A DNA stretch of 64,000 bases, taken from a virus. Both the position numbers and the translations under genes were made by a program. Numbering within the stretch: the first letter of the stretch is position 1; each line of letters starts with the position of its first letter. Of the stretch, positions 1 through 64,000 are shown one piece after another. The stretch lies in the IMG/VR virus record IMGVR_UViG_3300007770_000580, positions 1-64,000 of that record. One strand, given 5' to 3'. The notes beneath the pieces are model-generated. The model was not told where the DNA came from, made no database searches, and saw only the letters and a program-made list of their open reading frames with translations.

Positions 1-242
1 ACAATCTCACGAACCATGGTGTCGGTTGCCTCACCGAATTCTTCGGTCTTGCCGAGTTTATAGAGTTTATCTAAAACCCAAGACCAGTCAGCATCGGTGC
101 CCTTGGCAACTTCGACAATACCGTCAATAAGGGTGTCACCTTCTTCAGTGAACATTCCGTAGGACGTTGAAGCATATTCACCGTACAATGGCATCTTGGG
201 GTCTGTTTCGATGTAGCCTAGTTTTTTCGTTTCAGTAGTCAT
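1..242 (-). CDS. Hypothetical phage protein (3' part cut by window edge)
   Basis: The open frame starts at the ATG at 240-242 and runs off the left edge, so only the first 80 residues are visible (begins MTTETKKLGYIETDPKM). It is acidic, soluble, and shows no motif I recognise. An AGGAAC ribosome binding site lies just upstream of the ATG. It is driven by a clear sigma70-type promoter (hexamers at 274-279 and 296-301), preceded by three copies of the 11-bp box described separately, so it probably belongs to the box-controlled early genes. Function unknown. Confidence 0.75.
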   Translation of the reverse strand, partial: MTTETKKLGYIETDPKMPLYGEYASTSYGMFTEEGDTLIDGIVEVAKGTDADWSWVLDKLYKLGKTEEFGEATDTMVREI

Positions 243-273
243 TTCAGTTCCTGTTTCTTTAGCGTATATATAC

Positions 274-326
274 ATTATACTGGTTTTTGCTGATTTGTCA
301 CGAAATAAGTGCGTCTAAGTGCTTGA
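274..326 (-). promoter_or_regulatory. Sigma70-type promoter with upstream 11-bp box (P-box 1)
   Basis: On the minus strand: box TCAAGCACTTA (316-326), 14 nt, -35 GTGACA (296-301), 16 nt, -10 TATAAT (274-279). The box-to-35 spacing of 14 nt is identical in three other promoters in this window (near 36.7, 46.1 and 57.65 kb). It drives the partial gene at the left edge, whose leader has a normal ribosome binding site. Confidence 0.75.
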
Positions 327-416
327 AAAATAAGGGTTTTTCAAATAATGGCAAAATAATGTCAAATAACGTAAGTGCTTGAAAAATAAGGGTTTTTGAA
401 TGACGTAAATGCTTGA
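304..416 (-). repeat. Three tandem copies of the promoter box plus a half copy
   Basis: Plus-strand reading: TAAGTGCTTGA at 316-326 and 372-382, TAAATGCTTGA at 406-416, and a half copy TAAGTGCG at 306-313. Copies one and two are followed by the same AT-rich tract (AAAAATAAGGGTTTTT). Copy three is followed by TTTTAAAGGG, the same flank as the copy near 46.13 kb and close to that near 57.68 kb. The remainder of the 243-452 intergenic region shows no gene. Confidence 0.7.
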
Positions 417-452
417 TTTTAAAGGGAAATAAAAAAAGTAAGTATTTTACTA

Positions 453-1604
453 CTAAATTTGTATGAAACCTGCACGTCTGCCGTAACGTTGTCTCATGTC
501 TTCAAGTATGTCTAGACATTCTTGATTATCAGGATGTGAATGTGATAATACGTTTCTTTCAGCAAAGTCTTCATCTGTCCAATATGAATCAGTTGCTTTA
601 AATAAAGGTATGTAATGTGTAAAATCTACTCCAATCTCATCTAAAAATAATTCTAGAAATCTAGGATATTCGCGAAAGTTGTCTTTTTGCATTACAAAAG
701 TAACAGAAATCTCAGGCTTATTATCAAGTTGCATTACCCAGTTTATGTTACTTAAAAGTTGATTCCAACTACTGCCTAGTCTTAATTTTTCGTGTGTCTC
801 TTTAGTTCCGGCATCAACACTAATGGTAAGAAACTTAATAGCGTCTTTTATCTTTAAAGAAGGAATAATTGATCTCATCATTAACCCATTTGTTTTAAAA
901 CTGTATCTATGCATCGGATTATATTCTAATTTGGAAATGCAGTTTTTTACTGATTGACTAAAAAAGCCATCGCCTGACGCGCCGAATTCAATCAATGCTG
1001 GTTTTTTATAATTATTGATTAAGCTTACTGTTTTATTATCAAGTTGTTTTATTAAGTCAGTGTACCACGGAGACAGGTAAGACTTATATTTTTTCGCAAC
1101 TTTGTAAACGACATCTTTTCCATGTTTTCTAAATGCTTTTAAGGTAACATCTTTAATTATATCCAACTCTTCACTGCCGCCCGCTATTAAGACATTTCCT
1201 ACTGATTTTGTATAGTATGATAAAGGAAATAAACGGCAACTGGGGCATTCTAGTTGGCAACTACTATCATATCCTACTACTATTTTAATTTCGTCTTTGT
1301 TTAGTGTACAAGAAGATCCGTCTCCTCCAGTTTTCATTGACATATGAAAATTACCAGGTTTTTTCGTAGGAAGACCGCAGAGAAAATCATCGTTGTCATT
1401 TTTAACACAATATTCAAATGTTTTTGACATTGTGGTTGAGTGTATAATTTTTTTAGATAATTCTAATTCATGAACCTCATCAAATGAATTTATATCTAGA
1501 ATATTCCCCACAACCGTAGGCAGAAACATACCACAGCCACAAAGTAATATATTACCTTGGAATTCGATCTCAATAATTTCTTTTGGAATGGTGCAAATCG
1601 GCAT
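453..1604 (-). CDS. Radical SAM protein with N-terminal cysteine-rich region
   Basis: A 383-residue protein with the radical SAM signature CxxxCxxC at C116, C120 and C123 (CQLECPSC), which should bind the 4Fe-4S cluster that cleaves S-adenosylmethionine. A glycine-rich GASGDGFF segment and an ISVDAGTKETHE segment follow, typical of the TIM-barrel core of radical SAM/SPASM enzymes. The first 115 residues contain further cysteines (C4, C22, C24, C66, C76, C99) that could hold auxiliary clusters. Their pattern differs from the four twitch-first paralogues near 27, 47, 50 and 53 kb. An AGGAAA ribosome binding site lies about 10 nt upstream, inside a palindrome. Substrate unknown. Confidence 0.75.
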   Translation of the reverse strand: MPICTIPKEIIEIEFQGNILLCGCGMFLPTVVGNILDINSFDEVHELELSKKIIHSTTMSKTFEYCVKNDNDDFLCGLPTKKPGNFHMSMKTGGDGSSCTLNKDEIKIVVGYDSSCQLECPSCRLFPLSYYTKSVGNVLIAGGSEELDIIKDVTLKAFRKHGKDVVYKVAKKYKSYLSPWYTDLIKQLDNKTVSLINNYKKPALIEFGASGDGFFSQSVKNCISKLEYNPMHRYSFKTNGLMMRSIIPSLKIKDAIKFLTISVDAGTKETHEKLRLGSSWNQLLSNINWVMQLDNKPEISVTFVMQKDNFREYPRFLELFLDEIGVDFTHYIPLFKATDSYWTDEDFAERNVLSHSHPDNQECLDILEDMRQRYGRRAGFIQI

Positions 1605-1611
1605 ATCAAAT

Positions 1612-1627
1612 GTTTTCCTAGGAAAAC
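1612..1627. promoter_or_regulatory. Perfect 16-bp palindrome over the ribosome binding site of the radical SAM gene
   Basis: GTTTTCCTAGGAAAAC is a perfect inverted repeat whose right half, on the minus strand, contains the AGGAAA Shine-Dalgarno sequence of the gene starting at 1604. It could be an operator or an RNA hairpin that hides the ribosome binding site. Function inferred only. Confidence 0.4.
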
Positions 1628-1660
1628 TATTTGATCGAATTTAATATTATTTAATAGAAG

Positions 1661-1704
1661 TCTTTATAGTTTTATAAAGAGCCTCTGTATTACTACAGAG
1701 GCTC
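1661..1704 (-). terminator. Tandem hairpins, probable terminator
   Basis: Two adjacent stem-loops: TCTTTATA-GTTT-TATAAAGA (1661-1680) and a perfect 11-bp GC-rich stem GAGCCTCTGTA/TACAGAGGCTC (1679-1704). On the minus strand the GC-rich stem comes first and is followed by TTTATAAAAC, as expected for a factor-independent terminator after the small gene at 1718-1840. Confidence 0.6.
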
Positions 1705-1717
1705 ACATAATATTTAT

Positions 1718-1840
1718 TTATTTACCGTCAGAACCATCACCGGGTACCCATGGCAAAATTTCCCAAAAGCCTAGTGATTGGCCAACTAGTGCTACAACAA
1801 TTACAACAGCACCGATGATTAAAATCTTATTTTTATCCAT
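1718..1840 (-). CDS. Small single-span membrane protein (40 aa)
   Basis: A 40-residue frame: MDKNKILIIGAVVIVVALVG followed by QSLGFWEILPWVPGDGSDGK. Residues 5-25 form one hydrophobic membrane segment and the tail is short and acidic. The start ATG follows an AGGAGATAAC ribosome binding site and overlaps the end of the upstream nucleotidyltransferase gene by 8 nt, which supports coupled translation. It is the last gene before the double-hairpin terminator. Function unknown. Confidence 0.7.
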   Translation of the reverse strand: MDKNKILIIGAVVIVVALVGQSLGFWEILPWVPGDGSDGK

Positions 1841-2720
1841 TGTTATCTCCTAATTTATTTTTCATAATGTTTAACACATTATCTGAATAGTTACCAAACA
1901 AATCATTTATAAATGCTTTTTGTTGATCGTCCGTTAAAGTAGGAAATCGTTGACGTATTTCAGTGGCACTTTTTGCTGGCTCACCCATTACATTAAATGT
2001 AATTGTTGGTACAGTGGTCACATAACTGTGATGTTCTAGTGACCTTGCGTTATCCCACCCATCCCATTTTTGCATGTGTGCTGGTTGACCATCTTTTTTA
2101 AGATTGGGTCCTTTTGTGGGAAAATTGAATCTTGGATCATCCGTCATATCTTTCTCGCTTACTGCGTAAAGCACGACGGTATTTTTCATATCATATCTAT
2201 TTGTAATCTCTTCTGCAACATATGGTTGTTTTGTTTGTACTACAACACCAGGATTGATGCCTGTTAGTTTAATCATCTCCAACTTCTCTTCGAACGAGAA
2301 TGGAGACTTACCAGGTTCCATTTTGCCACTTGTAGCAATATAGATATCAGCGATACCGCCATATTGCTTTTTTAGTGTGTTGTATACGCTGGCATGTCCT
2401 TTATGAAAAGGATGAAATCTGCCTGGGTATATTACAACCAATTTTTCGTTTGTTGCTTCTGTTAGACTTGCTTGTATTTCAAAGTCTTGTAAATTAATTT
2501 GTTCTACAATTCTGTTAATTTGTTCGTCTGTAAGTTCTTCTGATAATGCAATCTCTACAACACTACCTTCTGGTGTATCGTATTCAACCAAGTCTATATA
2601 GTCGTGATCGTCGTCTGACTCAGTAATTACAGTATCAGTATGCTTTGCTACTGTCGCGGCGAATTCTGCTATTATGGCAGAATTTGTTTCACTTGTTATA
2701 AGACGAATAAAATTATCCAT
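1833..2720 (-). CDS. Cytidylyltransferase-like nucleotidyltransferase
   Basis: A 295-residue protein. After about 90 acidic N-terminal residues comes a cytidylyltransferase/NMN-adenylyltransferase core: YPGRFHPFHKGHASVY has the HxGH-type nucleotide-binding motif, and SATEIRQRFP near residue 250 resembles the ISSTxIR motif. Such enzymes transfer a nucleotidyl group to a phosphorylated substrate, so roles in NAD or lipid/sugar precursor metabolism are possible. Similar proteins are known in marine T4-like phages next to structural genes, and the same context is seen here. The ATG overlaps the upstream stop (TAATG). Confidence 0.75.
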   Translation of the reverse strand: MDNFIRLITSETNSAIIAEFAATVAKHTDTVITESDDDHDYIDLVEYDTPEGSVVEIALSEELTDEQINRIVEQINLQDFEIQASLTEATNEKLVVIYPGRFHPFHKGHASVYNTLKKQYGGIADIYIATSGKMEPGKSPFSFEEKLEMIKLTGINPGVVVQTKQPYVAEEITNRYDMKNTVVLYAVSEKDMTDDPRFNFPTKGPNLKKDGQPAHMQKWDGWDNARSLEHHSYVTTVPTITFNVMGEPAKSATEIRQRFPTLTDDQQKAFINDLFGNYSDNVLNIMKNKLGDNNG

Positions 2721-3289
2721 TAGAAATTGTATAGTACTTTTGTAACAGAACCTTCTGACATTCCAGTAACAACTGCTCTAACCCATACAAAGTTACCTGT
2801 AAAGTTATACCCTTTTGTAGATGTTTCAGCGGCGCCGTATGTTGCAGATGTTCCGCTAATGTCAAACCAATCACTTGTTGACGGACTTGATACTAGTGTG
2901 CCTTGTATCTTTACTGTGCCTATAAAGGCATTTAATGTGTATGCTACAGTATGTAAACCATCAGTATAACCATAGTAGCCATCTGCTTTTTCTTTAGTGC
3001 CGTGTGTGCCTTGGAAGTCAACCGTAATAGATGCTCCCTCTGCTTCTGTTGCAACGGTTTCTAATACTGTTAATGTAGTTGATGTTCCATCACCATTTAC
3101 TGTGTATGTTCCATCATTACTACCACTACCTGATACAACAACAATATCACCGTCTTTAAAATCACTAAAAGCAATAGTGCCTGTGTTACTAGACACAAAA
3201 GTTTTATTTACAGAGTTAAATGTAACTACTGATCCTGTTTTATTAGCAATATGTGATGTATTTGGTAAAAGCGTTAAACTGTTTGACAT
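2720..3289 (-). CDS. Virion structural protein, beta-rich
   Basis: A 189-residue protein rich in Gly, Ser, Thr and Val with no charged core, typical of phage decoration or tail-associated beta proteins. The segments GYYGYTDGLHTVAYTLNAF and FTGNFVWVRAVVTG resemble structural proteins of marine T4-like phages. It sits between a 54-aa gene and the nucleotidyltransferase with 1-nt spacing or overlap, so it is part of one operon. Exact virion position unknown. Confidence 0.6.
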   Translation of the reverse strand: MSNSLTLLPNTSHIANKTGSVVTFNSVNKTFVSSNTGTIAFSDFKDGDIVVVSGSGSNDGTYTVNGDGTSTTLTVLETVATEAEGASITVDFQGTHGTKEKADGYYGYTDGLHTVAYTLNAFIGTVKIQGTLVSSPSTSDWFDISGTSATYGAAETSTKGYNFTGNFVWVRAVVTGMSEGSVTKVLYNF

Positions 3290-3290
3290 A

Positions 3291-3455
3291 TCATTCTCTT
3301 ATTATTTCAATAAGTTTACCTGCGCCAACTAGTTCTGTTACGATTGCTTCTAGACCTGCTAAAGTTTCCTCATTCATTATAGGTTCTACTTTATCTTCGT
3401 CTTTGAGCAGTTCGCTAACTTTGATGACAACCATATCTTCGTTGATTTTGGCCAT
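3291..3455 (-). CDS. Small acidic hypothetical protein (54 aa)
   Basis: The frame MAKINEDMVVIKVSELLKDE continues to IIRE and a TGA at 3291-3293. A good ribosome binding site (TTGGAG) lies 7 nt before the ATG, and a late promoter element GATAAATA is at 3480-3487. It is predicted to be helical and soluble. It ends one base before the start of the 189-aa virion protein, so the two are probably co-expressed late. No recognisable family. Confidence 0.7.
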   Translation of the reverse strand: MAKINEDMVVIKVSELLKDEDKVEPIMNEETLAGLEAIVTELVGAGKLIEIIRE

Positions 3456-3479
3456 GTTTGTTCTCCAACTTATATAATA

Positions 3480-3487
3480 TATTTATC
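3480..3487 (-). promoter_or_regulatory. T4-type late promoter element
   Basis: Minus-strand GATAAATA, matching the T4 late consensus TATAAATA at seven of eight positions, about 25 nt upstream of the 54-aa gene and followed by a leader with a normal ribosome binding site. Confidence 0.5.
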
Positions 3488-3496
3488 GTTAATATA

Positions 3497-4219
3497 CTAT
3501 AATTCAGACTCAAGAACGTATTTGATAATGCGATTAGGACACTTCGTAAGGAACATATTACACATCATAAGTGTGTTTTTATCTTCTACATATAAAAACC
3601 CTTGATCTAAGTATAAACCAGGTGATTTAAAATATCGTTCAGTTTTTCTAGAAAATTTAACAGCATCGCCTTGCGCGACACCCCATTCAAACAACGATTT
3701 TGGAATTGAATGTGATATAGAATAGTTATTAATAATTACTTTGTATCTATAACGGTTATATGGAAGTTTATTAACAACTATAACATTCTTGTCGTCTAAT
3801 AGTATAGGAATACATTTTTCGTCTGGTCGAGATGTACTGTATAGTTGGTCTGTAAATGCTTTTTCTAATGATGTATGGATATCTAAATTATTTGTAAAGA
3901 TACTAACATGTGGCTCTTGAATACGAATAAAGATATCTTTATTTCTTCTTCTATGCTCTGTTAGTTTAGCAAAGGATAAAATTAAATTTTGGTTTTGCCT
4001 ATAAGCATCCACAAATGAACTAAACAACGCTTGTTTCCAACTTGCTCGTTGAATGTCTTCAATATGCGCTTCTATTTCTGCCTCAGTGTGATAGTTTCGT
4101 GTTACGTATATACCAGGAATAATAAATGTAGATTTATACAAATATTTGTTATACCAAAGTTGGTATGATTGTTCTACTTTTACTACATTTTTTATTTTTT
4201 TATCTATCGACTGTCTCAT
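3497..4219 (-). CDS. Hypothetical phage protein (240 aa)
   Basis: A 240-residue, mixed-charge soluble protein starting MRQSIDKKIKNVVKVEQSYQ. It has no catalytic motif that I recognise. It overlaps the 3' end of the ClpA-like gene by 20 nt and lies in the same operon, so it is probably co-expressed with the proteostasis genes. It is rich in aromatic and basic residues, without membrane segments. Function unknown. Confidence 0.6.
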   Translation of the reverse strand: MRQSIDKKIKNVVKVEQSYQLWYNKYLYKSTFIIPGIYVTRNYHTEAEIEAHIEDIQRASWKQALFSSFVDAYRQNQNLILSFAKLTEHRRRNKDIFIRIQEPHVSIFTNNLDIHTSLEKAFTDQLYSTSRPDEKCIPILLDDKNVIVVNKLPYNRYRYKVIINNYSISHSIPKSLFEWGVAQGDAVKFSRKTERYFKSPGLYLDQGFLYVEDKNTLMMCNMFLTKCPNRIIKYVLESEL

Positions 4220-6521
4220 TGTTATCAGGTTTAAAATTATCTAAGACAATATATCCATCCTTAGATACAACCTCCTCCGGAATCTTCGATGACGCTTTTT
4301 TGTTGTTAGCATTGAATGTAATGTTTTCTTCATTATCTATATCTACTTCAATTATAGCATCATGTATATTATCGAAAAGTATTTTCTGTGCTAACGGAGT
4401 TTTGATTTTCTCACTGATAACTCTTGATAGTGGTCTAGCACCCATCTTTGGATTCCAACCTTTATCTAACAAATACTCTTTTACCTTTAATGTTGGTTTT
4501 ACTAAAATATTTTTTTCCAACATTAATGTATTTAACTCTCCTATAAACTTATCAACAATTAATAGCATATTTTCTTTGTCTAATTTGTTAAATTTAACAA
4601 TAGCATCTAATCTGTTTCTAAATTCCGGTGGAAAGAAGGCTTCTATTGCCTTATCATCTTCGCCTTCACGTTCTAGACTACCAAAGCCTACTGCGTTCTT
4701 TTCCATATCAGCGGCGCCTAGATTGGAAGTCATAATGAGTATAATATTACGCATATCAACTCGTTTACCATTACTGCCACTTAAATAACCATTATCCATT
4801 ATTTGTAGCATAACATTAGAAACATCAAGGTGTGCTTTTTCAATTTCGTCTAACAATAATACTGCGTGTGGATCTTTCTCAACATCGTTAAGAAGTTTAC
4901 CGCCCGCCATTTCAGAGTCTTCAAAACCCACATAGCCTGGAGGAGCACCAATAAGTTTAGCAACACTATGTCGCTCTTGGAACTCACTCATGTCATAACG
5001 CAACAATTTTACACCCAAGTATTGTGCTAGTTGCTTACACAATTCTGTTTTACCAACACCGGTAGGGCCTGTAAATAAGAACGCCGCAGTAGGTTTGTTA
5101 ATATCTTTAAGTCCTGCCTTTGATATATAAACTTTTTCGCATACTTTATTAATAGCACCGTCTTGTCCAAACACTACGTCTTTAAGATTGCTTTCTAAAT
5201 TAACGACATTTTCAGATTTTTCTGTACGTAGTTGGTCAATAGGCATACGAGCCACTTTACTTACTTGCTGTAGTACATCTTCTTTGGTAATAACTCTATC
5301 TTTACTACCACTTACTTTGCGTTTAGCACAAGCAGTATCAATAAGATCAATAGCCTTATCTGGAAGTTTTTTGTCTGTAATGAATTTAATACTTTTATCT
5401 ACTGCTGTCTCTATTGCTTCGCTGTGTATCTCAAGATTATGAAACTTCTCATAATATTTTTTAATACCTTGTAAAATATCCATAGCATCATCACGTGAAG
5501 GTTCGTCAATAACCAGTCTGAAAAATCTACGCATTAATGCTCTGTCTTTCTCAAAACTTTTTCTAAAATCTTCCCAGGTTGTGCTTGCTATAACTTTGAT
5601 ATTGCCACGAGATAGTGCAGGTTTTAACATGTTGCTAAAGTCTACACCGCCCTGTGTGCTACCTTGTCCAGCACCACTCATCATATGTGCTTCATCAATA
5701 AACAATATTGCGTTGTCTAATTTCTCCAAAGCAATCAATACATGTTTAATCTTCTCTTCAAAATCGCCTCTATACTTACTGCCGGCAAGTAATAATCCAA
5801 TCTCTAAACTAAAAATAGTATTGCCTAACAAGTTAGCGGGTACATCTTCGTGTTGTATGCGATATGCTAGTCCTTCTACTACTGCTGTTTTACCAACACC
5901 CGCATCGCCTACCATAATAACATTGTTTTTTGATTTACGAGCAAGTGTTTCGGCAATGTCATTAATCTCACTCTGTCGCCCAATAACTGGATCAATCTTT
6001 TCTTCATCAACAAGTTTATTTAAATTAGTACAATATTCTTCAAGTATTTGTAATGCTCTATTTCGTATATTTGCTTTGTCTTCAGGCCCACAATAATTAT
6101 GATTATAAAAATCTACTAACTCATCAGGCACAATGCCATGTTTTCTCATAATCCAAGAAGCATATGAACTGTGTTCATTGGTAATACTAATATATAAATC
6201 TATTGTTTGAAACTTTTGCCTACCGCTGAATAATACTTGTGTAAATGCTCTACTAAAAATTCTTTCTAATGCGTGTGTTTTCTTTGGATGTGTTTCTGTA
6301 GAATCGATAATATCTTCAAATCGTGTTTCAATCAACTCTTCAAGTTCAGTTACTAACGCACCATAATTGATGCCAAACTCTTCTAGCATTATTTTAAAGT
6401 TCTTAGTTCTTAATAATGATAATAGCAGATGTTCAGTTGTTACAAATTTATGGTTATAGTCTAATGCTATCTCCATCGCTTCATTTACTATTGCTTCTAT
6501 TTCTGGATTTTGTTCAAACAT
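4200..6521 (-). CDS. clpA: ClpA-like AAA+ unfoldase
   Basis: A 773-residue Clp/Hsp100 ATPase of class ClpA. An N-terminal Clp repeat domain (about 1-140) is followed by AAA1 with Walker A GDAGVGKT (205-212) and Walker B IDEAH (275-279), then AAA2 with Walker A GPTGVGKT (485-492) and Walker B LLLDEIEKAH (about 555-564). There is no long coiled-coil M domain, which separates it from ClpB. At 611-614 the VGFG sequence occupies the position of the IGL/IGF loop that docks ClpA or ClpX on ClpP. Inference: it recruits host ClpP to degrade chosen proteins, or remodels virion assembly intermediates. It overlaps the deformylase gene by 8 nt. Confidence 0.9.
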   Translation of the reverse strand: MFEQNPEIEAIVNEAMEIALDYNHKFVTTEHLLLSLLRTKNFKIMLEEFGINYGALVTELEELIETRFEDIIDSTETHPKKTHALERIFSRAFTQVLFSGRQKFQTIDLYISITNEHSSYASWIMRKHGIVPDELVDFYNHNYCGPEDKANIRNRALQILEEYCTNLNKLVDEEKIDPVIGRQSEINDIAETLARKSKNNVIMVGDAGVGKTAVVEGLAYRIQHEDVPANLLGNTIFSLEIGLLLAGSKYRGDFEEKIKHVLIALEKLDNAILFIDEAHMMSGAGQGSTQGGVDFSNMLKPALSRGNIKVIASTTWEDFRKSFEKDRALMRRFFRLVIDEPSRDDAMDILQGIKKYYEKFHNLEIHSEAIETAVDKSIKFITDKKLPDKAIDLIDTACAKRKVSGSKDRVITKEDVLQQVSKVARMPIDQLRTEKSENVVNLESNLKDVVFGQDGAINKVCEKVYISKAGLKDINKPTAAFLFTGPTGVGKTELCKQLAQYLGVKLLRYDMSEFQERHSVAKLIGAPPGYVGFEDSEMAGGKLLNDVEKDPHAVLLLDEIEKAHLDVSNVMLQIMDNGYLSGSNGKRVDMRNIILIMTSNLGAADMEKNAVGFGSLEREGEDDKAIEAFFPPEFRNRLDAIVKFNKLDKENMLLIVDKFIGELNTLMLEKNILVKPTLKVKEYLLDKGWNPKMGARPLSRVISEKIKTPLAQKILFDNIHDAIIEVDIDNEENITFNANNKKASSKIPEEVVSKDGYIVLDNFKPDNNETVDR

Positions 6522-6966
6522 TATCTACTCTCTCATGAAAAGTTATACCATCTAAATGGTCAAGTTCATGCTGGAAACATCGCGCCGTTAATCCAGACAT
6601 TTCTAAATTTTTTTCATTACCTAAATAATCATAAAATTTTACTTTAATAGTCTTGCATCGTCTAACTTCTATAGACTCACCAGGAAAACTCAAACATCCT
6701 TCTGTTCCTACTTCTGTTTCTTCGCTTTCTTCTTCTATAGAAGGGTTGAAAAAATACATAAACTTATCCTTAAAGTCCTCACTAAACATAACAAATAGTC
6801 TTTTGCTTATACCACATTGTGGTGCGGCTAAACCAATGCCATTGTTTTCAACCATAAAGCGTATCATATCTACTGCCAACTTTTGTAGTTGAAATGGTTT
6901 ATCAAACACCACTTCTTTTGCTTTATCTCGCAGAACTTTTTTAGTAAGTTTAAGTTTTCGTTCCAT
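6514..6966 (-). CDS. def: Peptide deformylase
   Basis: A 150-residue polypeptide deformylase, which removes the formyl group from nascent N-terminal methionine. All three family motifs are present: GIGLAAPQ (43-50), EGCLSFP (89-95, metal ligand C91) and QHELDH (132-137, ligands H133 and H137, catalytic E134). It is short compared with bacterial enzymes because it lacks a C-terminal tail, as is usual for phage-encoded forms. It lies between dnaJ and clpA genes with 8-9 nt spacing or overlap, forming a protein-maturation cluster. Confidence 0.93.
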   Translation of the reverse strand: MERKLKLTKKVLRDKAKEVVFDKPFQLQKLAVDMIRFMVENNGIGLAAPQCGISKRLFVMFSEDFKDKFMYFFNPSIEEESEETEVGTEGCLSFPGESIEVRRCKTIKVKFYDYLGNEKNLEMSGLTARCFQHELDHLDGITFHERVDNV

Positions 6967-6974
6967 AATAATAT

Positions 6975-7865
6975 TTAGTTTGTATTTTTTAGTAATTCTT
7001 GTATTAGATCTTGTTGCTCTGTTGTTAAATTGCGTGGTATACTTACTTTAAGTTCAACTATTAAATCACCGTATACATTGCTATCCATTACAGGCATACC
7101 TTGCCCACGCATACGCATTAATTGTCCGGGTTGTGCGCCTACTGGTATTTTAATTTTAAGTTCCTTGTCTGTTATTGTTTTAATGACTTTTTCTGTACCT
7201 AGCATTGCTTCGAAGCAGTTTAGATTTAAACTAGTGTATAAGTTTTGTCCATTGCGCTGAAAGTTTCGATCCTCCATTACAATAACATCTACTAGTAGAT
7301 CGCCGGGAGGAACATCACTTATAACATTGTCTCCCAAGCCACGCATACGCAAGGTAGTTCCTGTTATAACGCCCTTGGGTATATGTATATCTAAAGTTTT
7401 AAGTTGATCACCTGCGTTAAACTGTATTCGTTTGTTACCGCCTTCAAATGCTTCACGTAAACTGACAGTTATTCTTATATGAACATTTCTATTGTGTGGC
7501 TGGCGTTGCTGTCTAAATGGACCACCTCTCCTTCCAAATGCTCCGCCAAATGCTTCAGCAATGATGTCTTCCATATTTACGCCGTGGCCACCCGCGTGGC
7601 CACCCGTAGACCATACAAACGGCCCTTGCTGTCCACCATGCTGGAAGTTTTGAGGTGCGCCATACTTGCGAAAGTGGTCGTACTCCTGTCGCTTGTCGCT
7701 TGTTAGCACATCGTTTGCTTCGTTTATTTCTTTGAATTTGTCAGCATCGCCGCCTTTGTCGGGATGATGTTTCATAGCCAACTTCCGATAAGCTTTCTTT
7801 ATAGCCGCAGGTTCTGCGTCTTCATTTACGCCGAGTATTTCGTAGTAATTTTTGTTCGCATCCAT
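6975..7865 (-). CDS. DnaJ/CbpA-like J-domain co-chaperone
   Basis: A 296-residue type II J-protein. The J domain (about 5-70) contains the HPD motif at 34-36, which stimulates Hsp70 ATPase activity. A Gly/Phe-rich linker (about 75-125) follows, then two DnaJ C-terminal beta domains (about 125-290) with the usual VPPGDLLVDV and IPVGAQPGQ segments. The cysteine-rich zinc domain of DnaJ is absent, so it is closer to CbpA. It probably couples host DnaK to phage protein folding and leads an operon with deformylase and ClpA-like genes. Confidence 0.9.
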   Translation of the reverse strand: MDANKNYYEILGVNEDAEPAAIKKAYRKLAMKHHPDKGGDADKFKEINEANDVLTSDKRQEYDHFRKYGAPQNFQHGGQQGPFVWSTGGHAGGHGVNMEDIIAEAFGGAFGRRGGPFRQQRQPHNRNVHIRITVSLREAFEGGNKRIQFNAGDQLKTLDIHIPKGVITGTTLRMRGLGDNVISDVPPGDLLVDVIVMEDRNFQRNGQNLYTSLNLNCFEAMLGTEKVIKTITDKELKIKIPVGAQPGQLMRMRGQGMPVMDSNVYGDLIVELKVSIPRNLTTEQQDLIQELLKNTN

Positions 7866-7887
7866 ATGTTATATTTAATTATAACAT
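7866..7887 (-). promoter_or_regulatory. Possible extended -10 promoter of the dnaJ-def-clpA operon
   Basis: Minus-strand TGTTATAAT (7878-7886) is an extended -10 element 12 nt before the ATG. It lies within an inverted repeat with arms ATGTTATA (7866-7873) and TATAACAT (7880-7887). No good -35 is visible. Confidence 0.35.
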
Positions 7888-7903
7888 ATTCTTGTGAAAT
7901 AGT

Positions 7904-8302
7904 CTAGTCAGGATCTTGTTGTGGTACCCATTCAACCCATTCTATATTGTCTTCATCCCATTCATACACTTTGCCATCATTAGGACAAGGTGTAGGTGAC
8001 TCCCAAAGACAAGTTGAATCATCTAACAACCAACTGTCATAAGGTTTGGGTGGGATAAAAGCATCCCTAGTTGCATCATATGTATAACCGATTCCCGCAT
8101 AGTTTTTGCGTAAGGCAATACCACCATCAGGGTTACTACTATATGGAGGATCATTACTACTTGGACCATAATGAATTCCGCCGCTAGTGTTAGTTGTGGT
8201 TTCTATCCAGTCGTTTGCATCAACTAAAGCATCAATAACGTCTTGCTCAGCAACGATAACTTGCGTGACTATTCCGTTTTCAACTTTTGCAAAATGTGCC
8301 AT
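7904..8302 (-). CDS. Tail-fibre-associated virion protein
   Basis: A 132-residue acidic protein beginning MAHFAKVENGIVTQVIVAEQ and rich in Trp, Pro and Asp, with the segment LRKNYAGIGYTYD. This sequence type is very common at the end of tail-fibre operons in marine cyanophages and pelagiphages and is generally annotated as a virion or tail-fibre protein. It lies directly after a glycine-rich fibre gene. No enzyme motif is visible. Confidence 0.6.
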   Translation of the reverse strand: MAHFAKVENGIVTQVIVAEQDVIDALVDANDWIETTTNTSGGIHYGPSSNDPPYSSNPDGGIALRKNYAGIGYTYDATRDAFIPPKPYDSWLLDDSTCLWESPTPCPNDGKVYEWDEDNIEWVEWVPQQDPD

Positions 8303-8311
8303 TTATATTTC

Positions 8312-9154
8312 CTAAGCTGTTGAGTATTTAATAATAACAATCCCCGATCCACCACCATTACGATTACCGTTAATACATCCACCACCACCGTCGCCTGTGT
8401 TATCAGTTGTGTCCGATGAACTACCGTTTTCCGCCCATCCATGATGAGGAATCCAACCGGTTGCACTACCACCTTTTGCATAAGTAACCGCTGAACCGCT
8501 GATCGAATTTGATGTACCATCACCACCTAAATCTCTCTTTGCGCCTGAATACATTGGCGCATTCTGGCCAGCACCTTCATTGTTTGCGCCGCCATATTCT
8601 GAACTACCGCCACCGCCACCTCCAAAGTAGCGGAAATTACCAAGACCATCGGAAGAATTTCCTTGTCCAACCCCGCCTCTGTAGCCTTCTACAGGAGAAT
8701 AACTACCCTCATTACCAGAGCCGTAACTGGATGATTGATTACCAGCACCACCTCCTGAGCCGCCATCACTACCTGAGCCAGAAGGGCCAGAGCCACCTGC
8801 ACCGCCTCCTGACGCGGTAATTGAGGAGAAAACAGAGTCACTTCCGTCACTTCCATTTCCGCCACCTGCACCAACTGTTACTGATATTGTGCCGCTAACA
8901 GCAAATCCCGAACCTGTCCTATAGCCACCTGCTCCACCGCCGCCGGCCTTTCCATTACCATTTCCTCCACCGCCGCCGCCACCGACGACCAAGTATTCAA
9001 CCTCTCCAGAACCAGTTACTACAAAGTTTCCACTAGAAGTAAAAGTATGAATTGTATAATCGCCAGATGTAGTAATTGTTCCGCCAGTTGCTGAAAATCC
9101 ACCACCAGCACCTGCCGCTCCCATAAATGCTGATTTAAACGCACCAATTGGCAT
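8312..9154 (-). CDS. Glycine-rich tail fibre / adhesin protein
   Basis: About 280 residues. After a short N-terminal segment (MPIGAFKSAFMGAAGAGGG) and a beta domain ending in VEYLVVGGGGGGG, the protein is dominated by polyglycine runs, as in polyglycine-sandwich adhesins of phage tail tips, and ends with SGIVIIKYSTA. I chose the ATG at 9152-9154. The 13 residues upstream in frame lie in the C-terminal codons of the previous gene, and the chosen start sits next to its TAG stop. Likely receptor-binding; one of three such proteins in a row. Confidence 0.7.
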   Translation of the reverse strand: MPIGAFKSAFMGAAGAGGGFSATGGTITTSGDYTIHTFTSSGNFVVTGSGEVEYLVVGGGGGGGNGNGKAGGGGAGGYRTGSGFAVSGTISVTVGAGGGNGSDGSDSVFSSITASGGGAGGSGPSGSGSDGGSGGGAGNQSSSYGSGNEGSYSPVEGYRGGVGQGNSSDGLGNFRYFGGGGGGSSEYGGANNEGAGQNAPMYSGAKRDLGGDGTSNSISGSAVTYAKGGSATGWIPHHGWAENGSSSDTTDNTGDGGGGCINGNRNGGGSGIVIIKYSTA

Positions 9155-9156
9155 GA

Positions 9157-9570
9157 CTAACTCATGTCGGCGCCGGCTTGGAATCCGTACCAAATAGTGC
9201 CAGCATCTAAAGTAAAAAAAGTATAAATATCAATCTTTCCGCTTCCGCTTGTTACATCAGGAGCAGAACCACCTGCCCATTTAACTGTATTTGGCCAAGT
9301 TATAGTTCTATCTGAGGAATCCTGTGTCCATACTAAAGTAAAAGAACAAGACTTTCCAGTAGGAGATGGATTACTAAAAACAAAAGTAGTATTTTGATCA
9401 GGAGTTATAGTGAACACATTACCATTTGTTATATCAATAGTTACAGAAGCTGCCGCGCTCAATGCCGTTTTAGTTTCTGAATAATCTTTTAATTCTGCTC
9501 GTTGTACAACTTGATCTTCAAAATTTAATGGATCAGTAAGTATTCTTCCTTTAATTTTTCTTAATGCCAT
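9157..9570 (-). CDS. Tail-fibre beta-domain protein
   Basis: A 137-residue protein. The N-terminus MALRKIKGRILTDPLNFEDQ resembles an attachment segment, and the rest (VTIDITNGNVFTITPDQNTT ... WPNTVKWAGG) is a compact beta fold found at the ends of fibre proteins in marine phages. It lies between two glycine-rich fibre genes with spacings of 2 and 12 nt, so it is a likely subunit or connector of the same fibre. Not experimentally assignable from sequence. Confidence 0.6.
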   Translation of the reverse strand: MALRKIKGRILTDPLNFEDQVVQRAELKDYSETKTALSAAASVTIDITNGNVFTITPDQNTTFVFSNPSPTGKSCSFTLVWTQDSSDRTITWPNTVKWAGGSAPDVTSGSGKIDIYTFFTLDAGTIWYGFQAGADMS

Positions 9571-9582
9571 AATCTATTCCTA

Positions 9583-11046
9583 TTAACCCCATCCCAAGGA
9601 CACGGCTTGTATGCGTGTCTCTTTACTTGCTGATTGGTTATGCGTTGTAATTTTGTATCGCATTGATGTTCCCGATGGTTGCGATGAGATGTCCACGTTA
9701 TGCGCGGTGAGGATGGTGTGACCGCCAGTGGTTCCTTGACTTGATAGAGTGGCTTGGGTGTATGTCGTACCGTTATCACGGCTGACCCATGCCTTGAGGT
9801 CGGTGTTGACCGTTGCCGTTCCTGCGCCATTCGTATAGGTCATCACGATGTCGCCAGTTGTGGGAGTGGCTTGCGCTGTAGTAGCGTTAGATACCAAAGT
9901 TAAATCTTCGACGATAGTGAAAGCATCGTAGTGAACGCCAACAAACCCAGAACCACCATTAGACGGCCCTGCTTGGTTTCCAGAGTCTTGACCAGACCCG
10001 CCACCACCGCCACCGCCTGTATTGGCAGTTCCCGCTGTACCTGTACAGTTCCCTTTACAGCCCGCACCGCCGCCGCCTGATCCACCTGATCCGACGCTTC
10101 CGTCTGTGCGCTGTCTTGATCCACCGCCACCACCACCAAAGTATCCAGATGCTCCATGTGAAGTGAAGTTAGAAAATAATCTCCCTGCTCCGCCATTGCC
10201 GGCGCTTGACGTAGTTGCGGCTGTCCCGGCGGCTCCCGCGCCACCGCCACCACCGGCATTATTGTTATCGGGGGCAGAGGCTCCTGCTCCACCCGCATTT
10301 CCGTAGGCAGAAACAGTTACGCCAGAAATTGAAGGAGCCGTCTGCGTACTACTTCCCGCTGTATGAGAAGGGTTTGCGCCGCCCCCTGATCCACCACTAT
10401 CTGGAGCGGTCCAGTGAGCAACTGATCCTGATCCCCCACCTATAGCAGTAAGGGTTCCTGTATTTGCGGCAGTGTCAAAAACAGAATTGGCTCCATCGCC
10501 ACCATTTCCTGTTCCTCCCGCACCAACCGTATAAGCATACGATGTCCCTGCTGTGACTGGGAATACGGTAGCGTGTAAAATTCCACCACCACCGCCTCCA
10601 CCGCCGGCAGGGCGATCACCGCCACCGCCAGTTCCACCACCCGCAACAACTAACACCTCTACGCTTGAGGGGGCGGGGGTAGGCGCTGTCCATGTTCCGC
10701 TACTTGTAAATCCGCTAGTCGCTCCTGAACCAGAAGTCCCACCAATATAATAATTGGCGGCATTTCGACTTTCATTAGTAGACCCGCGTGCATCAACCCC
10801 AGTAGCATCTTCAAACGCATCGACTGTCTGATCCTGCAAGTTATAAGCGGCCATACTGCCGTTAGCGGCCACTTTAAATGCTAATAAAGCGATGTCGGTT
10901 TCTAGGTTTGTGGTATCAACATGACTTGTTACACTCGCCGCTGGCAAAGTAACTGTTTTACTAGAGAGATTAAGTGTAGATGCTAAATCATCTGCGCCGA
11001 CTGTTCCGTCTGTAATACCTGCTGTTTGTATTTTTGTTAATGCCAT
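9583..11046 (-). CDS. Glycine-rich tail fibre protein
   Basis: A 487-residue protein. The N-terminus MALTKIQTAGITDGTVGADD resembles phage fibre attachment segments. An alpha/beta segment (LLAFKVAANGSMAAYNLQDQ) is followed by a polyglycine domain (about 125-375) and a C-terminal module (about 380-487) that is nearly identical in protein sequence to the end of the 845-aa fibre gene upstream. Codons are markedly GC-rich compared with most of the window, which suggests recent acquisition of this cassette. Likely a receptor-binding adhesin. Confidence 0.75.
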   Translation of the reverse strand: MALTKIQTAGITDGTVGADDLASTLNLSSKTVTLPAASVTSHVDTTNLETDIALLAFKVAANGSMAAYNLQDQTVDAFEDATGVDARGSTNESRNAANYYIGGTSGSGATSGFTSSGTWTAPTPAPSSVEVLVVAGGGTGGGGDRPAGGGGGGGGILHATVFPVTAGTSYAYTVGAGGTGNGGDGANSVFDTAANTGTLTAIGGGSGSVAHWTAPDSGGSGGGANPSHTAGSSTQTAPSISGVTVSAYGNAGGAGASAPDNNNAGGGGGAGAAGTAATTSSAGNGGAGRLFSNFTSHGASGYFGGGGGGSRQRTDGSVGSGGSGGGGAGCKGNCTGTAGTANTGGGGGGGSGQDSGNQAGPSNGGSGFVGVHYDAFTIVEDLTLVSNATTAQATPTTGDIVMTYTNGAGTATVNTDLKAWVSRDNGTTYTQATLSSQGTTGGHTILTAHNVDISSQPSGTSMRYKITTHNQSASKETRIQAVSLGWG

Positions 11047-11071
11047 TGCTAATTCCTTATGTTTGTTCTAA

Positions 11072-11155
11072 TCATTCTGCTTCCTCAATAGTGAGCGTTC
11101 CTGCTTCAACGTGAATTGGGGTTCTTTTCCGAGGTAACTCATTATGCCCACCCAA
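11072..11155 (-). CDS. Possible mini-ORF after the large fibre gene (27 aa)
   Basis: In the gap between two fibre genes a frame starting at TTG (11153-11155) encodes a coding-like peptide ending PRKRTPIHVEAGTLTIEEAE. It overlaps the end of the large fibre gene in another frame. A second frame, starting at an ATG that overlaps the fibre stop (TAATG), encodes 24 residues beginning MSYLGKEPQF. Only one can be real. I favour the first on residue composition, at low confidence; it may also be a remnant of a longer gene. Confidence 0.25.
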   Translation of the reverse strand: MGGHNELPRKRTPIHVEAGTLTIEEAE

Positions 11156-13679
11156 GGCTGACAGCCTGAATTCGTGTTTCTTTTGATGCGCTTTGGTTTA
11201 GTGTTTCGATCTTGTAGCGCAAGGAAGTACCAGAAGGTTGAGAAGAAATATCTACGTTATGGGCAGTCAGAATGGTATGACCACCAGTTGTGCCTTCGCT
11301 TGATAAGGTAGCCTGAGTCCATGTGGTTCCGTCATCCCTAGAGACATAGGCTTTTAGATCGGTGTTTACCGTGGCAGTACCCGCACCGTTGGTGTAGGTC
11401 ATTACCAGATCGCCGGTTGTGGGAGTTGCTTCGGCGGTTGTTGCGTTTGAGACTAGGGTTAAATTTCCAGCACTTGAAACTGAAGTTGGGTATCTCACAA
11501 TTACAATCCCAGACCCACCATGTCCACCACGATTCATTCCGCCGCCTCCGTCATCAGCGCCGCCACCACCGCCACCGGTATTGGCTGAACCTGCTCCGCC
11601 AGGACCACCATTAGCAACTCCTGTACCACCACCACCCTGACCCCCAGCTCCTGCTGTTCCACCAGAGCCGCCACCGGCATAGTAGTTACCAGTTCCATTA
11701 ACTTTAAAAGTTACTGTAGAACCATCGTTCTGAGTCCAATCATATACAGTTGAAGTACCTTCTTGATATCCATCACCTCCCGCTCCACCTCCGTCAGTGC
11801 CTCCAGCCTCAGCCGCACCACCGCCACCTTTTGAATCACCATCATTACCTTGATTTGGGGTGTAAGTTGATGTTCCGCCGCCCCCAGAGCCGTAGGTCCC
11901 ACTACTACCACCATTACCCTTTTGTCCCCCATAAGCAACAAGACTGCCGCTAAAAGATGAATTATCACCATGATCGTCAACTGGACTTGATCCACCGCCA
12001 GAAGCAGTACCACCATCACCCACCACAACAGCATGAGTAGCGGCTGTTACCGCCTTTGCGGAATAGTAAGTAAAACCACCAGCTCCGCCACCATATCCAC
12101 CACTAGTGCTACCAATAAATGCTCCTGTTCCTCCACCACCAACTACAAGAATATCAGCATCTAATGCTGTATCCGTGACAAAGTTACCATCGTTTGTAAA
12201 TGTTCTTACACTATAGTTAGTGCTATCAACGGTATAAGTTGTTAGAGTTCCGCCAGATGTTGATGGGGTTACAGTCGCTTGGCCATGATAATACTTACCA
12301 GAAGCATCTCTTTGTTCGTTTGTAGAACCACTTGCATCAATACCAGTAGCATCCTGAAAGTCATCAATCGTCTGGTCTATAAGATCGTATTTTCCCAACG
12401 AACCATTAGCCGCAACCTTGAATCCAAGGATGGCGATGTCATCTTCAAGGCCCGCGGTATCAACAACATTACTCATTGATAACCATTCTGATCCATTCCA
12501 ATTCTTTATCTGGTTATTTGCACTGTCGTACCAAATATCACCCGCCACTGGAGTTGGTGATGTTGGCGCGGTTGCAGAACTTGTGTAGTAAGGGACATTA
12601 GCAACCTTGCTCTGAGCAATCGCCGCCGAAGCGTTGATGTCAGCATTAACAATTGCACCATCTACAATTTTTGCACTCGTTACAGTATTATCGGCAGGTG
12701 TATTAACTGTAACACCACCGCCTACATCTACAATCCAAATTGTTGCGCCGGTTGCTGGCGCGGCTGAAAATGTTATTGTGCTACCACTTACTGTAAATGC
12801 TTTACCAGCGCCTGGTTCTTGCATTACACCAGCAATACTTACTAACAAACAATTTGCATGACTCGGTGTATAGTTTGAACCACCTTGTTGTAAAGTAAAA
12901 GCAGTTGTTGATCCGTTTGGTGTTAAAGCATCTAACTTGGCCGCGTTTGTTGCTGTACTTGACAGCAAGTCCCATGCTTTAACAACAGCACCATTTGCGG
13001 GTGCTTCACTAAATGTTAAAGTTGTACCACTGCGAGACCATGCACCTGCATCTTGTAAAACACTATCTACAAATACTAATAAATTATCATCACTGCTAGG
13101 TGTTGCTTCTAATGTTAATGTTGTATCTGAACCATCGCCGGTCATCTCTGAAAGTGTAACTGTTGTAGTTGCACTGTCTGCATCATTGATCCAAGCACTA
13201 CCATTATATTTTAATACTTGCCCACTTGAAGGACTTGAAATTGTTGTGTCTGTTAAAGCTGCTACAGTTGATGTAAGGGTAACTGCTTCATTAATCCATG
13301 CACTACCATTATATCGTAAAAATTCATCATCTGCTGGACTTGAAATTGTTGTGTCTGTTAATGCGGCCAATGTAGTAGTGGTTGATATTCCACTTAGGTT
13401 ACTGCCATCGCCGTGATATTCGTTTGCTCTTATATTTGCATAACTAGTAATTGTTACGTTACCACTTGTTGTGCCAATTTCACTTGTATTAATAAAGGCA
13501 AATTGATCAGCACTTTCATCCCATATCAAGCCAACGTTTGTATCACTGCCACGTTCAAATACAAAGCCGACGTCTTTATCGTTTGTTCCAGATTGCCCGC
13601 TGTTAATTCTTATAAGTGGATCTGTTACATTATGGATGTCAAAGTTAATTTGCCCTGCTCTTGGTTTAGTTAATCCCAT
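11142..13679 (-). CDS. Large glycine-rich tail fibre protein
   Basis: An 845-residue fibre. The N-terminus (MGLTKPRAGQINFDIHNVTD) is a typical base-attachment region. It is followed by two near-repeats of the type LAALTDTTISSPADDEFLRY / VAALTDTTISSPSSGQVLKY, then a segment IAILGFKVAANGSLGKYDL shared with the next fibre, a polyglycine domain (about 530-735), and the C-terminal module ending AVSLGWA that is duplicated in the 487-aa fibre. An AGGAA ribosome binding site precedes the ATG. Likely a receptor-recognition protein. Confidence 0.8.
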   Translation of the reverse strand: MGLTKPRAGQINFDIHNVTDPLIRINSGQSGTNDKDVGFVFERGSDTNVGLIWDESADQFAFINTSEIGTTSGNVTITSYANIRANEYHGDGSNLSGISTTTTLAALTDTTISSPADDEFLRYNGSAWINEAVTLTSTVAALTDTTISSPSSGQVLKYNGSAWINDADSATTTVTLSEMTGDGSDTTLTLEATPSSDDNLLVFVDSVLQDAGAWSRSGTTLTFSEAPANGAVVKAWDLLSSTATNAAKLDALTPNGSTTAFTLQQGGSNYTPSHANCLLVSIAGVMQEPGAGKAFTVSGSTITFSAAPATGATIWIVDVGGGVTVNTPADNTVTSAKIVDGAIVNADINASAAIAQSKVANVPYYTSSATAPTSPTPVAGDIWYDSANNQIKNWNGSEWLSMSNVVDTAGLEDDIAILGFKVAANGSLGKYDLIDQTIDDFQDATGIDASGSTNEQRDASGKYYHGQATVTPSTSGGTLTTYTVDSTNYSVRTFTNDGNFVTDTALDADILVVGGGGTGAFIGSTSGGYGGGAGGFTYYSAKAVTAATHAVVVGDGGTASGGGSSPVDDHGDNSSFSGSLVAYGGQKGNGGSSGTYGSGGGGTSTYTPNQGNDGDSKGGGGAAEAGGTDGGGAGGDGYQEGTSTVYDWTQNDGSTVTFKVNGTGNYYAGGGSGGTAGAGGQGGGGTGVANGGPGGAGSANTGGGGGGADDGGGGMNRGGHGGSGIVIVRYPTSVSSAGNLTLVSNATTAEATPTTGDLVMTYTNGAGTATVNTDLKAYVSRDDGTTWTQATLSSEGTTGGHTILTAHNVDISSQPSGTSLRYKIETLNQSASKETRIQAVSLGWA

Positions 13680-13717
13680 GATAATTCCTTTTTAATCTAA
13701 CTATATAATATATCAAT

Positions 13718-14143
13718 TTATATCCCTGATGCTCGTTCTACTACGACTGCTTCGCGTTTTTCCATGCCGCGGGTCCAGGCGGCCGCACCTAGAATAGCAC
13801 CAAACGCAATATGGAATAATCCACCACCTTGTAGTGTTAATGAGCTCCATTGCCCTTTTGCATACATGATTGCTAGTGCTTCGGATTGTTGCTCGGTAGG
13901 CATTTGTAATACATAGCGGAATATCTCAACCAAGTCATGTGGCTGTGCTTGTATTAAGTAGGGTGCTACAATGAAGTCAAAGATACATATTGACAAATAT
14001 GTAACTGCGGATAATGGTCTCCACATACTGCGAAGCCATCTAGAGATGGGTCCGTTTGAATCGCTGGAATTTGTATTAACAGGTGTTACTGTTATATGGT
14101 CAATTTGTTCCGATTCAATCGCCGTTGTTCTTGATCTTGCCAT
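13718..14143 (-). CDS. Putative holin (3-TM type)
   Basis: A 141-residue membrane protein. A polar N-terminus is followed by a hydrophobic segment around 42-65 (LSAVTYLSICIFDFIVAPYL), a short amphipathic region, and a glycine/alanine-rich segment around 108-125 (GGGLFHIAFGAILGAAAW), ending with a charged tail. The RPL...APYL pattern resembles the three-TM phage holin family. It lies near a spanin pair, which supports a role in lysis. An AAGGTAAGTT ribosome binding site precedes the ATG, which overlaps the upstream gene by 29 nt. A lysozyme gene is not visible nearby. Confidence 0.5.
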   Translation of the reverse strand: MARSRTTAIESEQIDHITVTPVNTNSSDSNGPISRWLRSMWRPLSAVTYLSICIFDFIVAPYLIQAQPHDLVEIFRYVLQMPTEQQSEALAIMYAKGQWSSLTLQGGGLFHIAFGAILGAAAWTRGMEKREAVVVERASGI

Positions 14144-14747
14144 AACTTACCTTGAATGTCATATCAAATGTAGTGTACTTTTCTTGTACATCTACATTAC
14201 TAATCGTAATATTGGAGTCTGCTCTTGTTATTACTTTATTGACACTCTCGGAGTGATTGACTAGACCTTTAAATATAAAACTACGATGATCTAAATTTTC
14301 TTCTTCTAAAACGCCAATTAATAAACTATCAGCGTTACATGTATTTATTAATTCTCCAGTAGAAAACTTTTCTACGTCTTTATCAGGAAATATAGGATAA
14401 CAATTAATAAATTTTGTATGCCCTATATAATATTCTTGTATATACTTGCCTGTATATTCTTCACTTTCGGCGTATTTACTAAATTTTGCAACATCACACC
14501 GACAACCCATAGTTACTGTTGGGTAATTTGGATTAGTGGTAGTAAAGCATAAACCAATTTTTTCCCATGGCTCGTCGGAATCGACGTTCATAAGATGTTG
14601 GTAAGGCATGTCAAAACAATGCCATGAGATAGGATGAGCAAGTTGTTGGAAAAAACACAAATCATACTCTTTAAAGTTAATTGTGCGTATAAAGTCGTCC
14701 ATGTCCTGCCAAAGATGGCTAGACGTTAGTATTCGAAGAGTCTCCAT
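14115..14747 (-). CDS. Hypothetical protein (210 aa)
   Basis: A 210-residue soluble protein starting METLRILTSSHLWQDMDDFI, with ten or so aromatic residues near the N-terminus and several cysteines (for example GCRCDV). I do not recognise a family. An AAGGA ribosome binding site lies 8 nt before the ATG. It overlaps neighbours at both ends (29 nt with the small membrane gene, 29 nt with the holin candidate), so it belongs to the lysis-region operon. Confidence 0.6.
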   Translation of the reverse strand: METLRILTSSHLWQDMDDFIRTINFKEYDLCFFQQLAHPISWHCFDMPYQHLMNVDSDEPWEKIGLCFTTTNPNYPTVTMGCRCDVAKFSKYAESEEYTGKYIQEYYIGHTKFINCYPIFPDKDVEKFSTGELINTCNADSLLIGVLEEENLDHRSFIFKGLVNHSESVNKVITRADSNITISNVDVQEKYTTFDMTFKVSYGKIKNNGD

Positions 14748-14910
14748 TATCAGCGTCCTTTAATGCTTCGACATCAGTTTTTTTAGCAATATGAGTTAAT
14801 AGTTTATCTAATTTATGCTGAAACCAAATACCCATTTTGGTATCTTTAAACCACATCCAAAATGATGATGCTATGATATTTAGAACTATTACTTTGATTA
14901 ATACCCACAT
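14719..14910 (-). CDS. Small membrane-anchored protein (63 aa)
   Basis: A 63-residue protein with one N-terminal hydrophobic segment (MWVLIKVIVLNIIASSFWMW) and a polar, acidic tail. The start ATG is only 4 nt downstream of a T4-type late element CATAAATA and has no ribosome binding site, so the transcript is probably leaderless or nearly so. Position between spanins and holin suggests a membrane or lysis role, but no family is recognised. Confidence 0.6.
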   Translation of the reverse strand: MWVLIKVIVLNIIASSFWMWFKDTKMGIWFQHKLDKLLTHIAKKTDVEALKDADNGDSSNTNV

Positions 14911-14914
14911 ATTG

Positions 14915-14922
14915 TATTTATG
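14915..14922 (-). promoter_or_regulatory. T4-type late promoter element, leaderless type
   Basis: Minus-strand CATAAATA followed by CAAT and then the ATG of the 63-aa membrane protein (4-nt gap). Confidence 0.55.
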
Positions 14923-14928
14923 CTATTA

Positions 14929-15330
14929 TTAATCGGAACGCTTGATTGTTTTGTTATTGTGATCTTCTATTTTTTGGGATTGCTGTTTGTAGTATTTTTC
15001 ATAAGCAATAATGATTGCTTGCTGTTGTTGAACCAACTTACGAATAGCGGCAATATTCTCACTTAAATTAATATATCCTTGGTCTGTTAGACCAAAAATA
15101 GCACCATCGACATTATTTTTTTGTAGTTTATAAAAAACATCTTCATAGTTTTCTACAGTAATAATAGTCCATTCAACTTCTTTTGTGTCGATTGAATCAA
15201 CATCCGGCAAAGTCAATGGAACTCGTTCAATAGGTGTTACTACAATCAATGGTTTTTTAGGGGTTAAACATCCTGTTAAGGATAATGGTAATATTGTCGC
15301 AATTGCTAATAATTTAATATGTTCTAACAT
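14929..15330 (-). CDS. Outer-membrane spanin-like lipoprotein (o-spanin candidate)
   Basis: A 133-residue lipoprotein: signal sequence MLEHIKLLAIATILPLSLTGC with a lipobox (LTGC) at C21, followed by a proline-rich stretch and a C-terminal coiled segment rich in Gln and Lys. It directly follows, with a 1-nt overlap, a gene for an inner-membrane protein with a coiled coil. This two-gene arrangement is that of Rz/Rz1-type spanins, which fuse inner and outer membranes in the last step of lysis. It is longer than most Rz1 proteins, so the assignment rests on context. Confidence 0.55.
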   Translation of the reverse strand: MLEHIKLLAIATILPLSLTGCLTPKKPLIVVTPIERVPLTLPDVDSIDTKEVEWTIITVENYEDVFYKLQKNNVDGAIFGLTDQGYINLSENIAAIRKLVQQQQAIIIAYEKYYKQQSQKIEDHNNKTIKRSD

Positions 15331-15818
15331 TAGTCTTCCTTAGGACGGTAATTAGGGTTTGCTATAGATGGACACTCTGAATTAATTTGACTTGGCTTTG
15401 TCGCGTTGATTTCTTTAACTGTAAGAGGACTTCCACTTAGAATTTCAAAACAACGCAAAACATTTTTTGAAGCATTTGTGATTACCCTACCAATTGGTCC
15501 AGGTTTATTTTCAGCAAGTTTTCCAATATCGCGAGTGCCGAAATGCTTAGATACTTTATTAAATTTCTTTATTAGATTATCATAATCATCTTGTGCGTCG
15601 TCAAACTTACTATTAAGATCAGTTATTACTTCATTCATTAAAATGCGATCTTCTTCTGCTTGTTTTAATGCTGTTTCTTGTAGAGCGATTTGAGTTTCTT
15701 TAATAGCCATTTCTGCTATTAATCGTGCTTTTTGCTCTTCATTGTTTTTATAATATAGATACCCGCCGCCTAATGCTACGGCAAGAACGCCTATCATAAT
15801 TGAGTTTAATCCTAACAT
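15330..15818 (-). CDS. Inner-membrane spanin-like protein (i-spanin candidate)
   Basis: A 162-residue protein with one N-terminal membrane segment (IMIGVLAVALGGGYLYY) and a long predicted coiled coil (about 28-95) in the periplasm, the usual plan of Rz-type i-spanins. The C-terminal part has two cysteines. It overlaps the lipoprotein gene by 1 nt. The ATG is 5 nt downstream of an AATAAATA late element with no ribosome binding site, which predicts a leaderless late transcript. Confidence 0.55.
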   Translation of the reverse strand: MLGLNSIMIGVLAVALGGGYLYYKNNEEQKARLIAEMAIKETQIALQETALKQAEEDRILMNEVITDLNSKFDDAQDDYDNLIKKFNKVSKHFGTRDIGKLAENKPGPIGRVITNASKNVLRCFEILSGSPLTVKEINATKPSQINSECPSIANPNYRPKED

Positions 15819-15823
15819 ATAAT

Positions 15824-15831
15824 TATTTATT
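15824..15831 (-). promoter_or_regulatory. T4-type late promoter element, leaderless type
   Basis: Minus-strand AATAAATA, then ATTAT, then the ATG of the i-spanin candidate (5-nt gap). It overlaps the 3' end of the upstream 163-aa gene. Confidence 0.55.
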
Positions 15832-16321
15832 ATTTGAATGGAATATGAGCGTTAATTTTGAGTTGTTCAAGTTGCTGAAGAATATTTTTTTGCTTTTCAA
15901 TAAAACTATCATATTCTTCTGGAGATAAGGGTAGTTTATCTGCAAGATCTTGAAAACTAAGTGTTTTTTCGCTTTTGTATAGTTTAAACTGCCAGTTTTC
16001 AATGCCTGTTAGTTTTTCTATACCTTCTAATACCTCTGCAATCATGTTAGGAAAGGCGGGATTACGTTCGGATTCTACAAATACTACAAAATCACCGTCG
16101 ATGTTTTCGCTTGAAACATTGTCTGCGTCGATAATTTCCGTATATCCTTTTTCTAAAAATGCAACTAAGTCATTTGCCGCGCCATCACTTTTAACATAAA
16201 AAGCCATAACAATAATATCTCTATCATCGCCTACTTTACTTTTATGTTTGTCAATACGGATAATAGAATTTACTAGGCCTTCTAAGTCTAGTGCTCCTAA
16301 GTCTTCATTTAATTGGATCAT
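15830..16321 (-). CDS. Hypothetical protein (163 aa)
   Basis: A 163-residue acidic protein beginning MIQLNEDLGALDLEGLVNSI, with a C-terminal helical region rich in Gln and Leu. No catalytic motif seen. Its ATG overlaps the stop of the upstream 181-aa gene by 1 nt, so the two are translationally coupled. Function unknown; a virion or assembly protein is possible from its position. Confidence 0.6.
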   Translation of the reverse strand: MIQLNEDLGALDLEGLVNSIIRIDKHKSKVGDDRDIIVMAFYVKSDGAANDLVAFLEKGYTEIIDADNVSSENIDGDFVVFVESERNPAFPNMIAEVLEGIEKLTGIENWQFKLYKSEKTLSFQDLADKLPLSPEEYDSFIEKQKNILQQLEQLKINAHIPFK

Positions 16322-16866
16322 TATACTAGTTCTTCTTCCATTTCTGGAGCGACGGCCGCTTGATCAAGATTTTGCATTTCTGCGTCTTCTACGTCTTGTA
16401 GATCAACAGTTTCGCCAGCATATTCAACTGAGCCACGCTCGATATCTGTCATTAGTTCTCTTGGCATCTTAATTGAAATAATCCAAATTGAAATATCAAG
16501 TGTTTTAATCTTTTCGTGGCTTGGTTCGTCGTTTAGTGGCTCATGCTTAGGATAAGATTGTAGATTTTTAATTGGCCGTGTTAGTTTTGATTTCTCAAAA
16601 GTAACTGTAATGCCATAGTCTAATAAGCGTTTTGCTCCTAGTGGGTTTGGCATCATTTTCTCTGGCCACATGAATGAACATTCTACAAAATGCCTACCAT
16701 GAAGTGGACCTTCAACTAACTCACCCTTCTTCCAGTTTTCAAACACGTATAGATCAAGATTATCTAAAACACGTTCAAAGTCTAGTAGGTTTTCTAATGC
16801 ATTGCTACTCATATAAATGTTCTTAGTATTATCTAAAACATCGTAGAGTTTAATTCTGTTTGCCAT
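16321..16866 (-). CDS. Hypothetical protein, possibly virion-associated (181 aa)
   Basis: About 181 residues starting MANRIKLYDVLDNTKNIYMS. It contains the motif MPNPLGAKRLLDYGITVTF and an acidic C-terminus ending EMEEELV. I chose the ATG at 16864-16866 because a perfect TATAAATA element ends 5 nt before it. A GTG 48 nt upstream would place that promoter inside the gene. No ribosome binding site is present, so leaderless late translation is predicted. Family not recognised. Confidence 0.55.
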   Translation of the reverse strand: MANRIKLYDVLDNTKNIYMSSNALENLLDFERVLDNLDLYVFENWKKGELVEGPLHGRHFVECSFMWPEKMMPNPLGAKRLLDYGITVTFEKSKLTRPIKNLQSYPKHEPLNDEPSHEKIKTLDISIWIISIKMPRELMTDIERGSVEYAGETVDLQDVEDAEMQNLDQAAVAPEMEEELV

Positions 16867-16871
16867 ATAGT

Positions 16872-16879
16872 TATTTATA
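16872..16879 (-). promoter_or_regulatory. T4-type late promoter element, leaderless type
   Basis: A perfect minus-strand TATAAATA, then ACTAT, then ATG (5-nt gap). It decides the start of the 181-aa gene. Confidence 0.6.
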
Positions 16880-16904
16880 CTAATTAAAGTATCTGCGGTA
16901 GTCT

Positions 16905-17657
16905 CTAAGGCCACATAAAAATATTATTAGCGTTTCCTGATTCTATAATTTCCCTGGTGCGATCTGTTTTTAAACCTGTTAATAATAGTGTAGTTCTAAG
17001 CGTATTAGAAGCATTTGCTGTTGCGTGAGGAACATTAGCCCAATCAAATGTATGACAGTCACCTGCTTTCCAGTTTGTATACGTATACGTTCCGTACTGA
17101 TAAAACTGACCAGGTTCCCAGTCAGTAAGAAATATTGCTATTCTACAGATTTGTTCTGGATCCGATGGCTTCCAATCCCATAGTTTATCAATATGCCTGT
17201 TAAACATTTGCCCAGTGTGTTGTACGTGGCTGCGATATTTTTTCCTTAATCCTTCTGATAGGTCAGTGGATTCAGTCAATGCAAAGTAATCACACATAGA
17301 TTTAAGCACTGGTAAGTTTGAAAAGTCGTCAAGCATATTAGATAGTTCTAATTTGGGATCGCCGTGGCCTTGAAGAATATCATATTCTTCTTGCTCAAGC
17401 ATCGGAGACACATCATCATAATCGCCAAAATACTTTCTAGTTTCCCAACTAATTGCCTTGCTCTCATTAATAATTGTTTGCATTTCTTGGCGCCAAGATT
17501 CTGGATTTGGAAATCTTCCTAAGATCTTAAACCACTCACCTTCTTTATCTTGTCTTTCATTAATGAAATGATATTCGCTGTTTGAAACCGTCCAATCCCA
17601 ACTGCTTTTATATAAAGCAGGATCTGTTAATTTTTTATTCCAATTTGTAGTGTGCAT
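16905..17657 (-). CDS. 2-oxoglutarate/Fe(II)-dependent oxygenase-like protein
   Basis: A 250-residue protein with a predicted double-stranded beta-helix: HxD motif in NRHIDKLWDW (about 153-162) and a distal His with an Arg in VPHATANASNTLRTTLLL, the arrangement that binds iron and 2-oxoglutarate in aspartyl-beta-hydroxylase-like enzymes. Its ATG overlaps the tctA stop (TAATG), so it is the last gene of the amidinotransferase/transporter operon. Likely hydroxylates a small molecule or a protein side chain. Substrate unknown. Confidence 0.65.
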   Translation of the reverse strand: MHTTNWNKKLTDPALYKSSWDWTVSNSEYHFINERQDKEGEWFKILGRFPNPESWRQEMQTIINESKAISWETRKYFGDYDDVSPMLEQEEYDILQGHGDPKLELSNMLDDFSNLPVLKSMCDYFALTESTDLSEGLRKKYRSHVQHTGQMFNRHIDKLWDWKPSDPEQICRIAIFLTDWEPGQFYQYGTYTYTNWKAGDCHTFDWANVPHATANASNTLRTTLLLTGLKTDRTREIIESGNANNIFMWP

Positions 17658-19165
17658 TATGTATAATCAAGTCCTTTGTCTTTTCTTACTATACTATTTA
17701 CTAAAATACCAATACTAATTACAATGCAAATAAGAAAAATAGGATGATTGTATATATTAAACAGTTCAAGCCATCTAAAATCTGCCATTGAACTGAGTCC
17801 AGGCTTCCATTGCTTATATCCATATAGTTGCAATGTGCCCCAAAAATACTCATCAATCTTAAATGCTACAACATATGCGACAAGAATAGCCGGCCTACTT
17901 ATGTTAAACATTTTACACACAACACCGATCGCGCTTAGAATGGCTAATAGTGCCAAATCTTCCCAACCACCTGTGTATTGCATATTAGCGTAGACAATTA
18001 CTCCTAGAATAAATGTTGCGTAAATCCAAAAAGGAACTTCTAAGAGTTTTAGAATATACTTGTATAAGAATATACTTAATAATGCTACACCCACTGTTCC
18101 AAATATATAACCAAATGCTAAACTGTTTGTAAACTGTAGATCGTCTAGTAGACTAGGCGTGCCAATTTCCATACCAAAATACATACAAATTGCCATAACC
18201 ATAGCCGCAAATGGCGCGGCTGGTATTCCAAATAAACACGCAGGTATCATACTAGATACTTTTTGTGCGTTATTTGCTCCTTCACAGCCTAACAATCCAA
18301 CAGGATTGCCTTCACCAAAAGGAACTTCTTGCTTATCTTCTTTGTGTGCCGCTTTTGTGGCGCCGTATGCTAAGAAGTCGCCTACTGCTCCTCCTACGCC
18401 TGGTAATAAACCAGTAACAAACCCGATTAAGCCACCGCGTATCATATCTTTCCAATTTTTTCTAACGTCACCAAAGCCTTGCCTTAGGCCTTTCCAGTAA
18501 TTACCTTCAAGTGGTGGCGCCGCTGATTTTAATTGCCTTCTAAATCCGTCTAATAATTCTGGAACTCCAAACAATCCTGAAAGCAACACAACCATTCCAA
18601 TTCCATTTTGTAAGTATTCCCAACCGAAAGTTAATCTTGGATTACTTACGACATCTTCTCCTACCATACCCACTGCTAGTCCAAATATAATAGCACAAGT
18701 GCTTAGGAAGATACTCTTGCTGGCTACAAAACCTACGCAGGCTAATGCCATTGTCATAAACCCTAAAAACTCCGGGCGTCCAAATAATACTATAATTTTT
18801 CCATAGTATGGAAGTAAAAAGAAAGTTAATGCCGCAAATACGACACCATTAAATGTTGAATCAGCAATAGCAATTCCCATTGCTCTCGCCGCCTGGCCCT
18901 TCTTTGCCATTGGGTAGCCGTCAATAATACAGGCCGCTGTTGTACTTGCGCCAGGTATACCAGTAAGAATACTAGTATAACTATCAGCACTGGCGCAACT
19001 TGCTACAATAGCAGTTAAAAAGACCAATCCCAAGTAGGGGTCAGTCATGAAGTATGCGCCCATACTAAAGACAGTTATCAAGGCGGTAGTAACACCTGCT
19101 ATAGGAATAATTCCTACTAACATTCCATAAGCGGTGCCAACTAACGCCCAGATAACATAATCCAT
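17657..19165 (-). CDS. TctA-family transporter membrane subunit (copy 1)
   Basis: A 502-residue, highly hydrophobic protein with about eleven membrane segments and the signatures of the large subunit of tripartite tricarboxylate transporters: GFVTGLLPGVGGAVGDFLAY, then FGEGNPVGLLGCEGANNAQK and IPACLFGIPAAPFAAM. Length is normal for TctA. Such permeases import carboxylates with the help of a periplasmic TctC protein and a small TctB subunit. Here TctC is next door, but no TctB gene is present anywhere in the window. It lies 4 nt after tctC. A phage-borne copy is unusual. Confidence 0.85.
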   Translation of the reverse strand: MDYVIWALVGTAYGMLVGIIPIAGVTTALITVFSMGAYFMTDPYLGLVFLTAIVASCASADSYTSILTGIPGASTTAACIIDGYPMAKKGQAARAMGIAIADSTFNGVVFAALTFFLLPYYGKIIVLFGRPEFLGFMTMALACVGFVASKSIFLSTCAIIFGLAVGMVGEDVVSNPRLTFGWEYLQNGIGMVVLLSGLFGVPELLDGFRRQLKSAAPPLEGNYWKGLRQGFGDVRKNWKDMIRGGLIGFVTGLLPGVGGAVGDFLAYGATKAAHKEDKQEVPFGEGNPVGLLGCEGANNAQKVSSMIPACLFGIPAAPFAAMVMAICMYFGMEIGTPSLLDDLQFTNSLAFGYIFGTVGVALLSIFLYKYILKLLEVPFWIYATFILGVIVYANMQYTGGWEDLALLAILSAIGVVCKMFNISRPAILVAYVVAFKIDEYFWGTLQLYGYKQWKPGLSSMADFRWLELFNIYNHPIFLICIVISIGILVNSIVRKDKGLDYT

Positions 19166-19169
19166 AATT

Positions 19170-20222
19170 TTAGTCTAAAAGTTCAGGCTTATAAACTGAT
19201 GGAAAACCATATGCTTCTTGGTTCCATCTAACTGCGTCCCTAAGGGCTTTCTCTGTAATTAAAGATTTTAGTGCCGCCAATAATGATGGACCATCTTGAA
19301 TCCATGGATATACTCCTGTCTTTGCGTAAATCTCTGCTGATGCAACTGGATCATTAATCATCTCAGTTACGGCCGCTTTAACTTTTGCCGCATTTGGATT
19401 ACCTTTGTTCATCCAAAGTGATTTTTGTATTGCATCACGCCAGTTACGAGTAAGTTTATATGCGTTATATAAATCGCCTGAAGGTCTTTCGCCCCATAGT
19501 GACTCATAAACATCTTCAAACTGTGTGTTAGGAAAGTTTGGATCTGCAATTTGTACATTGTTTTCTAGATCTAGAATACCGTGTGTAAACCAAAGTTCGT
19601 TGCCAGCGATGCCTTCGTAAAAGCGTTTCCAAGCCGCTGGTGATTCACGGGCAACATCAAATTCTCCGTTTTTAAATCCTAGGCGCTTTTCACCGCCTGA
19701 TACACCGTTAACCCAAATAACACGCTCTCTCCAACATGCCAAGTATTCATCGACAGTATTGTCGCCTTGTGGTCCACATAGTAACATTGCAACTGCCGTC
19801 GCATCTGGTTCAAAACCTGATCCACCAGCAACCGTCCATGTGCCTTCTTTTTCTTGGGCACCTTCATGCTTACCAAGAACAATATCATTGTTCATTGAAC
19901 CAATTAATTCATAGTCAAAGTAGTTGTAATCGACCTTGTCTAGCAAGTATGATACACCATTACCACCGTGAGCAACCATAATTGTTTTGTCATCAAAACG
20001 TAGGCTGTTGTGGAATTTATTAAAGCCAGGAATATCTCTTGCACCTGGAATATGGCGTACTACTACTGGTTCACCAATGAACTTCTCTAGGTTTTTTGCA
20101 ATAATTTCGCTCCATACCGAAGTACCCTTACCAGGCGCTTGGGGAACAATTAAAGTATAATCAGCTAATGCTGGTAGTGCGATGCCTACTGAAAGCATAA
20201 GTGAAAGAATTAAACGTTTCAT
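19170..20222 (-). CDS. TctC/Bug-type periplasmic solute-binding protein (copy 1)
   Basis: A 350-residue secreted protein with a clear Sec signal (MKRLILSLMLSVGIALPALA, cleavage before DY). The mature N-terminus YTLIVPQAPGKGTSVWSEII and EPVVVRHIPGARDIPG match the Bug/TctC substrate-binding fold that feeds TctA permeases. An AAGGAG ribosome binding site precedes the ATG. The 150-nt upstream region holds two tandem palindromes and a late element. The ligand cannot be predicted; family members bind citrate, other carboxylates and amides. Confidence 0.8.
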   Translation of the reverse strand: MKRLILSLMLSVGIALPALADYTLIVPQAPGKGTSVWSEIIAKNLEKFIGEPVVVRHIPGARDIPGFNKFHNSLRFDDKTIMVAHGGNGVSYLLDKVDYNYFDYELIGSMNNDIVLGKHEGAQEKEGTWTVAGGSGFEPDATAVAMLLCGPQGDNTVDEYLACWRERVIWVNGVSGGEKRLGFKNGEFDVARESPAAWKRFYEGIAGNELWFTHGILDLENNVQIADPNFPNTQFEDVYESLWGERPSGDLYNAYKLTRNWRDAIQKSLWMNKGNPNAAKVKAAVTEMINDPVASAEIYAKTGVYPWIQDGPSLLAALKSLITEKALRDAVRWNQEAYGFPSVYKPELLD

Positions 20223-20261
20223 GTAATTTCTCCTTGTTGAATAATGTTGTTTAATGTTTTT

Positions 20262-20288
20262 ACTCGTGACGAGTTACTCGTGACGAGT
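20262..20288. promoter_or_regulatory. Two tandem palindromes in the tctC leader
   Basis: ACTCGTGACGAGT occurs at 20262-20274 and again at 20276-20288 (period 14 bp). Each copy is a 6+6 inverted repeat around a single central base. They lie about 40 nt before the tctC start and downstream of a late element, so they may act as a repressor site or as RNA hairpins in the leader. The rest of 20223-20373 shows no gene. Confidence 0.6.
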
Positions 20289-20343
20289 GTTGCGGGATAA
20301 CTCTAATGAACTTCTTGCGGAGCGTTATTAAAGTTAGTAAATT

Positions 20344-20351
20344 TATTTATT
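20344..20351 (-). promoter_or_regulatory. T4-type late promoter element upstream of tctC
   Basis: Minus-strand AATAAATA about 120 nt upstream of the tctC start, giving a long leader that contains the tandem palindromes. Confidence 0.45.
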
Positions 20352-20373
20352 AATTAGCGCAGTTCTACTATAA

Positions 20374-21036
20374 TTATTTTGACCACCATTCAGTTCCGGG
20401 CTTTGCGTGTTCTTGTATCTTAGCACGGGCTATTCTATCTAACTCTGTCTCTTCAACAGGGGAGACGTACTTAGCATTGGCATTGGCTTTTAAAATTTCA
20501 TTAATCGATGGGTGGTCGTATGCAATAGGAAAATCTAGTATCTTATTAAGATATTTTAAATATTGATGTTCATATAGGCATAACATTTCATAACTAATAT
20601 AGTCTATATTTAGATTTCCTAGTTGTTGTTCGATTGCTTCGAGCATATGCGTATAGGTTACTCGACCGCGTAATCTTTTTTGTTGGGCTTCTAATATGTT
20701 TTTATCTCGGCCAATAATTGCCACTTGAACTGACCATCCGTTTTTAGTTGCCCCATTAATAAATTCTTTAAACGGAGGTATTGTTGTTACTCCATTTTGA
20801 ATATAAGGAACAGAAATACTGACGCAAGCATATTTGTAATTTCTAAAGTCCGCAGTGTCCCATTCAGATGGATTATTCCAGAACTTATTAAAAGGTTCTA
20901 AATCGTGTGCTACCCAATAAGTCTCATTAAGTTCCTTCCAACCAAAGACTTCCGGATGCAACTCAAATACTTTGCTGTACATGTGGTTTCCGGACCCTTG
21001 TGGTCCAACTAATAGCAATAACTTTTTATTATTCAT
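20374..21036 (-). CDS. Sulfotransferase-like P-loop protein (copy A)
   Basis: A 220-residue protein with an N-terminal P-loop-like motif KLLLLVGPQGSGNHMYSKVF (residues 4-23), of the kind that binds the PAPS phosphosulfate group in sulfotransferases, followed by HPEVFGWKE. The rest is soluble and mixed alpha/beta. It lies in the operon with two PRMT-like proteins and an amidinotransferase. A plain P-loop kinase cannot be excluded. A second protein of this type opens the operon at 24.8-25.4 kb. Confidence 0.55.
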   Translation of the reverse strand: MNNKKLLLLVGPQGSGNHMYSKVFELHPEVFGWKELNETYWVAHDLEPFNKFWNNPSEWDTADFRNYKYACVSISVPYIQNGVTTIPPFKEFINGATKNGWSVQVAIIGRDKNILEAQQKRLRGRVTYTHMLEAIEQQLGNLNIDYISYEMLCLYEHQYLKYLNKILDFPIAYDHPSINEILKANANAKYVSPVEETELDRIARAKIQEHAKPGTEWWSK

Positions 21037-21066
21037 GGAGCGTTATTAGCGGGGGGATTATGAAAG

Positions 21067-21074
21067 TATTTATA
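21067..21074 (-). promoter_or_regulatory. T4-type late promoter element
   Basis: Perfect minus-strand TATAAATA about 30 nt upstream of the sulfotransferase-like gene, within the 21037-21079 gap. Confidence 0.5.
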
Positions 21075-21079
21075 TTTTT

Positions 21080-22018
21080 TTAAATTTTCTCGGAAAGAAT
21101 GAAAAAGGTATTTTTTTCTTTATCGAAACGTACTACAACGTTGTCAGTAGTTTTATTAAATTCATAATACCATGTTGGCCAACACTCTCCTGCCATGTTT
21201 AATATATTGCTATCGACTGTAATAGGCTTTTTTCTTCCTAACTCTGCTATAAACATAGCGGTGTATTTTTTATTAGGTAATGAAGAACGCATTTTCCAAG
21301 TTAAATCTTTTACAGGGGCGTATGCATCAAATTTTACGATATCTTTTAAACATGGTGTAGATGACACAATTTTATCAAATGTATATGTTCTTAGATATCT
21401 TAAATTATATTGATTCCAACTGTCCATTCTTTTATATTCTTCATACTTATAATCTCCATCAAGAGCATATTGATTATCGAATTCTTTGATTCCTGTTTTC
21501 ATTCTATCTATCCTGGCTTTTAACCCATTTTCTAAAACATATCCAGGCAAGAGATAAAATGAACCAGAAGCATAATTTGGTATTATTATAGGATTTATGT
21601 GACTTTCATTAATTATATGACAAAAATTAGACCATGGTCCATATACCTGATCAAATATTTCACCTGAAACTGTTTCAGACACTACTACGTCTGGATCAGG
21701 GCCCGGTAAATTTTCAAGAATATCTTTTGTAAATAGTCCTTCAATTAGTGTATATTTTTCTTTTGGTATATTATTTTTTTCAAGATTATATTTAGCTGCT
21801 TCTATAAATTCTGGATTAACATCTACCATATAAACATGCTTTGCTCCATGATATAAAGCCATAAAGGATAATATACCTGATCCTGTGCCTATATCTAAAA
21901 CTATTTTATCTTTACAAACCTTTGATAATTCATTGAAAAGCCAAATATTTCTTTTATTACACGCTCCAATCATTTTTTCATGACTATATTCTCTAATAGG
22001 TGCAAAGGTAATATTCAT
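21080..22018 (-). CDS. PRMT-like SAM-dependent methyltransferase (copy 1)
   Basis: A 312-residue class I methyltransferase: SAM-binding motif I VLDIGTGSGILSFMALYHGA (41-60), motif post-I HVYMVDVNPE (61-70) and, at 111-124, VVVSETVSGEIFDQ. The last lies at the position of the double-E loop of protein arginine methyltransferases, although only E115 fits well. A beta-rich C-terminal half is also PRMT-like. It follows a second, similar gene with a 38-nt gap and has a GGAG ribosome binding site. Likely methylates a guanidino or amino compound or a protein; unproven. Confidence 0.65.
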   Translation of the reverse strand: MNITFAPIREYSHEKMIGACNKRNIWLFNELSKVCKDKIVLDIGTGSGILSFMALYHGAKHVYMVDVNPEFIEAAKYNLEKNNIPKEKYTLIEGLFTKDILENLPGPDPDVVVSETVSGEIFDQVYGPWSNFCHIINESHINPIIIPNYASGSFYLLPGYVLENGLKARIDRMKTGIKEFDNQYALDGDYKYEEYKRMDSWNQYNLRYLRTYTFDKIVSSTPCLKDIVKFDAYAPVKDLTWKMRSSLPNKKYTAMFIAELGRKKPITVDSNILNMAGECWPTWYYEFNKTTDNVVVRFDKEKNTFFILSEKI

Positions 22019-22056
22019 AATATGTCTCCAAATTTACGTTGTTTTTTTCGTTTATA

Positions 22057-22986
22057 TTAGTCAAAAATAAAATCATTTATTTTAGGATCGCGATCATATT
22101 TTATTTTAATGGTGTCAGATATTTTATCGAATTTATATATATGCGTTGGCCAAAGGTCTTGTTGCATTACATGTAAGGTACTATTTTTAATTTGAGAACA
22201 GTTTAATAATCCAATTAGCATAATGCCGTAATTGCCATTTGGTAAATTAGAAGTAGTAGTCCACGTTTCATTTATATTTGGATTATGAAAATCAAAATGT
22301 ATTACATTTCTTAATGTTTCGACAGTTGATTGCAATGCTGATTCGCGTAACTTTAGTAAGTAATTGTAATCAGATCTACCTTGTAATTGCTTACCGACTT
22401 TATATCTTTCTAGTTGTTTAAATTTTTTACCAAATAAAGATGCATTTATAAAATAACTATTATCTACTTCTTTAACGCCGGTTGCCATAATACCTGTTAC
22501 TTCATTGTCTTGTCTATGCTTATCAATAACGTCAAACATCTCAGTATTGGTAAAGATTGACAAAGAACCATATATTGTGTCAGGTATTAAAATAGCGTTC
22601 TTTGTATTTATATTTTGTTTTATAGGTTTATAAATTTCCTCTAAATTAATTTCAAACAAATTGCCACATATTAACTCACTTATTACTACATCTATTTGTG
22701 GTAATTCCTTTAAAACATCTATTAATTCTGAATTAATAATAGTATAACGAGATTCATCTATGTTCGCTTGTTGCATAATAGAATACGCCAACTCACAACA
22801 CTCTTTATTGTGATCAACCATATAAATATGTTTTGCTCCAGAATGCAATGCGAATAATGAAAGAATTCCTGACCCTGAACCAATATCCAAACAAATTTTA
22901 TTATTGCATACTGCTTTTATTTGTTTGTAGTACCAATTGTTTCTTAATGGACTAGAAAAAAGTAGGGATTGATCATAAATTCGCAT
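22057..22986 (-). CDS. PRMT-like SAM-dependent methyltransferase (copy 2)
   Basis: A 309-residue paralogue of the next gene. Motif I is ICLDIGSGSGILSLFALHSG (31-50), with HIYMVDHNKE following. The loop ISELICGNLFE (102-112) carries two glutamates (E104, E112) around an aromatic residue, close to the SExMGxxLxxE double-E loop with which PRMTs hold the arginine guanidinium. The C-terminal half is beta-rich. It lies just downstream of an amidinotransferase that would act on arginine-type guanidinium, which makes a guanidino substrate plausible. Confidence 0.65.
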   Translation of the reverse strand: MRIYDQSLLFSSPLRNNWYYKQIKAVCNNKICLDIGSGSGILSLFALHSGAKHIYMVDHNKECCELAYSIMQQANIDESRYTIINSELIDVLKELPQIDVVISELICGNLFEINLEEIYKPIKQNINTKNAILIPDTIYGSLSIFTNTEMFDVIDKHRQDNEVTGIMATGVKEVDNSYFINASLFGKKFKQLERYKVGKQLQGRSDYNYLLKLRESALQSTVETLRNVIHFDFHNPNINETWTTTSNLPNGNYGIMLIGLLNCSQIKNSTLHVMQQDLWPTHIYKFDKISDTIKIKYDRDPKINDFIFD

Positions 22987-23005
22987 ACATTAAATGTTTT
23001 CCTAA

Positions 23006-24154
23006 TTAATTAAAGTAATCTTCTCTATCGCCTTCACGATGTATATCTAAAGTAATACAATGTAAACCGCCATCCCAAAAGTATCTATGTCTAAATGGGG
23101 CAACAATGTATTCTACTTTATGTTTTTTAAAGGCTGCTTTTAATTCTTCCGGCGGCTCGTTTGTACATAATATCAAGTTTTCATTAATACTTAACATGTT
23201 AACATCAAATACACTTTCCTCAATATAGCCCACCCATTCATCTAACCATTTTCCTACAAAGTCAATAAGCATTGCATTAGTCTCTTCACCTTGTATCCAC
23301 CACTTACCTTGATTAGAGTATTTTATTTTTTCAAATCCTTTTACTACATTATTGGCCCAACCTTGTTCGTGTAAATAAACACCTTCCCAATTTGGTACCG
23401 TATTTTTGTATTCATCAAAGTCAGTAGTATGTACATATAACCCTGGCTTAATAGGACAAAAAACGCCATCAGAATGGCCACCAATGTTTGTATATTTAAT
23501 ATCATAATTTTCGAATTCTTTTTTTATCCATTGCTGTTGATAAGCAGGAAAATTATCAACAATTAATCTATTACCTAATCTAACTAAGCAGGGTGCATCT
23601 ATCATATGCGTTCTAATCTTTAAATGTTCTGGATCCATGCCAGGTATCATCTTTCCTTGGCTTTTTCTATACATTGACTGCCTATCATTAATTGATACCA
23701 ATTCTTGCATTATGCTTTTAAACTCTGTTTCGGTTAATTTTTTTAAGGATTTTAAATCTTTATCATTACGATAAGGATCAAATACTTTACCCTCCTCTGC
23801 CGTCATGTTAAACACAGGATCCATTTCTTCTTTATATATAAAACGATATAAAGTGTTCCCTATTGTAATGTATCCGTCCCTAACTGCCAAAGACGGTATA
23901 GGTGGTTTATGTTTTTCTCTTATACATTCTTGCAATAAGTCTTTTGGTGGAGTTCCGGGCCTATAAACGGTAACATCGTGTTCTTTAAGAACAGTACATA
24001 AATTATCTAAATCTCTATTAGTTTCTTCAAGTATTCTTTTTAGAGGACTTTTTATGCGATCTTCAGTAATAAAGTCGAAAGAATGCTCGTGATATGTTCT
24101 TCCAACAATTATTTCTTTAAGTGGCTGGAAGTCTGTATGGCAGTTTATTTTCAC
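23006..24154 (-). CDS. Amidinotransferase (arginine:X amidinotransferase / guanidino-modifying superfamily)
   Basis: A 382-residue protein of the glycine-amidinotransferase and arginine-deiminase superfamily. The catalytic Cys lies near the C-terminus in FWDGGLHCITLDIHREG (C366, preceded by H365), with the active-site His/Asp in GGHSDGVFCPIKPG (H227, D229), as in AGAT and StrB. Length and motif order fit a transamidinase better than a deiminase. It should move an amidino group from arginine to an amine acceptor. It ends where the upstream methyltransferase gene starts and is followed by two PRMT-like genes. Very unusual in a phage. Confidence 0.8.
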   Translation of the reverse strand: MKINCHTDFQPLKEIIVGRTYHEHSFDFITEDRIKSPLKRILEETNRDLDNLCTVLKEHDVTVYRPGTPPKDLLQECIREKHKPPIPSLAVRDGYITIGNTLYRFIYKEEMDPVFNMTAEEGKVFDPYRNDKDLKSLKKLTETEFKSIMQELVSINDRQSMYRKSQGKMIPGMDPEHLKIRTHMIDAPCLVRLGNRLIVDNFPAYQQQWIKKEFENYDIKYTNIGGHSDGVFCPIKPGLYVHTTDFDEYKNTVPNWEGVYLHEQGWANNVVKGFEKIKYSNQGKWWIQGEETNAMLIDFVGKWLDEWVGYIEESVFDVNMLSINENLILCTNEPPEELKAAFKKHKVEYIVAPFRHRYFWDGGLHCITLDIHREGDREDYFN

Positions 24155-24829
24155 TTACTTTGCCCAAACAAAATACACTCTATTCTTACCATCTGTGCGT
24201 AAATCTAATACAGTGACACCTAAAAAGTCTGCTGTATTAATAATAAATGTGGGCGTCCAAGCATAAAATTGTATCCAGTCGGCCTCCATTGGATCGTGCA
24301 TCAGGCCTGGATTAACTCTAAAAAATATTTTACCACCAGGTGAGGTTAATTTAACTACACGCTCTAACTCATTGAGTATTTTATTTGTATCACCAAAGTT
24401 AATAGAACCCAAACACAACACCACATCGTATGTAACGTCAGGATCGTAATCCATAATGCCTTTTATAATATCTGCTTTTGGATTATATGGATCAAGTCCC
24501 GTTAGATTATGTATGTTACCTCTAAATTCATTATATCCACAACCAACATCTAATACATTCTTTGGATTAAGGTTATTAACTTCATCAATTAAAGCGGGGC
24601 CGCTGTATTTGTATTTTTTAAGTTCGGGTTGCCATACTCTAGAAAAATAATTTTCTAATACTTTGTCGTCTACTTTATCTACTAACTCGCCTATGTGATT
24701 AAATGAAACATCATCTACCCATACATTAAAAATGCCTTGTATGGATTGCCGTAGTTTATGTTCGTCGCGTAAAATTTGTGGAGATGTTTTAAACATATCC
24801 TCTAGTTGACTAAGTATTTTTAAATTCAT
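24155..24829 (-). CDS. Class I SAM-dependent methyltransferase
   Basis: A 224-residue protein with motif I VLDVGCGYNEFRGNIHNLTG, the acidic residue in GLDPYNPKAD, and the motif FDVV-like segment TYDVVLCLGSINFGD, then PGGKIFFRVNPG. This is a standard Methyltransf_11-type fold for small molecules. The ATG overlaps the end of the upstream sulfotransferase-like gene by 4 nt and its stop abuts the amidinotransferase start, so these genes are coupled. Confidence 0.8.
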   Translation of the reverse strand: MNLKILSQLEDMFKTSPQILRDEHKLRQSIQGIFNVWVDDVSFNHIGELVDKVDDKVLENYFSRVWQPELKKYKYSGPALIDEVNNLNPKNVLDVGCGYNEFRGNIHNLTGLDPYNPKADIIKGIMDYDPDVTYDVVLCLGSINFGDTNKILNELERVVKLTSPGGKIFFRVNPGLMHDPMEADWIQFYAWTPTFIINTADFLGVTVLDLRTDGKNRVYFVWAK

Positions 24830-25443
24830 AGTACTGCTACTTTGATGTCATTGTGTGCGTATATTTGGTGAACATTGTCAAGTGGCATGCTAATGCCTAA
24901 TCTTTCACACAATTCAAAGTTATCTTTTACATTCCACTTTAAACTATGTTTCTTAACAAAAGCCCGTATATGTTTGTTTTGTAGGGCAATTTGCTTCTTC
25001 ATCTTAGCGTCGTCTTCATACCATGCATAATTTGGATAACTTATACCAAATCCACCTGCTGTTTTCCACCAGTCAAAACATTTATTGTTCGACCTATATA
25101 CAAGTATTATTCTAGCATAACTCCAAGTTTCATGCAAGTAATCCAAGCCAGTTGCCATTGTATGGCTTTTAATAATTCTATACTTGCTTTTGTTTAGTAT
25201 GCCTTTGAATGGTTTATTGAACTCTGCTTCGTTTTGTTTAACGTCTCTACTACTAATATCGTCAAACCATGTGCCGAATTCCATACCTGGGTCAAAGTAT
25301 GAGCCTGTGTGTTTTGCTATAGCATACGTGTATTGTCGATCAGCAGTTTGGTCTGTAGCATCTATTTCTGCGGAACTGCTAATATACTTAGCAACGCTAC
25401 TCCAACGAGAACCAGGAGCACCGACGAGAAAAATATAACTCAT
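24826..25443 (-). CDS. Sulfotransferase-like P-loop protein (copy B)
   Basis: About 205 residues. The N-terminus MSYIFLVGAPGSRWSSVAKY carries a phosphosulfate-binding-loop-like motif, and RIILVYRSNNKCFDWWKTAGG resembles the 3'-phosphate-binding region of sulfotransferases. I placed the start at the ATG at 25441-25443. The 12 residues upstream in frame (MRPQRAPNISIC) cross a terminator-like hairpin and would need a non-ATG start. It is the first gene of the metabolic operon running to 16.9 kb. Confidence 0.55.
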   Translation of the reverse strand: MSYIFLVGAPGSRWSSVAKYISSSAEIDATDQTADRQYTYAIAKHTGSYFDPGMEFGTWFDDISSRDVKQNEAEFNKPFKGILNKSKYRIIKSHTMATGLDYLHETWSYARIILVYRSNNKCFDWWKTAGGFGISYPNYAWYEDDAKMKKQIALQNKHIRAFVKKHSLKWNVKDNFELCERLGISMPLDNVHQIYAHNDIKVAVL

Positions 25444-25460
25444 ACATATACTTATATTGG

Positions 25461-25477
25461 GCGCCCTTTGCGGGCGC
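25461..25477 (-). terminator. GC-rich hairpin terminator
   Basis: GCGCCC/GGGCGC stem with loop TTTGC, the most GC-rich spot in this intergenic region. It separates the HIT-like/PhoH unit from the metabolic operon. There is no strong U-run on the minus strand, so efficiency is uncertain. Confidence 0.5.
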
Positions 25478-25550
25478 ACAATTGTGATTTAAAAATTAAC
25501 CTGATAATGGATTATCAAGTGCTCGCTCAACTCGTCTGTCAACTGATTCT

Positions 25551-25850
25551 TCAAACTCTTTCGCAATCGCTCAAGGGTCGGGCATGCCAATGGAGATGAT
25601 CAAATACAGTACGTTGTACTTTATCTATGTAATAATTTCCACTACCAAATTTTTTATCGGCAACCTCTCGCAAAGCCGCCTCCATTTCGGCATAGTCTCT
25701 AGGTGGAATGGACATTGTATGCCCTGCGCGCCATACAACCATTGGCAAAATGCAAGACATACAATCCAGTATAATCCATCGGGGATCACTATCATCATAT
25801 AAATGTATGATAGTATGTAACTCGCAAAGTTCGCAAGTATCCCTAGTCAT
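25551..25850 (-). CDS. HIT-like histidine-motif protein
   Basis: A 99-residue protein with CELC at the N-terminus and CMSC further on, which may bind zinc, and FDHLHWHARP near the C-terminus, an H-x-H-x-H pattern as in HIT nucleotide hydrolases. Proteins of this type are often found near phoH in marine T4-like phages. Its ATG overlaps the phoH stop by 8 nt. Role in nucleotide metabolism is inferred. Confidence 0.6.
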   Translation of the reverse strand: MTRDTCELCELHTIIHLYDDSDPRWIILDCMSCILPMVVWRAGHTMSIPPRDYAEMEAALREVADKKFGSGNYYIDKVQRTVFDHLHWHARPLSDCERV

Positions 25851-26607
25851 CCGAATCTCCGTAGATGCGTAAAACTTCTTCTACCACAGCGTGGCGACGA
25901 ATGTCTTTCTTTTCAAAATGTATTGATGAAATATGATCAGTATCATTATACCTATTTAATAAATGCTGAAATTCATATAAACCATTGTCATATAATCTGT
26001 CACTTTGATTTAAATCACCAGTCACTATCATACGAGAGTCGTCGCCTATTCTTGTTAATAGCATCTTCATTTGACTTTTTGTAGCATTTTGCATTTCATC
26101 TGCTATAATAAATGCTCTCTTAAATGTTCTGCCTCTCATATATGCTAATGGAGATATTTCAATAATACCTTCATTTATCATACGTGATATATTTTTTGGT
26201 GAATAATACTCTTGAAACACATCAAAAATTGGTTTAGTCCATGGCTCCATTTTTTGTTGAATTGTTCCTGGTAGAAAGCCATGTTGCTCATCAACTTCTA
26301 CTGCTGGGCGTGTTAAAACAATTTTGTCTATTTTGTTTTCTGAGTATGCTTTAAGTGCGGCTAAACATGCTAACATTGTTTTGCCTGTTCCTGCGGGACC
26401 CACCGCAAATACAATTGTATTGCGTGGATTAAGTAATAATTCTATATAGTCTCTTTGGTTAATTGATCTTGCTTGTAGTTTAACGTTTGGTTTCCTTATT
26501 GTGTATTTTGGTTTTCCGTAATATTTTTCAAATTCAATGATCTTCTCGTCCATCAAATCATAAGCGTTGTTACCGCGGTGCTTATGACGATTCCTTCGTC
26601 TAGACAT
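25843..26607 (-). CDS. phoH: PhoH-like ATPase
   Basis: A 254-residue PhoH family P-loop ATPase: Walker A GPAGTGKTMLAC (about 72-83), the RPAVEVDEQHGFLPG segment, and Walker B FIIADEMQNATKSQMKMLLT. A basic N-terminus (MSRRRNRHKHRGN) precedes the core. PhoH is a frequent marine-phage gene with a probable RNA-related or phosphate-stress role. A GAGGTGG ribosome binding site precedes the ATG, and an 18-bp palindrome lies in its upstream region. Confidence 0.92.
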   Translation of the reverse strand: MSRRRNRHKHRGNNAYDLMDEKIIEFEKYYGKPKYTIRKPNVKLQARSINQRDYIELLLNPRNTIVFAVGPAGTGKTMLACLAALKAYSENKIDKIVLTRPAVEVDEQHGFLPGTIQQKMEPWTKPIFDVFQEYYSPKNISRMINEGIIEISPLAYMRGRTFKRAFIIADEMQNATKSQMKMLLTRIGDDSRMIVTGDLNQSDRLYDNGLYEFQHLLNRYNDTDHISSIHFEKKDIRRHAVVEEVLRIYGDSDD

Positions 26608-26632
26608 TTTCCACCTCGCTTAAAATAAAATT

Positions 26633-26650
26633 CTACACAATGTTGTGTAG
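26633..26650. promoter_or_regulatory. Palindrome upstream of phoH
   Basis: CTACACAA-TG-TTGTGTAG, an 8+8 inverted repeat in the divergent region between phoH and the radical SAM gene at 26.7 kb. Could be an operator or leader hairpin. The remaining 26608-26729 sequence is AT-rich and shows no other gene. Confidence 0.45.
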
Positions 26651-26717
26651 TAAAAATATTTAATATGATAACGACGTAAGTTATAACATATTTTAAATTA
26701 TACTATTGCAATTACTA

Positions 26718-26725
26718 AATAAATA
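26718..26725 (+). promoter_or_regulatory. T4-type late promoter element, leaderless type
   Basis: AATAAATA, then CTAG, then GTG start of the radical SAM gene (4-nt gap); no ribosome binding site. Confidence 0.5.
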
Positions 26726-26729
26726 CTAG

Positions 26730-28037
26730 GTGAAACTCAACGAAAAAAACAAGAACGTTTATTGCCCTGCTCCTTTCCACGAACAATTAGTTGATTCCGA
26801 CGGAACCATTAAACCTTGCTGTGTGGCTAAAGGAACTGTTTATAATGACGATGGTTCTGAAGCAAACATTACTGTTAATAGTTTACAAGAAGTTTGGAAT
26901 AACAAACATATGCAAGAAATACGTCAAAATATGATTGACGGTATAGAACCTGCAAATGAAATGTGTGACATTTGTTATAATCTCGAACGCTACGGCTTGC
27001 ATAGTAATAGAATAAATGAATTAGAACAATACAAAGACTACGTAGATACTGCTATTGTCGACGAACTTCCTGATTATTATGATTTAAGATTTGGAAATTT
27101 ATGCAACCTACAATGTATAATGTGTGATGCTCATTACAGTTCTCGTTTGATGACGGAGCAAGAAAAAATTTTAGATTTATTAAAAAATGACATAGAATAC
27201 ACGAATTACTTATTAGAAGAGAATTATACCAGATCAAATACAGTATGGGGCAGAAGTAATGCGGCCAAATATGCATGGCCTGCCGACGATAAAATTTTTA
27301 ACAATATTCAGAATAGAATGTCTAAATCTAATTGTAGAAAAATCTATGTCAATGGCGGCGAGCCTACCTTATATAATAAATCATTAGTTAAGATGTTAGA
27401 GTTGTTAATAGAATCTAAACAAGCAAAAAACATGGAACTTTGGATTAATACTAACGCTACGATTGTTGATTTAGAGTTTTATGAGTTACTTGATCAATTT
27501 AAACAAGTGCGATTAATGTTGAGCATTGATGGTGTAGAAGAATCATTTGAGTACATTAGATATCCCGCAAAATGGAGTAACATTGACGATAATATTATTA
27601 AAATTGTTGATTTTGTTAGTAATTCAGATGATATGTATAAATGGAGAATTGAATTTCAACCTACATTTCAACTACTTAATTTATTAGACATTACTAAGAT
27701 GATTGAATATTGGTTATCTATTAGGCAAAAAATACCTTGTTACTTTACTCTAAATAAGTTAAGTGATCCGAGTTGGTATGATGTTGATATAGCAAACATA
27801 GAAATTAAAAACAAAATCAAAAAAGAAGTACAAAGCAAATTTGTAGAAGAAGATAAAGAAGTTTCAGATTTAATTTCTTATATTAGTAATATTATGTCAT
27901 ATGAAACCTTGCAAGAAGAAGAACATAGACGAATGTTAATTGATTGTGCTATAGATATGCATGAAATATATAAAAATGTTAGAAGTATTGATAAATTAGA
28001 CGACTGGTTTTACAATACTATAGATAAACTGCGTTAA
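26730..28037 (+). CDS. Twitch-type radical SAM protein (paralogue 1)
   Basis: A 435-residue radical SAM protein. The N-terminal region carries cysteines C12, C30, C31, C79 and C82 in the order of a twitch/SPASM half-domain for an auxiliary Fe-S cluster. The radical SAM motif CNLQCIMC follows at C125, C129 and C132. VNGGEPTLYN is the SAM-contacting GGE motif and MLSIDGVEESFEYIRYPAKW is typical of peptide- or cofactor-modifying radical SAM enzymes. The start is a GTG with a late element 4 nt upstream. It faces phoH divergently and ends 1 nt before the stop of the opposite-strand membrane gene. Substrate unknown. Confidence 0.75.
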   Translation: MKLNEKNKNVYCPAPFHEQLVDSDGTIKPCCVAKGTVYNDDGSEANITVNSLQEVWNNKHMQEIRQNMIDGIEPANEMCDICYNLERYGLHSNRINELEQYKDYVDTAIVDELPDYYDLRFGNLCNLQCIMCDAHYSSRLMTEQEKILDLLKNDIEYTNYLLEENYTRSNTVWGRSNAAKYAWPADDKIFNNIQNRMSKSNCRKIYVNGGEPTLYNKSLVKMLELLIESKQAKNMELWINTNATIVDLEFYELLDQFKQVRLMLSIDGVEESFEYIRYPAKWSNIDDNIIKIVDFVSNSDDMYKWRIEFQPTFQLLNLLDITKMIEYWLSIRQKIPCYFTLNKLSDPSWYDVDIANIEIKNKIKKEVQSKFVEEDKEVSDLISYISNIMSYETLQEEEHRRMLIDCAIDMHEIYKNVRSIDKLDDWFYNTIDKLR

Positions 28038-28038
28038 T

Positions 28039-28326
28039 TTACCAATTTGGATAGTCTTCGTCTTTTAAATGTTTTTCCAAGACATATCCTTCTCCGAGAT
28101 GCTCTCGTAATTCTGATTTATGCCTACGTGTATCTACTAAAATTTTAAAAGATTTTATAATCGCTGTAGATGTGCGAAATGGAAACCACCATGGAAAAAA
28201 GGCATGAATAATACCTAGTATACATGCATATAATAGTTTTAGACTATTGACGAAGGCAACGCGAAAATGTTGCCAGTATGTTTGTGGATTTTCAGTATCG
28301 CGAATATGATCTGTTAAAAAACTCAT
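28039..28326 (-). CDS. Small membrane protein of the DUF6356 type
   Basis: About 95 residues starting MSFLTDHIRDTENPQTYWQH. One long hydrophobic region (about 28-55: LLYACILGIIHAFFPWWFPF) is followed by a basic/acidic tail. It matches the short conserved pattern (H...TY..H...A...L...IIHA.FPF) of a second protein at 43937-44152. I chose the ATG at 28324-28326 with GGGGA upstream over one 33 nt earlier. Function unknown. Confidence 0.55.
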   Translation of the reverse strand: MSFLTDHIRDTENPQTYWQHFRVAFVNSLKLLYACILGIIHAFFPWWFPFRTSTAIIKSFKILVDTRRHKSELREHLGEGYVLEKHLKDEDYPNW

Positions 28327-28391
28327 TTTTATATCCCCGCATATATTTAAGAAGACCATTTATTATAATAATAAATGCTTATTATGTAATT

Positions 28392-28413
28392 AAAGTTAAT
28401 CTAGATTAACTTT
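28392..28413. promoter_or_regulatory. Perfect 22-bp palindrome in a divergent promoter region
   Basis: Each half is AAAGTTAATCT and its reverse complement, centred on CTAG. It lies between the leftward membrane-protein gene and the divergent late-promoter cluster, and could be a regulator site or a leader hairpin for the leftward gene. Confidence 0.5.
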
Positions 28414-28431
28414 CTTCGAATGATTTAAAAT

Positions 28432-28488
28432 TTAATAAGCGTATTTATGATCATAAATACGCTTAATAAGCGTATTTATGAATAAATA
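28432..28488. promoter_or_regulatory. Divergent T4-type late promoter cluster
   Basis: An 18-bp sequence TTAATAAGCGTATTTATG occurs at 28432-28449 and 28463-28480, and its reverse complement lies between them, forming a perfect 30-bp palindrome at 28436-28465. The arms contain CATAAATA elements facing left (two) and right (one), and a further AATAAATA at 28481-28488 faces right, 5 nt before the ATG at 28494. Confidence 0.65.
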
Positions 28489-28493
28489 GTTGT

Positions 28494-29615
28494 ATGCGTC
28501 ATTACGTTGATGTTGTTTTAAAAGACGGCAAAAAAATAAAAATAAAATTTTTAGATAATCCTTTTATTGAAAAATTTATTGAACACTTAACACTGAATAA
28601 TTCAATCTGTGAGGTTGTATCATGGGATCTACCTTACCCTTTACAGCCAGAGCCTTACGACAAAGTTAAAGTTGAAGGATATACAAATCAACTTAAAAGA
28701 TATATCAAAAATCTTAATAACTTAGGGTTAAATTATCCTATACCTTTAGAAGAAATTGATTTTAGTGAAGGTATGGAGCTAGGCGATGGAAAAAATGCCG
28801 AAAAACGCGATTTACTTAATAGATTACACAGGCATTTCACAACAGGTGAAGATTCTTATTACAAATCTGAAGATATTTGGGCCGAAGACCAAAAAGCCAA
28901 CCCCGACTTGCCAATAAAGATAGAAGATTACCAAGGGGTATGGCAATACGGAACTGACTATACTTTTAATTTGCCTTCATATGATAAAGAAGAAGACAGA
29001 GAGGTTTTTTTCGACTCTTTGCATGGACTTAATTATGCAGTACACGATATAGAAATGTATTATACAAATGATCGCATGGATAGATTCAGGCCAGGTAAAA
29101 AAGCTGATGATCCCCGCCATTTGCTAATGACGTGGGAATACCAAATTGAACTTAAATTATTACCGTCTCCCTCAGAGTATCCAGATGGTAATACTATGGA
29201 TGCTGATGATAAAATAGCCAAACTATCGAAGTTAGGTGTACAAAATATGGATGAAAACTATTTTAAGAAATTTGATCAAGAAGATTATCAATACTTCAGC
29301 GATGATTTATCACATGATGTTTGGATTCCATTATACCAAATACAAGGTAAGGATTATATACGAGCGTTTTTCGAATACGATGATCCAACTAGTTGGGACA
29401 TACATGCCGCTAGTGTAGCATATACTGGTTGTTTTTCCATCGGCGATAGAAGCATGATTAGACATCCTGAACTTTTAGAGTATATGAGGTCGTTTGGCAT
29501 AGAGCCGGGGCCATTTGAATGTGGTATGCCATTGGGACATGTAGTTGAAGGTAAAGATCTAGTACCTAGTTTAAGAGAAAATACAGTTAAAGAATTGATA
29601 ATTTATAAAGAATAA
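28494..29615 (+). CDS. Hypothetical protein (373 aa), leaderless late gene
   Basis: A 373-residue acidic protein beginning MRHYVDVVLKDGKKIKIKFL. No catalytic motif is recognised. The C-terminal part (about 280-373) has conserved-looking segments such as DIHAASVAYTGCFSIGDRSM. The ATG is 5 nt after AATAAATA with no ribosome binding site, so the mRNA should be leaderless. The next gene, a hydroxylase-like protein, starts 2 nt after its stop, so the pair forms a plus-strand operon. Confidence 0.65.
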   Translation: MRHYVDVVLKDGKKIKIKFLDNPFIEKFIEHLTLNNSICEVVSWDLPYPLQPEPYDKVKVEGYTNQLKRYIKNLNNLGLNYPIPLEEIDFSEGMELGDGKNAEKRDLLNRLHRHFTTGEDSYYKSEDIWAEDQKANPDLPIKIEDYQGVWQYGTDYTFNLPSYDKEEDREVFFDSLHGLNYAVHDIEMYYTNDRMDRFRPGKKADDPRHLLMTWEYQIELKLLPSPSEYPDGNTMDADDKIAKLSKLGVQNMDENYFKKFDQEDYQYFSDDLSHDVWIPLYQIQGKDYIRAFFEYDDPTSWDIHAASVAYTGCFSIGDRSMIRHPELLEYMRSFGIEPGPFECGMPLGHVVEGKDLVPSLRENTVKELIIYKE

Positions 29616-29617
29616 TT

Positions 29618-30277
29618 ATGGACTTAGAAACATTTTATAACGAAAATGTTAATATTAAATATTCATTTCCGAAAAAATTTACTAGTAAAACTACTCCTTT
29701 TCTACCTTTATTAATAGATGGGCCTTGGAAAGAAATATTGGCAGAAGCAAAAGCTGTAGATCATTTATTCGTACCACACCGTAATGACAATAGTACAGGA
29801 TGGGCAAGTTTGTGTTTACACGGATATGGTGCGACTAAAACAGATTCAGATGGTATGTATCCGGAACACGAAGGACAAACACATGATTGGACTGAAATAG
29901 CGAACATGTGTCCTGTTGCAACAGAGTATTTTAAAAATGTTTTTCCGTACAATTCGTACGAAAGACTAAGATTTATGAGATTGGCGCCAGGTGGTTATAT
30001 TGTACCACATAATGATGCAGATGATTGGAATTTAGGTGCAGTTAATATTAGTTTAAATAATCCTAAAAATTGTAATTTCGTGGTCAAGGATGTAGGTATA
30101 GTTCCTTTTAAAGATTCAGGCGGCGTTATGGCTTTCAATACTAGTTACGATCACAGTGTTTGGAATCGTAGTAATGAAAATAGATACCATATGATTGTTC
30201 ATGGGCAAGGTAAAAATGAGTATTGGGATATAGTTAACGACAGTTATACGTTTTATACTGAGTCTGTGCTTCAATAG
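29618..30277 (+). CDS. Aspartyl/asparaginyl beta-hydroxylase-like dioxygenase
   Basis: A 219-residue protein with a beta-helix core: MRLAPGGYIVPHNDADDWN supplies the HxD iron ligands, and YDHSVWNRSNENRYHMIVHG supplies the distal His and the Arg that binds 2-oxoglutarate, in the order of aspartyl/asparaginyl beta-hydroxylases. It is the second gene of a plus-strand late operon. Its 3' end overlaps the opposing 457-aa gene by 44 nt. The target protein or metabolite is unknown. Confidence 0.7.
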   Translation: MDLETFYNENVNIKYSFPKKFTSKTTPFLPLLIDGPWKEILAEAKAVDHLFVPHRNDNSTGWASLCLHGYGATKTDSDGMYPEHEGQTHDWTEIANMCPVATEYFKNVFPYNSYERLRFMRLAPGGYIVPHNDADDWNLGAVNISLNNPKNCNFVVKDVGIVPFKDSGGVMAFNTSYDHSVWNRSNENRYHMIVHGQGKNEYWDIVNDSYTFYTESVLQ

Positions 30278-31607
30278 TAATATTATTTTTCGATTTTTCG
30301 AAGTGCTTAATCAAAGAATCAAATTTAGCCATTGTATTTTTTCTTCCCAGTAAGAAAATTGTCCAAGTCATGTCAAAAGCATTGCTAACCCATATAAAGA
30401 AATTTTTATTTTCTTCGCTATTAACTGCTTCTATTAGTTTTTGTGGATCAGATAAAAAGTCTGTTTTAACATAAACACATTCTATATTGCAATATTCTTG
30501 CCATGCTTGTTGGAATTCTTCTGTAGTTAAATTCATTTCCTGTAAAAATTTGTTTATTTCACTTTCCATAGAATTCCAACTACGCCATGCTAAATCATAG
30601 TCAGGGTAAATATTACCAAATTCTAGAATATGCTGATGATATACCGCTAGGTTGCCGTCCCAATGATCTCGCATATATTTTTGAAAGTTTATTCCGGCGT
30701 CACTAATATCCATAACTGTTATTTTAGTATTGTCGTGATAGCCAAATTTGTGTGTAAGTAGCGCAGGTTTAAATCCTCCTGCAACTACAATATAATGGTC
30801 AATAGGAGTTTTTACATTTGAGGCATCATCGTTTGATATTTCTTCTGTATTAAGTATATAAGCAGTTTTACTTAAATGTTCTTTTTGCCACAATACATCA
30901 TGTATTGCACTTTTATATAGATTAGATTCTTTATCTATCTTTCCTGTTTTGAAAAAATTATTAAGTATTTCATATTCATGATTAGGATACAAATGCCATT
31001 TTTGATTCCTAAGTTCATCATCAAAGTTTATAATACGATGTCCTGCTTCTGTAAGTTTTTCTATTACTACGCTACCAAACTCTCTGTGATCTAGTATTAC
31101 AATTTCATCTGTTTTGTCTGGGCCCACCCAGTACGGCGTATATTCGTCATGAAAATTTTCTATACTTCTTTCTATATTGTTTATTTTATCATTTACAATA
31201 TTAACCCATTCAAACGCCGGACACCCTACTTGTTTCCAAGCAAGTAAGTCCATTACTATACACTGGTTATGTAAGTAAGGATAAGGAAAATAGTTATGTG
31301 TAGGATTGTGTAATACATGACCCATTAATGGAGAATTTGCTTCTTCGCATTTCTTTACTGCGAGATTATAAAAATCTGTAGGGTTAGTATGTATTGCGTG
31401 TCCGGTAGTATTAATTAATACCCACTTGTTTTCTTCTATTACTTTATCAGAGAGTTCTTTAAGTGTATTACTGAGTTCTTTGGTTGTAATAAGATCAAAT
31501 CCATCAGGAGCCCATGTATAATGATCTGTAATACCTCTTATGTGGTCGTTATATTCTTCATCAGAATTATCTAAATCATCATATATTATAAAGTATTTTA
31601 AATGCAT
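30234..31607 (-). CDS. Hypothetical protein with Rossmann-like segment (457 aa)
   Basis: A 457-residue soluble protein. The N-terminal half (MHLKYFIIYDDLDNSDEEYN...) is unassigned. The central segment HYIVVAGGFKPALLTHKFGY followed by ITVMDISDAGINFQKY looks like a nucleotide- or SAM-binding strand-loop-helix, but the motif is not strong enough to name a family. It ends inside the opposite-strand hydroxylase gene (44-nt convergent overlap) and starts 5 nt after the clamp-loader stop. Function unknown. Confidence 0.6.
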   Translation of the reverse strand: MHLKYFIIYDDLDNSDEEYNDHIRGITDHYTWAPDGFDLITTKELSNTLKELSDKVIEENKWVLINTTGHAIHTNPTDFYNLAVKKCEEANSPLMGHVLHNPTHNYFPYPYLHNQCIVMDLLAWKQVGCPAFEWVNIVNDKINNIERSIENFHDEYTPYWVGPDKTDEIVILDHREFGSVVIEKLTEAGHRIINFDDELRNQKWHLYPNHEYEILNNFFKTGKIDKESNLYKSAIHDVLWQKEHLSKTAYILNTEEISNDDASNVKTPIDHYIVVAGGFKPALLTHKFGYHDNTKITVMDISDAGINFQKYMRDHWDGNLAVYHQHILEFGNIYPDYDLAWRSWNSMESEINKFLQEMNLTTEEFQQAWQEYCNIECVYVKTDFLSDPQKLIEAVNSEENKNFFIWVSNAFDMTWTIFLLGRKNTMAKFDSLIKHFEKSKNNITIEAQTQYKTYNCR

Positions 31608-31612
31608 ACCGA

Positions 31613-32533
31613 CTAATCAACTTGTGATAATTCTATAAGTGTTGCCGCAAGGTTAATCTCAGGATCTGCCGCAAGCGTGTGATTAATTAAACCTTTGCGT
31701 ATAATAAGTATTGCCTTATCCTTGCCTTCGTCTGTGTTAGACCATAGTTCAAGATTGTCATACATCCAGCGATATAAATCATCAATTTCATCTGGACGTA
31801 TTTGTTTACAAAGTAGTTCTCTTGCTTCTCTAAACTTGTTTGCTTTTATTAATGCAACCATGTCTAGTTTGTAATCACTTACTCCAGAGTCCTCGTCACG
31901 TGGATTAGTTAATTTGCCGGCAGTGCTATTCATTTGCAATAGATTAATACATTTACGCAAATCTGGATATGTTGCTTTTACATAATTATCCAATACATCT
32001 AGTTCAAACTCAACCTTTTCTTCTAGCAATATGTGTGCTACTCTAGCAGTAAACTCTGTGGGGTCAATCTTCTCAATATGGAAGCCTTGACATCTACTAT
32101 GTAGTGCGGGAATAATTTTGTTTGGATAGTTGCAAGTCAATATAAACCTTGCTGTGTCATGATATGTTTCCATAACACCACGCAACGCCGCTTGACCGTT
32201 GGGCGACATATAGTCTGCCTCGTCAAGTAGCACAATCTTAAAGTCACCAAATGGAAGTGTGCTAACAAAGTTTGTTACTTTGTCGCGTATATTGTCGACA
32301 GAGTTTTCGCGACTTGCGTTAATCTCTAACACATCATATTGATCAATGTCAAGTGCTGTAATTAGTATCTTTGCCAGTGTTGTTTTACCAACGCCAGCCG
32401 CACCACTAAACAATAAATGTGGAATTGCTTCGCTTTTAATCCACCCAGCAACCTGTTTACGTTGTGCGTCATCACGAAAGACATAATTGTCTATTGTGTC
32501 GGGTCTATACGCTTCAGTCCAAAGTTTCTTCAT
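31613..32533 (-). CDS. Sliding-clamp loader ATPase, T4 gp44-like
   Basis: A 306-residue AAA+ clamp-loader large subunit: Walker A GAAGVGKTTLAK (44-55), Walker B IVLLDEADYM, sensor 1 ILTCNYPNKI, and the SRC arginine finger in ALHSRCQGFHI. The C-terminal collar domain is present. It loads the sliding clamp at primer junctions for replication and, in T4, for late transcription. A separate gp62-like small subunit is not recognised next to it. The 100-aa gene upstream overlaps its start by 20 nt. Confidence 0.88.
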   Translation of the reverse strand: MKKLWTEAYRPDTIDNYVFRDDAQRKQVAGWIKSEAIPHLLFSGAAGVGKTTLAKILITALDIDQYDVLEINASRENSVDNIRDKVTNFVSTLPFGDFKIVLLDEADYMSPNGQAALRGVMETYHDTARFILTCNYPNKIIPALHSRCQGFHIEKIDPTEFTARVAHILLEEKVEFELDVLDNYVKATYPDLRKCINLLQMNSTAGKLTNPRDEDSGVSDYKLDMVALIKANKFREARELLCKQIRPDEIDDLYRWMYDNLELWSNTDEGKDKAILIIRKGLINHTLAADPEINLAATLIELSQVD

Positions 32534-32816
32534 TTAAAAAATCGTCTAAATATTTTTTGTAGTTTTCGTAAAAGTAGTTATAAAGAAAGTCATAGTCTTT
32601 TGATATTTCAAAAGTATGTTGTTTTTGTCTAACAATTTTCTTGTTTACTAAGTCTAGTATAATTGATGCTTCTAAAACTTCTTTATCAGTTAATCTAGTG
32701 CTTAATGATACTTGTTCATCGTATGCAAGGTTTTCTTTAAGATATCCTTTTTGTGCTGTACGCGAAGGATCTTTTGGCTTACCAACATACTTGACATGTA
32801 AGAATTTACCTTTCAT
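32514..32816 (-). CDS. Hypothetical protein (100 aa) beside the clamp loader, leaderless
   Basis: A 100-residue protein starting MKGKFLHVKYVGKPKDPSRT, rich in Lys and aromatic residues with an acidic C-terminus. I chose the ATG at 32814-32816: a consensus sigma70 promoter ends exactly 6 nt upstream, which excludes the longer TTG-started frame. There is no ribosome binding site. By position it could be a replication accessory protein, but no family is recognised. Confidence 0.6.
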   Translation of the reverse strand: MKGKFLHVKYVGKPKDPSRTAQKGYLKENLAYDEQVSLSTRLTDKEVLEASIILDLVNKKIVRQKQHTFEISKDYDFLYNYFYENYKKYLDDFLNEETLD

Positions 32817-32822
32817 AATATT

Positions 32823-32851
32823 ATTATACACTCCATGCTTACTTTTGTCAA
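32823..32851 (-). promoter_or_regulatory. Consensus sigma70 promoter, leaderless type
   Basis: Minus strand: TTGACA (32846-32851), 17 nt, TATAAT (32823-32828), then 6 nt to the ATG. Both hexamers are perfect consensus. The 11-bp box seen at other early promoters is absent here. The -35 overlaps the end of the upstream secreted-protein gene. Confidence 0.7.
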
Positions 32852-33153
32852 AGTTTATTTTCAAGAAGATTTTTTATTCCTTCAGGAATGCCATTGTCAT
32901 ATTGTGGATATATTGAAAATTTTTCTTTTGTGCTACTGTCATAGCAAAATGCTGTGACCCAGTCCCATTTAAAATTTCCTTGCTTTATAAAGTACAAGGT
33001 AATATCATATATTCCTGGAATTGTTCTACTATTTGATGTAAGTTGTTTCTTACACTCTTCCATTGTATTAAAAGATTTACCTATTTGAAAATACTGTGAT
33101 GTATCTGCTGGAACTGTGCCTATTAAATAGGCAAGTATGAAAATTTTAATCAT
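32848..33153 (-). CDS. Small secreted protein (101 aa)
   Basis: A 101-residue protein with an N-terminal signal sequence (MIKIFILAYLIGTVPADTSQ) and two later cysteines (C34, and one in TAFCYDS), which suggests a periplasmic, disulfide-bonded product. No family recognised. It lies between the co-chaperonin and clamp-loader genes, and its last codons contain the -35 of the downstream promoter. Confidence 0.6.
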   Translation of the reverse strand: MIKIFILAYLIGTVPADTSQYFQIGKSFNTMEECKKQLTSNSRTIPGIYDITLYFIKQGNFKWDWVTAFCYDSSTKEKFSIYPQYDNGIPEGIKNLLENKL

Positions 33154-33164
33154 TTGAACCGGTT

Positions 33165-33590
33165 TTAGGCCGCGATAGAACTTGAATTACTTCTATGATC
33201 TGATTGTCCACCCGTACTTGCCATGTCATATTCAGCAGGTTGTGTGTCACTGGTTGCCAATATACTGTCTGGATCGACCATTCGAATAGTTTTATTTTCG
33301 CCGTCTATTGTTTTAATTTTAATACCACGTGTCCATCTACCATGGTTAACTAAAACCCATTGGCCGGGTTCTATGTCGTATTGTTCTGGACCCGTTCTAT
33401 AGACTAAGCCCCAGCGCGGACGAATGCCGCGCTCTTTCCCGTCGTCATCAGGAATTATAATTCCTGCTTTTGTTACAGTTTCTCCAACGCTCATATCCTC
33501 GACAATAACTCTGTCACGAATAGCACGAAGATTACCACTTAAATAATATGTTTTGTTTGGACTATGCGATAAAAAATCGTTTGAATCCAT
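33165..33590 (-). CDS. GroES/gp31-like co-chaperonin
   Basis: A 141-residue protein. The core LRAIRDRVIVEDMSVGETV and TKAGIIIPDDDGKERGIRPR matches the GroES beta-barrel and its mobile loop (which ends in hydrophobic residues that dock on GroEL), and GQWVLVNHGRWTRGIKI fits the second half. T4 gp31 replaces GroES for capsid folding, and a similar role is likely. A strong AGGAGG ribosome binding site lies just upstream. The Ser-rich C-terminal tail is extra. Confidence 0.75.
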   Translation of the reverse strand: MDSNDFLSHSPNKTYYLSGNLRAIRDRVIVEDMSVGETVTKAGIIIPDDDGKERGIRPRWGLVYRTGPEQYDIEPGQWVLVNHGRWTRGIKIKTIDGENKTIRMVDPDSILATSDTQPAEYDMASTGGQSDHRSNSSSIAA

Positions 33591-33601
33591 TTTTCCTCCT
33601 A

Positions 33602-34147
33602 TTATAAATCGAGATTGTCTAAACCACCAGTTACTGCTTTTGGCAACTTTTCTTCTTCTTTAGCCTTTTTGTCTTTAGCAATTGTTTTTGCTTTCGCCGT
33701 GGCGTTTTTCATCTTCTTTTCTAAAGCAGACTGGGTTTCCTTGTCAGCGTCTTTTGTTGTTTGACCTAAAATATCTTGTTTTGTTTTTTGTTTCGCCGGG
33801 GTTTTTACAGGAGCACTTGACACCTCTGGTTTAGGTTGTTTGTCAATGCTCATCGCCGCCGAAACAGTCTTGGGCTCTTTATCTTCAACAGAAATTCTAT
33901 CTTCAGTAATATGTCCGACAGACTGGCCTTTTACCACGGCATTTGGATTAGCTGCGTAGTAATCTGAAGCAGTTTCAGTCCTTGTTTTAATAATTTCGCC
34001 ATTGGGGCCAATTTCATCACCCCTAGCGTTAACAGGATTATTACCAACTGCTAATGTTGTTTCATTTCTCAAAACCATTGCTTCCATATCCATAATTTTC
34101 CCTGCCGCTGTTCTATATGTTTTTCTTGATGTATTATCTCTAGCCAT
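33602..34147 (-). CDS. Hypothetical Lys-rich protein (181 aa)
   Basis: A 181-residue, low-complexity protein. An N-terminal ordered part (MARDNTSRKTYRTAAGKIMD) is followed by a disordered, Lys/Ala/Glu-rich C-terminus (KMKNATAKAKTIAKDKKAKE). It has an AGGAG ribosome binding site and a late element upstream. It could be a DNA-binding or scaffold-type protein, but nothing specific is seen. Confidence 0.55.
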   Translation of the reverse strand: MARDNTSRKTYRTAAGKIMDMEAMVLRNETTLAVGNNPVNARGDEIGPNGEIIKTRTETASDYYAANPNAVVKGQSVGHITEDRISVEDKEPKTVSAAMSIDKQPKPEVSSAPVKTPAKQKTKQDILGQTTKDADKETQSALEKKMKNATAKAKTIAKDKKAKEEEKLPKAVTGGLDNLDL

Positions 34148-34172
34148 TATATACTCCTAAATAATATACATA

Positions 34173-34180
34173 TATTTATT
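34173..34180 (-). promoter_or_regulatory. T4-type late promoter element
   Basis: Minus-strand AATAAATA about 26 nt upstream of the 181-aa gene, overlapping the end of the DnaE-like gene. Confidence 0.4.
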
Positions 34181-34685
34181 TAAAAAATTCATTCGGATCT
34201 AAATTATACTTTAAACTATCTATCTTATGTACTCCTAACAAGTACAAAACGTGACTGGCTACACTAGAGCCGCGTCCAACACCCCATACAATATTGTTTT
34301 CACGCATTGTATCTACTAGATATTTTAAAAAACATAATGCACCAAAAAAATTAATCTTTTGATACTCTAATAATTCATGCCCTACTCTTTGTAGTTCTGC
34401 ATCATTACTACACAGATCTAACAGATATTTTGCAATATCTAAATCTTTATATTCCTGTGGCATATACCAATTTTGCTGATATTGCTCGTCAAATTCTTCT
34501 ACACTAATGTTTGGTTCTGTGTATTGGGTGAGTTTGTCTGTATCAATATACAAATTTTCTATTGCGTCATTAAACTTTTGTACATCAGTAATATTAACTT
34601 TAGTCAAGTCAGCATTGGGATTATTGTAGAGAACTTCTACAACTTCTTTTTCATCCAATACGTGATCGCCATACTTATTCATCAT
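34176..34685 (-). CDS. Stand-alone DnaE/PolC-like fragment (169 aa)
   Basis: A 169-residue protein whose last 45 residues (NIVWGVGRGSSVASHVLYLL ... VHKIDSLKYNLDPNEFF) match the GRGSxxGS nucleotidyltransferase motif of bacterial DNA polymerase III alpha subunits. The remainder of the polymerase (catalytic aspartates, fingers, OB fold) is absent. Short proteins like this occur in marine T4-like phages. Their job is unknown, and catalysis is unlikely without the missing aspartates. Confidence 0.65.
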   Translation of the reverse strand: MMNKYGDHVLDEKEVVEVLYNNPNADLTKVNITDVQKFNDAIENLYIDTDKLTQYTEPNISVEEFDEQYQQNWYMPQEYKDLDIAKYLLDLCSNDAELQRVGHELLEYQKINFFGALCFLKYLVDTMRENNIVWGVGRGSSVASHVLYLLGVHKIDSLKYNLDPNEFFK

Positions 34686-35310
34686 ACATTTTACGCCATT
34701 GTGCTAAAAGCATTTTAGAAAAAAACTTATGTGCTTTGGGGCCATAATGCTCATTATCTTCGGCTTTGTCATAATCATATTTGGTTAATGCGATTGGGCA
34801 GAATGTATTATAGCATTTCATATTATCAAAAAATATGCTGATAATCGATTCAGTATTACCATAGTAGTTTGTATTAGGATGACCTAACGTAAAAAATAAA
34901 AATTTCGAATTAGTCGCCTTTAATAAATTTACCATCCTTTTTACTTGCTCAAAAAATAAACTATATAGTACTTCGTCTGTATATACTTCTAGTTGTGATT
35001 TTGTAAATTGACGATAATTACTGTGTGCATCGTAGTCTACGCCGTTTAACTTAATTCTATATATATCAGTAAATTGTATTATTACTTTTTTGTTTTGTAA
35101 TTTGTATGTATTAAGTTTTTCTTCGGTCAAGTAATTTCCTCGACCGCTATGTGCGTCTATCAGGGGAATTAAATTTAATTCTTTCGCAAGTAAATGAGTA
35201 TAAACAGTATCTTTATTACTGTGGCCAATACCCTCTGTATGACTGCATCCTATAAATAAGATTTCGTTATCTTTTATTTCGTTATTTGTTTCATTATTAA
35301 TATAAATCAT
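34675..35310 (-). CDS. SGNH-hydrolase-like protein (copy 1)
   Basis: A 211-residue protein with FIGCSHTEGIG near the N-terminus (Ser block I, here SH instead of GDS) and EHYGPKAHKFFS near the C-terminus (block V His). This is the outline of SGNH esterases/acetyl transferases. A second such protein lies at 36693-37355. Could modify acyl groups on surface glycans; inferred from fold motifs only. It overlaps its neighbours by a few bases. Confidence 0.55.
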   Translation of the reverse strand: MIYINNETNNEIKDNEILFIGCSHTEGIGHSNKDTVYTHLLAKELNLIPLIDAHSGRGNYLTEEKLNTYKLQNKKVIIQFTDIYRIKLNGVDYDAHSNYRQFTKSQLEVYTDEVLYSLFFEQVKRMVNLLKATNSKFLFFTLGHPNTNYYGNTESIISIFFDNMKCYNTFCPIALTKYDYDKAEDNEHYGPKAHKFFSKMLLAQWRKMYDE

Positions 35311-35540
35311 TTTTTAACGTCAATAAGTTCGTCGTATTTGTCTTTACCCTTCTCAATTGATTCCATATGCCGTCTGTTTAATTCTTCTTGGTATTCAGCA
35401 AGTATGCCTTGCATTTGTGCAACACTATTAAACATGCCCGCCTGCGCGGCTTGTCCTAACTTCTTTTGTAGATTATTTAATCGTTCCATAAGATCATCAT
35501 CAGATAAATCCCGAACGTTTTCTATTAGTGGATTGAACAT
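35307..35540 (-). CDS. Hypothetical small helical protein (77 aa)
   Basis: A 77-residue protein starting MFNPLIENVRDLSDDDLMER, predicted all-helical. The AGGAG ribosome binding site 6 nt before this ATG decides the start over an upstream in-frame ATG. It resembles small conserved proteins near dUTPase in marine T4-like phages. Function unknown. Confidence 0.6.
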   Translation of the reverse strand: MFNPLIENVRDLSDDDLMERLNNLQKKLGQAAQAGMFNSVAQMQGILAEYQEELNRRHMESIEKGKDKYDELIDVKK

Positions 35541-35541
35541 A

Positions 35542-36078
35542 TTAAACTCCTGTGTGCCCAAATCCCCCTTGCCTATTTGTTTTTGGGCTAGGTGGAGTAA
35601 TTACTTCTTGTAATTTCATATGGGTGTCGTCGTGAAACTCTAATTGGGCAATTCTATCTCCCTCCCATACTACAAAATGTTCTTGGCTAATGTTGTGTAG
35701 CATAATAAAAGTTTCATGATAATAATCGCTATCAACAATGCCTTCGCAGTTAGCAACTGTAATGCCAGATTTCCAGGCCAATCCACTACGAGGATGAATA
35801 CGTATGCTGTATCCCTCTGGTATATCAAATATTAATCCAGTAGGAATAAGACATCTGTGACCTGGTAGTAATTTTATGCTATAAAAATCTTTGGGAGAAC
35901 CACCCCATGACTTGTATGCATTTAACTGTACAGGTCTATTTGTTTCGTCAAAACTTTTGACATATCGTTCATGGAAACACGCATGTACATCATAACACGC
36001 CGCGTAATCTGTTGCTCTTATTGGTTCTTTTGCTTTTTGTGATATTTTATAATAATCAACAATTAGTTGTACGCTCAT
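35542..36078 (-). CDS. dut: dUTPase
   Basis: About 178 residues with the trimeric dUTPase motifs: IRIHPRSGLAWKSGITVANC (motif 2 with PRSGLA, then motif 3), GIVDSDYYHE in place of GxIDxDYRGE, and a C-terminal glycine motif NRQGGFGHTG. Removes dUTP and supplies dUMP for dTMP synthesis. An insertion of about 30 residues after motif 1 makes it longer than the bacterial enzyme. The ATG at 36076-36078 overlaps the upstream TGA (ATGA). Confidence 0.88.
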   Translation of the reverse strand: MSVQLIVDYYKISQKAKEPIRATDYAACYDVHACFHERYVKSFDETNRPVQLNAYKSWGGSPKDFYSIKLLPGHRCLIPTGLIFDIPEGYSIRIHPRSGLAWKSGITVANCEGIVDSDYYHETFIMLHNISQEHFVVWEGDRIAQLEFHDDTHMKLQEVITPPSPKTNRQGGFGHTGV

Positions 36079-36644
36079 ATGCAATTTGTCCTTCTATTGT
36101 TTAATTTTGTATCGAACATGAATTTAAAGTGTTGAAAATAACTTTTATATGATTGATCAATTTCATATCCAAATTGTTTTAATAGTTTTTCCTCTAACCT
36201 TAGTGCTTCATACTCGTTCCATTCTATACACTTTATATTAAGTAATCGATGTCTATCATGTATGTAATGGACTGTTTCGTGTATAATAGTTCCTACATCA
36301 TACGGGTCTGATAGGTCAATTGTATTTCTTAAATAAATTGTACCGTACTGATAAAATGCTTCTATTTCATCTAGTGCTACACAAGTCTTATAAGAATTTG
36401 AGTTTTGACTAGAACTACGCCGCGAGCACCATTCTTCGGCTAAAGTTTGTCTATCAACTAATTCAACAGTCAATGGCAATATATGTTGTGTAGGATATTC
36501 TGAATATTCATGTTCAATCGCCATGATTGTTTTATGAGTTAACTCATATATAAGAAACTCTAATTTGGTTAATTCAGCATGGCCAACCGACCCCTGTACA
36601 GGAGCAGATATTGCCATCAGTAAAATCAGAATATACTTTTTCAT
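36075..36644 (-). CDS. Secreted zinc-metallopeptidase-like protein, leaderless
   Basis: A 189-residue protein with a signal peptide (MKKYILILLMAISAPVQGSV) and the zinc-binding motif HETVH in GTIIHETVHYIHDRHR (about 140-155). Several cysteines suggest periplasmic disulfides. The ATG lies exactly 6 nt after the -10 hexamer of a box-controlled promoter and has no ribosome binding site, so the transcript should be leaderless. It could act on host peptidoglycan or envelope proteins; unproven. Confidence 0.6.
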   Translation of the reverse strand: MKKYILILLMAISAPVQGSVGHAELTKLEFLIYELTHKTIMAIEHEYSEYPTQHILPLTVELVDRQTLAEEWCSRRSSSQNSNSYKTCVALDEIEAFYQYGTIYLRNTIDLSDPYDVGTIIHETVHYIHDRHRLLNIKCIEWNEYEALRLEEKLLKQFGYEIDQSYKSYFQHFKFMFDTKLNNRRTNCI

Positions 36645-36650
36645 ACAATT

Positions 36651-36704
36651 AGTATAATGTATTTTACTACGAAAATCAAGATTTTGGTGTAGCTAAGTGT
36701 TTGA
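36651..36704 (-). promoter_or_regulatory. Sigma70-type promoter with upstream 11-bp box (P-box 2), leaderless
   Basis: Minus strand: box TCAAACACTTA (36694-36704), 14 nt, -35 TTGATT (36674-36679), 17 nt, -10 TATACT (36651-36656), 6 nt, ATG. The box lies inside the 3' end of the SGNH-like gene. Confidence 0.75.
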
Positions 36705-37355
36705 TATTAAATGCTTTACTTTTGGTAGTAAAAAATCGGCCCACGCTTTATGAGCATCTGCGCCATGGTGGAAATACTTCGGATTAGACGGCGTAAATCC
36801 TCTATTTTCTAACCAAAAATAATAGGCTGATTCTTGATTATATGGGTTTATATAGCACTCCTCAGGAAAATCATATTTAGGAAGATTATAGTCATTTATA
36901 TGTTTAAAGGTCTCATACGCATTAAAAAATAAATGTTTTATATTTCTTTCTTTCAATTCACAATGTAATCCATAAATGTCGCAGTAATTTTTCATTAATT
37001 TATATATCTGCATAGGGTGTTCATTTGTCCGTAATACGTATTTTTTATATTCACTAATTAATTCCTGAGGAAAATCACCATGGCCAGCACAACTAGAGTT
37101 TACATTATATTTTTTGTTTTTGTGTTCCCATACCTCCCTTTCGAAAGTACTCCATCCTATTATAATAAAGTCGGGTCTGTTATTTTCTATATATGATAAT
37201 GTGCGTTCAATAATACTAGTATTGGAACAACCAACTTCTGCGTGATTAACGTAGGTATAATTGAAAGAGTCAGCAATATGTTTTCCATATGCAAATTCAG
37301 GACCGCCTGCATCATAGCCATAAGAATGGCTATCCCCATTTATATACAAAATCAT
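36693..37355 (-). CDS. SGNH-hydrolase-like protein (copy 2)
   Basis: A 220-residue protein with INGDSHSYGYD at the N-terminus (block I GDS) and KYFHHGADAHKAWADFL near the C-terminus (block V D-x-x-H). The NHAEVGCSNTSI segment may be block II. A GDSL/SGNH-type esterase or a relative that acts on sugars. It follows the first structural gene with a 7-nt gap. Its distal codons contain the box of the next promoter. Confidence 0.6.
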   Translation of the reverse strand: MILYINGDSHSYGYDAGGPEFAYGKHIADSFNYTYVNHAEVGCSNTSIIERTLSYIENNRPDFIIIGWSTFEREVWEHKNKKYNVNSSCAGHGDFPQELISEYKKYVLRTNEHPMQIYKLMKNYCDIYGLHCELKERNIKHLFFNAYETFKHINDYNLPKYDFPEECYINPYNQESAYYFWLENRGFTPSNPKYFHHGADAHKAWADFLLPKVKHLISNT

Positions 37356-37362
37356 TTAGCTA

Positions 37363-39201
37363 TTACGTGCCGTAATAAGGAATCTTATACGCGGTACCAC
37401 CAACTTTAATACTAATATAACCTTCTACTTGTGCTGGAACGTCACCATTTGAGCCTGCTGTTGCAGTTGTAGCAGTTGCAACATCAAAGTCTACAGTACC
37501 TGTTCCGTTTGGATCTAGTACTAGGTCTTCATTAGTGTCTGTAGATACAGTTACTGACGTGCCGTCACCGGATAGTTTAACTGTGCCTGTTCCATCTGGT
37601 GCAAGTTCAATATTAGCATTTGAACTATTAGCAGTAGTAATTGCTGAATCAACAACAATTATGCCTCTTAAATCAATACTACCAGTGCCATCTGGATTAA
37701 TTATTAAATCATCATTACCTGGTGAATTAGGTGTAGTAATTGTTGGATTGGTTCCTCCAATAATTACGATACCTGTGCCATCTGGAGCAATAGTCATGTT
37801 TGCATTTGAAGCACTTGGTGTTCGTAATGTAGGAGTACCGCCTGTGCTTAATTCAAGTACATCGGATTGTAATGATGTTAGTCCTGTTACTGTATCATTT
37901 AGATTAACTCTAAACTTATCAGGTTCCATACTTATATTAGCGTTAGATCCGCCAGTAATGTATAATGTATCGCCATTTTCAATTAATTCTTGTATAGTAA
38001 CAGTACCGCCTGACGTATAAGCAGTAAAGGCTGAACCATTAACAGTTGTTGTTAGTCCAACGTCACTATATAATGCAAATGTTGTGCTTGAATAAGATGT
38101 TCTTTTTGCAAAATATGTGTTGGTATTCAACTCTGTCATACCACTAACACTCGCAATTAAGACTTTACAACCATCTTCTAAATAATGATCTGCAGATGTA
38201 GTTATAACTACTGGATTTGCTTGTGTAGCACCTGATATATTAATAACAACACCATTGCGCAATGGAATATTAGCAATTGTACCTGAAGAAACAGTTAGAT
38301 CAACATATTCTTTTGAAGCAAGTGAATTAGTACCAAATCCTGCACGATCTTTATAACCCGCAGGAACGTTAACGGCACCTGTGCCATTTGGTGAAATATT
38401 TAATGTTTGGTTTGATGCCGCTGTATTAATAATCGCTGTAGTACCTGCTATAGAAATTTCACCAGTGCCATTTGGTGATAATGTAATATCACCATTGGTG
38501 TCTGTAGATGAAATAGTATTGCCATCAAGTTGTAAGTTATCTGTTTTTACTGTGCCTGTACCGTTAGGAGAAAGTGTAATATCACCATTAGTATTGGTAG
38601 AACTAATAGTGTTTCCTGAAATTTGCATATTCCCTAAAGCAGTATCACTTTGTGTTAAATCTTCTACTAAAACAGTTGTACCACCATCAATAGTACTAAA
38701 GTCATAAATGTAAGTACCAGTTGATGGGAAAGTAATAACAAGCGAGGACATTCCTTGAATAGTATTTGCGCCTAATGTAACAGCCGCCGGCAAGGTTAGC
38801 GTGTGTGCTACATCGGTGATCGTTACGATAAATCTTACTCTACCGCCTTTTCCTGAACTAGGCCAATTGGTAAAAGATAACGTAGATATTGCATTTAGTG
38901 TTGCAGTATGTATAATACCCGATGTCACGTCTATTGCCGCCGCGCCACCTACAGTACCCAGCGCATTAACTGAGTCTGCGTTGTTTTTCATTATCGCTTT
39001 ACTAATAATGCCTGTAAAGGTAAAATCATTTTCAGCAGTTAATGTAACTGAGGATGTTTGTAATACCTCAATTTCACTCTTTGCTGTAGTAAAATTTGTT
39101 TTTATATTTGTAAAATTGTCTCTAAATCCTTGACTGTCATTGTCTTGACCAGCTACTGGATATGTTCCGTCAATATTACTGGGGTTTATTGAACTTGCCA
39201 T
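37363..39201 (-). CDS. Virion structural protein with repeated beta modules (612 aa)
   Basis: The N-terminus MASSINPSNIDGTYPVAGQD followed by NDSQGFRDNFTNIKTNF is characteristic of a structural protein of marine T4-like phages. The middle has at least six imperfect repeats of the form TISSTNTNGDITLSPNGTGT, a parallel-beta-type fibre motif. The protein is acidic and poor in Cys. It follows two other large structural genes at 2-3 nt spacing. Probably a tail fibre or baseplate-associated protein. Confidence 0.7.
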   Translation of the reverse strand: MASSINPSNIDGTYPVAGQDNDSQGFRDNFTNIKTNFTTAKSEIEVLQTSSVTLTAENDFTFTGIISKAIMKNNADSVNALGTVGGAAAIDVTSGIIHTATLNAISTLSFTNWPSSGKGGRVRFIVTITDVAHTLTLPAAVTLGANTIQGMSSLVITFPSTGTYIYDFSTIDGGTTVLVEDLTQSDTALGNMQISGNTISSTNTNGDITLSPNGTGTVKTDNLQLDGNTISSTDTNGDITLSPNGTGEISIAGTTAIINTAASNQTLNISPNGTGAVNVPAGYKDRAGFGTNSLASKEYVDLTVSSGTIANIPLRNGVVINISGATQANPVVITTSADHYLEDGCKVLIASVSGMTELNTNTYFAKRTSYSSTTFALYSDVGLTTTVNGSAFTAYTSGGTVTIQELIENGDTLYITGGSNANISMEPDKFRVNLNDTVTGLTSLQSDVLELSTGGTPTLRTPSASNANMTIAPDGTGIVIIGGTNPTITTPNSPGNDDLIINPDGTGSIDLRGIIVVDSAITTANSSNANIELAPDGTGTVKLSGDGTSVTVSTDTNEDLVLDPNGTGTVDFDVATATTATAGSNGDVPAQVEGYISIKVGGTAYKIPYYGT

Positions 39202-39203
39202 TT

Positions 39204-40928
39204 TTATTCATATACTCCTGTTTTTGGGAATTTTATGTATTTATCCTTTTCGCCCACTTTATGGTATGTCTGTGGTGCGTATTCTGTATATATCACATAG
39301 TACTTATCATTATTTAGCGGTACAAAATTAAAGGTTATACTTTTAAATTGTGCTACGTAATCTTTTACTGGTGTTAGTTTACCAGCTGTCCCAGCATTTG
39401 AGCTGTCACCAAATATTACAATTTCATTAGATCTGTCAATATATTGATTTAGGTTAAACGTTTGTACTGAGCCGTCACCGGTTATAGTTTGGACAATGTC
39501 CAAAAATTTCATATCATCCTCATCAAAAGTTGTTGTGTCTGTATTCCATGTTGTATAAATCCGCGTAGCAAATCTATCAGCGTCTATATCATATGACAAA
39601 GATAAATCATTGTCCCATTCATATCTATCAACTTGTAACAAGAAATTATTAGGATTAAAATTAGAACGTTTAATTAAAAATTTAATTCTTTCTGCTTCTC
39701 CTGGTTTTACGTATGCTAAGGGAGCAACAGACTGATATTGCAACGTGGTTCCGTCTTCTTGTTCTGTTGACATCCAACTAGGTAATGATTTTGCTTCGCT
39801 AACTACTTCTCCTATTTCGTCTGTTAGTCTTTTACGCATGTTTTTAAAACTGTTAGGATAAACATCGTAGGCAGGATCCCATGTTGTCATATCAGCCGAG
39901 TAATCTGCGACACCCGGACTACTGCCTAAACTAGCGCGTATCTTTCCACTTGAAGCGTATATAGGCGCAAAACTAAAATCAGTGCCACTCAAATTAATTA
40001 ATTCTTCTTCAGACGAACTAAGTTCTTCTATTTCATAATATATTATTTCATACTCTACTTTACCATTAACATAAGATCTAGCACTTTTTAAATCACCAAA
40101 TCTTAGTGTTTTAGTATAATGGTATTCTTCAAGTTGATGCATATAGGTTTCTAAGTACTTTGGATTAAGACCTGATTTAACTAAGATTTTTATGTCACGT
40201 TGTAATCCAAAACGCTCATCATTTTTTCTATATAAAGCATCTTGATCAAAGATATTAAAATCGGAAGTAAAGTCTTGCCAATTGGATTTATCTTTAAGAT
40301 GAGGTAACGCAACGCAGTACATATTTTGCCATGGGCTTGCACTCAACGCACTGACTGTGACTTTATAATCCTGAAAAGAACTAACACCCAATCCTCCTGG
40401 AATATCTGCAGACGCAATCGCCCCAGATCCGCCGCCTCCTGTAAATGTAATTGTAGGTTGATGCGTGAATCCTTCTCCTTCATTTGTGATTGTTACGGTG
40501 TTTACTGCGCCACCTGATATTGTGCATGTTGCTGTTGCTCGTATGCCGCCCCCTCCTGTTATGGTAACATCAGGAGCAGATGTGTAACCACTGCCGCCAT
40601 CAATAATTGATATTGATAGCAATGGCCCAATGGTATTATAGGCTTCTGCAGTAAATGTAAAACTACTGTCCCAAGTAGTAATAGTTTCTAATTTACTATC
40701 TGTAACAGAAAATGTAGTTGTCCCTTTATCAAATAAGGTTGTATTGCGGAACGTAGTTCTACCTACTATTGAACCATCCTGTACAAGTTTTAATCCTTGT
40801 GGAAGTTCTCCTGCGTTTTTATATCTTTTCAATCTTATGAATAAATCCGGTCCGTCTGGTGCGCTCGCATTAATTTGTAATTTACTAGGTTTACCTGCTA
40901 TAATAGTTCCTAAATCTATAATACTCAT
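39204..40928 (-). CDS. Virion structural protein, baseplate or tail associated (574 aa)
   Basis: Starts MSIIDLGTIIAGKPSKLQIN at the ATG at 40926-40928, which overlaps the upstream stop (ATGA). A longer frame would need TTG. It contains beta repeats such as ISIIDGGSGYTSAPDVTITG and TITNEGEGFTHQPTITFTGG, found in phage baseplate and fibre proteins, followed by a large globular C-terminal part. Exact role unknown. Confidence 0.65.
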   Translation of the reverse strand: MSIIDLGTIIAGKPSKLQINASAPDGPDLFIRLKRYKNAGELPQGLKLVQDGSIVGRTTFRNTTLFDKGTTTFSVTDSKLETITTWDSSFTFTAEAYNTIGPLLSISIIDGGSGYTSAPDVTITGGGGIRATATCTISGGAVNTVTITNEGEGFTHQPTITFTGGGGSGAIASADIPGGLGVSSFQDYKVTVSALSASPWQNMYCVALPHLKDKSNWQDFTSDFNIFDQDALYRKNDERFGLQRDIKILVKSGLNPKYLETYMHQLEEYHYTKTLRFGDLKSARSYVNGKVEYEIIYYEIEELSSSEEELINLSGTDFSFAPIYASSGKIRASLGSSPGVADYSADMTTWDPAYDVYPNSFKNMRKRLTDEIGEVVSEAKSLPSWMSTEQEDGTTLQYQSVAPLAYVKPGEAERIKFLIKRSNFNPNNFLLQVDRYEWDNDLSLSYDIDADRFATRIYTTWNTDTTTFDEDDMKFLDIVQTITGDGSVQTFNLNQYIDRSNEIVIFGDSSNAGTAGKLTPVKDYVAQFKSITFNFVPLNNDKYYVIYTEYAPQTYHKVGEKDKYIKFPKTGVYE

Positions 40929-42013
40929 GACCAATTTACCTGTACTTCGTCACTTCCTTGGACGGTTAACGTATACTCTACCCATTCTCCGTAAATTGTT
41001 ATTGCTTTATTTGGATTATAAGCAGTATCAGTATGAAGATTTTTTGGCCTAATAGAAAATTTATATTCAGTCACTGTGATTGTCATACTTGGAATAGATC
41101 CATAAAGCAAGCATGACCCTTCGCCGTCTGTAGCATCGGCATCATATGCCCCTTCAAATACCAAAGTAGAAGGTTTATTTCCTGATATTTCAAAGTATAT
41201 GTTAGGCAAGTCTTCAAGTAATTTTCCAAAAAATGTTTCTATATAATAATTGTCATGTCTAAACTTTCCGACAGATGCGGGCAAAGTAGACATCCACGGT
41301 CTTCCAAATAGGTAAACATCTGCTAACCACATGTTCGAATCACTATCTACTGTTATATTGTTACCAAATGCGTCAGCCGTCCTATCTGCCCTGCCATCAT
41401 TGATGGCATGAACAGCAATGCTAAATTCTCGTTCAATAGTAAATTGTCCATCCGTTACACTGACAAAAAATGTATATTCAGTACTGTTACCACTCAATTT
41501 ATCTAATCTACCAGTAATTTGTCCATTCGTAGTACCTAAAGTTAAGCCAGGAGGTAAAAGACCATTAGTAATGGTATACGTTAAATCATCCTCATCGGAG
41601 TCAATTGCCGCAACACTTATATTCACTTCTTCACCGTCGTGTACATCTAATAGTTTTCCAGAAGCAGTTGACCAAACTGGAGAATCTGGTCCAGCAACAG
41701 TTAAACTAAATGTTCTGTCTGCTATAAGATTTTCTGCATCTGTTATTCTAATAACAAATGTACTAGTAACATTTTCGCTAACTTCATATGGAACACCTTT
41801 TAATTTACTACGTTGTGTAGGTATGCCATCAATAATCCCAGTGTGGGCCATGGCAATGCCGGCCGGAAGTTTACCGGCCAACAATGTAAATGTTAAACCA
41901 GTATTATTACTTGATTCTTCAGGGTCTCTGCCTACTAATTGTAAATTATAAAATTCTAATTCTTGTATTGTACCTAGGTCACCCGCGTCAGTTATCCAGT
42001 ACGGTACGGCCAT
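40925..42013 (-). CDS. Virion structural protein with cadherin-like Ig domains (362 aa)
   Basis: Contains at least two putative-Ig/cadherin-like modules: TFTLLAGKLPAGIAMAHTGI and LTYTITNGLLPPGLTLGTTN each end in the I-x-G signature. Such domains decorate phage tails and help adhesion to sugars. It is the second gene of the four-gene structural operon (42273 to 37363). Confidence 0.65.
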   Translation of the reverse strand: MAVPYWITDAGDLGTIQELEFYNLQLVGRDPEESSNNTGLTFTLLAGKLPAGIAMAHTGIIDGIPTQRSKLKGVPYEVSENVTSTFVIRITDAENLIADRTFSLTVAGPDSPVWSTASGKLLDVHDGEEVNISVAAIDSDEDDLTYTITNGLLPPGLTLGTTNGQITGRLDKLSGNSTEYTFFVSVTDGQFTIEREFSIAVHAINDGRADRTADAFGNNITVDSDSNMWLADVYLFGRPWMSTLPASVGKFRHDNYYIETFFGKLLEDLPNIYFEISGNKPSTLVFEGAYDADATDGEGSCLLYGSIPSMTITVTEYKFSIRPKNLHTDTAYNPNKAITIYGEWVEYTLTVQGSDEVQVNWS

Positions 42014-42018
42014 TTATT

Positions 42019-42288
<270 letters not shown>

Positions 42289-42380
42289 CTAAAATATATC
42301 TACTAGTATTTAGCCTATTTTTTAAATCTACAAACACACAAATTATAGTATGCTTATATTATTATTAAGTTCTTACATTA

Positions 42381-42388
42381 AATAAATA
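42381..42388 (+). promoter_or_regulatory. T4-type late promoter element upstream of the HtrA-like gene
   Basis: AATAAATA on the plus strand, followed by a leader with an AGAGG ribosome binding site (42393-42397) before the ATG at 42406. The 42274-42405 divergent region shows no other gene. Confidence 0.45.
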
Positions 42389-42405
42389 ATATAGAGGCAG
42401 ATCAT

Positions 42406-43590
42406 ATGATTCTACGAAATGTCACAGTTGCTTTAACAAGCGGCCTAATATTATTAGGTTCAGCATATGCTGAATTACCAAGACAATCAACAACTTGGTC
42501 CTGGGCAACCAACACAGCATCATCTCACATTACACCGAATTATGGAATTGAAGAAATTGTTCCTAAAGTCATCCAATCTGTAGTATCAATAACAACAATG
42601 AAGACTTTGGAAATACAGGAAGAAGAAATGGAAATAACTTCTGTACCTGAAGTTGTTCCGGAAGCTGAGGAAGATGCGCCACTAGAAGATTTTTTGAATG
42701 ACTCATCAGCACAGAGTGAAATGAAACCAGGCGGTTATGGTTCTGGATTTTTTATTAGTGATAATTTAATTGTAACAAACCACCATGTAATTGAAGGTGG
42801 TGTTCAAAATGAATACCGTATTACTTTACATGATAATCCATGGTATCAATATAAAGCAAAACTTATTTCTTTTGATGTGCAGACAGATATCGCGTTGTTA
42901 AAAATAATTATACCAGATCAAGCAATTTATAGAACTAAACCACTAAAAATAGCATCAACAATGCCTAATTTAGGAGAGTCACTTTTTGCTATTGGCCATC
43001 CGCATGGTTTACGTTGGACAGTAACACGTGGCATTACAAGTGGTTTAAACAGATTAATTAATAATGTTTGGCAAACACTTCTACAAACAGATACCGCAGT
43101 TAATCCAGGCAACAGTGGCGGCCCATTATTTAATATGCGTGGCGAAGTTGTTGGCGTTAATGTTATGATTCTTGGCCAAGATCCTGAAACAGGACAAGCA
43201 AATGAAACTGGTCTTAATTTTGCTATCATGGGTGATACTGCTAGACATGTTATTAACGAATTGTTACAGTTTGATAGAGTTCGTAGACCAAGATTTGGTG
43301 TAGCGATATCTGATGTGGACGGATTTAATTCAACAGGAATATTAATTACTGACGTTGAACCTGATTCTCCTGCAGAACGCGCCGGGTTTTTAGAAAACGA
43401 TATTATTACTCATGCAAATGAAAACAAATTTGCGAATACTAGAGAATTTTTTGATTGGTTTTCTAAGCAAATGCCAAACACTAGTGTCGCATTTACTGTT
43501 ATAAGAGAAAGTAATAAAACAGGTGCCTCCAATACCATAACACTCAACGCGGTGTTTGACGAAAGATTACCAGAAACTGAAGAAGAATAA
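42406..43590 (+). CDS. Secreted HtrA/DegP-like serine protease with one PDZ domain
   Basis: A 394-residue protein with a Sec signal (MILRNVTVALTSGLILLGSA, cleavage after AYA), an acidic insert (about 72-108), then a trypsin-like domain with a complete triad: H127 in TNHHVIEGG, D161 in QTDIALLKI and S237 in NPGNSGGPLF. One PDZ domain follows (about 285-385). It resembles bacterial DegP/DegQ, which handle misfolded periplasmic proteins, but has one PDZ. It stands alone on the plus strand with its own terminator. A secreted phage copy is unusual; it may protect or process envelope proteins during infection. Confidence 0.85.
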   Translation: MILRNVTVALTSGLILLGSAYAELPRQSTTWSWATNTASSHITPNYGIEEIVPKVIQSVVSITTMKTLEIQEEEMEITSVPEVVPEAEEDAPLEDFLNDSSAQSEMKPGGYGSGFFISDNLIVTNHHVIEGGVQNEYRITLHDNPWYQYKAKLISFDVQTDIALLKIIIPDQAIYRTKPLKIASTMPNLGESLFAIGHPHGLRWTVTRGITSGLNRLINNVWQTLLQTDTAVNPGNSGGPLFNMRGEVVGVNVMILGQDPETGQANETGLNFAIMGDTARHVINELLQFDRVRRPRFGVAISDVDGFNSTGILITDVEPDSPAERAGFLENDIITHANENKFANTREFFDWFSKQMPNTSVAFTVIRESNKTGASNTITLNAVFDERLPETEEE

Positions 43591-43600
43591 TTTAATTAAA

Positions 43601-43625
43601 AAAATACCCGCTACGCGGGTATTTT
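43601..43625. terminator. Bidirectional hairpin terminator after the HtrA-like gene
   Basis: An 11-bp stem AAAATACCCGC/GCGGGTATTTT with a 3-nt loop (TAC) 10 nt after the stop codon. The A and T runs on both sides make it work on both strands, ending the leftward prepilin operon as well. Confidence 0.85.
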
Positions 43626-43719
43626 AGTTTTGTAAATATCGTTTAACGTCTCCCAAGTCCTAAAGACTTACGCAGTCGACTATATCATTATTATATTCCG
43701 TATTAATTAAAGTTTAATT

Positions 43720-43905
43720 TTAGTATCGTTCTCTTATTTTCATCTTATTTTCACCGTTTAACTCATTGTTGACTAACATTATAACATATTTTGCGTCATC
43801 AATTAATAAATTCTTCTCAATAATATCAGTTGTTTCAATAGCCTGTTCTAGTTTTTTTTGAATTTTTGTTACCAATTCTAAAGTGTCTTTGATGTTGTGA
43901 AGCAC
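43720..43905 (-). CDS. Small helical hypothetical protein (61 aa)
   Basis: A GTG-started 61-residue protein beginning MLHNIKDTLELVTKIQKKLE, predicted coiled coil, with GAGGG upstream. It is the last gene of the prepilin operon. The 43626-43719 sequence that follows contains only a small hairpin (AAGTC/GACTT near 43660). Function unknown. Confidence 0.5.
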   Translation of the reverse strand: MLHNIKDTLELVTKIQKKLEQAIETTDIIEKNLLIDDAKYVIMLVNNELNGENKMKIRERY

Positions 43906-43936
43906 ATTTAACCCTCACTATTATAATAGTACTTAG

Positions 43937-44152
43937 TTAAATATCAAATCTATTCTCTAAAATACGGTTCAAATCTTTAATTCCTTTCGATACAGTTTTT
44001 TCAAATACAAAAGGGAATACAGCATGAATTATACCGGCAATTGCTAAACACACTAATACAATTACAAATCTTAGTGCGTTTATCATATGCTCCAGATAAG
44101 ATTCACCGATACTTTCTGGATGTTCAGTAAATAACTTCAAAAGCTTATCCAT
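43937..44152 (-). CDS. Small membrane protein of the DUF6356 type
   Basis: A 71-residue protein with the pattern FTEHPESIGESYLEHMINAL followed by one membrane segment (FVIVLVCLAIAGIIHAVFPF) and a charged C-terminus, the hallmarks of DUF6356. It is a paralogue of the gene at 28039-28326. The function of this family is not known; it is common in marine phages and bacteria. Confidence 0.65.
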   Translation of the reverse strand: MDKLLKLFTEHPESIGESYLEHMINALRFVIVLVCLAIAGIIHAVFPFVFEKTVSKGIKDLNRILENRFDI

Positions 44153-44162
44153 CTTACTCTAT

Positions 44163-44543
44163 TCATTCTGCTGGTCTATCTGGCTTTTCCGCTGAAGGAT
44201 CTTGAGCAGGAAGATTTCGTTGTCCCCATTTTGCAAAGGTTATAAACAGTTCTTCGTACTCTGGGCCAAGTCCGGCATATTTTCGTAATACTGCTCTTTC
44301 TTTTTTCCCTTGTGCGTAAGAACGTCGATCATCAGCCATCATGTAAGTCCAATCATGCTTATCTAATAAATCCCAGAATTGCTGTAGCGTGATATTATCT
44401 TCGCCATTAAATTCATTTATTCTCATTTCTACATTCCTTTCATCTGGTACTGTACCATAGCCAACTGCTCTATCCCATGCTCTCTGTGTATAATAATACG
44501 AGTCTGGATACTTACGATGCTGAGTAGATTCTTTCATAGTCAT
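44163..44543 (-). CDS. Hypothetical protein (126 aa)
   Basis: A 126-residue charged soluble protein (MTMKESTQHRKYPDSYYYTQ...), with WDLLDKHDWTYMMADDRRSY. The start is uncertain: M1 and M3 are both inside the end of the upstream gene (32-nt overlap). No family recognised. Part of the prepilin operon. Confidence 0.55.
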   Translation of the reverse strand: MTMKESTQHRKYPDSYYYTQRAWDRAVGYGTVPDERNVEMRINEFNGEDNITLQQFWDLLDKHDWTYMMADDRRSYAQGKKERAVLRKYAGLGPEYEELFITFAKWGQRNLPAQDPSAEKPDRPAE

Positions 44544-44751
44544 TTGGCTCGGTTCCCACTTTCATTAACGAAGCAATCACCTCATCATTAACAACATAAT
44601 CATAACTTTTGTCTGCTATAACAATGTTAATTTTTGCCTCTTTGTTAGGAAAGTATTCCTCCCATAATCTTGTTGCTTTGTTTATTGTATCGACCTTATG
44701 AATAGTTTCAAACATAACCCTATTCACATGATCTGCCATTTGTACGTACAT
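44512..44751 (-). CDS. Hypothetical protein (79 aa)
   Basis: A 79-residue protein starting MYVQMADHVNRVMFETIHKV with a GGAAGAAG ribosome binding site. Mixed alpha/beta, no motif. It lies directly after the prepilin gene (15-nt gap) and overlaps the 126-aa gene. Confidence 0.55.
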   Translation of the reverse strand: MYVQMADHVNRVMFETIHKVDTINKATRLWEEYFPNKEAKINIVIADKSYDYVVNDEVIASLMKVGTEPNDYERIYSAS

Positions 44752-44766
44752 ACTTCTTCCTTATAT

Positions 44767-45732
44767 TTAGTTTTTAATAGTGCCAGATTTCCAGTCAAAC
44801 GTTTCACCCATTCCCATATCACCAAATATAAATGAGTGTTCTTTCCAGTCACCATTGCTATCTTTGTATTTAATTCCCACGGTCTGATCTTTTAATTTTT
44901 GGCCAGGTTTGGATGTAACAGTTATATCAAATGAATCCTTGCTAACTCCAATTTCAGTAATTGTGTCAGTGAGCAAATCCTTGACCCATTTGTCATTGCC
45001 GCCAGGCATATAGCCATATGATTTATTACAACTAACGGCCCTACATTTACTGCCATCTCCTGCTCGCTTGGCATAAAATTGATTCCAGCCCTGTTTATTA
45101 AAACTGTTTGTCACAGTATTGCAACCCATATCAGTTAATTGACTTACTAAAACATCTTTAGCCGTTTGTCCTTTTTTCGGGCTGGACAAATACTTTGATC
45201 TAATTCCTCCTGGTTTCCCCAATGCAGTATTACTATTAGCCTTACAAAATGATTCGCCTTTATTGGGATCATTAAGTTTACTAGGTTTCGCCGCCGCTGT
45301 TCCTGCTGTACCTGTTGAACAATTTGGTAGATATTGTGCTATTCCTGGAGTACCTGAACATTGCCAGTTTGAACATGCGCTAGGCGTAAAGGTTATTTTC
45401 TCACCATGTAAATCTGCAACAGCATTCTTTCCAAATTCAACAATTACTTTACCGTCTTCTACTACTACATTATCTGAATAATCGCCAAATATATTTTTAG
45501 GTATTGGCAATCCTGCGTCTGCGTTGTCTGTCGGCAATCTTCCTTCTAATTGACAAATAAGAGCAACACTTGTTTTCGCAGGAGCAGTAATCACAAAACC
45601 CTCCGACATTTGAGTTCTTAAGATATATTTGTCATACATTGGTATTGCTATAGATGCAAGAACACCAATGATTGCAACTGTTATCATTAACTCAATAAGA
45701 GTGAATCCTTTCTGGAAATATCTCTTTATCAT
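44767..45732 (-). CDS. Type IV prepilin-like protein
   Basis: About 321 residues beginning MIKRYFQKG, then FTLIELMITVAIIGVLASIA: a class III prepilin leader with cleavage expected after G9, N-methylated F at +1, conserved E5, and the hydrophobic assembly helix. The globular part (about 290 residues, eight or more cysteines) is roughly twice the size of a normal major pilin. The ATG at 45730-45732 is chosen because the longer frame would start with TTG. No pilus assembly genes are in the window, so it would rely on host machinery. It is controlled by the box promoter near 46.1 kb, so early expression is likely. Confidence 0.8.
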   Translation of the reverse strand: MIKRYFQKGFTLIELMITVAIIGVLASIAIPMYDKYILRTQMSEGFVITAPAKTSVALICQLEGRLPTDNADAGLPIPKNIFGDYSDNVVVEDGKVIVEFGKNAVADLHGEKITFTPSACSNWQCSGTPGIAQYLPNCSTGTAGTAAAKPSKLNDPNKGESFCKANSNTALGKPGGIRSKYLSSPKKGQTAKDVLVSQLTDMGCNTVTNSFNKQGWNQFYAKRAGDGSKCRAVSCNKSYGYMPGGNDKWVKDLLTDTITEIGVSKDSFDITVTSKPGQKLKDQTVGIKYKDSNGDWKEHSFIFGDMGMGETFDWKSGTIKN

Positions 45733-45883
45733 CTTCTGCAAATTTAACAGTTGGATAGTTGATGTGCTCAAACTCGATATGTAATCGATCTGCGATTATT
45801 GTAAGGTCTGATCCTATACTCACAAGTTTACTAAACAATTTAAACAATTGTTCTGATTCTTTTCGTGCTTCGTAATCAATCAT
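45692..45883 (-). CDS. Small hypothetical protein (63 aa)
   Basis: A 63-residue protein starting MIDYEARKESEQLFKLFSKL, helical then beta. The ATG at 45881-45883 is preferred over a TTG 27 nt earlier. It overlaps the 66-aa gene upstream by 8 nt and the prepilin start downstream by 41 nt, so the three are coupled. Function unknown. Confidence 0.5.
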   Translation of the reverse strand: MIDYEARKESEQLFKLFSKLVSIGSDLTIIADRLHIEFEHINYPTVKFAEDDKEIFPERIHSY

Positions 45884-46076
45884 TTGGTAGACTACTCTTT
45901 TCTTTTTCAATAACCCAATTTAAAAATTCGTTAAAATCGGTTGTTTTCCCTTCCTGCCATTTATTCCAATAATATGTTATATTATTTTCATGCATATAGG
46001 TAACCGAGTTTAATAATACCTCGTCAAATTCCTCTATTGTTTCGGGAACCGCTGTTTTGTCAGTAATCACATTCAT
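45876..46076 (-). CDS. Small hypothetical protein (66 aa), leaderless early gene
   Basis: A 66-residue acidic protein (MNVITDKTAVPETIEEFDEV...). The ATG lies exactly 6 nt after the TATAAT of the box-controlled promoter and no ribosome binding site is present, so translation from a leaderless mRNA is predicted. First gene of the operon that contains the prepilin. No family recognised. Confidence 0.55.
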   Translation of the reverse strand: MNVITDKTAVPETIEEFDEVLLNSVTYMHENNITYYWNKWQEGKTTDFNEFLNWVIEKEKSSLPND

Positions 46077-46082
46077 ATTACA

Positions 46083-46136
46083 ATTATAACAAGAAACATA
46101 GTATTTGTCATTTTTCTTGTTATTCTAAGTGCTTGA
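46083..46136 (-). promoter_or_regulatory. Sigma70-type promoter with upstream 11-bp box (P-box 3), leaderless
   Basis: Minus strand: box TCAAGCACTTA (46126-46136), 14 nt, -35 ATGACA (46106-46111), 17 nt, -10 TATAAT (46083-46088), 6 nt, ATG of the 66-aa gene. The box is preceded by CCCTTTAAAA, as in the copy at 406-416. Confidence 0.8.
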
Positions 46137-46154
46137 TTTTAAAGGGATTTTAAA

Positions 46155-46451
46155 TTATTTCTTATTGTGAATTCTTTGTGCATCCATAAATTCTTGAATA
46201 AGAATTTGTTTCTGACGTCTACCATCTAATTTAACATCGTAGAGTTCCAAAGCCAAATTATCAATTTGCTTTTTTGTCATTTCATTTAATTGTTTTTTGG
46301 TATAACGCTTTTTCTTAGTTTCTTTAGCGGCCTTTGGTTTTGCTTCAGGTGCCGGCGCTGGTTTTACTACTGGTTTTACTGGCTCTTCGAAAACAGGTCC
46401 TGGTTTTTTACTAGTTTCGATACCAAATAATGATTTAATAAATTCAAACAT
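46155..46451 (-). CDS. Small protein with Pro/Lys linker and SAP-like C-terminus (98 aa)
   Basis: A 98-residue basic protein. A short hydrophobic N-terminus (MFEFIKSLFGIE) is followed by a disordered Pro/Lys/Ala linker (VKPVVKPAPAPEAKPKAAKE). The C-terminus YTKKQLNEMTKKQIDNLALE looks like a SAP/helix-extended-loop-helix fold that often binds DNA. TTGGAG ribosome binding site, late element upstream. DNA binding is inferred. Confidence 0.5.
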   Translation of the reverse strand: MFEFIKSLFGIETSKKPGPVFEEPVKPVVKPAPAPEAKPKAAKETKKKRYTKKQLNEMTKKQIDNLALELYDVKLDGRRQKQILIQEFMDAQRIHNKK

Positions 46452-46480
46452 AGATAATTCTCCAATAAAATAATGTGCTA

Positions 46481-47593
46481 TTATTTATGACTCAAAGAAT
46501 GACTTTCTAAATTAGTGATCCACGAATTTAAAAACCCGTCTACATCTTTTAACTGCTTATATCTATGAAAATCTTGTGATTCTATTTCTAATTTTAATAA
46601 TTTATGTGTATTTTTGTTATAATTATCTTCGCTATATTTTTTAATCAACGAGTCAATAATTAATTTGAAAGATCCTGCTCGATGAGGTGCTATTGTATAG
46701 TTTTTTAATAGTGTTAAGTTATCAATATAGTTTTGCCTTTCAGACATAGGTACTGTTATATGTGTCCACATATCTCCCCGTACATGCGAAATATTAATAT
46801 CTTTAGTATATTGACTCATCCATTCTACAGTTTTGTAAATGGTGTGTGTAACTATGTTTGAAGCCACTAGATTAAACATTATATGATTACTATTATCTTT
46901 ACAAAATTTTACATTTTCTTCAAACTGTTGCCAATTGAGAGGGAATCGCACATAGCACCCTAGGTCCTCTATAGCATCACACGATATAGTAACTGTAAAA
47001 TTTTTAAATTTAGGTATAAATTCTTTCCATTCTTTAGATAAGCTTTTTAAATTAGTGTTCATTACTATTTCGCATTCTGGATTAACTACTAATAATTCTT
47101 TTAAAAATTCTAAATATTTTTTATTATATGTGGGTTCTCCACCTGCCATATAAACTTTTTTTAACTTCTTTTTATTATATTTGTTTAAATCATAATCAGG
47201 CAAGGTTAATGACACCCCTCTTTCTTTGGCCCACAATGTACTTGCTTTTGGACCACAAGTTTTACATTTTAAATTACAAGTAGGATCATTTCTTATATCG
47301 ATGTATTGTATATCTACAATATTAACATCAGGTGCTTGGTATTTTTTAAGCCAGTGTATAGTTTCAACAAGCCTAGGACTGATTTCTCTCTGTGCTTCTT
47401 GTGTATAACACGGTTGACAAGCACTAGGTAGTTGTCCTTCTAACATCATTGTTCTAATAGTGCTTAAGGTTTCTTCTGCTGTTAGTTCATGGCTATGACA
47501 ACAGTGTCTTTTATTTCCTCGAAGATCTAGATGTTCGTGTACCCATGGCAATACACAGATTGCTTTATTATTGATTACATCAAATTGATTCAT
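46481..47593 (-). CDS. Twitch-type radical SAM protein (paralogue 2)
   Basis: About 370 residues from the ATG at 47591-47593 (MNQFDVINNKAICVLPWVHE). This start places the first cysteine at C13, as in the paralogues, and avoids a 65-nt overlap with the HNH gene. Auxiliary-cluster cysteines are C13, C31, C32, C59 and C62; the radical SAM motif CNLKCKTC is at C106, C110 and C113; MAGGEPTYNKKYLEF is the GGE motif; ISCDAIEDLGCYVRFPLNW follows. The enzyme class modifies peptides or cofactors by hydrogen abstraction. Substrate unknown. Confidence 0.72.
   Translation of the reverse strand: MNQFDVINNKAICVLPWVHEHLDLRGNKRHCCHSHELTAEETLSTIRTMMLEGQLPSACQPCYTQEAQREISPRLVETIHWLKKYQAPDVNIVDIQYIDIRNDPTCNLKCKTCGPKASTLWAKERGVSLTLPDYDLNKYNKKKLKKVYMAGGEPTYNKKYLEFLKELLVVNPECEIVMNTNLKSLSKEWKEFIPKFKNFTVTISCDAIEDLGCYVRFPLNWQQFEENVKFCKDNSNHIMFNLVASNIVTHTIYKTVEWMSQYTKDINISHVRGDMWTHITVPMSERQNYIDNLTLLKNYTIAPHRAGSFKLIIDSLIKKYSEDNYNKNTHKLLKLEIESQDFHRYKQLKDVDGFLNSWITNLESHSLSHK
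46482..46489 (-). promoter_or_regulatory. T4-type late promoter element
   Basis: Minus-strand CATAAATA about 30 nt upstream of the 98-aa gene, overlapping the end of the radical SAM gene; leader with TTGGAG ribosome binding site. Confidence 0.45.
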
Positions 47594-47612
47594 TATTGCT
47601 ATATTAGTTAGT

Positions 47613-48167
47613 TTATACTCTGATAATGACTTCACTTTCCCAGTCACCAAAAAACTGTTCCCAACTTCTATGATCAATGAGAATTGGAAACTTTTTTCTG
47701 TTTGCTAGTAACTGGTGATAATTTGGACGGAAAGGCCACCATTTAGGTTGCCATATACCTATAGGATCTTTATTGCCTTTTAATGAATTACATTTTGTGC
47801 AGGATGAAACAATGTTCTCCCATGTTTTTTGTCCACCTTCTCGCCTGGGAATAACATGGTCATAAGTAAGTTCACGTATTGTTATAGGTTTTTCGCAATA
47901 TACGCAAAGGCCGTGATCGCGATAATACAATGATTCGCGTTTTAATTTTAAAACATTTTTAACATTAATATATGTATTGCGGGCAATTACACTAGGCCAA
48001 TTCATATCTAAACTTGGTGATAAAATCTTTCTATCGTAATCAAATACCGAATGGCATCTATCATTGAAAATTCTACCCACAGCATCTTCCACTGGAATGG
48101 TGTGCAGTGGTAATAAAGATATTGGCATGTAAGAGGCATTAAGAACTAGTGTTCGTAAACCTATCAT
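47613..48167 (-). CDS. HNH endonuclease
   Basis: A 184-residue HNH nuclease. A zinc site is formed by CVYCEKPITIRELTYDHVIP and CTKCNSLKGNKDP, enclosing the HNH core DHVIPRREGGQKTWENIVSS. It is of the type common in cyanobacteria and their phages. It lies directly downstream of two tRNA genes, the usual place for homing nucleases in phage genomes. AGGGAG ribosome binding site and a late element upstream. Confidence 0.85.
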   Translation of the reverse strand: MIGLRTLVLNASYMPISLLPLHTIPVEDAVGRIFNDRCHSVFDYDRKILSPSLDMNWPSVIARNTYINVKNVLKLKRESLYYRDHGLCVYCEKPITIRELTYDHVIPRREGGQKTWENIVSSCTKCNSLKGNKDPIGIWQPKWWPFRPNYHQLLANRKKFPILIDHRSWEQFFGDWESEVIIRV

Positions 48168-48187
48168 ATTTTCTCCCTATTCATAAT

Positions 48188-48195
48188 TATTTATT
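48188..48195 (-). promoter_or_regulatory. T4-type late promoter element before the HNH gene
   Basis: Minus-strand AATAAATA about 20 nt upstream of the HNH start codon, between it and tRNA-Ser. Confidence 0.4.
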
Positions 48196-48225
48196 TGCTG
48201 TAGTGTCGCATTATAATATACTAAA

Positions 48226-48315
48226 TGGCGGAGAGGGAGAGATTCGAACTCTCGAAGGGCGTTAACCCTTGCTGGTTTTCAAGACCAGTGCGATCAACCA
48301 CTCCGCCACCTCTCC
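48226..48315 (-). tRNA. tRNA-Ser(TGA)
   Basis: Class II cloverleaf with acceptor stem GGAGAGG/CCTCTCC, anticodon loop CTTGAAA (anticodon TGA), long variable arm, T-loop TTCGAAT, discriminator G and an encoded CCA. Separated from tRNA-Leu by 7 nt. Confidence 0.95.
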
Positions 48316-48322
48316 CAAAATG

Positions 48323-48417
48323 TGGTGCCCCGGGGGAGATTCGAACTCCCACGTCATATGACACGGGCTTCTAAGACCCGCACGGCTACCAGTTACGTCA
48401 CCGGGGCAATAAATTTA
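48323..48417 (-). tRNA. tRNA-Leu(TAG)
   Basis: Class II cloverleaf: acceptor GCCCCGG/CCGGGGC, anticodon loop CTTAGAA (anticodon TAG), variable arm TGTCATATGACG, T-loop TTCGAAT, discriminator A, CCA encoded. Confidence 0.93.
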
Positions 48418-48429
48418 TATTTGGCTAAC

Positions 48430-48602
48430 ACTTTCCTTACGGTTCCGACACTCCCCCAATTATAATCTAATTCTTTTAGTTGGGCATATTATTATTTACT
48501 TTAAAATATTTTTCTGTCAAAAAAATAGGCGACAGTCAAACGCTATGCTCCGAAGGTAAAATATATAATTGGGGCCTTGGGCGTATTGTTTAACTATCGC
48601 CT
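48430..48602 (-). ncRNA. Candidate pseudoknotted stable RNA upstream of tRNA-Leu
   Basis: No open frame. Two long-range helices can form on the minus strand: CCCCAATTATA (48454-48464) with TATAATTGGGG (48564-48574), 11 bp perfect, and 48527-48536 with 48593-48602, 10 bp with one G.U pair. Because the partners interleave, together they make a pseudoknot. The second helix is fully paired only in minus-strand RNA (the plus strand would have a C-A mismatch). An alternative local hairpin is CTGTC/GACAG (48514-48535). It precedes tRNA-Leu in the same orientation and follows a terminator. Not tmRNA: no T-loop or CCA end. Confidence 0.55.
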
Positions 48603-48603
48603 T

Positions 48604-48628
48604 AAAAAGTATACTAAGTATACTTTTT
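48604..48628. terminator. Palindromic terminator
   Basis: AAAAAGTATACT-A-AGTATACTTTTT, a 12-bp stem with A and T tails, overlapping the stop codon of the 97-aa gene. Should terminate on both strands and separates that gene from the RNA genes. Confidence 0.75.
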
Positions 48629-48920
48629 ATTTCTTTTGATTCACAAAATCATAGAATTTTTGTGCTGTTTCCATGATTTGTTCTACGCCGGGAACTTGTG
48701 GCATCTCAACTTTTGTCACTAATTCATCGTGTTCCTTCTTGACAGAAGTTTCGAATTGTCCCCATTTTGCGTAATAATCATTAGTTACGAAATCCTTGGC
48801 CATGCCAAGCAATTCTGTTCTGATCTCATAACCATTTTTGTTAATGGTTACTTGTGGTAGTTTGGCTGCTTCTGTAAAAGCCTGCCATGGTGTTTCTGGT
48901 GATTTTTTTGTATTGCTCAT
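48627..48920 (-). CDS. Hypothetical protein (97 aa)
   Basis: A 97-residue soluble helical protein beginning MSNTKKSPETPWQAFTEAAK, ending VEQIMETAQKFYDFVNQKK. It resembles phasin-like or small coiled proteins only loosely. Strong AAGGAG ribosome binding site. Its stop lies within a palindromic terminator. The 48921-48970 gap upstream is leader sequence. Confidence 0.65.
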   Translation of the reverse strand: MSNTKKSPETPWQAFTEAAKLPQVTINKNGYEIRTELLGMAKDFVTNDYYAKWGQFETSVKKEHDELVTKVEMPQVPGVEQIMETAQKFYDFVNQKK

Positions 48921-48970
48921 CTTAATCTCCTTGTATGTGTGTATGTTGTGTAACTAAAATAAAGGACTAG

Positions 48971-49150
48971 TTACTTTTCCTCTGGATCGTTTCGTCTTTG
49001 TTTCGCCTCGTTTAAAAGTCTGTTGTAATGGTATTCCCAATCATTCCTATATTCTGTTCTTGCCCAAACCAAATAAGCATGATGTAGTTCATTACTACTT
49101 TTAAAGTTGCTACCAATCCATCGACGAACATTGCGTAACGCATTGCACAT
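48971..49150 (-). CDS. Small basic hypothetical protein (59 aa)
   Basis: A 59-residue frame: MCNALRNVRRWIGSNFKSSN followed by ELHHAYLVWARTEYRNDWEY and a charged tail ending DPEEK. AGGAGA ribosome binding site 7 nt before the ATG, driven by a perfect consensus promoter at 49179-49207. The compact, Trp- and Arg-rich composition is seen in small early phage proteins that bind host enzymes, but that is inference. Confidence 0.7.
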   Translation of the reverse strand: MCNALRNVRRWIGSNFKSSNELHHAYLVWARTEYRNDWEYHYNRLLNEAKQRRNDPEEK

Positions 49151-49178
49151 TGTCCGTTTCTCCTGTGTGTGTTTAATT

Positions 49179-49207
49179 ATTATATTAAAAAATTAGCATT
49201 TTGTCAA
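49179..49207 (-). promoter_or_regulatory. Perfect consensus sigma70 promoter
   Basis: Minus strand: TTGACA (49202-49207), 17 nt, TATAAT (49179-49184). The leader to the 59-aa gene has an AGGAG site. No 11-bp box lies upstream. The -35 is inside the hairpin of the preceding gene's terminator. Confidence 0.8.
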
Positions 49208-49216
49208 TAAAAATGC
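49196..49216 (-). terminator. Hairpin terminator overlapping the consensus promoter
   Basis: GCATTTT/AAAATGC stem (7 bp) followed on the minus strand by TAATTTTTT. It ends the radical SAM transcript coming from 50.4 kb and contains the -35 hexamer of the next promoter in its loop. Confidence 0.6.
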
Positions 49217-49252
49217 CAGTTTATTTATATAAATCCCTACCAAAACGATAGT

Positions 49253-50374
49253 CTATTTATAATCTGCTCTTAATTTGTAAACGTTTTTGATATAATTATT
49301 TCGTTCCTGTATTTTCTCTTCATCATCTTCCATATCTGTAACAGATCGTATAATTTGATTAAGTTCTTTTAATTCATAATCATAACACATAGACTTGATA
49401 TCCAACCTGGATACTTTTTCTAGAAAAATATCACGTTCTTCCTGATTAGTACAAAAAATAGACAATGGTTTAGGAAAAAATACTTGAGGAAATACTATTG
49501 AGCAGCCCGGAGTATTCTTTTTAGCCCACTCAATAAAATCAGTAAGACAACCCAAGTTTTGTACCTGGACAGTATAAAAGTATCTCATATGGGTTCCTAG
49601 GATGTCATATGTTTTAAGTGCATTCCTTTCAAATTTCTCCCATTGTGCTGGCCAACGTATGCTATTATATGTTTCTCCTATGCCATCTACACTTACGTTG
49701 AGAAGTATTTTTTTATACTGGTCTTTCCATCTTTTTAATGCATCTAGTTTAACAACAGTAAGATTAGTAAAAAAATCTAATTCAATTCTTTGCTTATTTG
49801 GAATACTTTCAATAAATTCTGTGTACTCATTCCCATAGAAAGGCTCCCCGCCTTGCAAGGTAAGAAATCTTAATTCATCTAGATTTTTATTAATTAAATT
49901 AATTTGATCTTCTTCTATTAAAATCTCATTATCTTTTATGCCTTCTAGTTTACCCCAAAGGCTGCTAACACCAGGCCAACACATTGTACATGCTAGATTA
50001 CATTTATTATGTAATCTAATATCCAGTTTAACAATTTTTCCGATTTGTTCTGTTGGCCAGTGATGTAGTCGCGCTTCAACAATTTCTTGTTGTCTTAAAC
50101 TGTCGACTCCGGCTTTTTCCTTTATCCAACAGAAATGGCATTCAGGAATTTCTACGCCTTGTTTTAGAAGATCATGCTTTTTGTTTATTGTTTTTCTGTA
50201 ACGATCTATAGTGGAGTAATCATCAGACTGGGTATCGTAAACTTTTGCGGGATCATTGGGCTGACCCGACGCTCCTAATTCATTATTAACTGCGTAATTA
50301 CAACATGGATAATGTCGGCCAAGATGGTCTATCATCAATTGATGGTCCATTAATGGACAATAAAGAGATTTCAT
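49253..50374 (-). CDS. Twitch-type radical SAM protein (paralogue 3), leaderless late gene
   Basis: A 373-residue protein with the shared architecture: C6, C24, C25, C79, C82 (auxiliary cluster), then CNLACTMC at C125, C129 and C132, LQGGEPFYGNEYTEF, and NVSVDGIGETYNSIRWPAQW. The ATG is 6 nt after AATAAATA with no ribosome binding site, so a leaderless late mRNA is predicted. It ends before a hairpin terminator at 49.2 kb. Substrate unknown; see the finding on the radical SAM set. Confidence 0.75.
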   Translation of the reverse strand: MKSLYCPLMDHQLMIDHLGRHYPCCNYAVNNELGASGQPNDPAKVYDTQSDDYSTIDRYRKTINKKHDLLKQGVEIPECHFCWIKEKAGVDSLRQQEIVEARLHHWPTEQIGKIVKLDIRLHNKCNLACTMCWPGVSSLWGKLEGIKDNEILIEEDQINLINKNLDELRFLTLQGGEPFYGNEYTEFIESIPNKQRIELDFFTNLTVVKLDALKRWKDQYKKILLNVSVDGIGETYNSIRWPAQWEKFERNALKTYDILGTHMRYFYTVQVQNLGCLTDFIEWAKKNTPGCSIVFPQVFFPKPLSIFCTNQEERDIFLEKVSRLDIKSMCYDYELKELNQIIRSVTDMEDDEEKIQERNNYIKNVYKLRADYK

Positions 50375-50380
50375 TATACC

Positions 50381-50388
50381 TATTTATT
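50381..50388 (-). promoter_or_regulatory. T4-type late promoter element, leaderless type
   Basis: Minus-strand AATAAATA, then GGTATA, then the ATG of the radical SAM gene (6-nt gap). The rest of 50375-50425 holds only a weak nested hairpin (AGTTAAA/TTTAACT). Confidence 0.5.
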
Positions 50389-50425
50389 CGTACTCGTAGT
50401 TAAAGAAACAGTTTCTAATAAAAAT

Positions 50426-51175
50426 TTAACTGTATGGATAGCCTGACGTATGGACTAATATGAAATTTTTTTGCAAAATGCCATGCTTTCTAAAATTTAC
50501 TGATGTATGATATTGCTTTTTATCAAAAGCAAGCGCAACACCTTTTTCCCATTGCAATATGTCCTCGACTTCAAGATAATCTAATATACACTTATTATCA
50601 TAATATACGTTCATATGTATATGGCTATAATCGTCATAGTCTATGCCATACTTGTTATTATGTAACTTCCAATCCTTGGCTACTATTCCATCATTATACC
50701 ACCCTTGAGTTTTTTCTAATAATTCATTATTTCCAGTTGCTTTTTGTTTGAATATAATAGTTTCGCAATGTGGCCCATATGTTTCAATTGGTAATATGAT
50801 AGAATATCCCGGAGCATCGTCGTGAGACGAATGACCCGTATACAAATAATAAACATCGTCACCTAGCGTAGGATCAAATTCACTATCTACATGCATGCCA
50901 AGAGGTATATGCTCTGCTTTCATGAAAGCAGAATAGTTAGTATAATCTATTTCTAGATAATCTAATATTTCTTCTATTTTGTTATAGAAATCTCCACAGT
51001 CTGGCGCCCATCGTTCCCACATCAAAGTAGGTTCTGTTAAGCCATAAGTAGCTAACACGCCAAGTTCTGGTTCAACCCAGTTTTCATCAAATTTATGTTT
51101 ATTTTCTTTGAAAAAAATAGTAAAATAGTCTGTTAGATGTTTTGAAAGTTTTTTACTAAGCGTTGTAAATGTCAT
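50426..51175 (-). CDS. 2OG-Fe(II) oxygenase-like protein (249 aa)
   Basis: A 249-residue protein with a likely double-stranded beta-helix: LGMHVDSEFDP gives the HxD ligands and KKQYHTSVNFRKHGILQ the distal His and Arg. It is the third gene of a unit with a radical SAM/SPASM enzyme and a nucleotidyltransferase, 2 nt after the latter. Hydroxylation of a sugar nucleotide, peptide or cofactor is possible. A cupin-type protein without catalysis is the alternative. Confidence 0.55.
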   Translation of the reverse strand: MTFTTLSKKLSKHLTDYFTIFFKENKHKFDENWVEPELGVLATYGLTEPTLMWERWAPDCGDFYNKIEEILDYLEIDYTNYSAFMKAEHIPLGMHVDSEFDPTLGDDVYYLYTGHSSHDDAPGYSIILPIETYGPHCETIIFKQKATGNNELLEKTQGWYNDGIVAKDWKLHNNKYGIDYDDYSHIHMNVYYDNKCILDYLEVEDILQWEKGVALAFDKKQYHTSVNFRKHGILQKNFILVHTSGYPYS

Positions 51176-51177
51176 AA

Positions 51178-51861
51178 TTATATTTCTCTTGATAATAAAG
51201 TGGAATAATCTTCTTGATAATTGACGTTAAAGAATTCACCTTTAAGGTTATATGCGTGAATAATCTCATTATTATTTATTGCAGTTTGAATTACTTCTGG
51301 GTAATTTGTTTGTGTAGAAATATAATCTAGGACAGATTTTTTAAACATTCCATAGCCAGTGCCATGCCAATTGTTGATAATCTTAGTAGGTTTTTCAACT
51401 AAGTTTTTTACTCTAATATTATCTTCAAACTCTATAGAAAAACATTTCTTAATTCTTTCTTCAGTTCCATTTGTATATGCACCAATCACGCCAAATGAAT
51501 CATAACCATAAAAGAAGTCAAGCATATGTTCTATATCATTGTTAAGTGCAAGTTCGTCTCCAAAGCAAGTAATAAAGTCGTTATCATCTATAATATCAGA
51601 CACTATAGTTAAAGCATATTTAAGTGATGATACAACACCATCTGTATTGTGTAAAAATATAACTTGTGGAAACACTTGAGAAATTTCTTTTTTAGTGTGT
51701 TCACTGTCGTAACCTGTTACTACAAACACGTCACTACATAATGGAAGGAGCATTTCAATGTTATAAAATATTAGTGGCTTGTCTTTATATAGTAAAAGAC
51801 TTTTATTAGTAGGATTACTAAAACGTGTTCCTCTGCCGCCAGCAATTATTATTCCTTTCAT
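51178..51861 (-). CDS. Sugar-phosphate/choline-phosphate nucleotidyltransferase-like protein
   Basis: About 227 residues starting MKGIIIAGGRGTRFSNPTNK, the G-x-G-T-R-x(n)-K signature of NTP-transferases such as RmlA, GlmU-N and LicC, followed by FITCFGDELALNND with the metal-binding Asp. The ATG at 51859-51861 overlaps the upstream TGA (ATGA), which fixes the start. It probably makes a nucleotide-activated sugar or alcohol. Lies between a SPASM-type radical SAM enzyme and an oxygenase. Confidence 0.75.
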   Translation of the reverse strand: MKGIIIAGGRGTRFSNPTNKSLLLYKDKPLIFYNIEMLLPLCSDVFVVTGYDSEHTKKEISQVFPQVIFLHNTDGVVSSLKYALTIVSDIIDDNDFITCFGDELALNNDIEHMLDFFYGYDSFGVIGAYTNGTEERIKKCFSIEFEDNIRVKNLVEKPTKIINNWHGTGYGMFKKSVLDYISTQTNYPEVIQTAINNNEIIHAYNLKGEFFNVNYQEDYSTLLSREI

Positions 51862-52763
51862 GGTATTTGTGACTCCCACATGGCTTCTTTTTGTGCTGGC
51901 ATGTCACATTTAACACACTTATTTAAAAATTTTCCTTGTGCATGATTCTTACGTATGTTAACATACGAATCGTTATTAACAATATTCGTTAAACTTTCTT
52001 CGTTTAAATCTCCCAAAATATATTCGCCATCACTATCTAAACAACATAAACTAATTCTGCCGTCCCATAACACAGTAATACTTGACCAAAGTCTATGGCA
52101 TAAAAAGTGTTTGCTTGTTGTGCCATTGCCCCAGTTATGTAAACTAATATTGTTTACTTTGTCTAGTGCGTTATACTTTTTAAACAAATTAAAAAACTCT
52201 TCTTCTTCTTGCGGAGTGCTGATGCCTGAACGTATATAATCGAACTTTACAATGTCTAAGTCGCCAGGGTGCTTTAATAGTTCTTCTATATACTTAAAAA
52301 ATCTAGTAGCAGACTTATTGGGCCTGGTTAGATTAAACTCCCTTGTAGGAGATATGGAGATTATTGCTTCAGTTATTCCATTTCCCTTCCACTTGTTTAG
52401 TAATTTAGGTGTTAAACCATATCCATTTGTGTGTATGTATATTTGGTTAAATCCAAATTGCCTTGCTTTATTTGCTATTTTTGGTAAGCGTTTGTCTAAT
52501 ATTGGCTCACCCATAAAACGCAAATCCAACTTCTTTATACCTAATTCGTTTGCTTCTTTTAATACACCATAAGCAAAACTTTCTGGCATAAATCCTTTTT
52601 CGCGTTCCATTTCGCCATATGTACAAAACGTACATTCAAAGTTACAATGGTTTGTTGATTCAAGTCGCAAAACTACCGTACTAAAATCTGTTAGTATACC
52701 ATTCTTGTTGTTTCTTTTATGATCCCATTCTAAAGGAATTAGTTGGTTAACTTGCTTAAACAT
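51858..52763 (-). CDS. Radical SAM/SPASM-domain protein
   Basis: A 301-residue classic radical SAM/SPASM enzyme: CNFECTFC at C40, C44 and C47, FMGEPILDKRLPKI in place of GGEP, and a C-terminal SPASM-like domain with ITVLWDGRISLCCLDSDGEY, LGDLNEESLTNIV and CVKCDMP. Unlike the four twitch-first paralogues, the auxiliary cluster is C-terminal. It is the first gene of a three-gene unit with a nucleotidyltransferase and an oxygenase. The upstream region 52764-52820 is divergent to paralogue 4 and contains a small CGGAG/CTCCG repeat. Confidence 0.8.
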   Translation of the reverse strand: MFKQVNQLIPLEWDHKRNNKNGILTDFSTVVLRLESTNHCNFECTFCTYGEMEREKGFMPESFAYGVLKEANELGIKKLDLRFMGEPILDKRLPKIANKARQFGFNQIYIHTNGYGLTPKLLNKWKGNGITEAIISISPTREFNLTRPNKSATRFFKYIEELLKHPGDLDIVKFDYIRSGISTPQEEEEFFNLFKKYNALDKVNNISLHNWGNGTTSKHFLCHRLWSSITVLWDGRISLCCLDSDGEYILGDLNEESLTNIVNNDSYVNIRKNHAQGKFLNKCVKCDMPAQKEAMWESQIP

Positions 52764-52813
52764 ATTGTTGTGGCGGAGACTCTCCGTAATAATATTTAAT
52801 AATATGCTAGTAC

Positions 52814-52821
52814 TATAAATA
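52814..52821 (+). promoter_or_regulatory. T4-type late promoter element, leaderless type
   Basis: Perfect TATAAATA, then TGTTT, then ATG at 52827 (5-nt gap). It overlaps an upstream in-frame ATG at 52821, which is therefore unlikely to be the start. Confidence 0.65.
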
Positions 52822-52826
52822 TGTTT

Positions 52827-54131
52827 ATGACCGAACCAATTTATTGCCCAGTTGCTCAGGCAGGATTTTCTACTTTAGAACAGGGATTTGTTTCAATTTG
52901 TAACCAATATACTGATTTACTTAAAAAGCAGGGCGGCGAATACTATCGACTACATAAAGATAGTATACAAGATGCTTGGAACAGTGAAGAAAGAAAAAAA
53001 ATAATAGAGCAAATGAACGCAGGTATATGGCCAGAAGCATGTGAGTCATGTAGATTTGCTGAAGAAAATGGTTATAATAGTCAAAGATCGGATATTATTA
53101 CAGAACTAACAACATTAGCAGAACAAGAAAAAATTACTATTCAGCCAAGAGAGGATCAACCTATTGCTGTTGTATTAAAACATGGAAACGTTTGTAATAA
53201 TGCATGTAGAGCCTGTGATCCTACTACATCTACTCAGTGGTATAAAGATGCTTGGAAATTAGAAGGAAGTACAGGCACATTGAAAGAATGGATAGATAAT
53301 CCTGTTAGAGATTATTCCAAAGGACAAATAAGTTACGACGAAAATAACCAAGACATTCGTAAGGTATTCTTTGGAGAAGATGGTAAATCAGGTTGGAATG
53401 AGCATGTTATTTTTTGGGATCTGTACGGTGGCGAACCATTATTAAATAATTTAACTTATGAATTAATAGACCATAGTATTGCAATAGGCGTGGCACATAA
53501 ACAGCGATTTGGTATACACACTAACTGTACAATTTATCGTGATGGCTTTGCTGAAAAACTAGCAAAATTTTCATATGTTAATTTAGGCCTAAGTCTTGAT
53601 GCGTCAGGAGTACACAATGATTATATTAGACATTTAAGTAAATGGCAAAATGTAGAAAATGTTGTTCAACAATATCATGAGTCAACAAAAAAATATGATA
53701 ACGTAGTGCCATCAATCGCTATCACTCAGCAAACTCTAAGTATATTTTATCTTCCTGAAACCTTTGACTGTATCGCTGAAAAAAGATGGGCAGAAGATTA
53801 TGGAAATTCTCTTGTATCTTGGGGTAATAAGGTTTATAACAAAAAAGAATGTAATATAAATTACATTCCTGAACCTATTAAAGAAAAAATTAAAACCAAG
53901 TTGTTAAATTATAAACCGAAAGGAAAAAAGTTAACAAGAGAATGGTTTAATTCATTAGACGAGTCGATCGCCGCATTAGACACATATCCCGATGACTACG
54001 AAGAACATCGGGATACGTTTTGGAAAGTTAATAATAGGTTAGATAAAATACGCGGGCAATCCTTTAAAGAAGCAATGCCCGAATATTATAGTTTGTTTGC
54101 TGAGTATTATAAAGGCGTTAACTTAGATTAG
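52827..54131 (+). CDS. Twitch-type radical SAM protein (paralogue 4), leaderless late gene
   Basis: A 434-residue protein from the ATG at 52827. N-terminal cysteines C7, C25, C72 and C75 (one fewer than the paralogues), radical SAM motif CNNACRAC at C123, C127 and C130, then DLYGGEPLLNNLTYEL and LGLSLDASGVHNDYIRHLSK. No ribosome binding site. Its last codons overlap the opposing glutathione peroxidase gene by 14 nt. Function unknown. Confidence 0.75.
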   Translation: MTEPIYCPVAQAGFSTLEQGFVSICNQYTDLLKKQGGEYYRLHKDSIQDAWNSEERKKIIEQMNAGIWPEACESCRFAEENGYNSQRSDIITELTTLAEQEKITIQPREDQPIAVVLKHGNVCNNACRACDPTTSTQWYKDAWKLEGSTGTLKEWIDNPVRDYSKGQISYDENNQDIRKVFFGEDGKSGWNEHVIFWDLYGGEPLLNNLTYELIDHSIAIGVAHKQRFGIHTNCTIYRDGFAEKLAKFSYVNLGLSLDASGVHNDYIRHLSKWQNVENVVQQYHESTKKYDNVVPSIAITQQTLSIFYLPETFDCIAEKRWAEDYGNSLVSWGNKVYNKKECNINYIPEPIKEKIKTKLLNYKPKGKKLTREWFNSLDESIAALDTYPDDYEEHRDTFWKVNNRLDKIRGQSFKEAMPEYYSLFAEYYKGVNLD

Positions 54132-54597
54132 CCTTTACTGCTTCAATAACTGGTTCCATTTCTGCATCCATTTCCCAGTCTTCGATAATATTGCCATCTC
54201 TGCCAATTAAAAACTTATGGAAATTCCAGTATACACCACCGCCTTCGGCATTCTCACCTAGCCATTCCCATAAATCAGTCGCTGTATCATTTTCGTTTGA
54301 CTGAACATTACTTTTAGCCATAATTGGGAATGTAATATCATAATTGTTTTGGCAAAACTCTAAAATTTCTTCGTTAGTGCCTGGTTCTTGGTTACCAAAC
54401 TGATTACATGGAAACGCAACAACGGTAAATCCTTCGTCTCTATTTTCCATAAACAATCTTTGTAGATCTTCATAATGGCGTGTGAATCCACATTGACTTG
54501 CTGTATTTGTAACCAAAGTTAATTTGCCTTCGCATAATTCTTTCATGCTTACTTCATTGCCATTAATGTCTGTTGTATTATAATTGTATAAACTCAT
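54118..54597 (-). CDS. Glutathione peroxidase-like protein
   Basis: A 159-residue thioredoxin-fold peroxidase: catalytic Cys in VTNTASQCGFTRHY (C36, not selenocysteine), FPCNQFGNQEPGTNEEI (Gln and resolving-Cys region) and WNFHKFLIGRDG (Trp/Asn of the tetrad). Reduces peroxides using thioredoxin or glutathione. AAGGAG ribosome binding site. A phage-encoded copy is uncommon and suggests protection against oxidative stress during infection. Confidence 0.9.
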   Translation of the reverse strand: MSLYNYNTTDINGNEVSMKELCEGKLTLVTNTASQCGFTRHYEDLQRLFMENRDEGFTVVAFPCNQFGNQEPGTNEEILEFCQNNYDITFPIMAKSNVQSNENDTATDLWEWLGENAEGGGVYWNFHKFLIGRDGNIIEDWEMDAEMEPVIEAVKANLS

Positions 54598-54618
54598 ATT
54601 ATCTCCTTATTGAATGTT

Positions 54619-54692
54619 TGGAGCGGGTAGCGAGAATCGAACTCGCGTCACAAGATTGGCAACCTAGTGTAATACCATTATACTATACCCGC
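54619..54692 (-). tRNA. tRNA-Gly(GCC)
   Basis: Acceptor GCGGGTA/TACCCGC, anticodon loop TTGCCAA (GCC), one U-U mismatch in the anticodon stem, T-loop TTCGATT, discriminator T, CCA encoded. Confidence 0.9.
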
Positions 54693-54706
54693 TTACGTCT
54701 TATATC

Positions 54707-54781
54707 TGGCGGTTCGTATGGGATTTGAACCCATGATACCAGCGTGACAGGCTAGCGTGATAACCCCTTCACTAACGAACC
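54707..54781 (-). tRNA. tRNA-Asp(GTC)
   Basis: Acceptor GGTTCGT/ACGAACC, anticodon stem CTAGC/GCTGG with loop CTGTCAC (GTC), T-loop TTCAAAT, discriminator G, CCA encoded. Confidence 0.93.
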
Positions 54782-54797
54782 GTATTTTTATTTATTA

Positions 54798-54885
54798 TGG
54801 CTCCGCCCCGAGGATTCGAACCTCGCCCCGTTTCCGGGCCTTCGGATTAACAGTCCGAGACTTTCACCCAGCCAGTCCGAGCGGA
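54798..54885 (-). tRNA. tRNA-Asn(GTT) with an expanded variable arm
   Basis: Acceptor TCCGCTC/GGGCGGA, anticodon stem TCGGA/TCCGA with loop CTGTTAA (GTT), T-loop TTCGAAT, discriminator G, CCA. The variable region is 16 nt and can form CCCG-GAAA-CGGG, a 4-bp stem with a GNRA tetraloop. A normal tRNA-Asn has a 4-5 nt variable loop. Confidence 0.85.
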
Positions 54886-54891
54886 ACAATA

Positions 54892-54966
54892 TGGTGGGAC
54901 CTGCAGGAATCGAACTTGCGCTATCCGCCGTGTAAAAGCGGCGTTTTACCATTAAACTAAGGTCCC
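54892..54966 (-). tRNA. tRNA-Val(TAC)
   Basis: Acceptor GGGACCT/AGGTCCC, anticodon stem CCGCT/GGCGG with loop TTTACAC (TAC), T-loop TTCGATT, CCA encoded. Its 5' end overlaps the last codons and stop of the HNH gene by 10 nt. Confidence 0.93.
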
Positions 54967-55505
54967 AAAGTTAAATATCTTTCTCTATAATATTTTCTTC
55001 TTGTTGTTTCTTTTAAATCATTATGATTTCTATTTTTAAAACCCCAGGTTTCTGTTTGTGAATGACAATTTGGACACAATAATCTTAGGTTATCTAATTT
55101 ATTGTTGTCGCTATCTCCATCAATATGATCACATTGTAGTGTAATAGGTTTTCCATTATATATATCTGATATTCCACACCATTGGCATTTATAATCTTTT
55201 TCTATCAGATATCTTCTCATCTGACGAAATTTCTTTACTATACCGCTTTCTATTTCTTCCTTTGTTTTTTTCCATTGATATTCCTGCTGACAAGCAACAC
55301 TACAAAACTTATTTCTTTTTCGAGAAGAATGTTCATTTAATTTATTACAATTTTTACAACCATAGTGTTTCTTTTCTTTTGTAGATTTAGGTCCTGCTCC
55401 TTTTCTACTTACAGAATATCTGTCTCCTTCTTTGTGAGATATTTGATGAGCATTTAAACCTCTGTAAGATTTAAACTCCTTATCACATTTACTACATTGA
55501 AGCAT
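54957..55505 (-). CDS. HNH endonuclease with N-terminal C2H2-like zinc finger
   Basis: A 182-residue nuclease. Residues 1-28 (CSKCDKEFKSYRGLNAHQIS) form a C2H2-like finger; a second zinc site (CKNCNKLNEHSSRKRNKFCS and CxxC) follows. The HNH core is CDHIDGDSDNNKLDNLRLLC plus PNCHSQTE. This is a typical free-standing homing nuclease, placed within the tRNA array, with its stop inside tRNA-Val. GAGAGG ribosome binding site, late element upstream, and a 14-bp inverted repeat around its promoter. Confidence 0.88.
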   Translation of the reverse strand: MLQCSKCDKEFKSYRGLNAHQISHKEGDRYSVSRKGAGPKSTKEKKHYGCKNCNKLNEHSSRKRNKFCSVACQQEYQWKKTKEEIESGIVKKFRQMRRYLIEKDYKCQWCGISDIYNGKPITLQCDHIDGDSDNNKLDNLRLLCPNCHSQTETWGFKNRNHNDLKETTRRKYYRERYLTLGP

Positions 55506-55514
55506 AATTAATCC

Positions 55515-55580
55515 TCTCTTGCTCAGTATTTAATTATTTATATGAAAATTTTAATACCTTTTTATTTACTGAGCAAGAGA
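55515..55580. repeat. 14-bp inverted repeat around the HNH promoter
   Basis: TCTCTTGCTCAGTA (55515-55528) and TACTGAGCAAGAGA (55567-55580) are perfect reverse complements separated by 38 nt containing the late element TATAAATA (55535-55542). The left arm includes the ribosome binding site region of the HNH gene and the right arm ends 4 nt before tRNA-Ala. Confidence 0.7.
55535..55542 (-). promoter_or_regulatory. T4-type late promoter element before the HNH gene
   Basis: Perfect minus-strand TATAAATA in the loop of the inverted repeat, about 30 nt before the ATG. Confidence 0.5.
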
Positions 55581-55583
55581 TAA

Positions 55584-55657
55584 TGGTGGAGGATGGGAGA
55601 GTTGAACTCCCAATTCAGACTTGCAAAGCCCACGTGATCCCATTTCACCAATCCCCC
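55584..55657 (-). tRNA. tRNA-Ala(TGC)
   Basis: Acceptor GGGGGAT/ATCCTCC, containing the G3:U70 pair that specifies alanine. Anticodon loop TTTGCAA (TGC), T-loop TTCAACT, CCA encoded. Confidence 0.93.
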
Positions 55658-55664
55658 AAAATTC

Positions 55665-55740
55665 TGGAGCCCCTACCCGGAATCGAACCAGGAATTGATG
55701 ATTACAAATCAACTGTTATACCGTTTAACTATAGAGGCCC
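55665..55740 (-). tRNA. tRNA-Thr(TGT)
   Basis: Acceptor GGGCCTC/GAGGCCC-type pairing with wobble, anticodon loop TTTGTAA (TGT) closed by GTTGA/TCATC with one U-U mismatch, T-loop TTCGATT, CCA encoded. Confidence 0.88.
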
Positions 55741-55769
55741 AAAACACACTTATCTAAATGTGCTTACGA

Positions 55770-56132
55770 CTATTTAGTTTTCTTTTTGCCGTGTATATTA
55801 TCTTTTAGATAATCTAAGAACCATGGGTTATCTGTAAACACACCCATCAACCAATTGGCTATGCTGTTTACTGTTTGTTCTTCTGACTCATCTTCACGCA
55901 ACGGACCGCCAGGCTGGTTCAAGGATGAGTGATACACGATTGCATGTAATACTTCGTGCAATAATGTATTCGCCTTATCAAGATCAGGCGCTTCTTCCTG
56001 TATTTCAATCTTATTGGATCTGTTATTATACTGCCCCCAATAATCTGCTGTCTCTTTTATAAAAGACGATTTAACAATTTCTATATCTACGTTTTTCCAA
56101 CCTACTTTTACCTTATTAGGAATTTTAGACAT
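55770..56132 (-). CDS. Metallopeptidase-like phage protein (120 aa)
   Basis: A 120-residue protein with a zinc-binding motif HEVLH in ANTLLHEVLHAIVYHSS (about 57-73) and an acidic downstream part. Short HExxH proteins of this sort are frequent in marine phages; peptidase activity is not proven. GGAGAACA ribosome binding site. It lies between tRNA-Gln and tRNA-Thr within the tRNA array. Confidence 0.65.
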   Translation of the reverse strand: MSKIPNKVKVGWKNVDIEIVKSSFIKETADYWGQYNNRSNKIEIQEEAPDLDKANTLLHEVLHAIVYHSSLNQPGGPLREDESEEQTVNSIANWLMGVFTDNPWFLDYLKDNIHGKKKTK

Positions 56133-56198
56133 CTTGTTCTCCTGTTAGTTGTTTAAACATTTCTTCGTGTATTTCAGTATGGCAAATTGAGCAAAGCT
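56125..56198 (-). pseudogene. Remnant of an HNH-type gene after tRNA-Gln
   Basis: Directly after the CCA of tRNA-Gln the minus strand reads AKLCSICHTEIHEEMFKQLT and a short tail before a stop at 56125-56127. The LCxxCHxxIH pattern is that of the C-terminal end of HNH nucleases, but no start codon or upstream domain exists because the tRNA interrupts the frame. Likely a decayed homing nuclease. Confidence 0.4.
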
Positions 56199-56272
56199 TG
56201 GCTGGGGTACAAGGATTCGAACCTCAACTGACAGAATCAAAATCTGTAGTGCTACCGTTACACCATACCCCA
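56199..56272 (-). tRNA. tRNA-Gln(TTG)
   Basis: Acceptor TGGGGTA/TACCCCA, anticodon stem ACAGA/TCTGT with loop TTTTGAT (TTG), T-loop TTCGAAT, discriminator G, CCA encoded. Confidence 0.93.
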
Positions 56273-56275
56273 ATT

Positions 56276-56353
56276 TGGTCTCGGTGGAGAGATTCGAACT
56301 CCCGACCTGACGCTCCCAAAGCGCCTGCGCTAGCCAGACTGCGCTACACCGAG
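56276..56353 (-). tRNA. tRNA-Pro(TGG)
   Basis: Acceptor CTCGGTG/CACCGAG, anticodon loop TTTGGGA (TGG), T-loop TTCGAAT, discriminator A, CCA encoded. Only 3 nt separate it from tRNA-Gln. Confidence 0.93.
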
Positions 56354-56452
56354 TTTCTCCATTCAGTTATGTATTCCTCTATTATTGGTTGAACTTCTTC
56401 TTTAAATCTACTATGTACATATTGGTGATGTGTTGGACACAGAGTCTCTGTG
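56354..56452 (-). pseudogene. HNH-like tail fragment before tRNA-Pro
   Basis: Between the 90-aa gene and tRNA-Pro the minus strand encodes ISTETLCPTHHQYVHSRFKE and then EEVQPIIEEYITEWRN, with the stop inside the tRNA. The LCxxHHxxVH pattern resembles the end of an HNH nuclease. It is out of frame with the upstream gene and has no start of its own, so it is probably a remnant. Confidence 0.35.
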
Positions 56453-56725
56453 CTAATCTCCGGATTTTTTGCCTTTCTTTTTCCTCTTGTTATTCTTTTT
56501 ATCTGTTTTTGCGTATTCTTCGCTAACGGCAGTAACAGGAACCTTAAATCCTCTACCCTCATTGCCCTTAGCGGCGACATCTTCACATTTACTAAGTCCA
56601 GCAAAACCTTGTAAATATACCTCCCTTGCAACCCCTTTTAATTTCTTTTTATCAGCATTGCCGAGTTTGGACGCTCTGCGCTGTTCTAGTTTCATCATTT
56701 TCTCACATGTGGATATATCTATCAT
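56453..56725 (-). CDS. Small basic protein (90 aa)
   Basis: A 90-residue protein starting MIDISTCEKMMKLEQRRASK, with a very basic C-terminus (KTDKKNNKRKKKGKKSGD). AAGAAGG ribosome binding site. It lies within the tRNA array, between the structured RNA and tRNA-Pro. A nucleic-acid-binding role is plausible from the charge, but no fold is recognised. Confidence 0.6.
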   Translation of the reverse strand: MIDISTCEKMMKLEQRRASKLGNADKKKLKGVAREVYLQGFAGLSKCEDVAAKGNEGRGFKVPVTAVSEEYAKTDKKNNKRKKKGKKSGD

Positions 56726-56756
56726 TGCTTTTACCTTCTTTATTAAAGTTATTTAA

Positions 56757-56907
56757 TATGGTGTTAGAGGGCCATCTCTAATAAACCCTAAAGTGTCTTA
56801 CCACTCCTGTCGTCCACCTAGCACGGGATTTACGGACGCTATGGAGGCCTGAAGTCCTATTAAAGACGAGGTCTCGCCTAGACGTGTTCAGTATGCCGGG
56901 CACCATA
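56757..56907 (-). ncRNA. Candidate structured stable RNA within the tRNA array
   Basis: A 151-nt segment much richer in GC than the surrounding sequence and without an open frame. Its ends pair perfectly (CACCATA 56901-56907 with TATGGTG 56757-56763), enclosing a hairpin TTAGAG/CTCTAA (56764-56781) and a helix CGTCC (56811-56815)/GGACG (56835-56839). It begins 2 nt after the CCA of tRNA-Glu in the same orientation, so tRNA processing would free its 5' end. The setting recalls the stable RNAs C and D within the T4 tRNA cluster. Confidence 0.6.
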
Positions 56908-56909
56908 AC

Positions 56910-56984
56910 TGGTACACCGTACGAGATTCGAACTCGTGTTGCCGGCGTGAAAGGCTGGTGTCCTAACCACTAGACGAACGGTGC
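56910..56984 (-). tRNA. tRNA-Glu(TTC)
   Basis: Acceptor GCACCGT/ACGGTGT, anticodon stem CCAGC/GCCGG with loop CTTTCAC (TTC), T-loop TTCGAAT, CCA encoded. Confidence 0.93.
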
Positions 56985-57029
56985 GTAATATATTCATTAT
57001 AAAGTTTTACCTATAAATTGTCAAGAAAT

Positions 57030-57114
57030 TGGTGGTTGGGGATGGATTCGAACCACCGTACCCAGAGGGAATGGATTTACAGTCCACCGCTTTTAACCAC
57101 TCAGCCACCCAACC
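57030..57114 (-). tRNA. tRNA-Tyr(GTA)
   Basis: Class II tRNA: acceptor GGTTGGG/CCCAACC, anticodon loop CTGTAAA (GTA), variable arm TCCCTCTGGGTA-type stem, T-loop TTCGAAT, CCA encoded. First tRNA of the array in the direction of transcription, directly after the lipoprotein gene. Confidence 0.93.
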
Positions 57115-57128
57115 ATAATCAATATCGA

Positions 57129-57599
57129 TTATTGAACGATTTTCCAACTACCGTCTGCTTGTCTGCAAGCAGTTCCATAGGCCTGTTGAGCCTTGCCGCC
57201 GATATTAACGGTTTGTGTAAACTCACGACACGGTGTACCGTTAGATGCTACGACTGTTCGTGTTGGGGTTGTATACCCACTGTTACCGGTGTTGGGGTTA
57301 TTCCAAGAACTTGAATTGTTATCAGGCGCCTGTTCAAGAGCAACCTGGAAACTCTGCCCCATCATAAGACGGTCACGCTCATCTAACTGTTGACCAATCT
57401 GATTGCCCAACATCGCACCAAGGCCGATACCAAGGACTGTCCAGATTTCCTTATTACTTGAGTTCTGTCCAAGACCGTAGGCCAGACCGCCACCTGCGAG
57501 AGCACCAACTGCGGTGCCAGTGTCCTGTTTTGAATATGTACCTGCACAACCACTCACCAAAAATATTGACACGATTGCCAATAACACTACTTTTTTCAA
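57129..57599 (-). CDS. 17-kDa surface-antigen-like glycine-zipper lipoprotein
   Basis: A 156-residue lipoprotein: signal MKKVVLLAIVSIFLVSGCAG with lipobox VSGC (C18), then a glycine-zipper membrane segment (GTAVGALAGGGLAYGLGQ and VLGIGLGAMLGNQIGQQLDE), and a C-terminal domain CREFTQTVNIGGKAQQAYGT...ACRQADGSWKIV. This is the plan of the rickettsial 17-kDa antigen/SlyB family of outer-membrane lipoproteins, widespread in alphaproteobacteria. It starts at TTG with an AGGAG site. Codons are more GC-rich than its neighbours. Probably a host gene captured by the phage, under early box control. Confidence 0.8.
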   Translation of the reverse strand: MKKVVLLAIVSIFLVSGCAGTYSKQDTGTAVGALAGGGLAYGLGQNSSNKEIWTVLGIGLGAMLGNQIGQQLDERDRLMMGQSFQVALEQAPDNNSSSWNNPNTGNSGYTTPTRTVVASNGTPCREFTQTVNIGGKAQQAYGTACRQADGSWKIVQ

Positions 57600-57634
57600 T
57601 TTAGTTCTCCTATTAACTATTGATTGATACTACT

Positions 57635-57688
57635 ATTATACACTATTTTAAAGGTATTGTCACTAAAAAAGGTCATATAAGTGCTTGA
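57635..57688 (-). promoter_or_regulatory. Sigma70-type promoter with upstream 11-bp box (P-box 4)
   Basis: Minus strand: box TCAAGCACTTA (57678-57688), 14 nt, -35 GTGACA (57658-57663), 17 nt, -10 TATAAT (57635-57640). It drives the lipoprotein gene, and probably the tRNA array behind it, through a leader with an AGGAG site. Confidence 0.8.
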
Positions 57689-57690
57689 TT

Positions 57691-58548
57691 TTAAAAGACT
57701 TTTCTGTCCCTAAGATTCCAACTTAATTGTGGCTTTACATTAGATATATCTGTCTGGTGTGAAAGCCAATATTTCCAAAACTCTTCAAATAATTGTAAGT
57801 TTGGCTCAAGCCCATATCTATTACAAATTTCTATGTAATATTTTTCATTCAAATGGCAGGTCTGTGGATTGACTAACCTATCAATATATATAGCACTACT
57901 ATTGACATTTGATTTAAACTTTTCGTGCTCCATCAATATAGTCTTTTTGTTCTCCATAAAAGAATCATGATACGGGTAATCATTCCATTCAGCCACAGGA
58001 TCTGAACATTTACTTGCTATCTCTCCTTGCCAGTCTTGAAACGCAATAGATCTATACTGTAGTGGGGTCATACCTAATCCAAATTGTCTATCCGCAAACT
58101 CTTGGTTTTCTGGATTATTAAGTGGAAAGTTTTTCTTTTGTACATTATACCAAGAGCCATATAACATTTTATCAAGTAATTTAAAATGTGCGTAAGCAAG
58201 GTAATACTCTATAGATGCCGTATTCTCAGCCATTAATGTGATAGTTTTACTTCCTGGAAACTTATCTAGTAGTTGTTGTTCATGCATAACAAAACTTGCT
58301 TGGGCAAAATTTATATTCTCATTTAATGTGATTTGCTTATATAGATTAGGATCATTTGCTTGTTCAGTTTGCCATCGAGGATAATACCAGGCCCAATTTA
58401 ATATTATTCCTGGATTAGTAACTCTCATTCTGTCTCTTGCAATTTTATAGTTAACTTGCTTGTTATGCAAATTCATAAAAACAGTAAAACTGTCGCTAAC
58501 AAATCCTATATAACCGCATATCCACACTAAATTATTAAAAACTGTCAT
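57691..58548 (-). CDS. Hypothetical protein (285 aa) coupled to a PP-loop ATPase
   Basis: A 285-residue soluble protein, Trp- and Tyr-rich, for example ILNWAWYYPRWQTEQANDPN. I recognise no family. The ATG overlaps the stop of the PP-loop ATPase gene by 4 nt. It may bind or modify the ATPase's substrate. Last gene of the second TctC/TctA operon; its 3' end abuts the box of the next promoter. Confidence 0.6.
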   Translation of the reverse strand: MTVFNNLVWICGYIGFVSDSFTVFMNLHNKQVNYKIARDRMRVTNPGIILNWAWYYPRWQTEQANDPNLYKQITLNENINFAQASFVMHEQQLLDKFPGSKTITLMAENTASIEYYLAYAHFKLLDKMLYGSWYNVQKKNFPLNNPENQEFADRQFGLGMTPLQYRSIAFQDWQGEIASKCSDPVAEWNDYPYHDSFMENKKTILMEHEKFKSNVNSSAIYIDRLVNPQTCHLNEKYYIEICNRYGLEPNLQLFEEFWKYWLSHQTDISNVKPQLSWNLRDRKVF

Positions 58549-59702
58549 GTTATATAATACCGTTTAGTAATATGTCCCTTCACATTATCAAAAATATCAT
58601 CAGTATTTAACCAACAATAGTTGTTTTTGGTGCCTTTTAAAAATGATTGTAAATAATCTATGCCCGATTTCCAATTTACATATGCATTAGAACTTGTATA
58701 ATTTTGAAAAAACCATCTATCTCTCGCGCCGTATACCATACTTGGATTTTTTCCATTACTAAAGGTGTTTTCATTCCAATAAGGATACAAAATACACGCG
58801 GCACCATTAACTGAAAGAGGTCGTTCTTGCTTATTTTTTCCTAAATTACTACTAATTTGTTTAAATTCGAGATCCATTAAATGGTGTTCAGGTATAGAAT
58901 CCTCTTCTATTCTATTAACTAGTTCATGGCATTGACGAATCATAATATCTACATGGTCAGGATCTTGATAAAAGAATTCATCATACCAACTATCATTTGC
59001 TTTTAGTTGACTGTATGGACTTGTGTTATTATCAAACCCTACATCTATGAATGTTGAGTAATATCTACCGTTTTCGTCTCGTTCAATAACAGGTTTTTCT
59101 TTACCCCAGACAAATCCAACAGTATTGCCTTTATCTATTAATTCTCTAAAATGTGGATGCCATTCTCTAATTTTACTCCTCATTACACAGTTTGGAGTTA
59201 ATGCCGTATTATGATACCAAAACCAATCCGGCGTTTTAAAATCATTTAAAATAGATTGGGTTTGATCTATTAGTGTAAATTTTGTATTTGGTATTTTGTT
59301 CTTAATTAATTCATAATATGGAATGGCAACATTAAAGATTTCTGCATTAAAATATGCTTCGCTACTGCCATCACCTTCTAAACTATGACAACATACAATT
59401 TCATCTAAATGTATGTTATGCTTTAAACATATATCCAATATGTTTTGGCTATCACTGCCGCCGCTGTAAAATAAAACTAAGTAATCATATTTGTTTCTTA
59501 ATTGTTCAGCACGGCGAATATATAAATTCTCTAAACTAACGTTAGGACAGACTGTCCAGTCATGTTTAGAAAAGTCTTCGTTATTAAAGTTCCACTCGGG
59601 GAATCCGCCGTTTTTGCGGCTAAATTCAATTGCGCGATGCTTCTGAAACGTTACAAAATCACCCACACTATAGTAACCTAGTTTTTTAGGATCATAAAAC
59701 AT
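58545..59702 (-). CDS. PP-loop (N-type) ATP pyrophosphatase-like protein
   Basis: A 385-residue protein with the PP-loop motif SGGSDS in YLVLFYSGGSDSQNILDICL (about 78-97), as in asparagine synthase, argininosuccinate synthase, QueC and tRNA-thiolation enzymes, which adenylate a substrate and then add a nucleophile. No glutaminase domain is attached. The remainder is unassigned. It lies 2 nt after TctA copy 2, so it could activate a carboxylate imported by that transporter; inference. Confidence 0.7.
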   Translation of the reverse strand: MFYDPKKLGYYSVGDFVTFQKHRAIEFSRKNGGFPEWNFNNEDFSKHDWTVCPNVSLENLYIRRAEQLRNKYDYLVLFYSGGSDSQNILDICLKHNIHLDEIVCCHSLEGDGSSEAYFNAEIFNVAIPYYELIKNKIPNTKFTLIDQTQSILNDFKTPDWFWYHNTALTPNCVMRSKIREWHPHFRELIDKGNTVGFVWGKEKPVIERDENGRYYSTFIDVGFDNNTSPYSQLKANDSWYDEFFYQDPDHVDIMIRQCHELVNRIEEDSIPEHHLMDLEFKQISSNLGKNKQERPLSVNGAACILYPYWNENTFSNGKNPSMVYGARDRWFFQNYTSSNAYVNWKSGIDYLQSFLKGTKNNYCWLNTDDIFDNVKGHITKRYYIT

Positions 59703-59703
59703 A

Positions 59704-60984
59704 TCAATAATTTATCATTTGATAGGATGACCAAATTAAATTGTCTCCTAATATAAATCCTATAATCAATGGCATTGGATTTATATCATATTTTTGCAAT
59801 ATTACTCCTAATAAACCTAATAATGTAACCCACGCTATATACATTAAACTATATGAACCACCAGCAAGCAAGAAATCTAAATAAAACATTATTCCTATTA
59901 TAGAAATAATGAATATTTTATTCATATCTAATTTACATATATGGCTATATGCTTTATATGTTTTCCTGGCGAGTATCCACAATATTAAAAGACTAATGAA
60001 TAATAATGAAAATATACTTACTAGATTTTCAAACTTAGCAAACTCTAAAACATTAAACTCTTTTTGTAATAAAATACTATTGACTACAACTGCATCAATT
60101 GCCAATGGTATTTGTAAGTATAAAAATAAAAAAGCACCGATCGGTATTGCACTATGATCTGCGGCGCTCGTACTTACAATCTTAGAGAATAGATTGCCCC
60201 TATTAAACTTAAAAGACAATACACTACTAATAGTAGCAGTAGGTCCAGGCAAAAATCCACACAATACACCTATGGTAGTTCCTAATGCCGTACTTGATTT
60301 TGTGTTTTCTTTTTCTTCAATTAGTTTATCATATTTTGAATCATTAAACTCTGGCTTATAAAATAATTTTGGTATTAATATAAGACCAATTATAAAACTT
60401 ACCAGACTTATATCATAAGTATAAGATCCTAATTTAATAAAAAATTCTGGTAGCGCAATGTTGCTTTTAGGTACAATAAAAACACCCGCAGTAAATAGTA
60501 AAAAATTAATAAAATATGAATTAGTAAAAATAATAACAACAATTGAAGCAAGGATTAATATTGAAAATACTACAACTGTTTTACCAAATAACGGAAGTAA
60601 CAATTCATATAACGATTGTCCAAACAGTACAGCAATCAAGGATACAAGAGATGCTATGGCGCCAGAATCAGCGCATCTTTTTATTATCGTTCGTTTTGTA
60701 CTTAACGAAAAGTGTTTGGTGTAATGATTAAAGATTAGAGTACTACTTTCACCAGGAATACCAAAGGTAACACTGGCGATTGTACCAAAAAATTGACTCC
60801 CTAGAACAGAAATTATCCAAAAAAGTACAATCTGATTTACATTTAAAACATCAACAAACGGCAACAGAAAGAAAGGGCATACCCAAGCAGGAATACCTGG
60901 TAATAATCCAGACACTATAGCCATGGCTATAGCGGAAAATAGTACAATTATTGTTAGTAAATCTAACGAAAATAAATCAAGCAT
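59704..60984 (-). CDS. TctA-family transporter membrane subunit (copy 2, divergent)
   Basis: A 426-residue, strongly hydrophobic protein with about ten membrane segments. Two P-G loop motifs typical of TctA are present: VSGLLPGIPAWVCPFFLLPF at the N-terminus and GTTIGVLCGFLPGPTATISS in the middle. It is about 75 residues shorter than copy 1 and lacks the AnNA.../GIPG block in canonical form, so it is a diverged or minimal version. TctC-like gene 3 nt upstream; no TctB gene. Confidence 0.75.
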   Translation of the reverse strand: MLDLFSLDLLTIIVLFSAIAMAIVSGLLPGIPAWVCPFFLLPFVDVLNVNQIVLFWIISVLGSQFFGTIASVTFGIPGESSTLIFNHYTKHFSLSTKRTIIKRCADSGAIASLVSLIAVLFGQSLYELLLPLFGKTVVVFSILILASIVVIIFTNSYFINFLLFTAGVFIVPKSNIALPEFFIKLGSYTYDISLVSFIIGLILIPKLFYKPEFNDSKYDKLIEEKENTKSSTALGTTIGVLCGFLPGPTATISSVLSFKFNRGNLFSKIVSTSAADHSAIPIGAFLFLYLQIPLAIDAVVVNSILLQKEFNVLEFAKFENLVSIFSLLFISLLILWILARKTYKAYSHICKLDMNKIFIISIIGIMFYLDFLLAGGSYSLMYIAWVTLLGLLGVILQKYDINPMPLIIGFILGDNLIWSSYQMINY

Positions 60985-60987
60985 TAA

Positions 60988-61806
60988 TTAGTCATATGAC
61001 TTCTGTAGTAGTTCGTAATCCTTCATGAATTTTTGAATTTGTGATTCATCCATTTCAAATTGAATATGTGAGTATCCTGAATTGGTTAGATATGATATAA
61101 ATTCTGGACTATTTAGGCTTTGTCTAATTGTATTAACATCGCCTCCTCGAGCCAATACAAGAACCTTAATTCTTAGATCCGCAAGACTTACAGGATAATA
61201 ATTTCCAAAGTAATTAGTACTATTTGGATCTGTTGTATAAGGACAAACAAGTGTTCCTTTTTCTACCAATGGTGTTGCTACTGCTGACGCAATAAAACCC
61301 CAATCAATATCTTTAGCAATAAGTCCTTTTGCTGTTGCACCACTACCAGAAAAAATTCTAGTTCTTAAAGTATTATCAAATTTAGAATTAAATTCTTTGA
61401 TCCAAGATTCATGTGGATGCATGCCTGACATGCCAAATGTTTCTGAATCTTCTAAAGTAGTAGTATTGTCAGGCAAATGGCATATTTCAAAACTTTGCCA
61501 TGTATAAAGAACTACTTCATCAGTAATAAATTCAATTTCACATTCAAGTCCTTTTGGGTTAGCGGCCGCGGCCACGTCCGTTGCATATACAATAATATTG
61601 TCGTCATTTCTTAAATATGCACGAGCCGCGTCTTGGCAATCCCTGCTTTGGTAAAATCTTGAATCAATGCCTAAGTAATTCTGTACTGCAAGTGTAAATC
61701 CTGCCATTACACTTGCTCTAGGACTTTGATTTATGATTTTAGATTCTGCATATGCTGATGTCATCAAAAACATCGAACATATAATTAATAATATATTTTT
61801 TTTCAT
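60988..61806 (-). CDS. Periplasmic solute-binding protein, TctC-like (copy 2)
   Basis: A 272-residue protein with a signal peptide (MKKNILLIICSMFLMTSAYA, cleavage before ES) and an alpha/beta binding-protein fold. Sequence similarity to TctC copy 1 is weak; the assignment rests on the signal peptide, size and a TctA-like gene 3 nt downstream. Four cysteines in the mature part suggest disulfides. GGAAA ribosome binding site; it follows the PRPP synthetase gene. Confidence 0.6.
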   Translation of the reverse strand: MKKNILLIICSMFLMTSAYAESKIINQSPRASVMAGFTLAVQNYLGIDSRFYQSRDCQDAARAYLRNDDNIIVYATDVAAAANPKGLECEIEFITDEVVLYTWQSFEICHLPDNTTTLEDSETFGMSGMHPHESWIKEFNSKFDNTLRTRIFSGSGATAKGLIAKDIDWGFIASAVATPLVEKGTLVCPYTTDPNSTNYFGNYYPVSLADLRIKVLVLARGGDVNTIRQSLNSPEFISYLTNSGYSHIQFEMDESQIQKFMKDYELLQKSYD

Positions 61807-61814
61807 TTTTTTTC

Positions 61815-62780
61815 CTAATCGAAATTATTAAAGTTGTCCCAATCATCTTCTAAAAGACTGCTTACTGATTGTTCATTGTGTATATTAACAATTGCTCTAG
61901 CCAATAACGGCGCTATTGTAACCTGTCTTAAAATAGGTATTTCTCCTAAGGATAACTGGCGATTTCGAATAGAATCAGTAGTTACTATTTCTGTTAAGTC
62001 GCTATCGTTAATATTATTAATTGCTTCAGGAGATAACACTCCGTGGGCAATATACGCTCTAACCTTTGTAGCACCGCACTCTAACAATGCTGTGGCCGCA
62101 TTACATAATGTTCCAGCACTATCTACGATGTCATCTACTATAATGCATTGTTTACCATCTACGTCACCGACAATATTCATAACTTCACTTGCGCCAGGCT
62201 CTGGTCGTCGTTTGTCAATAACTGCGATATCTGTATTAAACTTTTTCGCATAACTTCTTGCTCGCTCTGTACCGCCCGCATCAGGACTCACAAACATCAA
62301 ACTATTTTCTGGAAGTCTATTACGTATATCAGACAATAATATGGGGCGAGCATATAATGTATCTACAGGAATATCAAAAAATCCTTGTATTTGCCCTGCA
62401 TGTAAATCTAGTGTTAATACTCTATCAACACCAGCCGTGGTAAGTAGATTTGCCATTAGTTTAGCACTAATAGGTGCTCTACTAGTCATTTTTCTATCTT
62501 GTCTAGCGTAGCCATAATATGGCAATACTGCTGTAATGCGTCTAGCACTTGCTCTGCGTAGCGCATCTACCATCACAACCAGTTCCATAAAGTTTTCGTT
62601 TACTGGACTGCTCGTGCTTTGAATTACAAATACATCTTCTCCTCGTACATTTTCAAATATCTCTGCTCTTACCTCACCATCAGCAAAACGTCCAATATTG
62701 GCTTTTACAAGTGTCGTTCCAGCATATTGTGAAATTCGTTTCGCTAATTCAAGGTTTGAGTTTCCTGAAATTAGTTTCAC
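61815..62780 (-). CDS. prs: Ribose-phosphate pyrophosphokinase (PRPP synthetase)
   Basis: A 321-residue class I PRPP synthetase: flexible-loop region YYGYARQDRKMTSRAPISAK, LTLDLHAGQIQGFFDIPVDT, the VSPDAGGTERARSYAKKF loop, and the PRPP signature CIIVDDIVDSAGTLCNAATA. It makes PRPP from ribose 5-phosphate and ATP for nucleotide and NAD synthesis, and is common in large marine phages. GTG start after AAAGGATATTAAT. It leads the second transporter operon. Confidence 0.95.
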   Translation of the reverse strand: MKLISGNSNLELAKRISQYAGTTLVKANIGRFADGEVRAEIFENVRGEDVFVIQSTSSPVNENFMELVVMVDALRRASARRITAVLPYYGYARQDRKMTSRAPISAKLMANLLTTAGVDRVLTLDLHAGQIQGFFDIPVDTLYARPILLSDIRNRLPENSLMFVSPDAGGTERARSYAKKFNTDIAVIDKRRPEPGASEVMNIVGDVDGKQCIIVDDIVDSAGTLCNAATALLECGATKVRAYIAHGVLSPEAINNINDSDLTEIVTTDSIRNRQLSLGEIPILRQVTIAPLLARAIVNIHNEQSVSSLLEDDWDNFNNFD

Positions 62781-62797
62781 ATTAATATCCTTTGGTG

Positions 62798-63049
62798 TTA
62801 ATCAATAATTTGCCAAATACCTTCCCAGCCATAAGTTGATCGTAATTGGTGACCGCTTGGATTCCACGGCACTGTTTTAAAGAAAATCTCTGGATGGACT
62901 CGTGTGGCATAATCAAATTTACCCGCATAATACTCTCCATTAATCTTACAAAGAAAGCGTTTACCGAATAATTGTTCTTTTTGCACATCCCTTGTACAAC
63001 CTAATATCCAATCTAAATCATATTGTAATAGTTCCATCAATATATTCAT
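62798..63049 (-). CDS. Hypothetical protein (83 aa)
   Basis: An 83-residue protein beginning MNILMELLQYDLDWILGCTR. A start at M5 is also possible, since M1 lies inside the upstream gene (32-nt overlap). It contains KRFLCKINGEYYAGKFDYAT, a small beta fold. Chosen over an overlapping 68-residue frame because its codons and gene overlap fit better. Function unknown. Confidence 0.55.
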   Translation of the reverse strand: MNILMELLQYDLDWILGCTRDVQKEQLFGKRFLCKINGEYYAGKFDYATRVHPEIFFKTVPWNPSGHQLRSTYGWEGIWQIID

Positions 63050-63566
63050 CCATTATGTTAGTAGTATTTACTAACTCGATGAATAATTCGCCTTCTCTAC
63101 TAAATGCTTCGTCTTCCCACGGTAGTTCTTTATAATTAAATTTTTCGCTCTTTGTCCTATGTAACCATTCTATTCGATGAGGTGGCTTACCTGGTCTATT
63201 CCACATTGTCGTGCCGTCATCGAAGTGTTTTAATCTACTCTGTGCGAACTGTGATAAATGGACCATTTCGTGCGCCAAAGTCATCAACATTCGTGTCGTA
63301 CCTTGTCGCGTACAAAGGTCTATTTGAAATTCTCGTGGACGCGTCATATTGTCGTCCAATATACCACACCATCCTAAAATATTTTTTGTCTCGTAGGAGC
63401 GGTCCATGCTCTTATAAAGGGAAATATCTAGGTCAATATTCTTGCATAAATCTTTACGCATGAGAGACCTACCGTAGAACTCAGCAGAATCTTCTAGCAG
63501 TTTTACAAGTCTCTTGTTCTGAGTCCTGTAGCCTTCGACGTTTACTAACATCTTATCTGCCTCCAT
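63018..63566 (-). CDS. SprT-like zinc-metallopeptidase-type protein
   Basis: About 182 residues starting MEADKMLVNVEGYRTQNKRL, with HEMVH in LAHEMVHLSQFAQSRLKH (about 97-114) and downstream histidines, as in short SprT-like or phage metallopeptidase-like proteins. A GGAGG ribosome binding site 9 nt before the ATG at 63564-63566 decides the start. Peptidase activity is inferred from the motif. Confidence 0.65.
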   Translation of the reverse strand: MEADKMLVNVEGYRTQNKRLVKLLEDSAEFYGRSLMRKDLCKNIDLDISLYKSMDRSYETKNILGWCGILDDNMTRPREFQIDLCTRQGTTRMLMTLAHEMVHLSQFAQSRLKHFDDGTTMWNRPGKPPHRIEWLHRTKSEKFNYKELPWEDEAFSREGELFIELVNTTNIMDEYIDGTITI

Positions 63567-63687
63567 TGTTCTCAACCTCCAAGTGTTGCATGAACTTAGA
63601 CAAGGCTTCGATGTCCTCCTCTGAGAAGAACGCCGCTGTCGCTTCTGTAACTGCCCTGGAGCCGAATACGATGACCATATCGGCCAT
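63553..63687 (-). CDS. Small hypothetical protein (44 aa)
   Basis: A 44-residue acidic protein starting MADMVIVFGSRAVTEATAAF. The ATG at 63685-63687 lies 22 nt after the stop of the upstream gene. Longer in-frame starts would overlap the acidic end of that gene and look less likely. It overlaps the SprT-like start by 14 nt. Start uncertain. Confidence 0.45.
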   Translation of the reverse strand: MADMVIVFGSRAVTEATAAFFSEEDIEALSKFMQHLEVENNGGR

Positions 63688-63709
63688 CGTATCGTACTTA
63701 TCCCAGAGT

Positions 63710-63988
63710 TTAGTCGTCGTCAGATTCTTCGTCGTCATCTTCGGAATATGCCAATTCTTGGATTGCACCATAATAACGCTTTGCATTTTCATTATCGTTA
63801 TCTGTCAGGAAGTTTAGCGCATCTTCCCACGTGCCAAAGTGTAATTCTTCTAACGGCCCATTGAGTTTTACCACAGTTCCGCTTTCTGCTTGCTCACCTT
63901 CCCATGTAGCAATGCTCGTAAAGTTCCATCTAAAACTACCCACCGCATAGCCTATCTTTTCTCCAACCCAGGTAACTCGCTCAGCCAT
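63710..63988 (-). CDS. Hypothetical acidic protein (92 aa)
   Basis: A 92-residue protein (MAERVTWVGEKIGYAVGSFR ... EDDDEESDDD) with a strongly acidic tail. AAAGAG precedes the ATG near the right edge. Soluble, no family recognised. Acidic tails like this occur in DNA-mimic or assembly proteins, but there is no further support here. Confidence 0.6.
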   Translation of the reverse strand: MAERVTWVGEKIGYAVGSFRWNFTSIATWEGEQAESGTVVKLNGPLEELHFGTWEDALNFLTDNDNENAKRYYGAIQELAYSEDDDEESDDD

Positions 63989-64000
63989 CTCTTTAAGCGA

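Follow-up and report, generated by a model that had tools for sequence, protein, structure and literature searches.

The question raised by this locus is whether nine adjacent genes, which encode transferases, an oxygenase and parts of a solute transporter, serve one function in a phage and, if so, which. The window (the whole stretch of DNA analysed here, 64,000 nucleotides) lies within a 65.8-kb IMG/VR virus record, itself a fragment. The other genes in the window, which include tail-fibre, baseplate and virion genes, PhoH, many radical-SAM genes and 12 tRNAs, indicate that the source, an uncultured phage of marine type, is a large tailed one. Most phage auxiliary genes supply a lone enzyme or a step resembling one of the host's. 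A preliminary description of the window had placed nine genes in one direction here, and all of these ORFs are indeed present on the minus strand, running from 25443 to 16905, mostly with short gaps or overlaps (Table 1); an exception is the gap of ~150 nt between sulfotransferase A and TctC. A sequence scan found T4-type late-promoter motifs and sigma-70-like sites at a frequency not above chance. A tandem palindrome upstream of TctC is common to a single relative, L002.

Table 1. Position in the window, strand and basis of assignment of the nine genes.
Gene product (status)	Position	Strand	Basis of assignment
Sulfotransferase-like B (core)	24826..25443	-	Sulfotransfer_3 in relatives, invariant loop, TctA proximity
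SAM-dependent methyltransferase, MT (core)	24155..24829	-	weak Methyltransf_23, TctA proximity
AGAT/StrB-type amidinotransferase (accessory)	23006..24154	-	profile match and active site
PRMT-like methyltransferase 1 (accessory)	22057..22986	-	PRMT1-type PDB match
PRMT-like methyltransferase 2 (accessory, paralogue of 1)	21080..22018	-	yeast Hmt1/PRMT1 match
Sulfotransferase-like A (frequent partner)	20374..21036	-	GPQGSGNH loop, modest fold match
TctC-type periplasmic solute-binding protein (core)	19170..20222	-	remote homology, signal-peptide-like start
TctA permease (core)	17657..19165	-	PF01970
Putative 2OG-Fe(II) oxygenase (core)	16905..17657	-	HxD...H + Arg motif

Which of these genes belong together can be judged from their relatives. 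A first scan gave 31 close TctA loci; a further one, for which divergent TctA proteins of phages served as queries, gave at least 464 viral contigs with a TctA relative. The 80 best of these were retrieved and dereplicated at 85% TctA identity to 23 representatives besides the window, down to 37% TctA identity. Within seven genes of TctA, TctC was present in all 23 representatives, MT in 20, the oxygenase and sulfotransferase B in 19 each, sulfotransferase A in eight, the amidinotransferase (AGAT) in one and PRMT in none; these exact fractions are biased, since the profiles derive mainly from genes near TctA and the 80 loci were taken for their top scores, not at random. When the same profiles were applied, as a control, to 77 neighbourhoods centred on AGAT, the oxygenase was present in five, MT in four and sulfotransferase B in one (Fisher p ~2e-12 or lower for the enrichment of each around TctA), and the contrast between the two kinds of neighbourhood is large despite the bias. 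Three or four of the 23 representatives are without one or other enzyme.

In many distant phages, the TctA, TctC, sulfotransferase B and oxygenase genes overlap by 1-14 nt, which would agree with one translation-coupled unit. Gene order, the strand of MT and the accessory content vary across relatives, and so does the site of the module, which adjoins PhoH and virion genes in the window versus the terminase in L220, L222 and L015. The conserved unit consists of TctC, TctA, MT, the oxygenase and sulfotransferase B and is smaller than nine genes; AGAT, the PRMT-like pair and sulfotransferase A were added in particular lineages. The single nine-gene operon of the preliminary description has thus to be given up, in view of the counts for AGAT and PRMT near TctA, and the conservation of the genes together in related phages is found for the five members of the unit and not for AGAT or the PRMTs. 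The pairing of an importer with tailoring enzymes that it proposed stands. No instance of the module turned up in 50,697 GenBank phage records, in which only distant TctA proteins (fecal or enterobacterial records) were found, with no TctC and no oxygenase.

The family assignments first proposed for the nine genes hold up, although with uneven strength: TctA is certain, and sulfotransferase A, the oxygenase and TctC are weaker. On its sequence, TctA can be assigned with certainty, as it matches PF01970 over model positions 2-422 of 423 (Pfam, 1.2e-85). TctC has no Pfam match, PF03401 included. It has a full-length tblastn match (4e-6) to an annotated TctC adjoining a TctA, and a profile of 25 divergent members, when compared with the PDB, matched only Bug/TctC proteins, weakly (BugD, 0.025). 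Its start resembles a signal peptide, as do those of 73 of 78 homologues; its AlphaFold model has a pLDDT of 44. These results support a putative TctC-type secreted binding protein that is recognised only remotely. No TctB (4-TM subunit) was found in the 65.8-kb record, which is a fragment; a 4-TM gene, c9, adjoins the module in some relatives and is a candidate TctB.

Where the phage permease came from was approached in several ways. In a plasmid set, the best bacterial TctA was ~31-35% identical to the phage protein, and two pattern scans of 84,980 genomes, with patterns that are phage-specific, revealed no cellular source. In a tree, the phage TctA proteins (except a second, distant permease) stand apart from four bacterial TctA, which group with a support of 100/100. 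This separation suggests that phage-to-phage transfer would be a simpler history than repeated capture from hosts, the bacterial sample of four being small.

As for the core enzymes, Sulfotransfer_3 is matched by 10 of 25 relatives of sulfotransferase B (Pfam, best 2.6e-5), and the GxPGSxWS loop is invariant in 25 sequences. MT has a weak match to Methyltransf_23 (Pfam, 2.3e-5). H155 and D157 (HxD), H211 and R221 of the oxygenase are invariant in 20 divergent homologues; its family rests on this motif, since no match was found in Pfam, PHROG or PDB. Enzymes of these classes are numerous in phages of this type, with several 2OG-oxygenase-type genes among them.

Sulfotransferase A, the frequent partner, has an AlphaFold model with a pLDDT of 79 and a GPQGSGNH loop. 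The top PDB matches in a fold search are PAPS sulfotransferases (E 2e-4, TM ~0.4), with kinases close behind. In several relatives it is followed by an APS-kinase-like gene, c7, which could be the PAPS supplier. The two PRMT-like proteins are 33% identical to each other and match PRMTs in the SAM domain only (PRMT-like 1, best PDB match PRMT1-type, 1.6e-10; PRMT-like 2, yeast Hmt1/PRMT1, 3e-12). In the PRMT double-E loop, the first Glu is invariant; the second position is variable, alignment-dependent and not clearly kept. PRMT-like 1 was seen adjoining TctA in only one other lineage (L005 type).

The amidinotransferase profile has human AGAT, HsvA, SxtG and StrB as its only significant matches (4.5e-17). 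The active site proposed from the window alone (Cys366, His227 and Asp229) was confirmed in an alignment of phage homologues, where Cys366 is kept in 95/95 and His227 in 94/95; the guanidinium-binding Asp residues are likewise kept (D93 in 94/95, D229 in 95/95). The position of human D254, which corresponds to D186 in the window copy, is Asp in 15/95 and Asn in 40. The protein is a genuine member of the AGAT/StrB group with an intact active site. It belongs to a separate and widespread phage family, whose members occur in at least 547 viral contigs and in many contexts, including phages without the TctA set. They lie beside ribonucleotide reductase, near psbA or, in cyanophage S-SCSM2R, beside KdsA, KdsB and 2OG oxygenases. 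An APS-kinase reading of two AGAT neighbours, k5 and k7, was ruled out, their sequences being unrelated.

In the AGAT tree, the window copy is closest to those of L036 and L037, neither of which is beside TctA, and the copies that adjoin TctA lie on different branches and need 6-7 changes. AGAT came to lie near TctA on some six or seven occasions. In a 322-kb genome, AGAT lies ~24 kb from TctA. In a distant phage, L220, it is grouped with the entire core set.

Selection and the history of the cassette provide a further line of evidence. TctA is under strong purifying selection (dN/dS 0.03-0.08); in the comparison with L005, its dN/dS is 0.042 (dS 1.05) versus 0.130 for PhoH (dS 0.89). Over 23 taxa, the distances of TctA and TctC are closely correlated (r=0.93), and those of the enzymes correlate with TctA more modestly (r ~0.31-0.36), which suggests that the enzymes are often swapped. 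L002 has a near-identical cassette (TctA 99%). Between it and the window, the block from sulfotransferase A through TctC and TctA to the oxygenase has a dS of 0.07-0.17, compared with ~1.0 for PhoH and a virion gene, so this cassette has evidently been exchanged between phage lineages as a unit. L002 lacks the AGAT-PRMT-PRMT segment that separates MT from sulfotransferase A in the window, which shows AGAT and the PRMT pair to be an optional segment.

The best reading of the core is a tripartite-type carboxylate importer with three tailoring enzymes, by means of which the infected cell takes up an organic acid. During infection, TctC would be secreted to the periplasm, bind a carboxylated solute and pass it to TctA, which would import it by an ion gradient; the sulfotransferase, the Fe/2OG oxygenase and MT would then sulfate, hydroxylate and methylate the compound so imported or an acceptor that they share. 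We infer here expression of the genes in the infected cell, inward transport and a single target compound for the enzymes. Export or retention of a product by TctCA, which the preliminary description had also envisaged, finds no support; the TTT family is known for uptake. That the module encodes a working uptake system is likely, and that importer and enzymes form one pathway has slightly less than an even chance. A complete phage uptake-and-modify pathway, in which a specific organic acid is imported and three dedicated enzymes convert it to a novel metabolite made by the phage, is proposed tentatively.

The main rival explanation is that two functions lie side by side, with TctCA importing organic acids, such as C4-C6 carboxylates, as carbon or 2-oxoglutarate supply for the infected cell, and the three enzymes decorating a virion or cell-surface polymer. 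TTT systems do carry mostly carboxylates (PMC5812351), these phages have several 2OG-oxygenase-type genes, the S-SCSM2R relative of AGAT sits by KdsA/KdsB and 2OG oxygenases, and the distances of enzymes and transporter correlate only moderately. However, a juxtaposition of two functions, which is judged rather doubtful, gives no reason to expect the same three enzyme families beside TctCA in ~80% of the distant lineages, let alone at several genome sites. The recurrence of the core set at several genome sites, with 37-50% TctA identity, also argues against a variable island of auxiliary genes, in which passengers would share an insertion site and no common pathway; such an island is unlikely, even though order, strand and accessory content are strongly variable and the exchange of a block by recombination was observed. 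TctC might instead have a role outside import, as a decoy or sensor in the periplasm or as a means of shutting off host uptake or superinfection. Some bacteria do have an abundance of orphan Bug/TctC proteins (PMC5812351), and the window has no TctB, but TctC lies beside TctA in every representative and co-varies with it so closely that a role apart from import is hardly to be expected.

A different rival, and the one favoured in the preliminary description, is a guanidino pathway, in which amidino transfer from arginine would be followed by methylation, sulfation and hydroxylation to give a creatine-like or alkaloid-like compound. To its credit are a true amidinotransferase with its catalytic residues, the adjoining PRMT-like enzymes, the report of GAMT as a virus-enriched gene (PMC11360552) and the company of AGAT with the whole core in L220. 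Among contigs of at least 74 kb, moreover, AGAT was found in 9/14 with TctA and 1/8 without it (p 0.03), these samples being small and unequal. Against this, AGAT and PRMT are scarce near TctA among the 23 representatives, and AGAT arrived there repeatedly from different branches. By a hand calculation, its density in 12 TctA genomes (13 copies in 2.13 Mb) predicts ~0.1 copies per 18-kb neighbourhood, with 1/12 observed, and this density already explains its occasional place beside TctA. Since AGAT forms a separate family and, with the PRMT pair, is absent from the L002 cassette, a guanidino compound is not the core function, and the pathway as a whole is very unlikely. The creatine pathway (AGAT plus GAMT) as the core was likewise rejected on co-occurrence. 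No GAMT-type methyltransferase is among the matches; the window methyltransferases match PRMTs or generic MTs.

If the preferred reading, an importer with tailoring enzymes, is true, phages would influence which compounds an infected cell draws from its environment, via a conserved transporter that has its own secreted binding protein and is linked, in many uncultured phages, to three tailoring enzymes; a phage tctA that has been noted but left unexplained becomes testable, and a five-protein set is at hand for expression and metabolite work. The preliminary description knew of no phage operon with this set, and likewise no description of the module was found in any paper, in a search with subscription papers and preprints mostly outside it. 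The nearest precedent comes from viral contigs of SUP05 single cells (eLife 2014), for which tctA, a 2OG-Fe oxygenase and phoH are listed as auxiliary genes; the available passages of that paper mention tctA at the domain level only and give its role as unknown (PMC4164917), and the mention is repeated in a review (PMC6359870). Compared by description only, those contigs differ from the present locus in that no TctC, sulfotransferase, MT or conserved module is described for them in these passages. Glycine amidinotransferase or GAMT has been reported among viral auxiliary genes (PMC8226683, PMC11360552).

With AGAT, StrB, SxtG and HsvA, the phage amidinotransferases have in common the Cys, the His and the guanidinium-binding Asp, but they form a separate family in which the Asp at the human D254 position is infrequent. 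The saxitoxin and cylindrospermopsin clusters of cyanobacteria likewise combine an amidinotransferase with a sulfotransferase, and an APS-kinase-like gene and a carbamoyltransferase lie near in relatives of the present locus. Unlike those clusters, the window is without a gene of the size of a polyketide or peptide synthase (its largest ORF, of 845 aa, is tail-fibre-like), and its amidinotransferase is outside the core; a cluster of this kind was retained as an analogy only. Closest in kind are the TTT systems, which combine a secreted binding protein with a permease, are thought to be ion-coupled and carry mostly carboxylates (PMC5812351). The bacterial TctABC/Bug systems share with the phage module the TctA permease family, a secreted TctC-type binding protein and the adjacency of the two genes, whereas here the system is encoded by a phage and is coupled to sulfotransferase, oxygenase and MT genes.

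The phage-specific family to which the amidinotransferase belongs is large, with members on at least 547 viral contigs (L036–L115, for example); its active site is intact, and some phages carry several paralogues in one genome. Radical-SAM genes in the 64-kb window number at least six, and one of them encodes a SPASM domain; relatives adjoin the amidinotransferase genes of another viral contig, L224.

Further enzymes accompany the core module in related loci. In L005–L009, a 174-aa tryptophan 2,3-dioxygenase-like gene (PF03301, 1.8e-43) lies between sulfotransferase B and the methyltransferase. In L010, L015, L028 and others, sulfotransferase A is followed by an APS-kinase-like and a nucleotidyltransferase-like gene (families c7 and c8), a pair that could supply PAPS. 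Directly ahead of TctC, the palindrome ACTCGTNACGAGT occurs as two tandem copies, common only to the window and to L002, which carries the near-identical cassette without the amidinotransferase and PRMT-like pair; it is a possible regulatory site.

Features of the window
Feature	Position	Strand	Remark
Radical-SAM gene	453-1604		
Tandem palindrome	20262-20288		
Radical-SAM gene	26730-28037		
Radical-SAM gene	46481-47677		
Radical-SAM gene	49253-50374		
Radical-SAM gene	51858-52763		
Radical-SAM gene	52821-54131		
Region of second transporter pair	57691-62780	minus	
Second TctA-family permease	59704-60984	minus	PF01970, 5e-21
272-aa partner protein	60988-61806	minus	signal-peptide-like start

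The window holds a second transporter pair, distantly related to the first (22% identity between the TctA permeases), with a PRPP synthetase gene before it and a PP-loop-like enzyme gene after it. This pair recurs in L309 (permease 89%, partner 78% identity) and, in a divergent version, in G019 (28% and 25%), where the binding protein is duplicated.

No member of family c9 was found in the window. In relatives (L220, L221, L003–L009, L258 and L276), this protein of about 116 aa, with approximately four hydrophobic segments, adjoins the module; it is a candidate for TctB, the four-TM subunit of bacterial tripartite tricarboxylate transporters.
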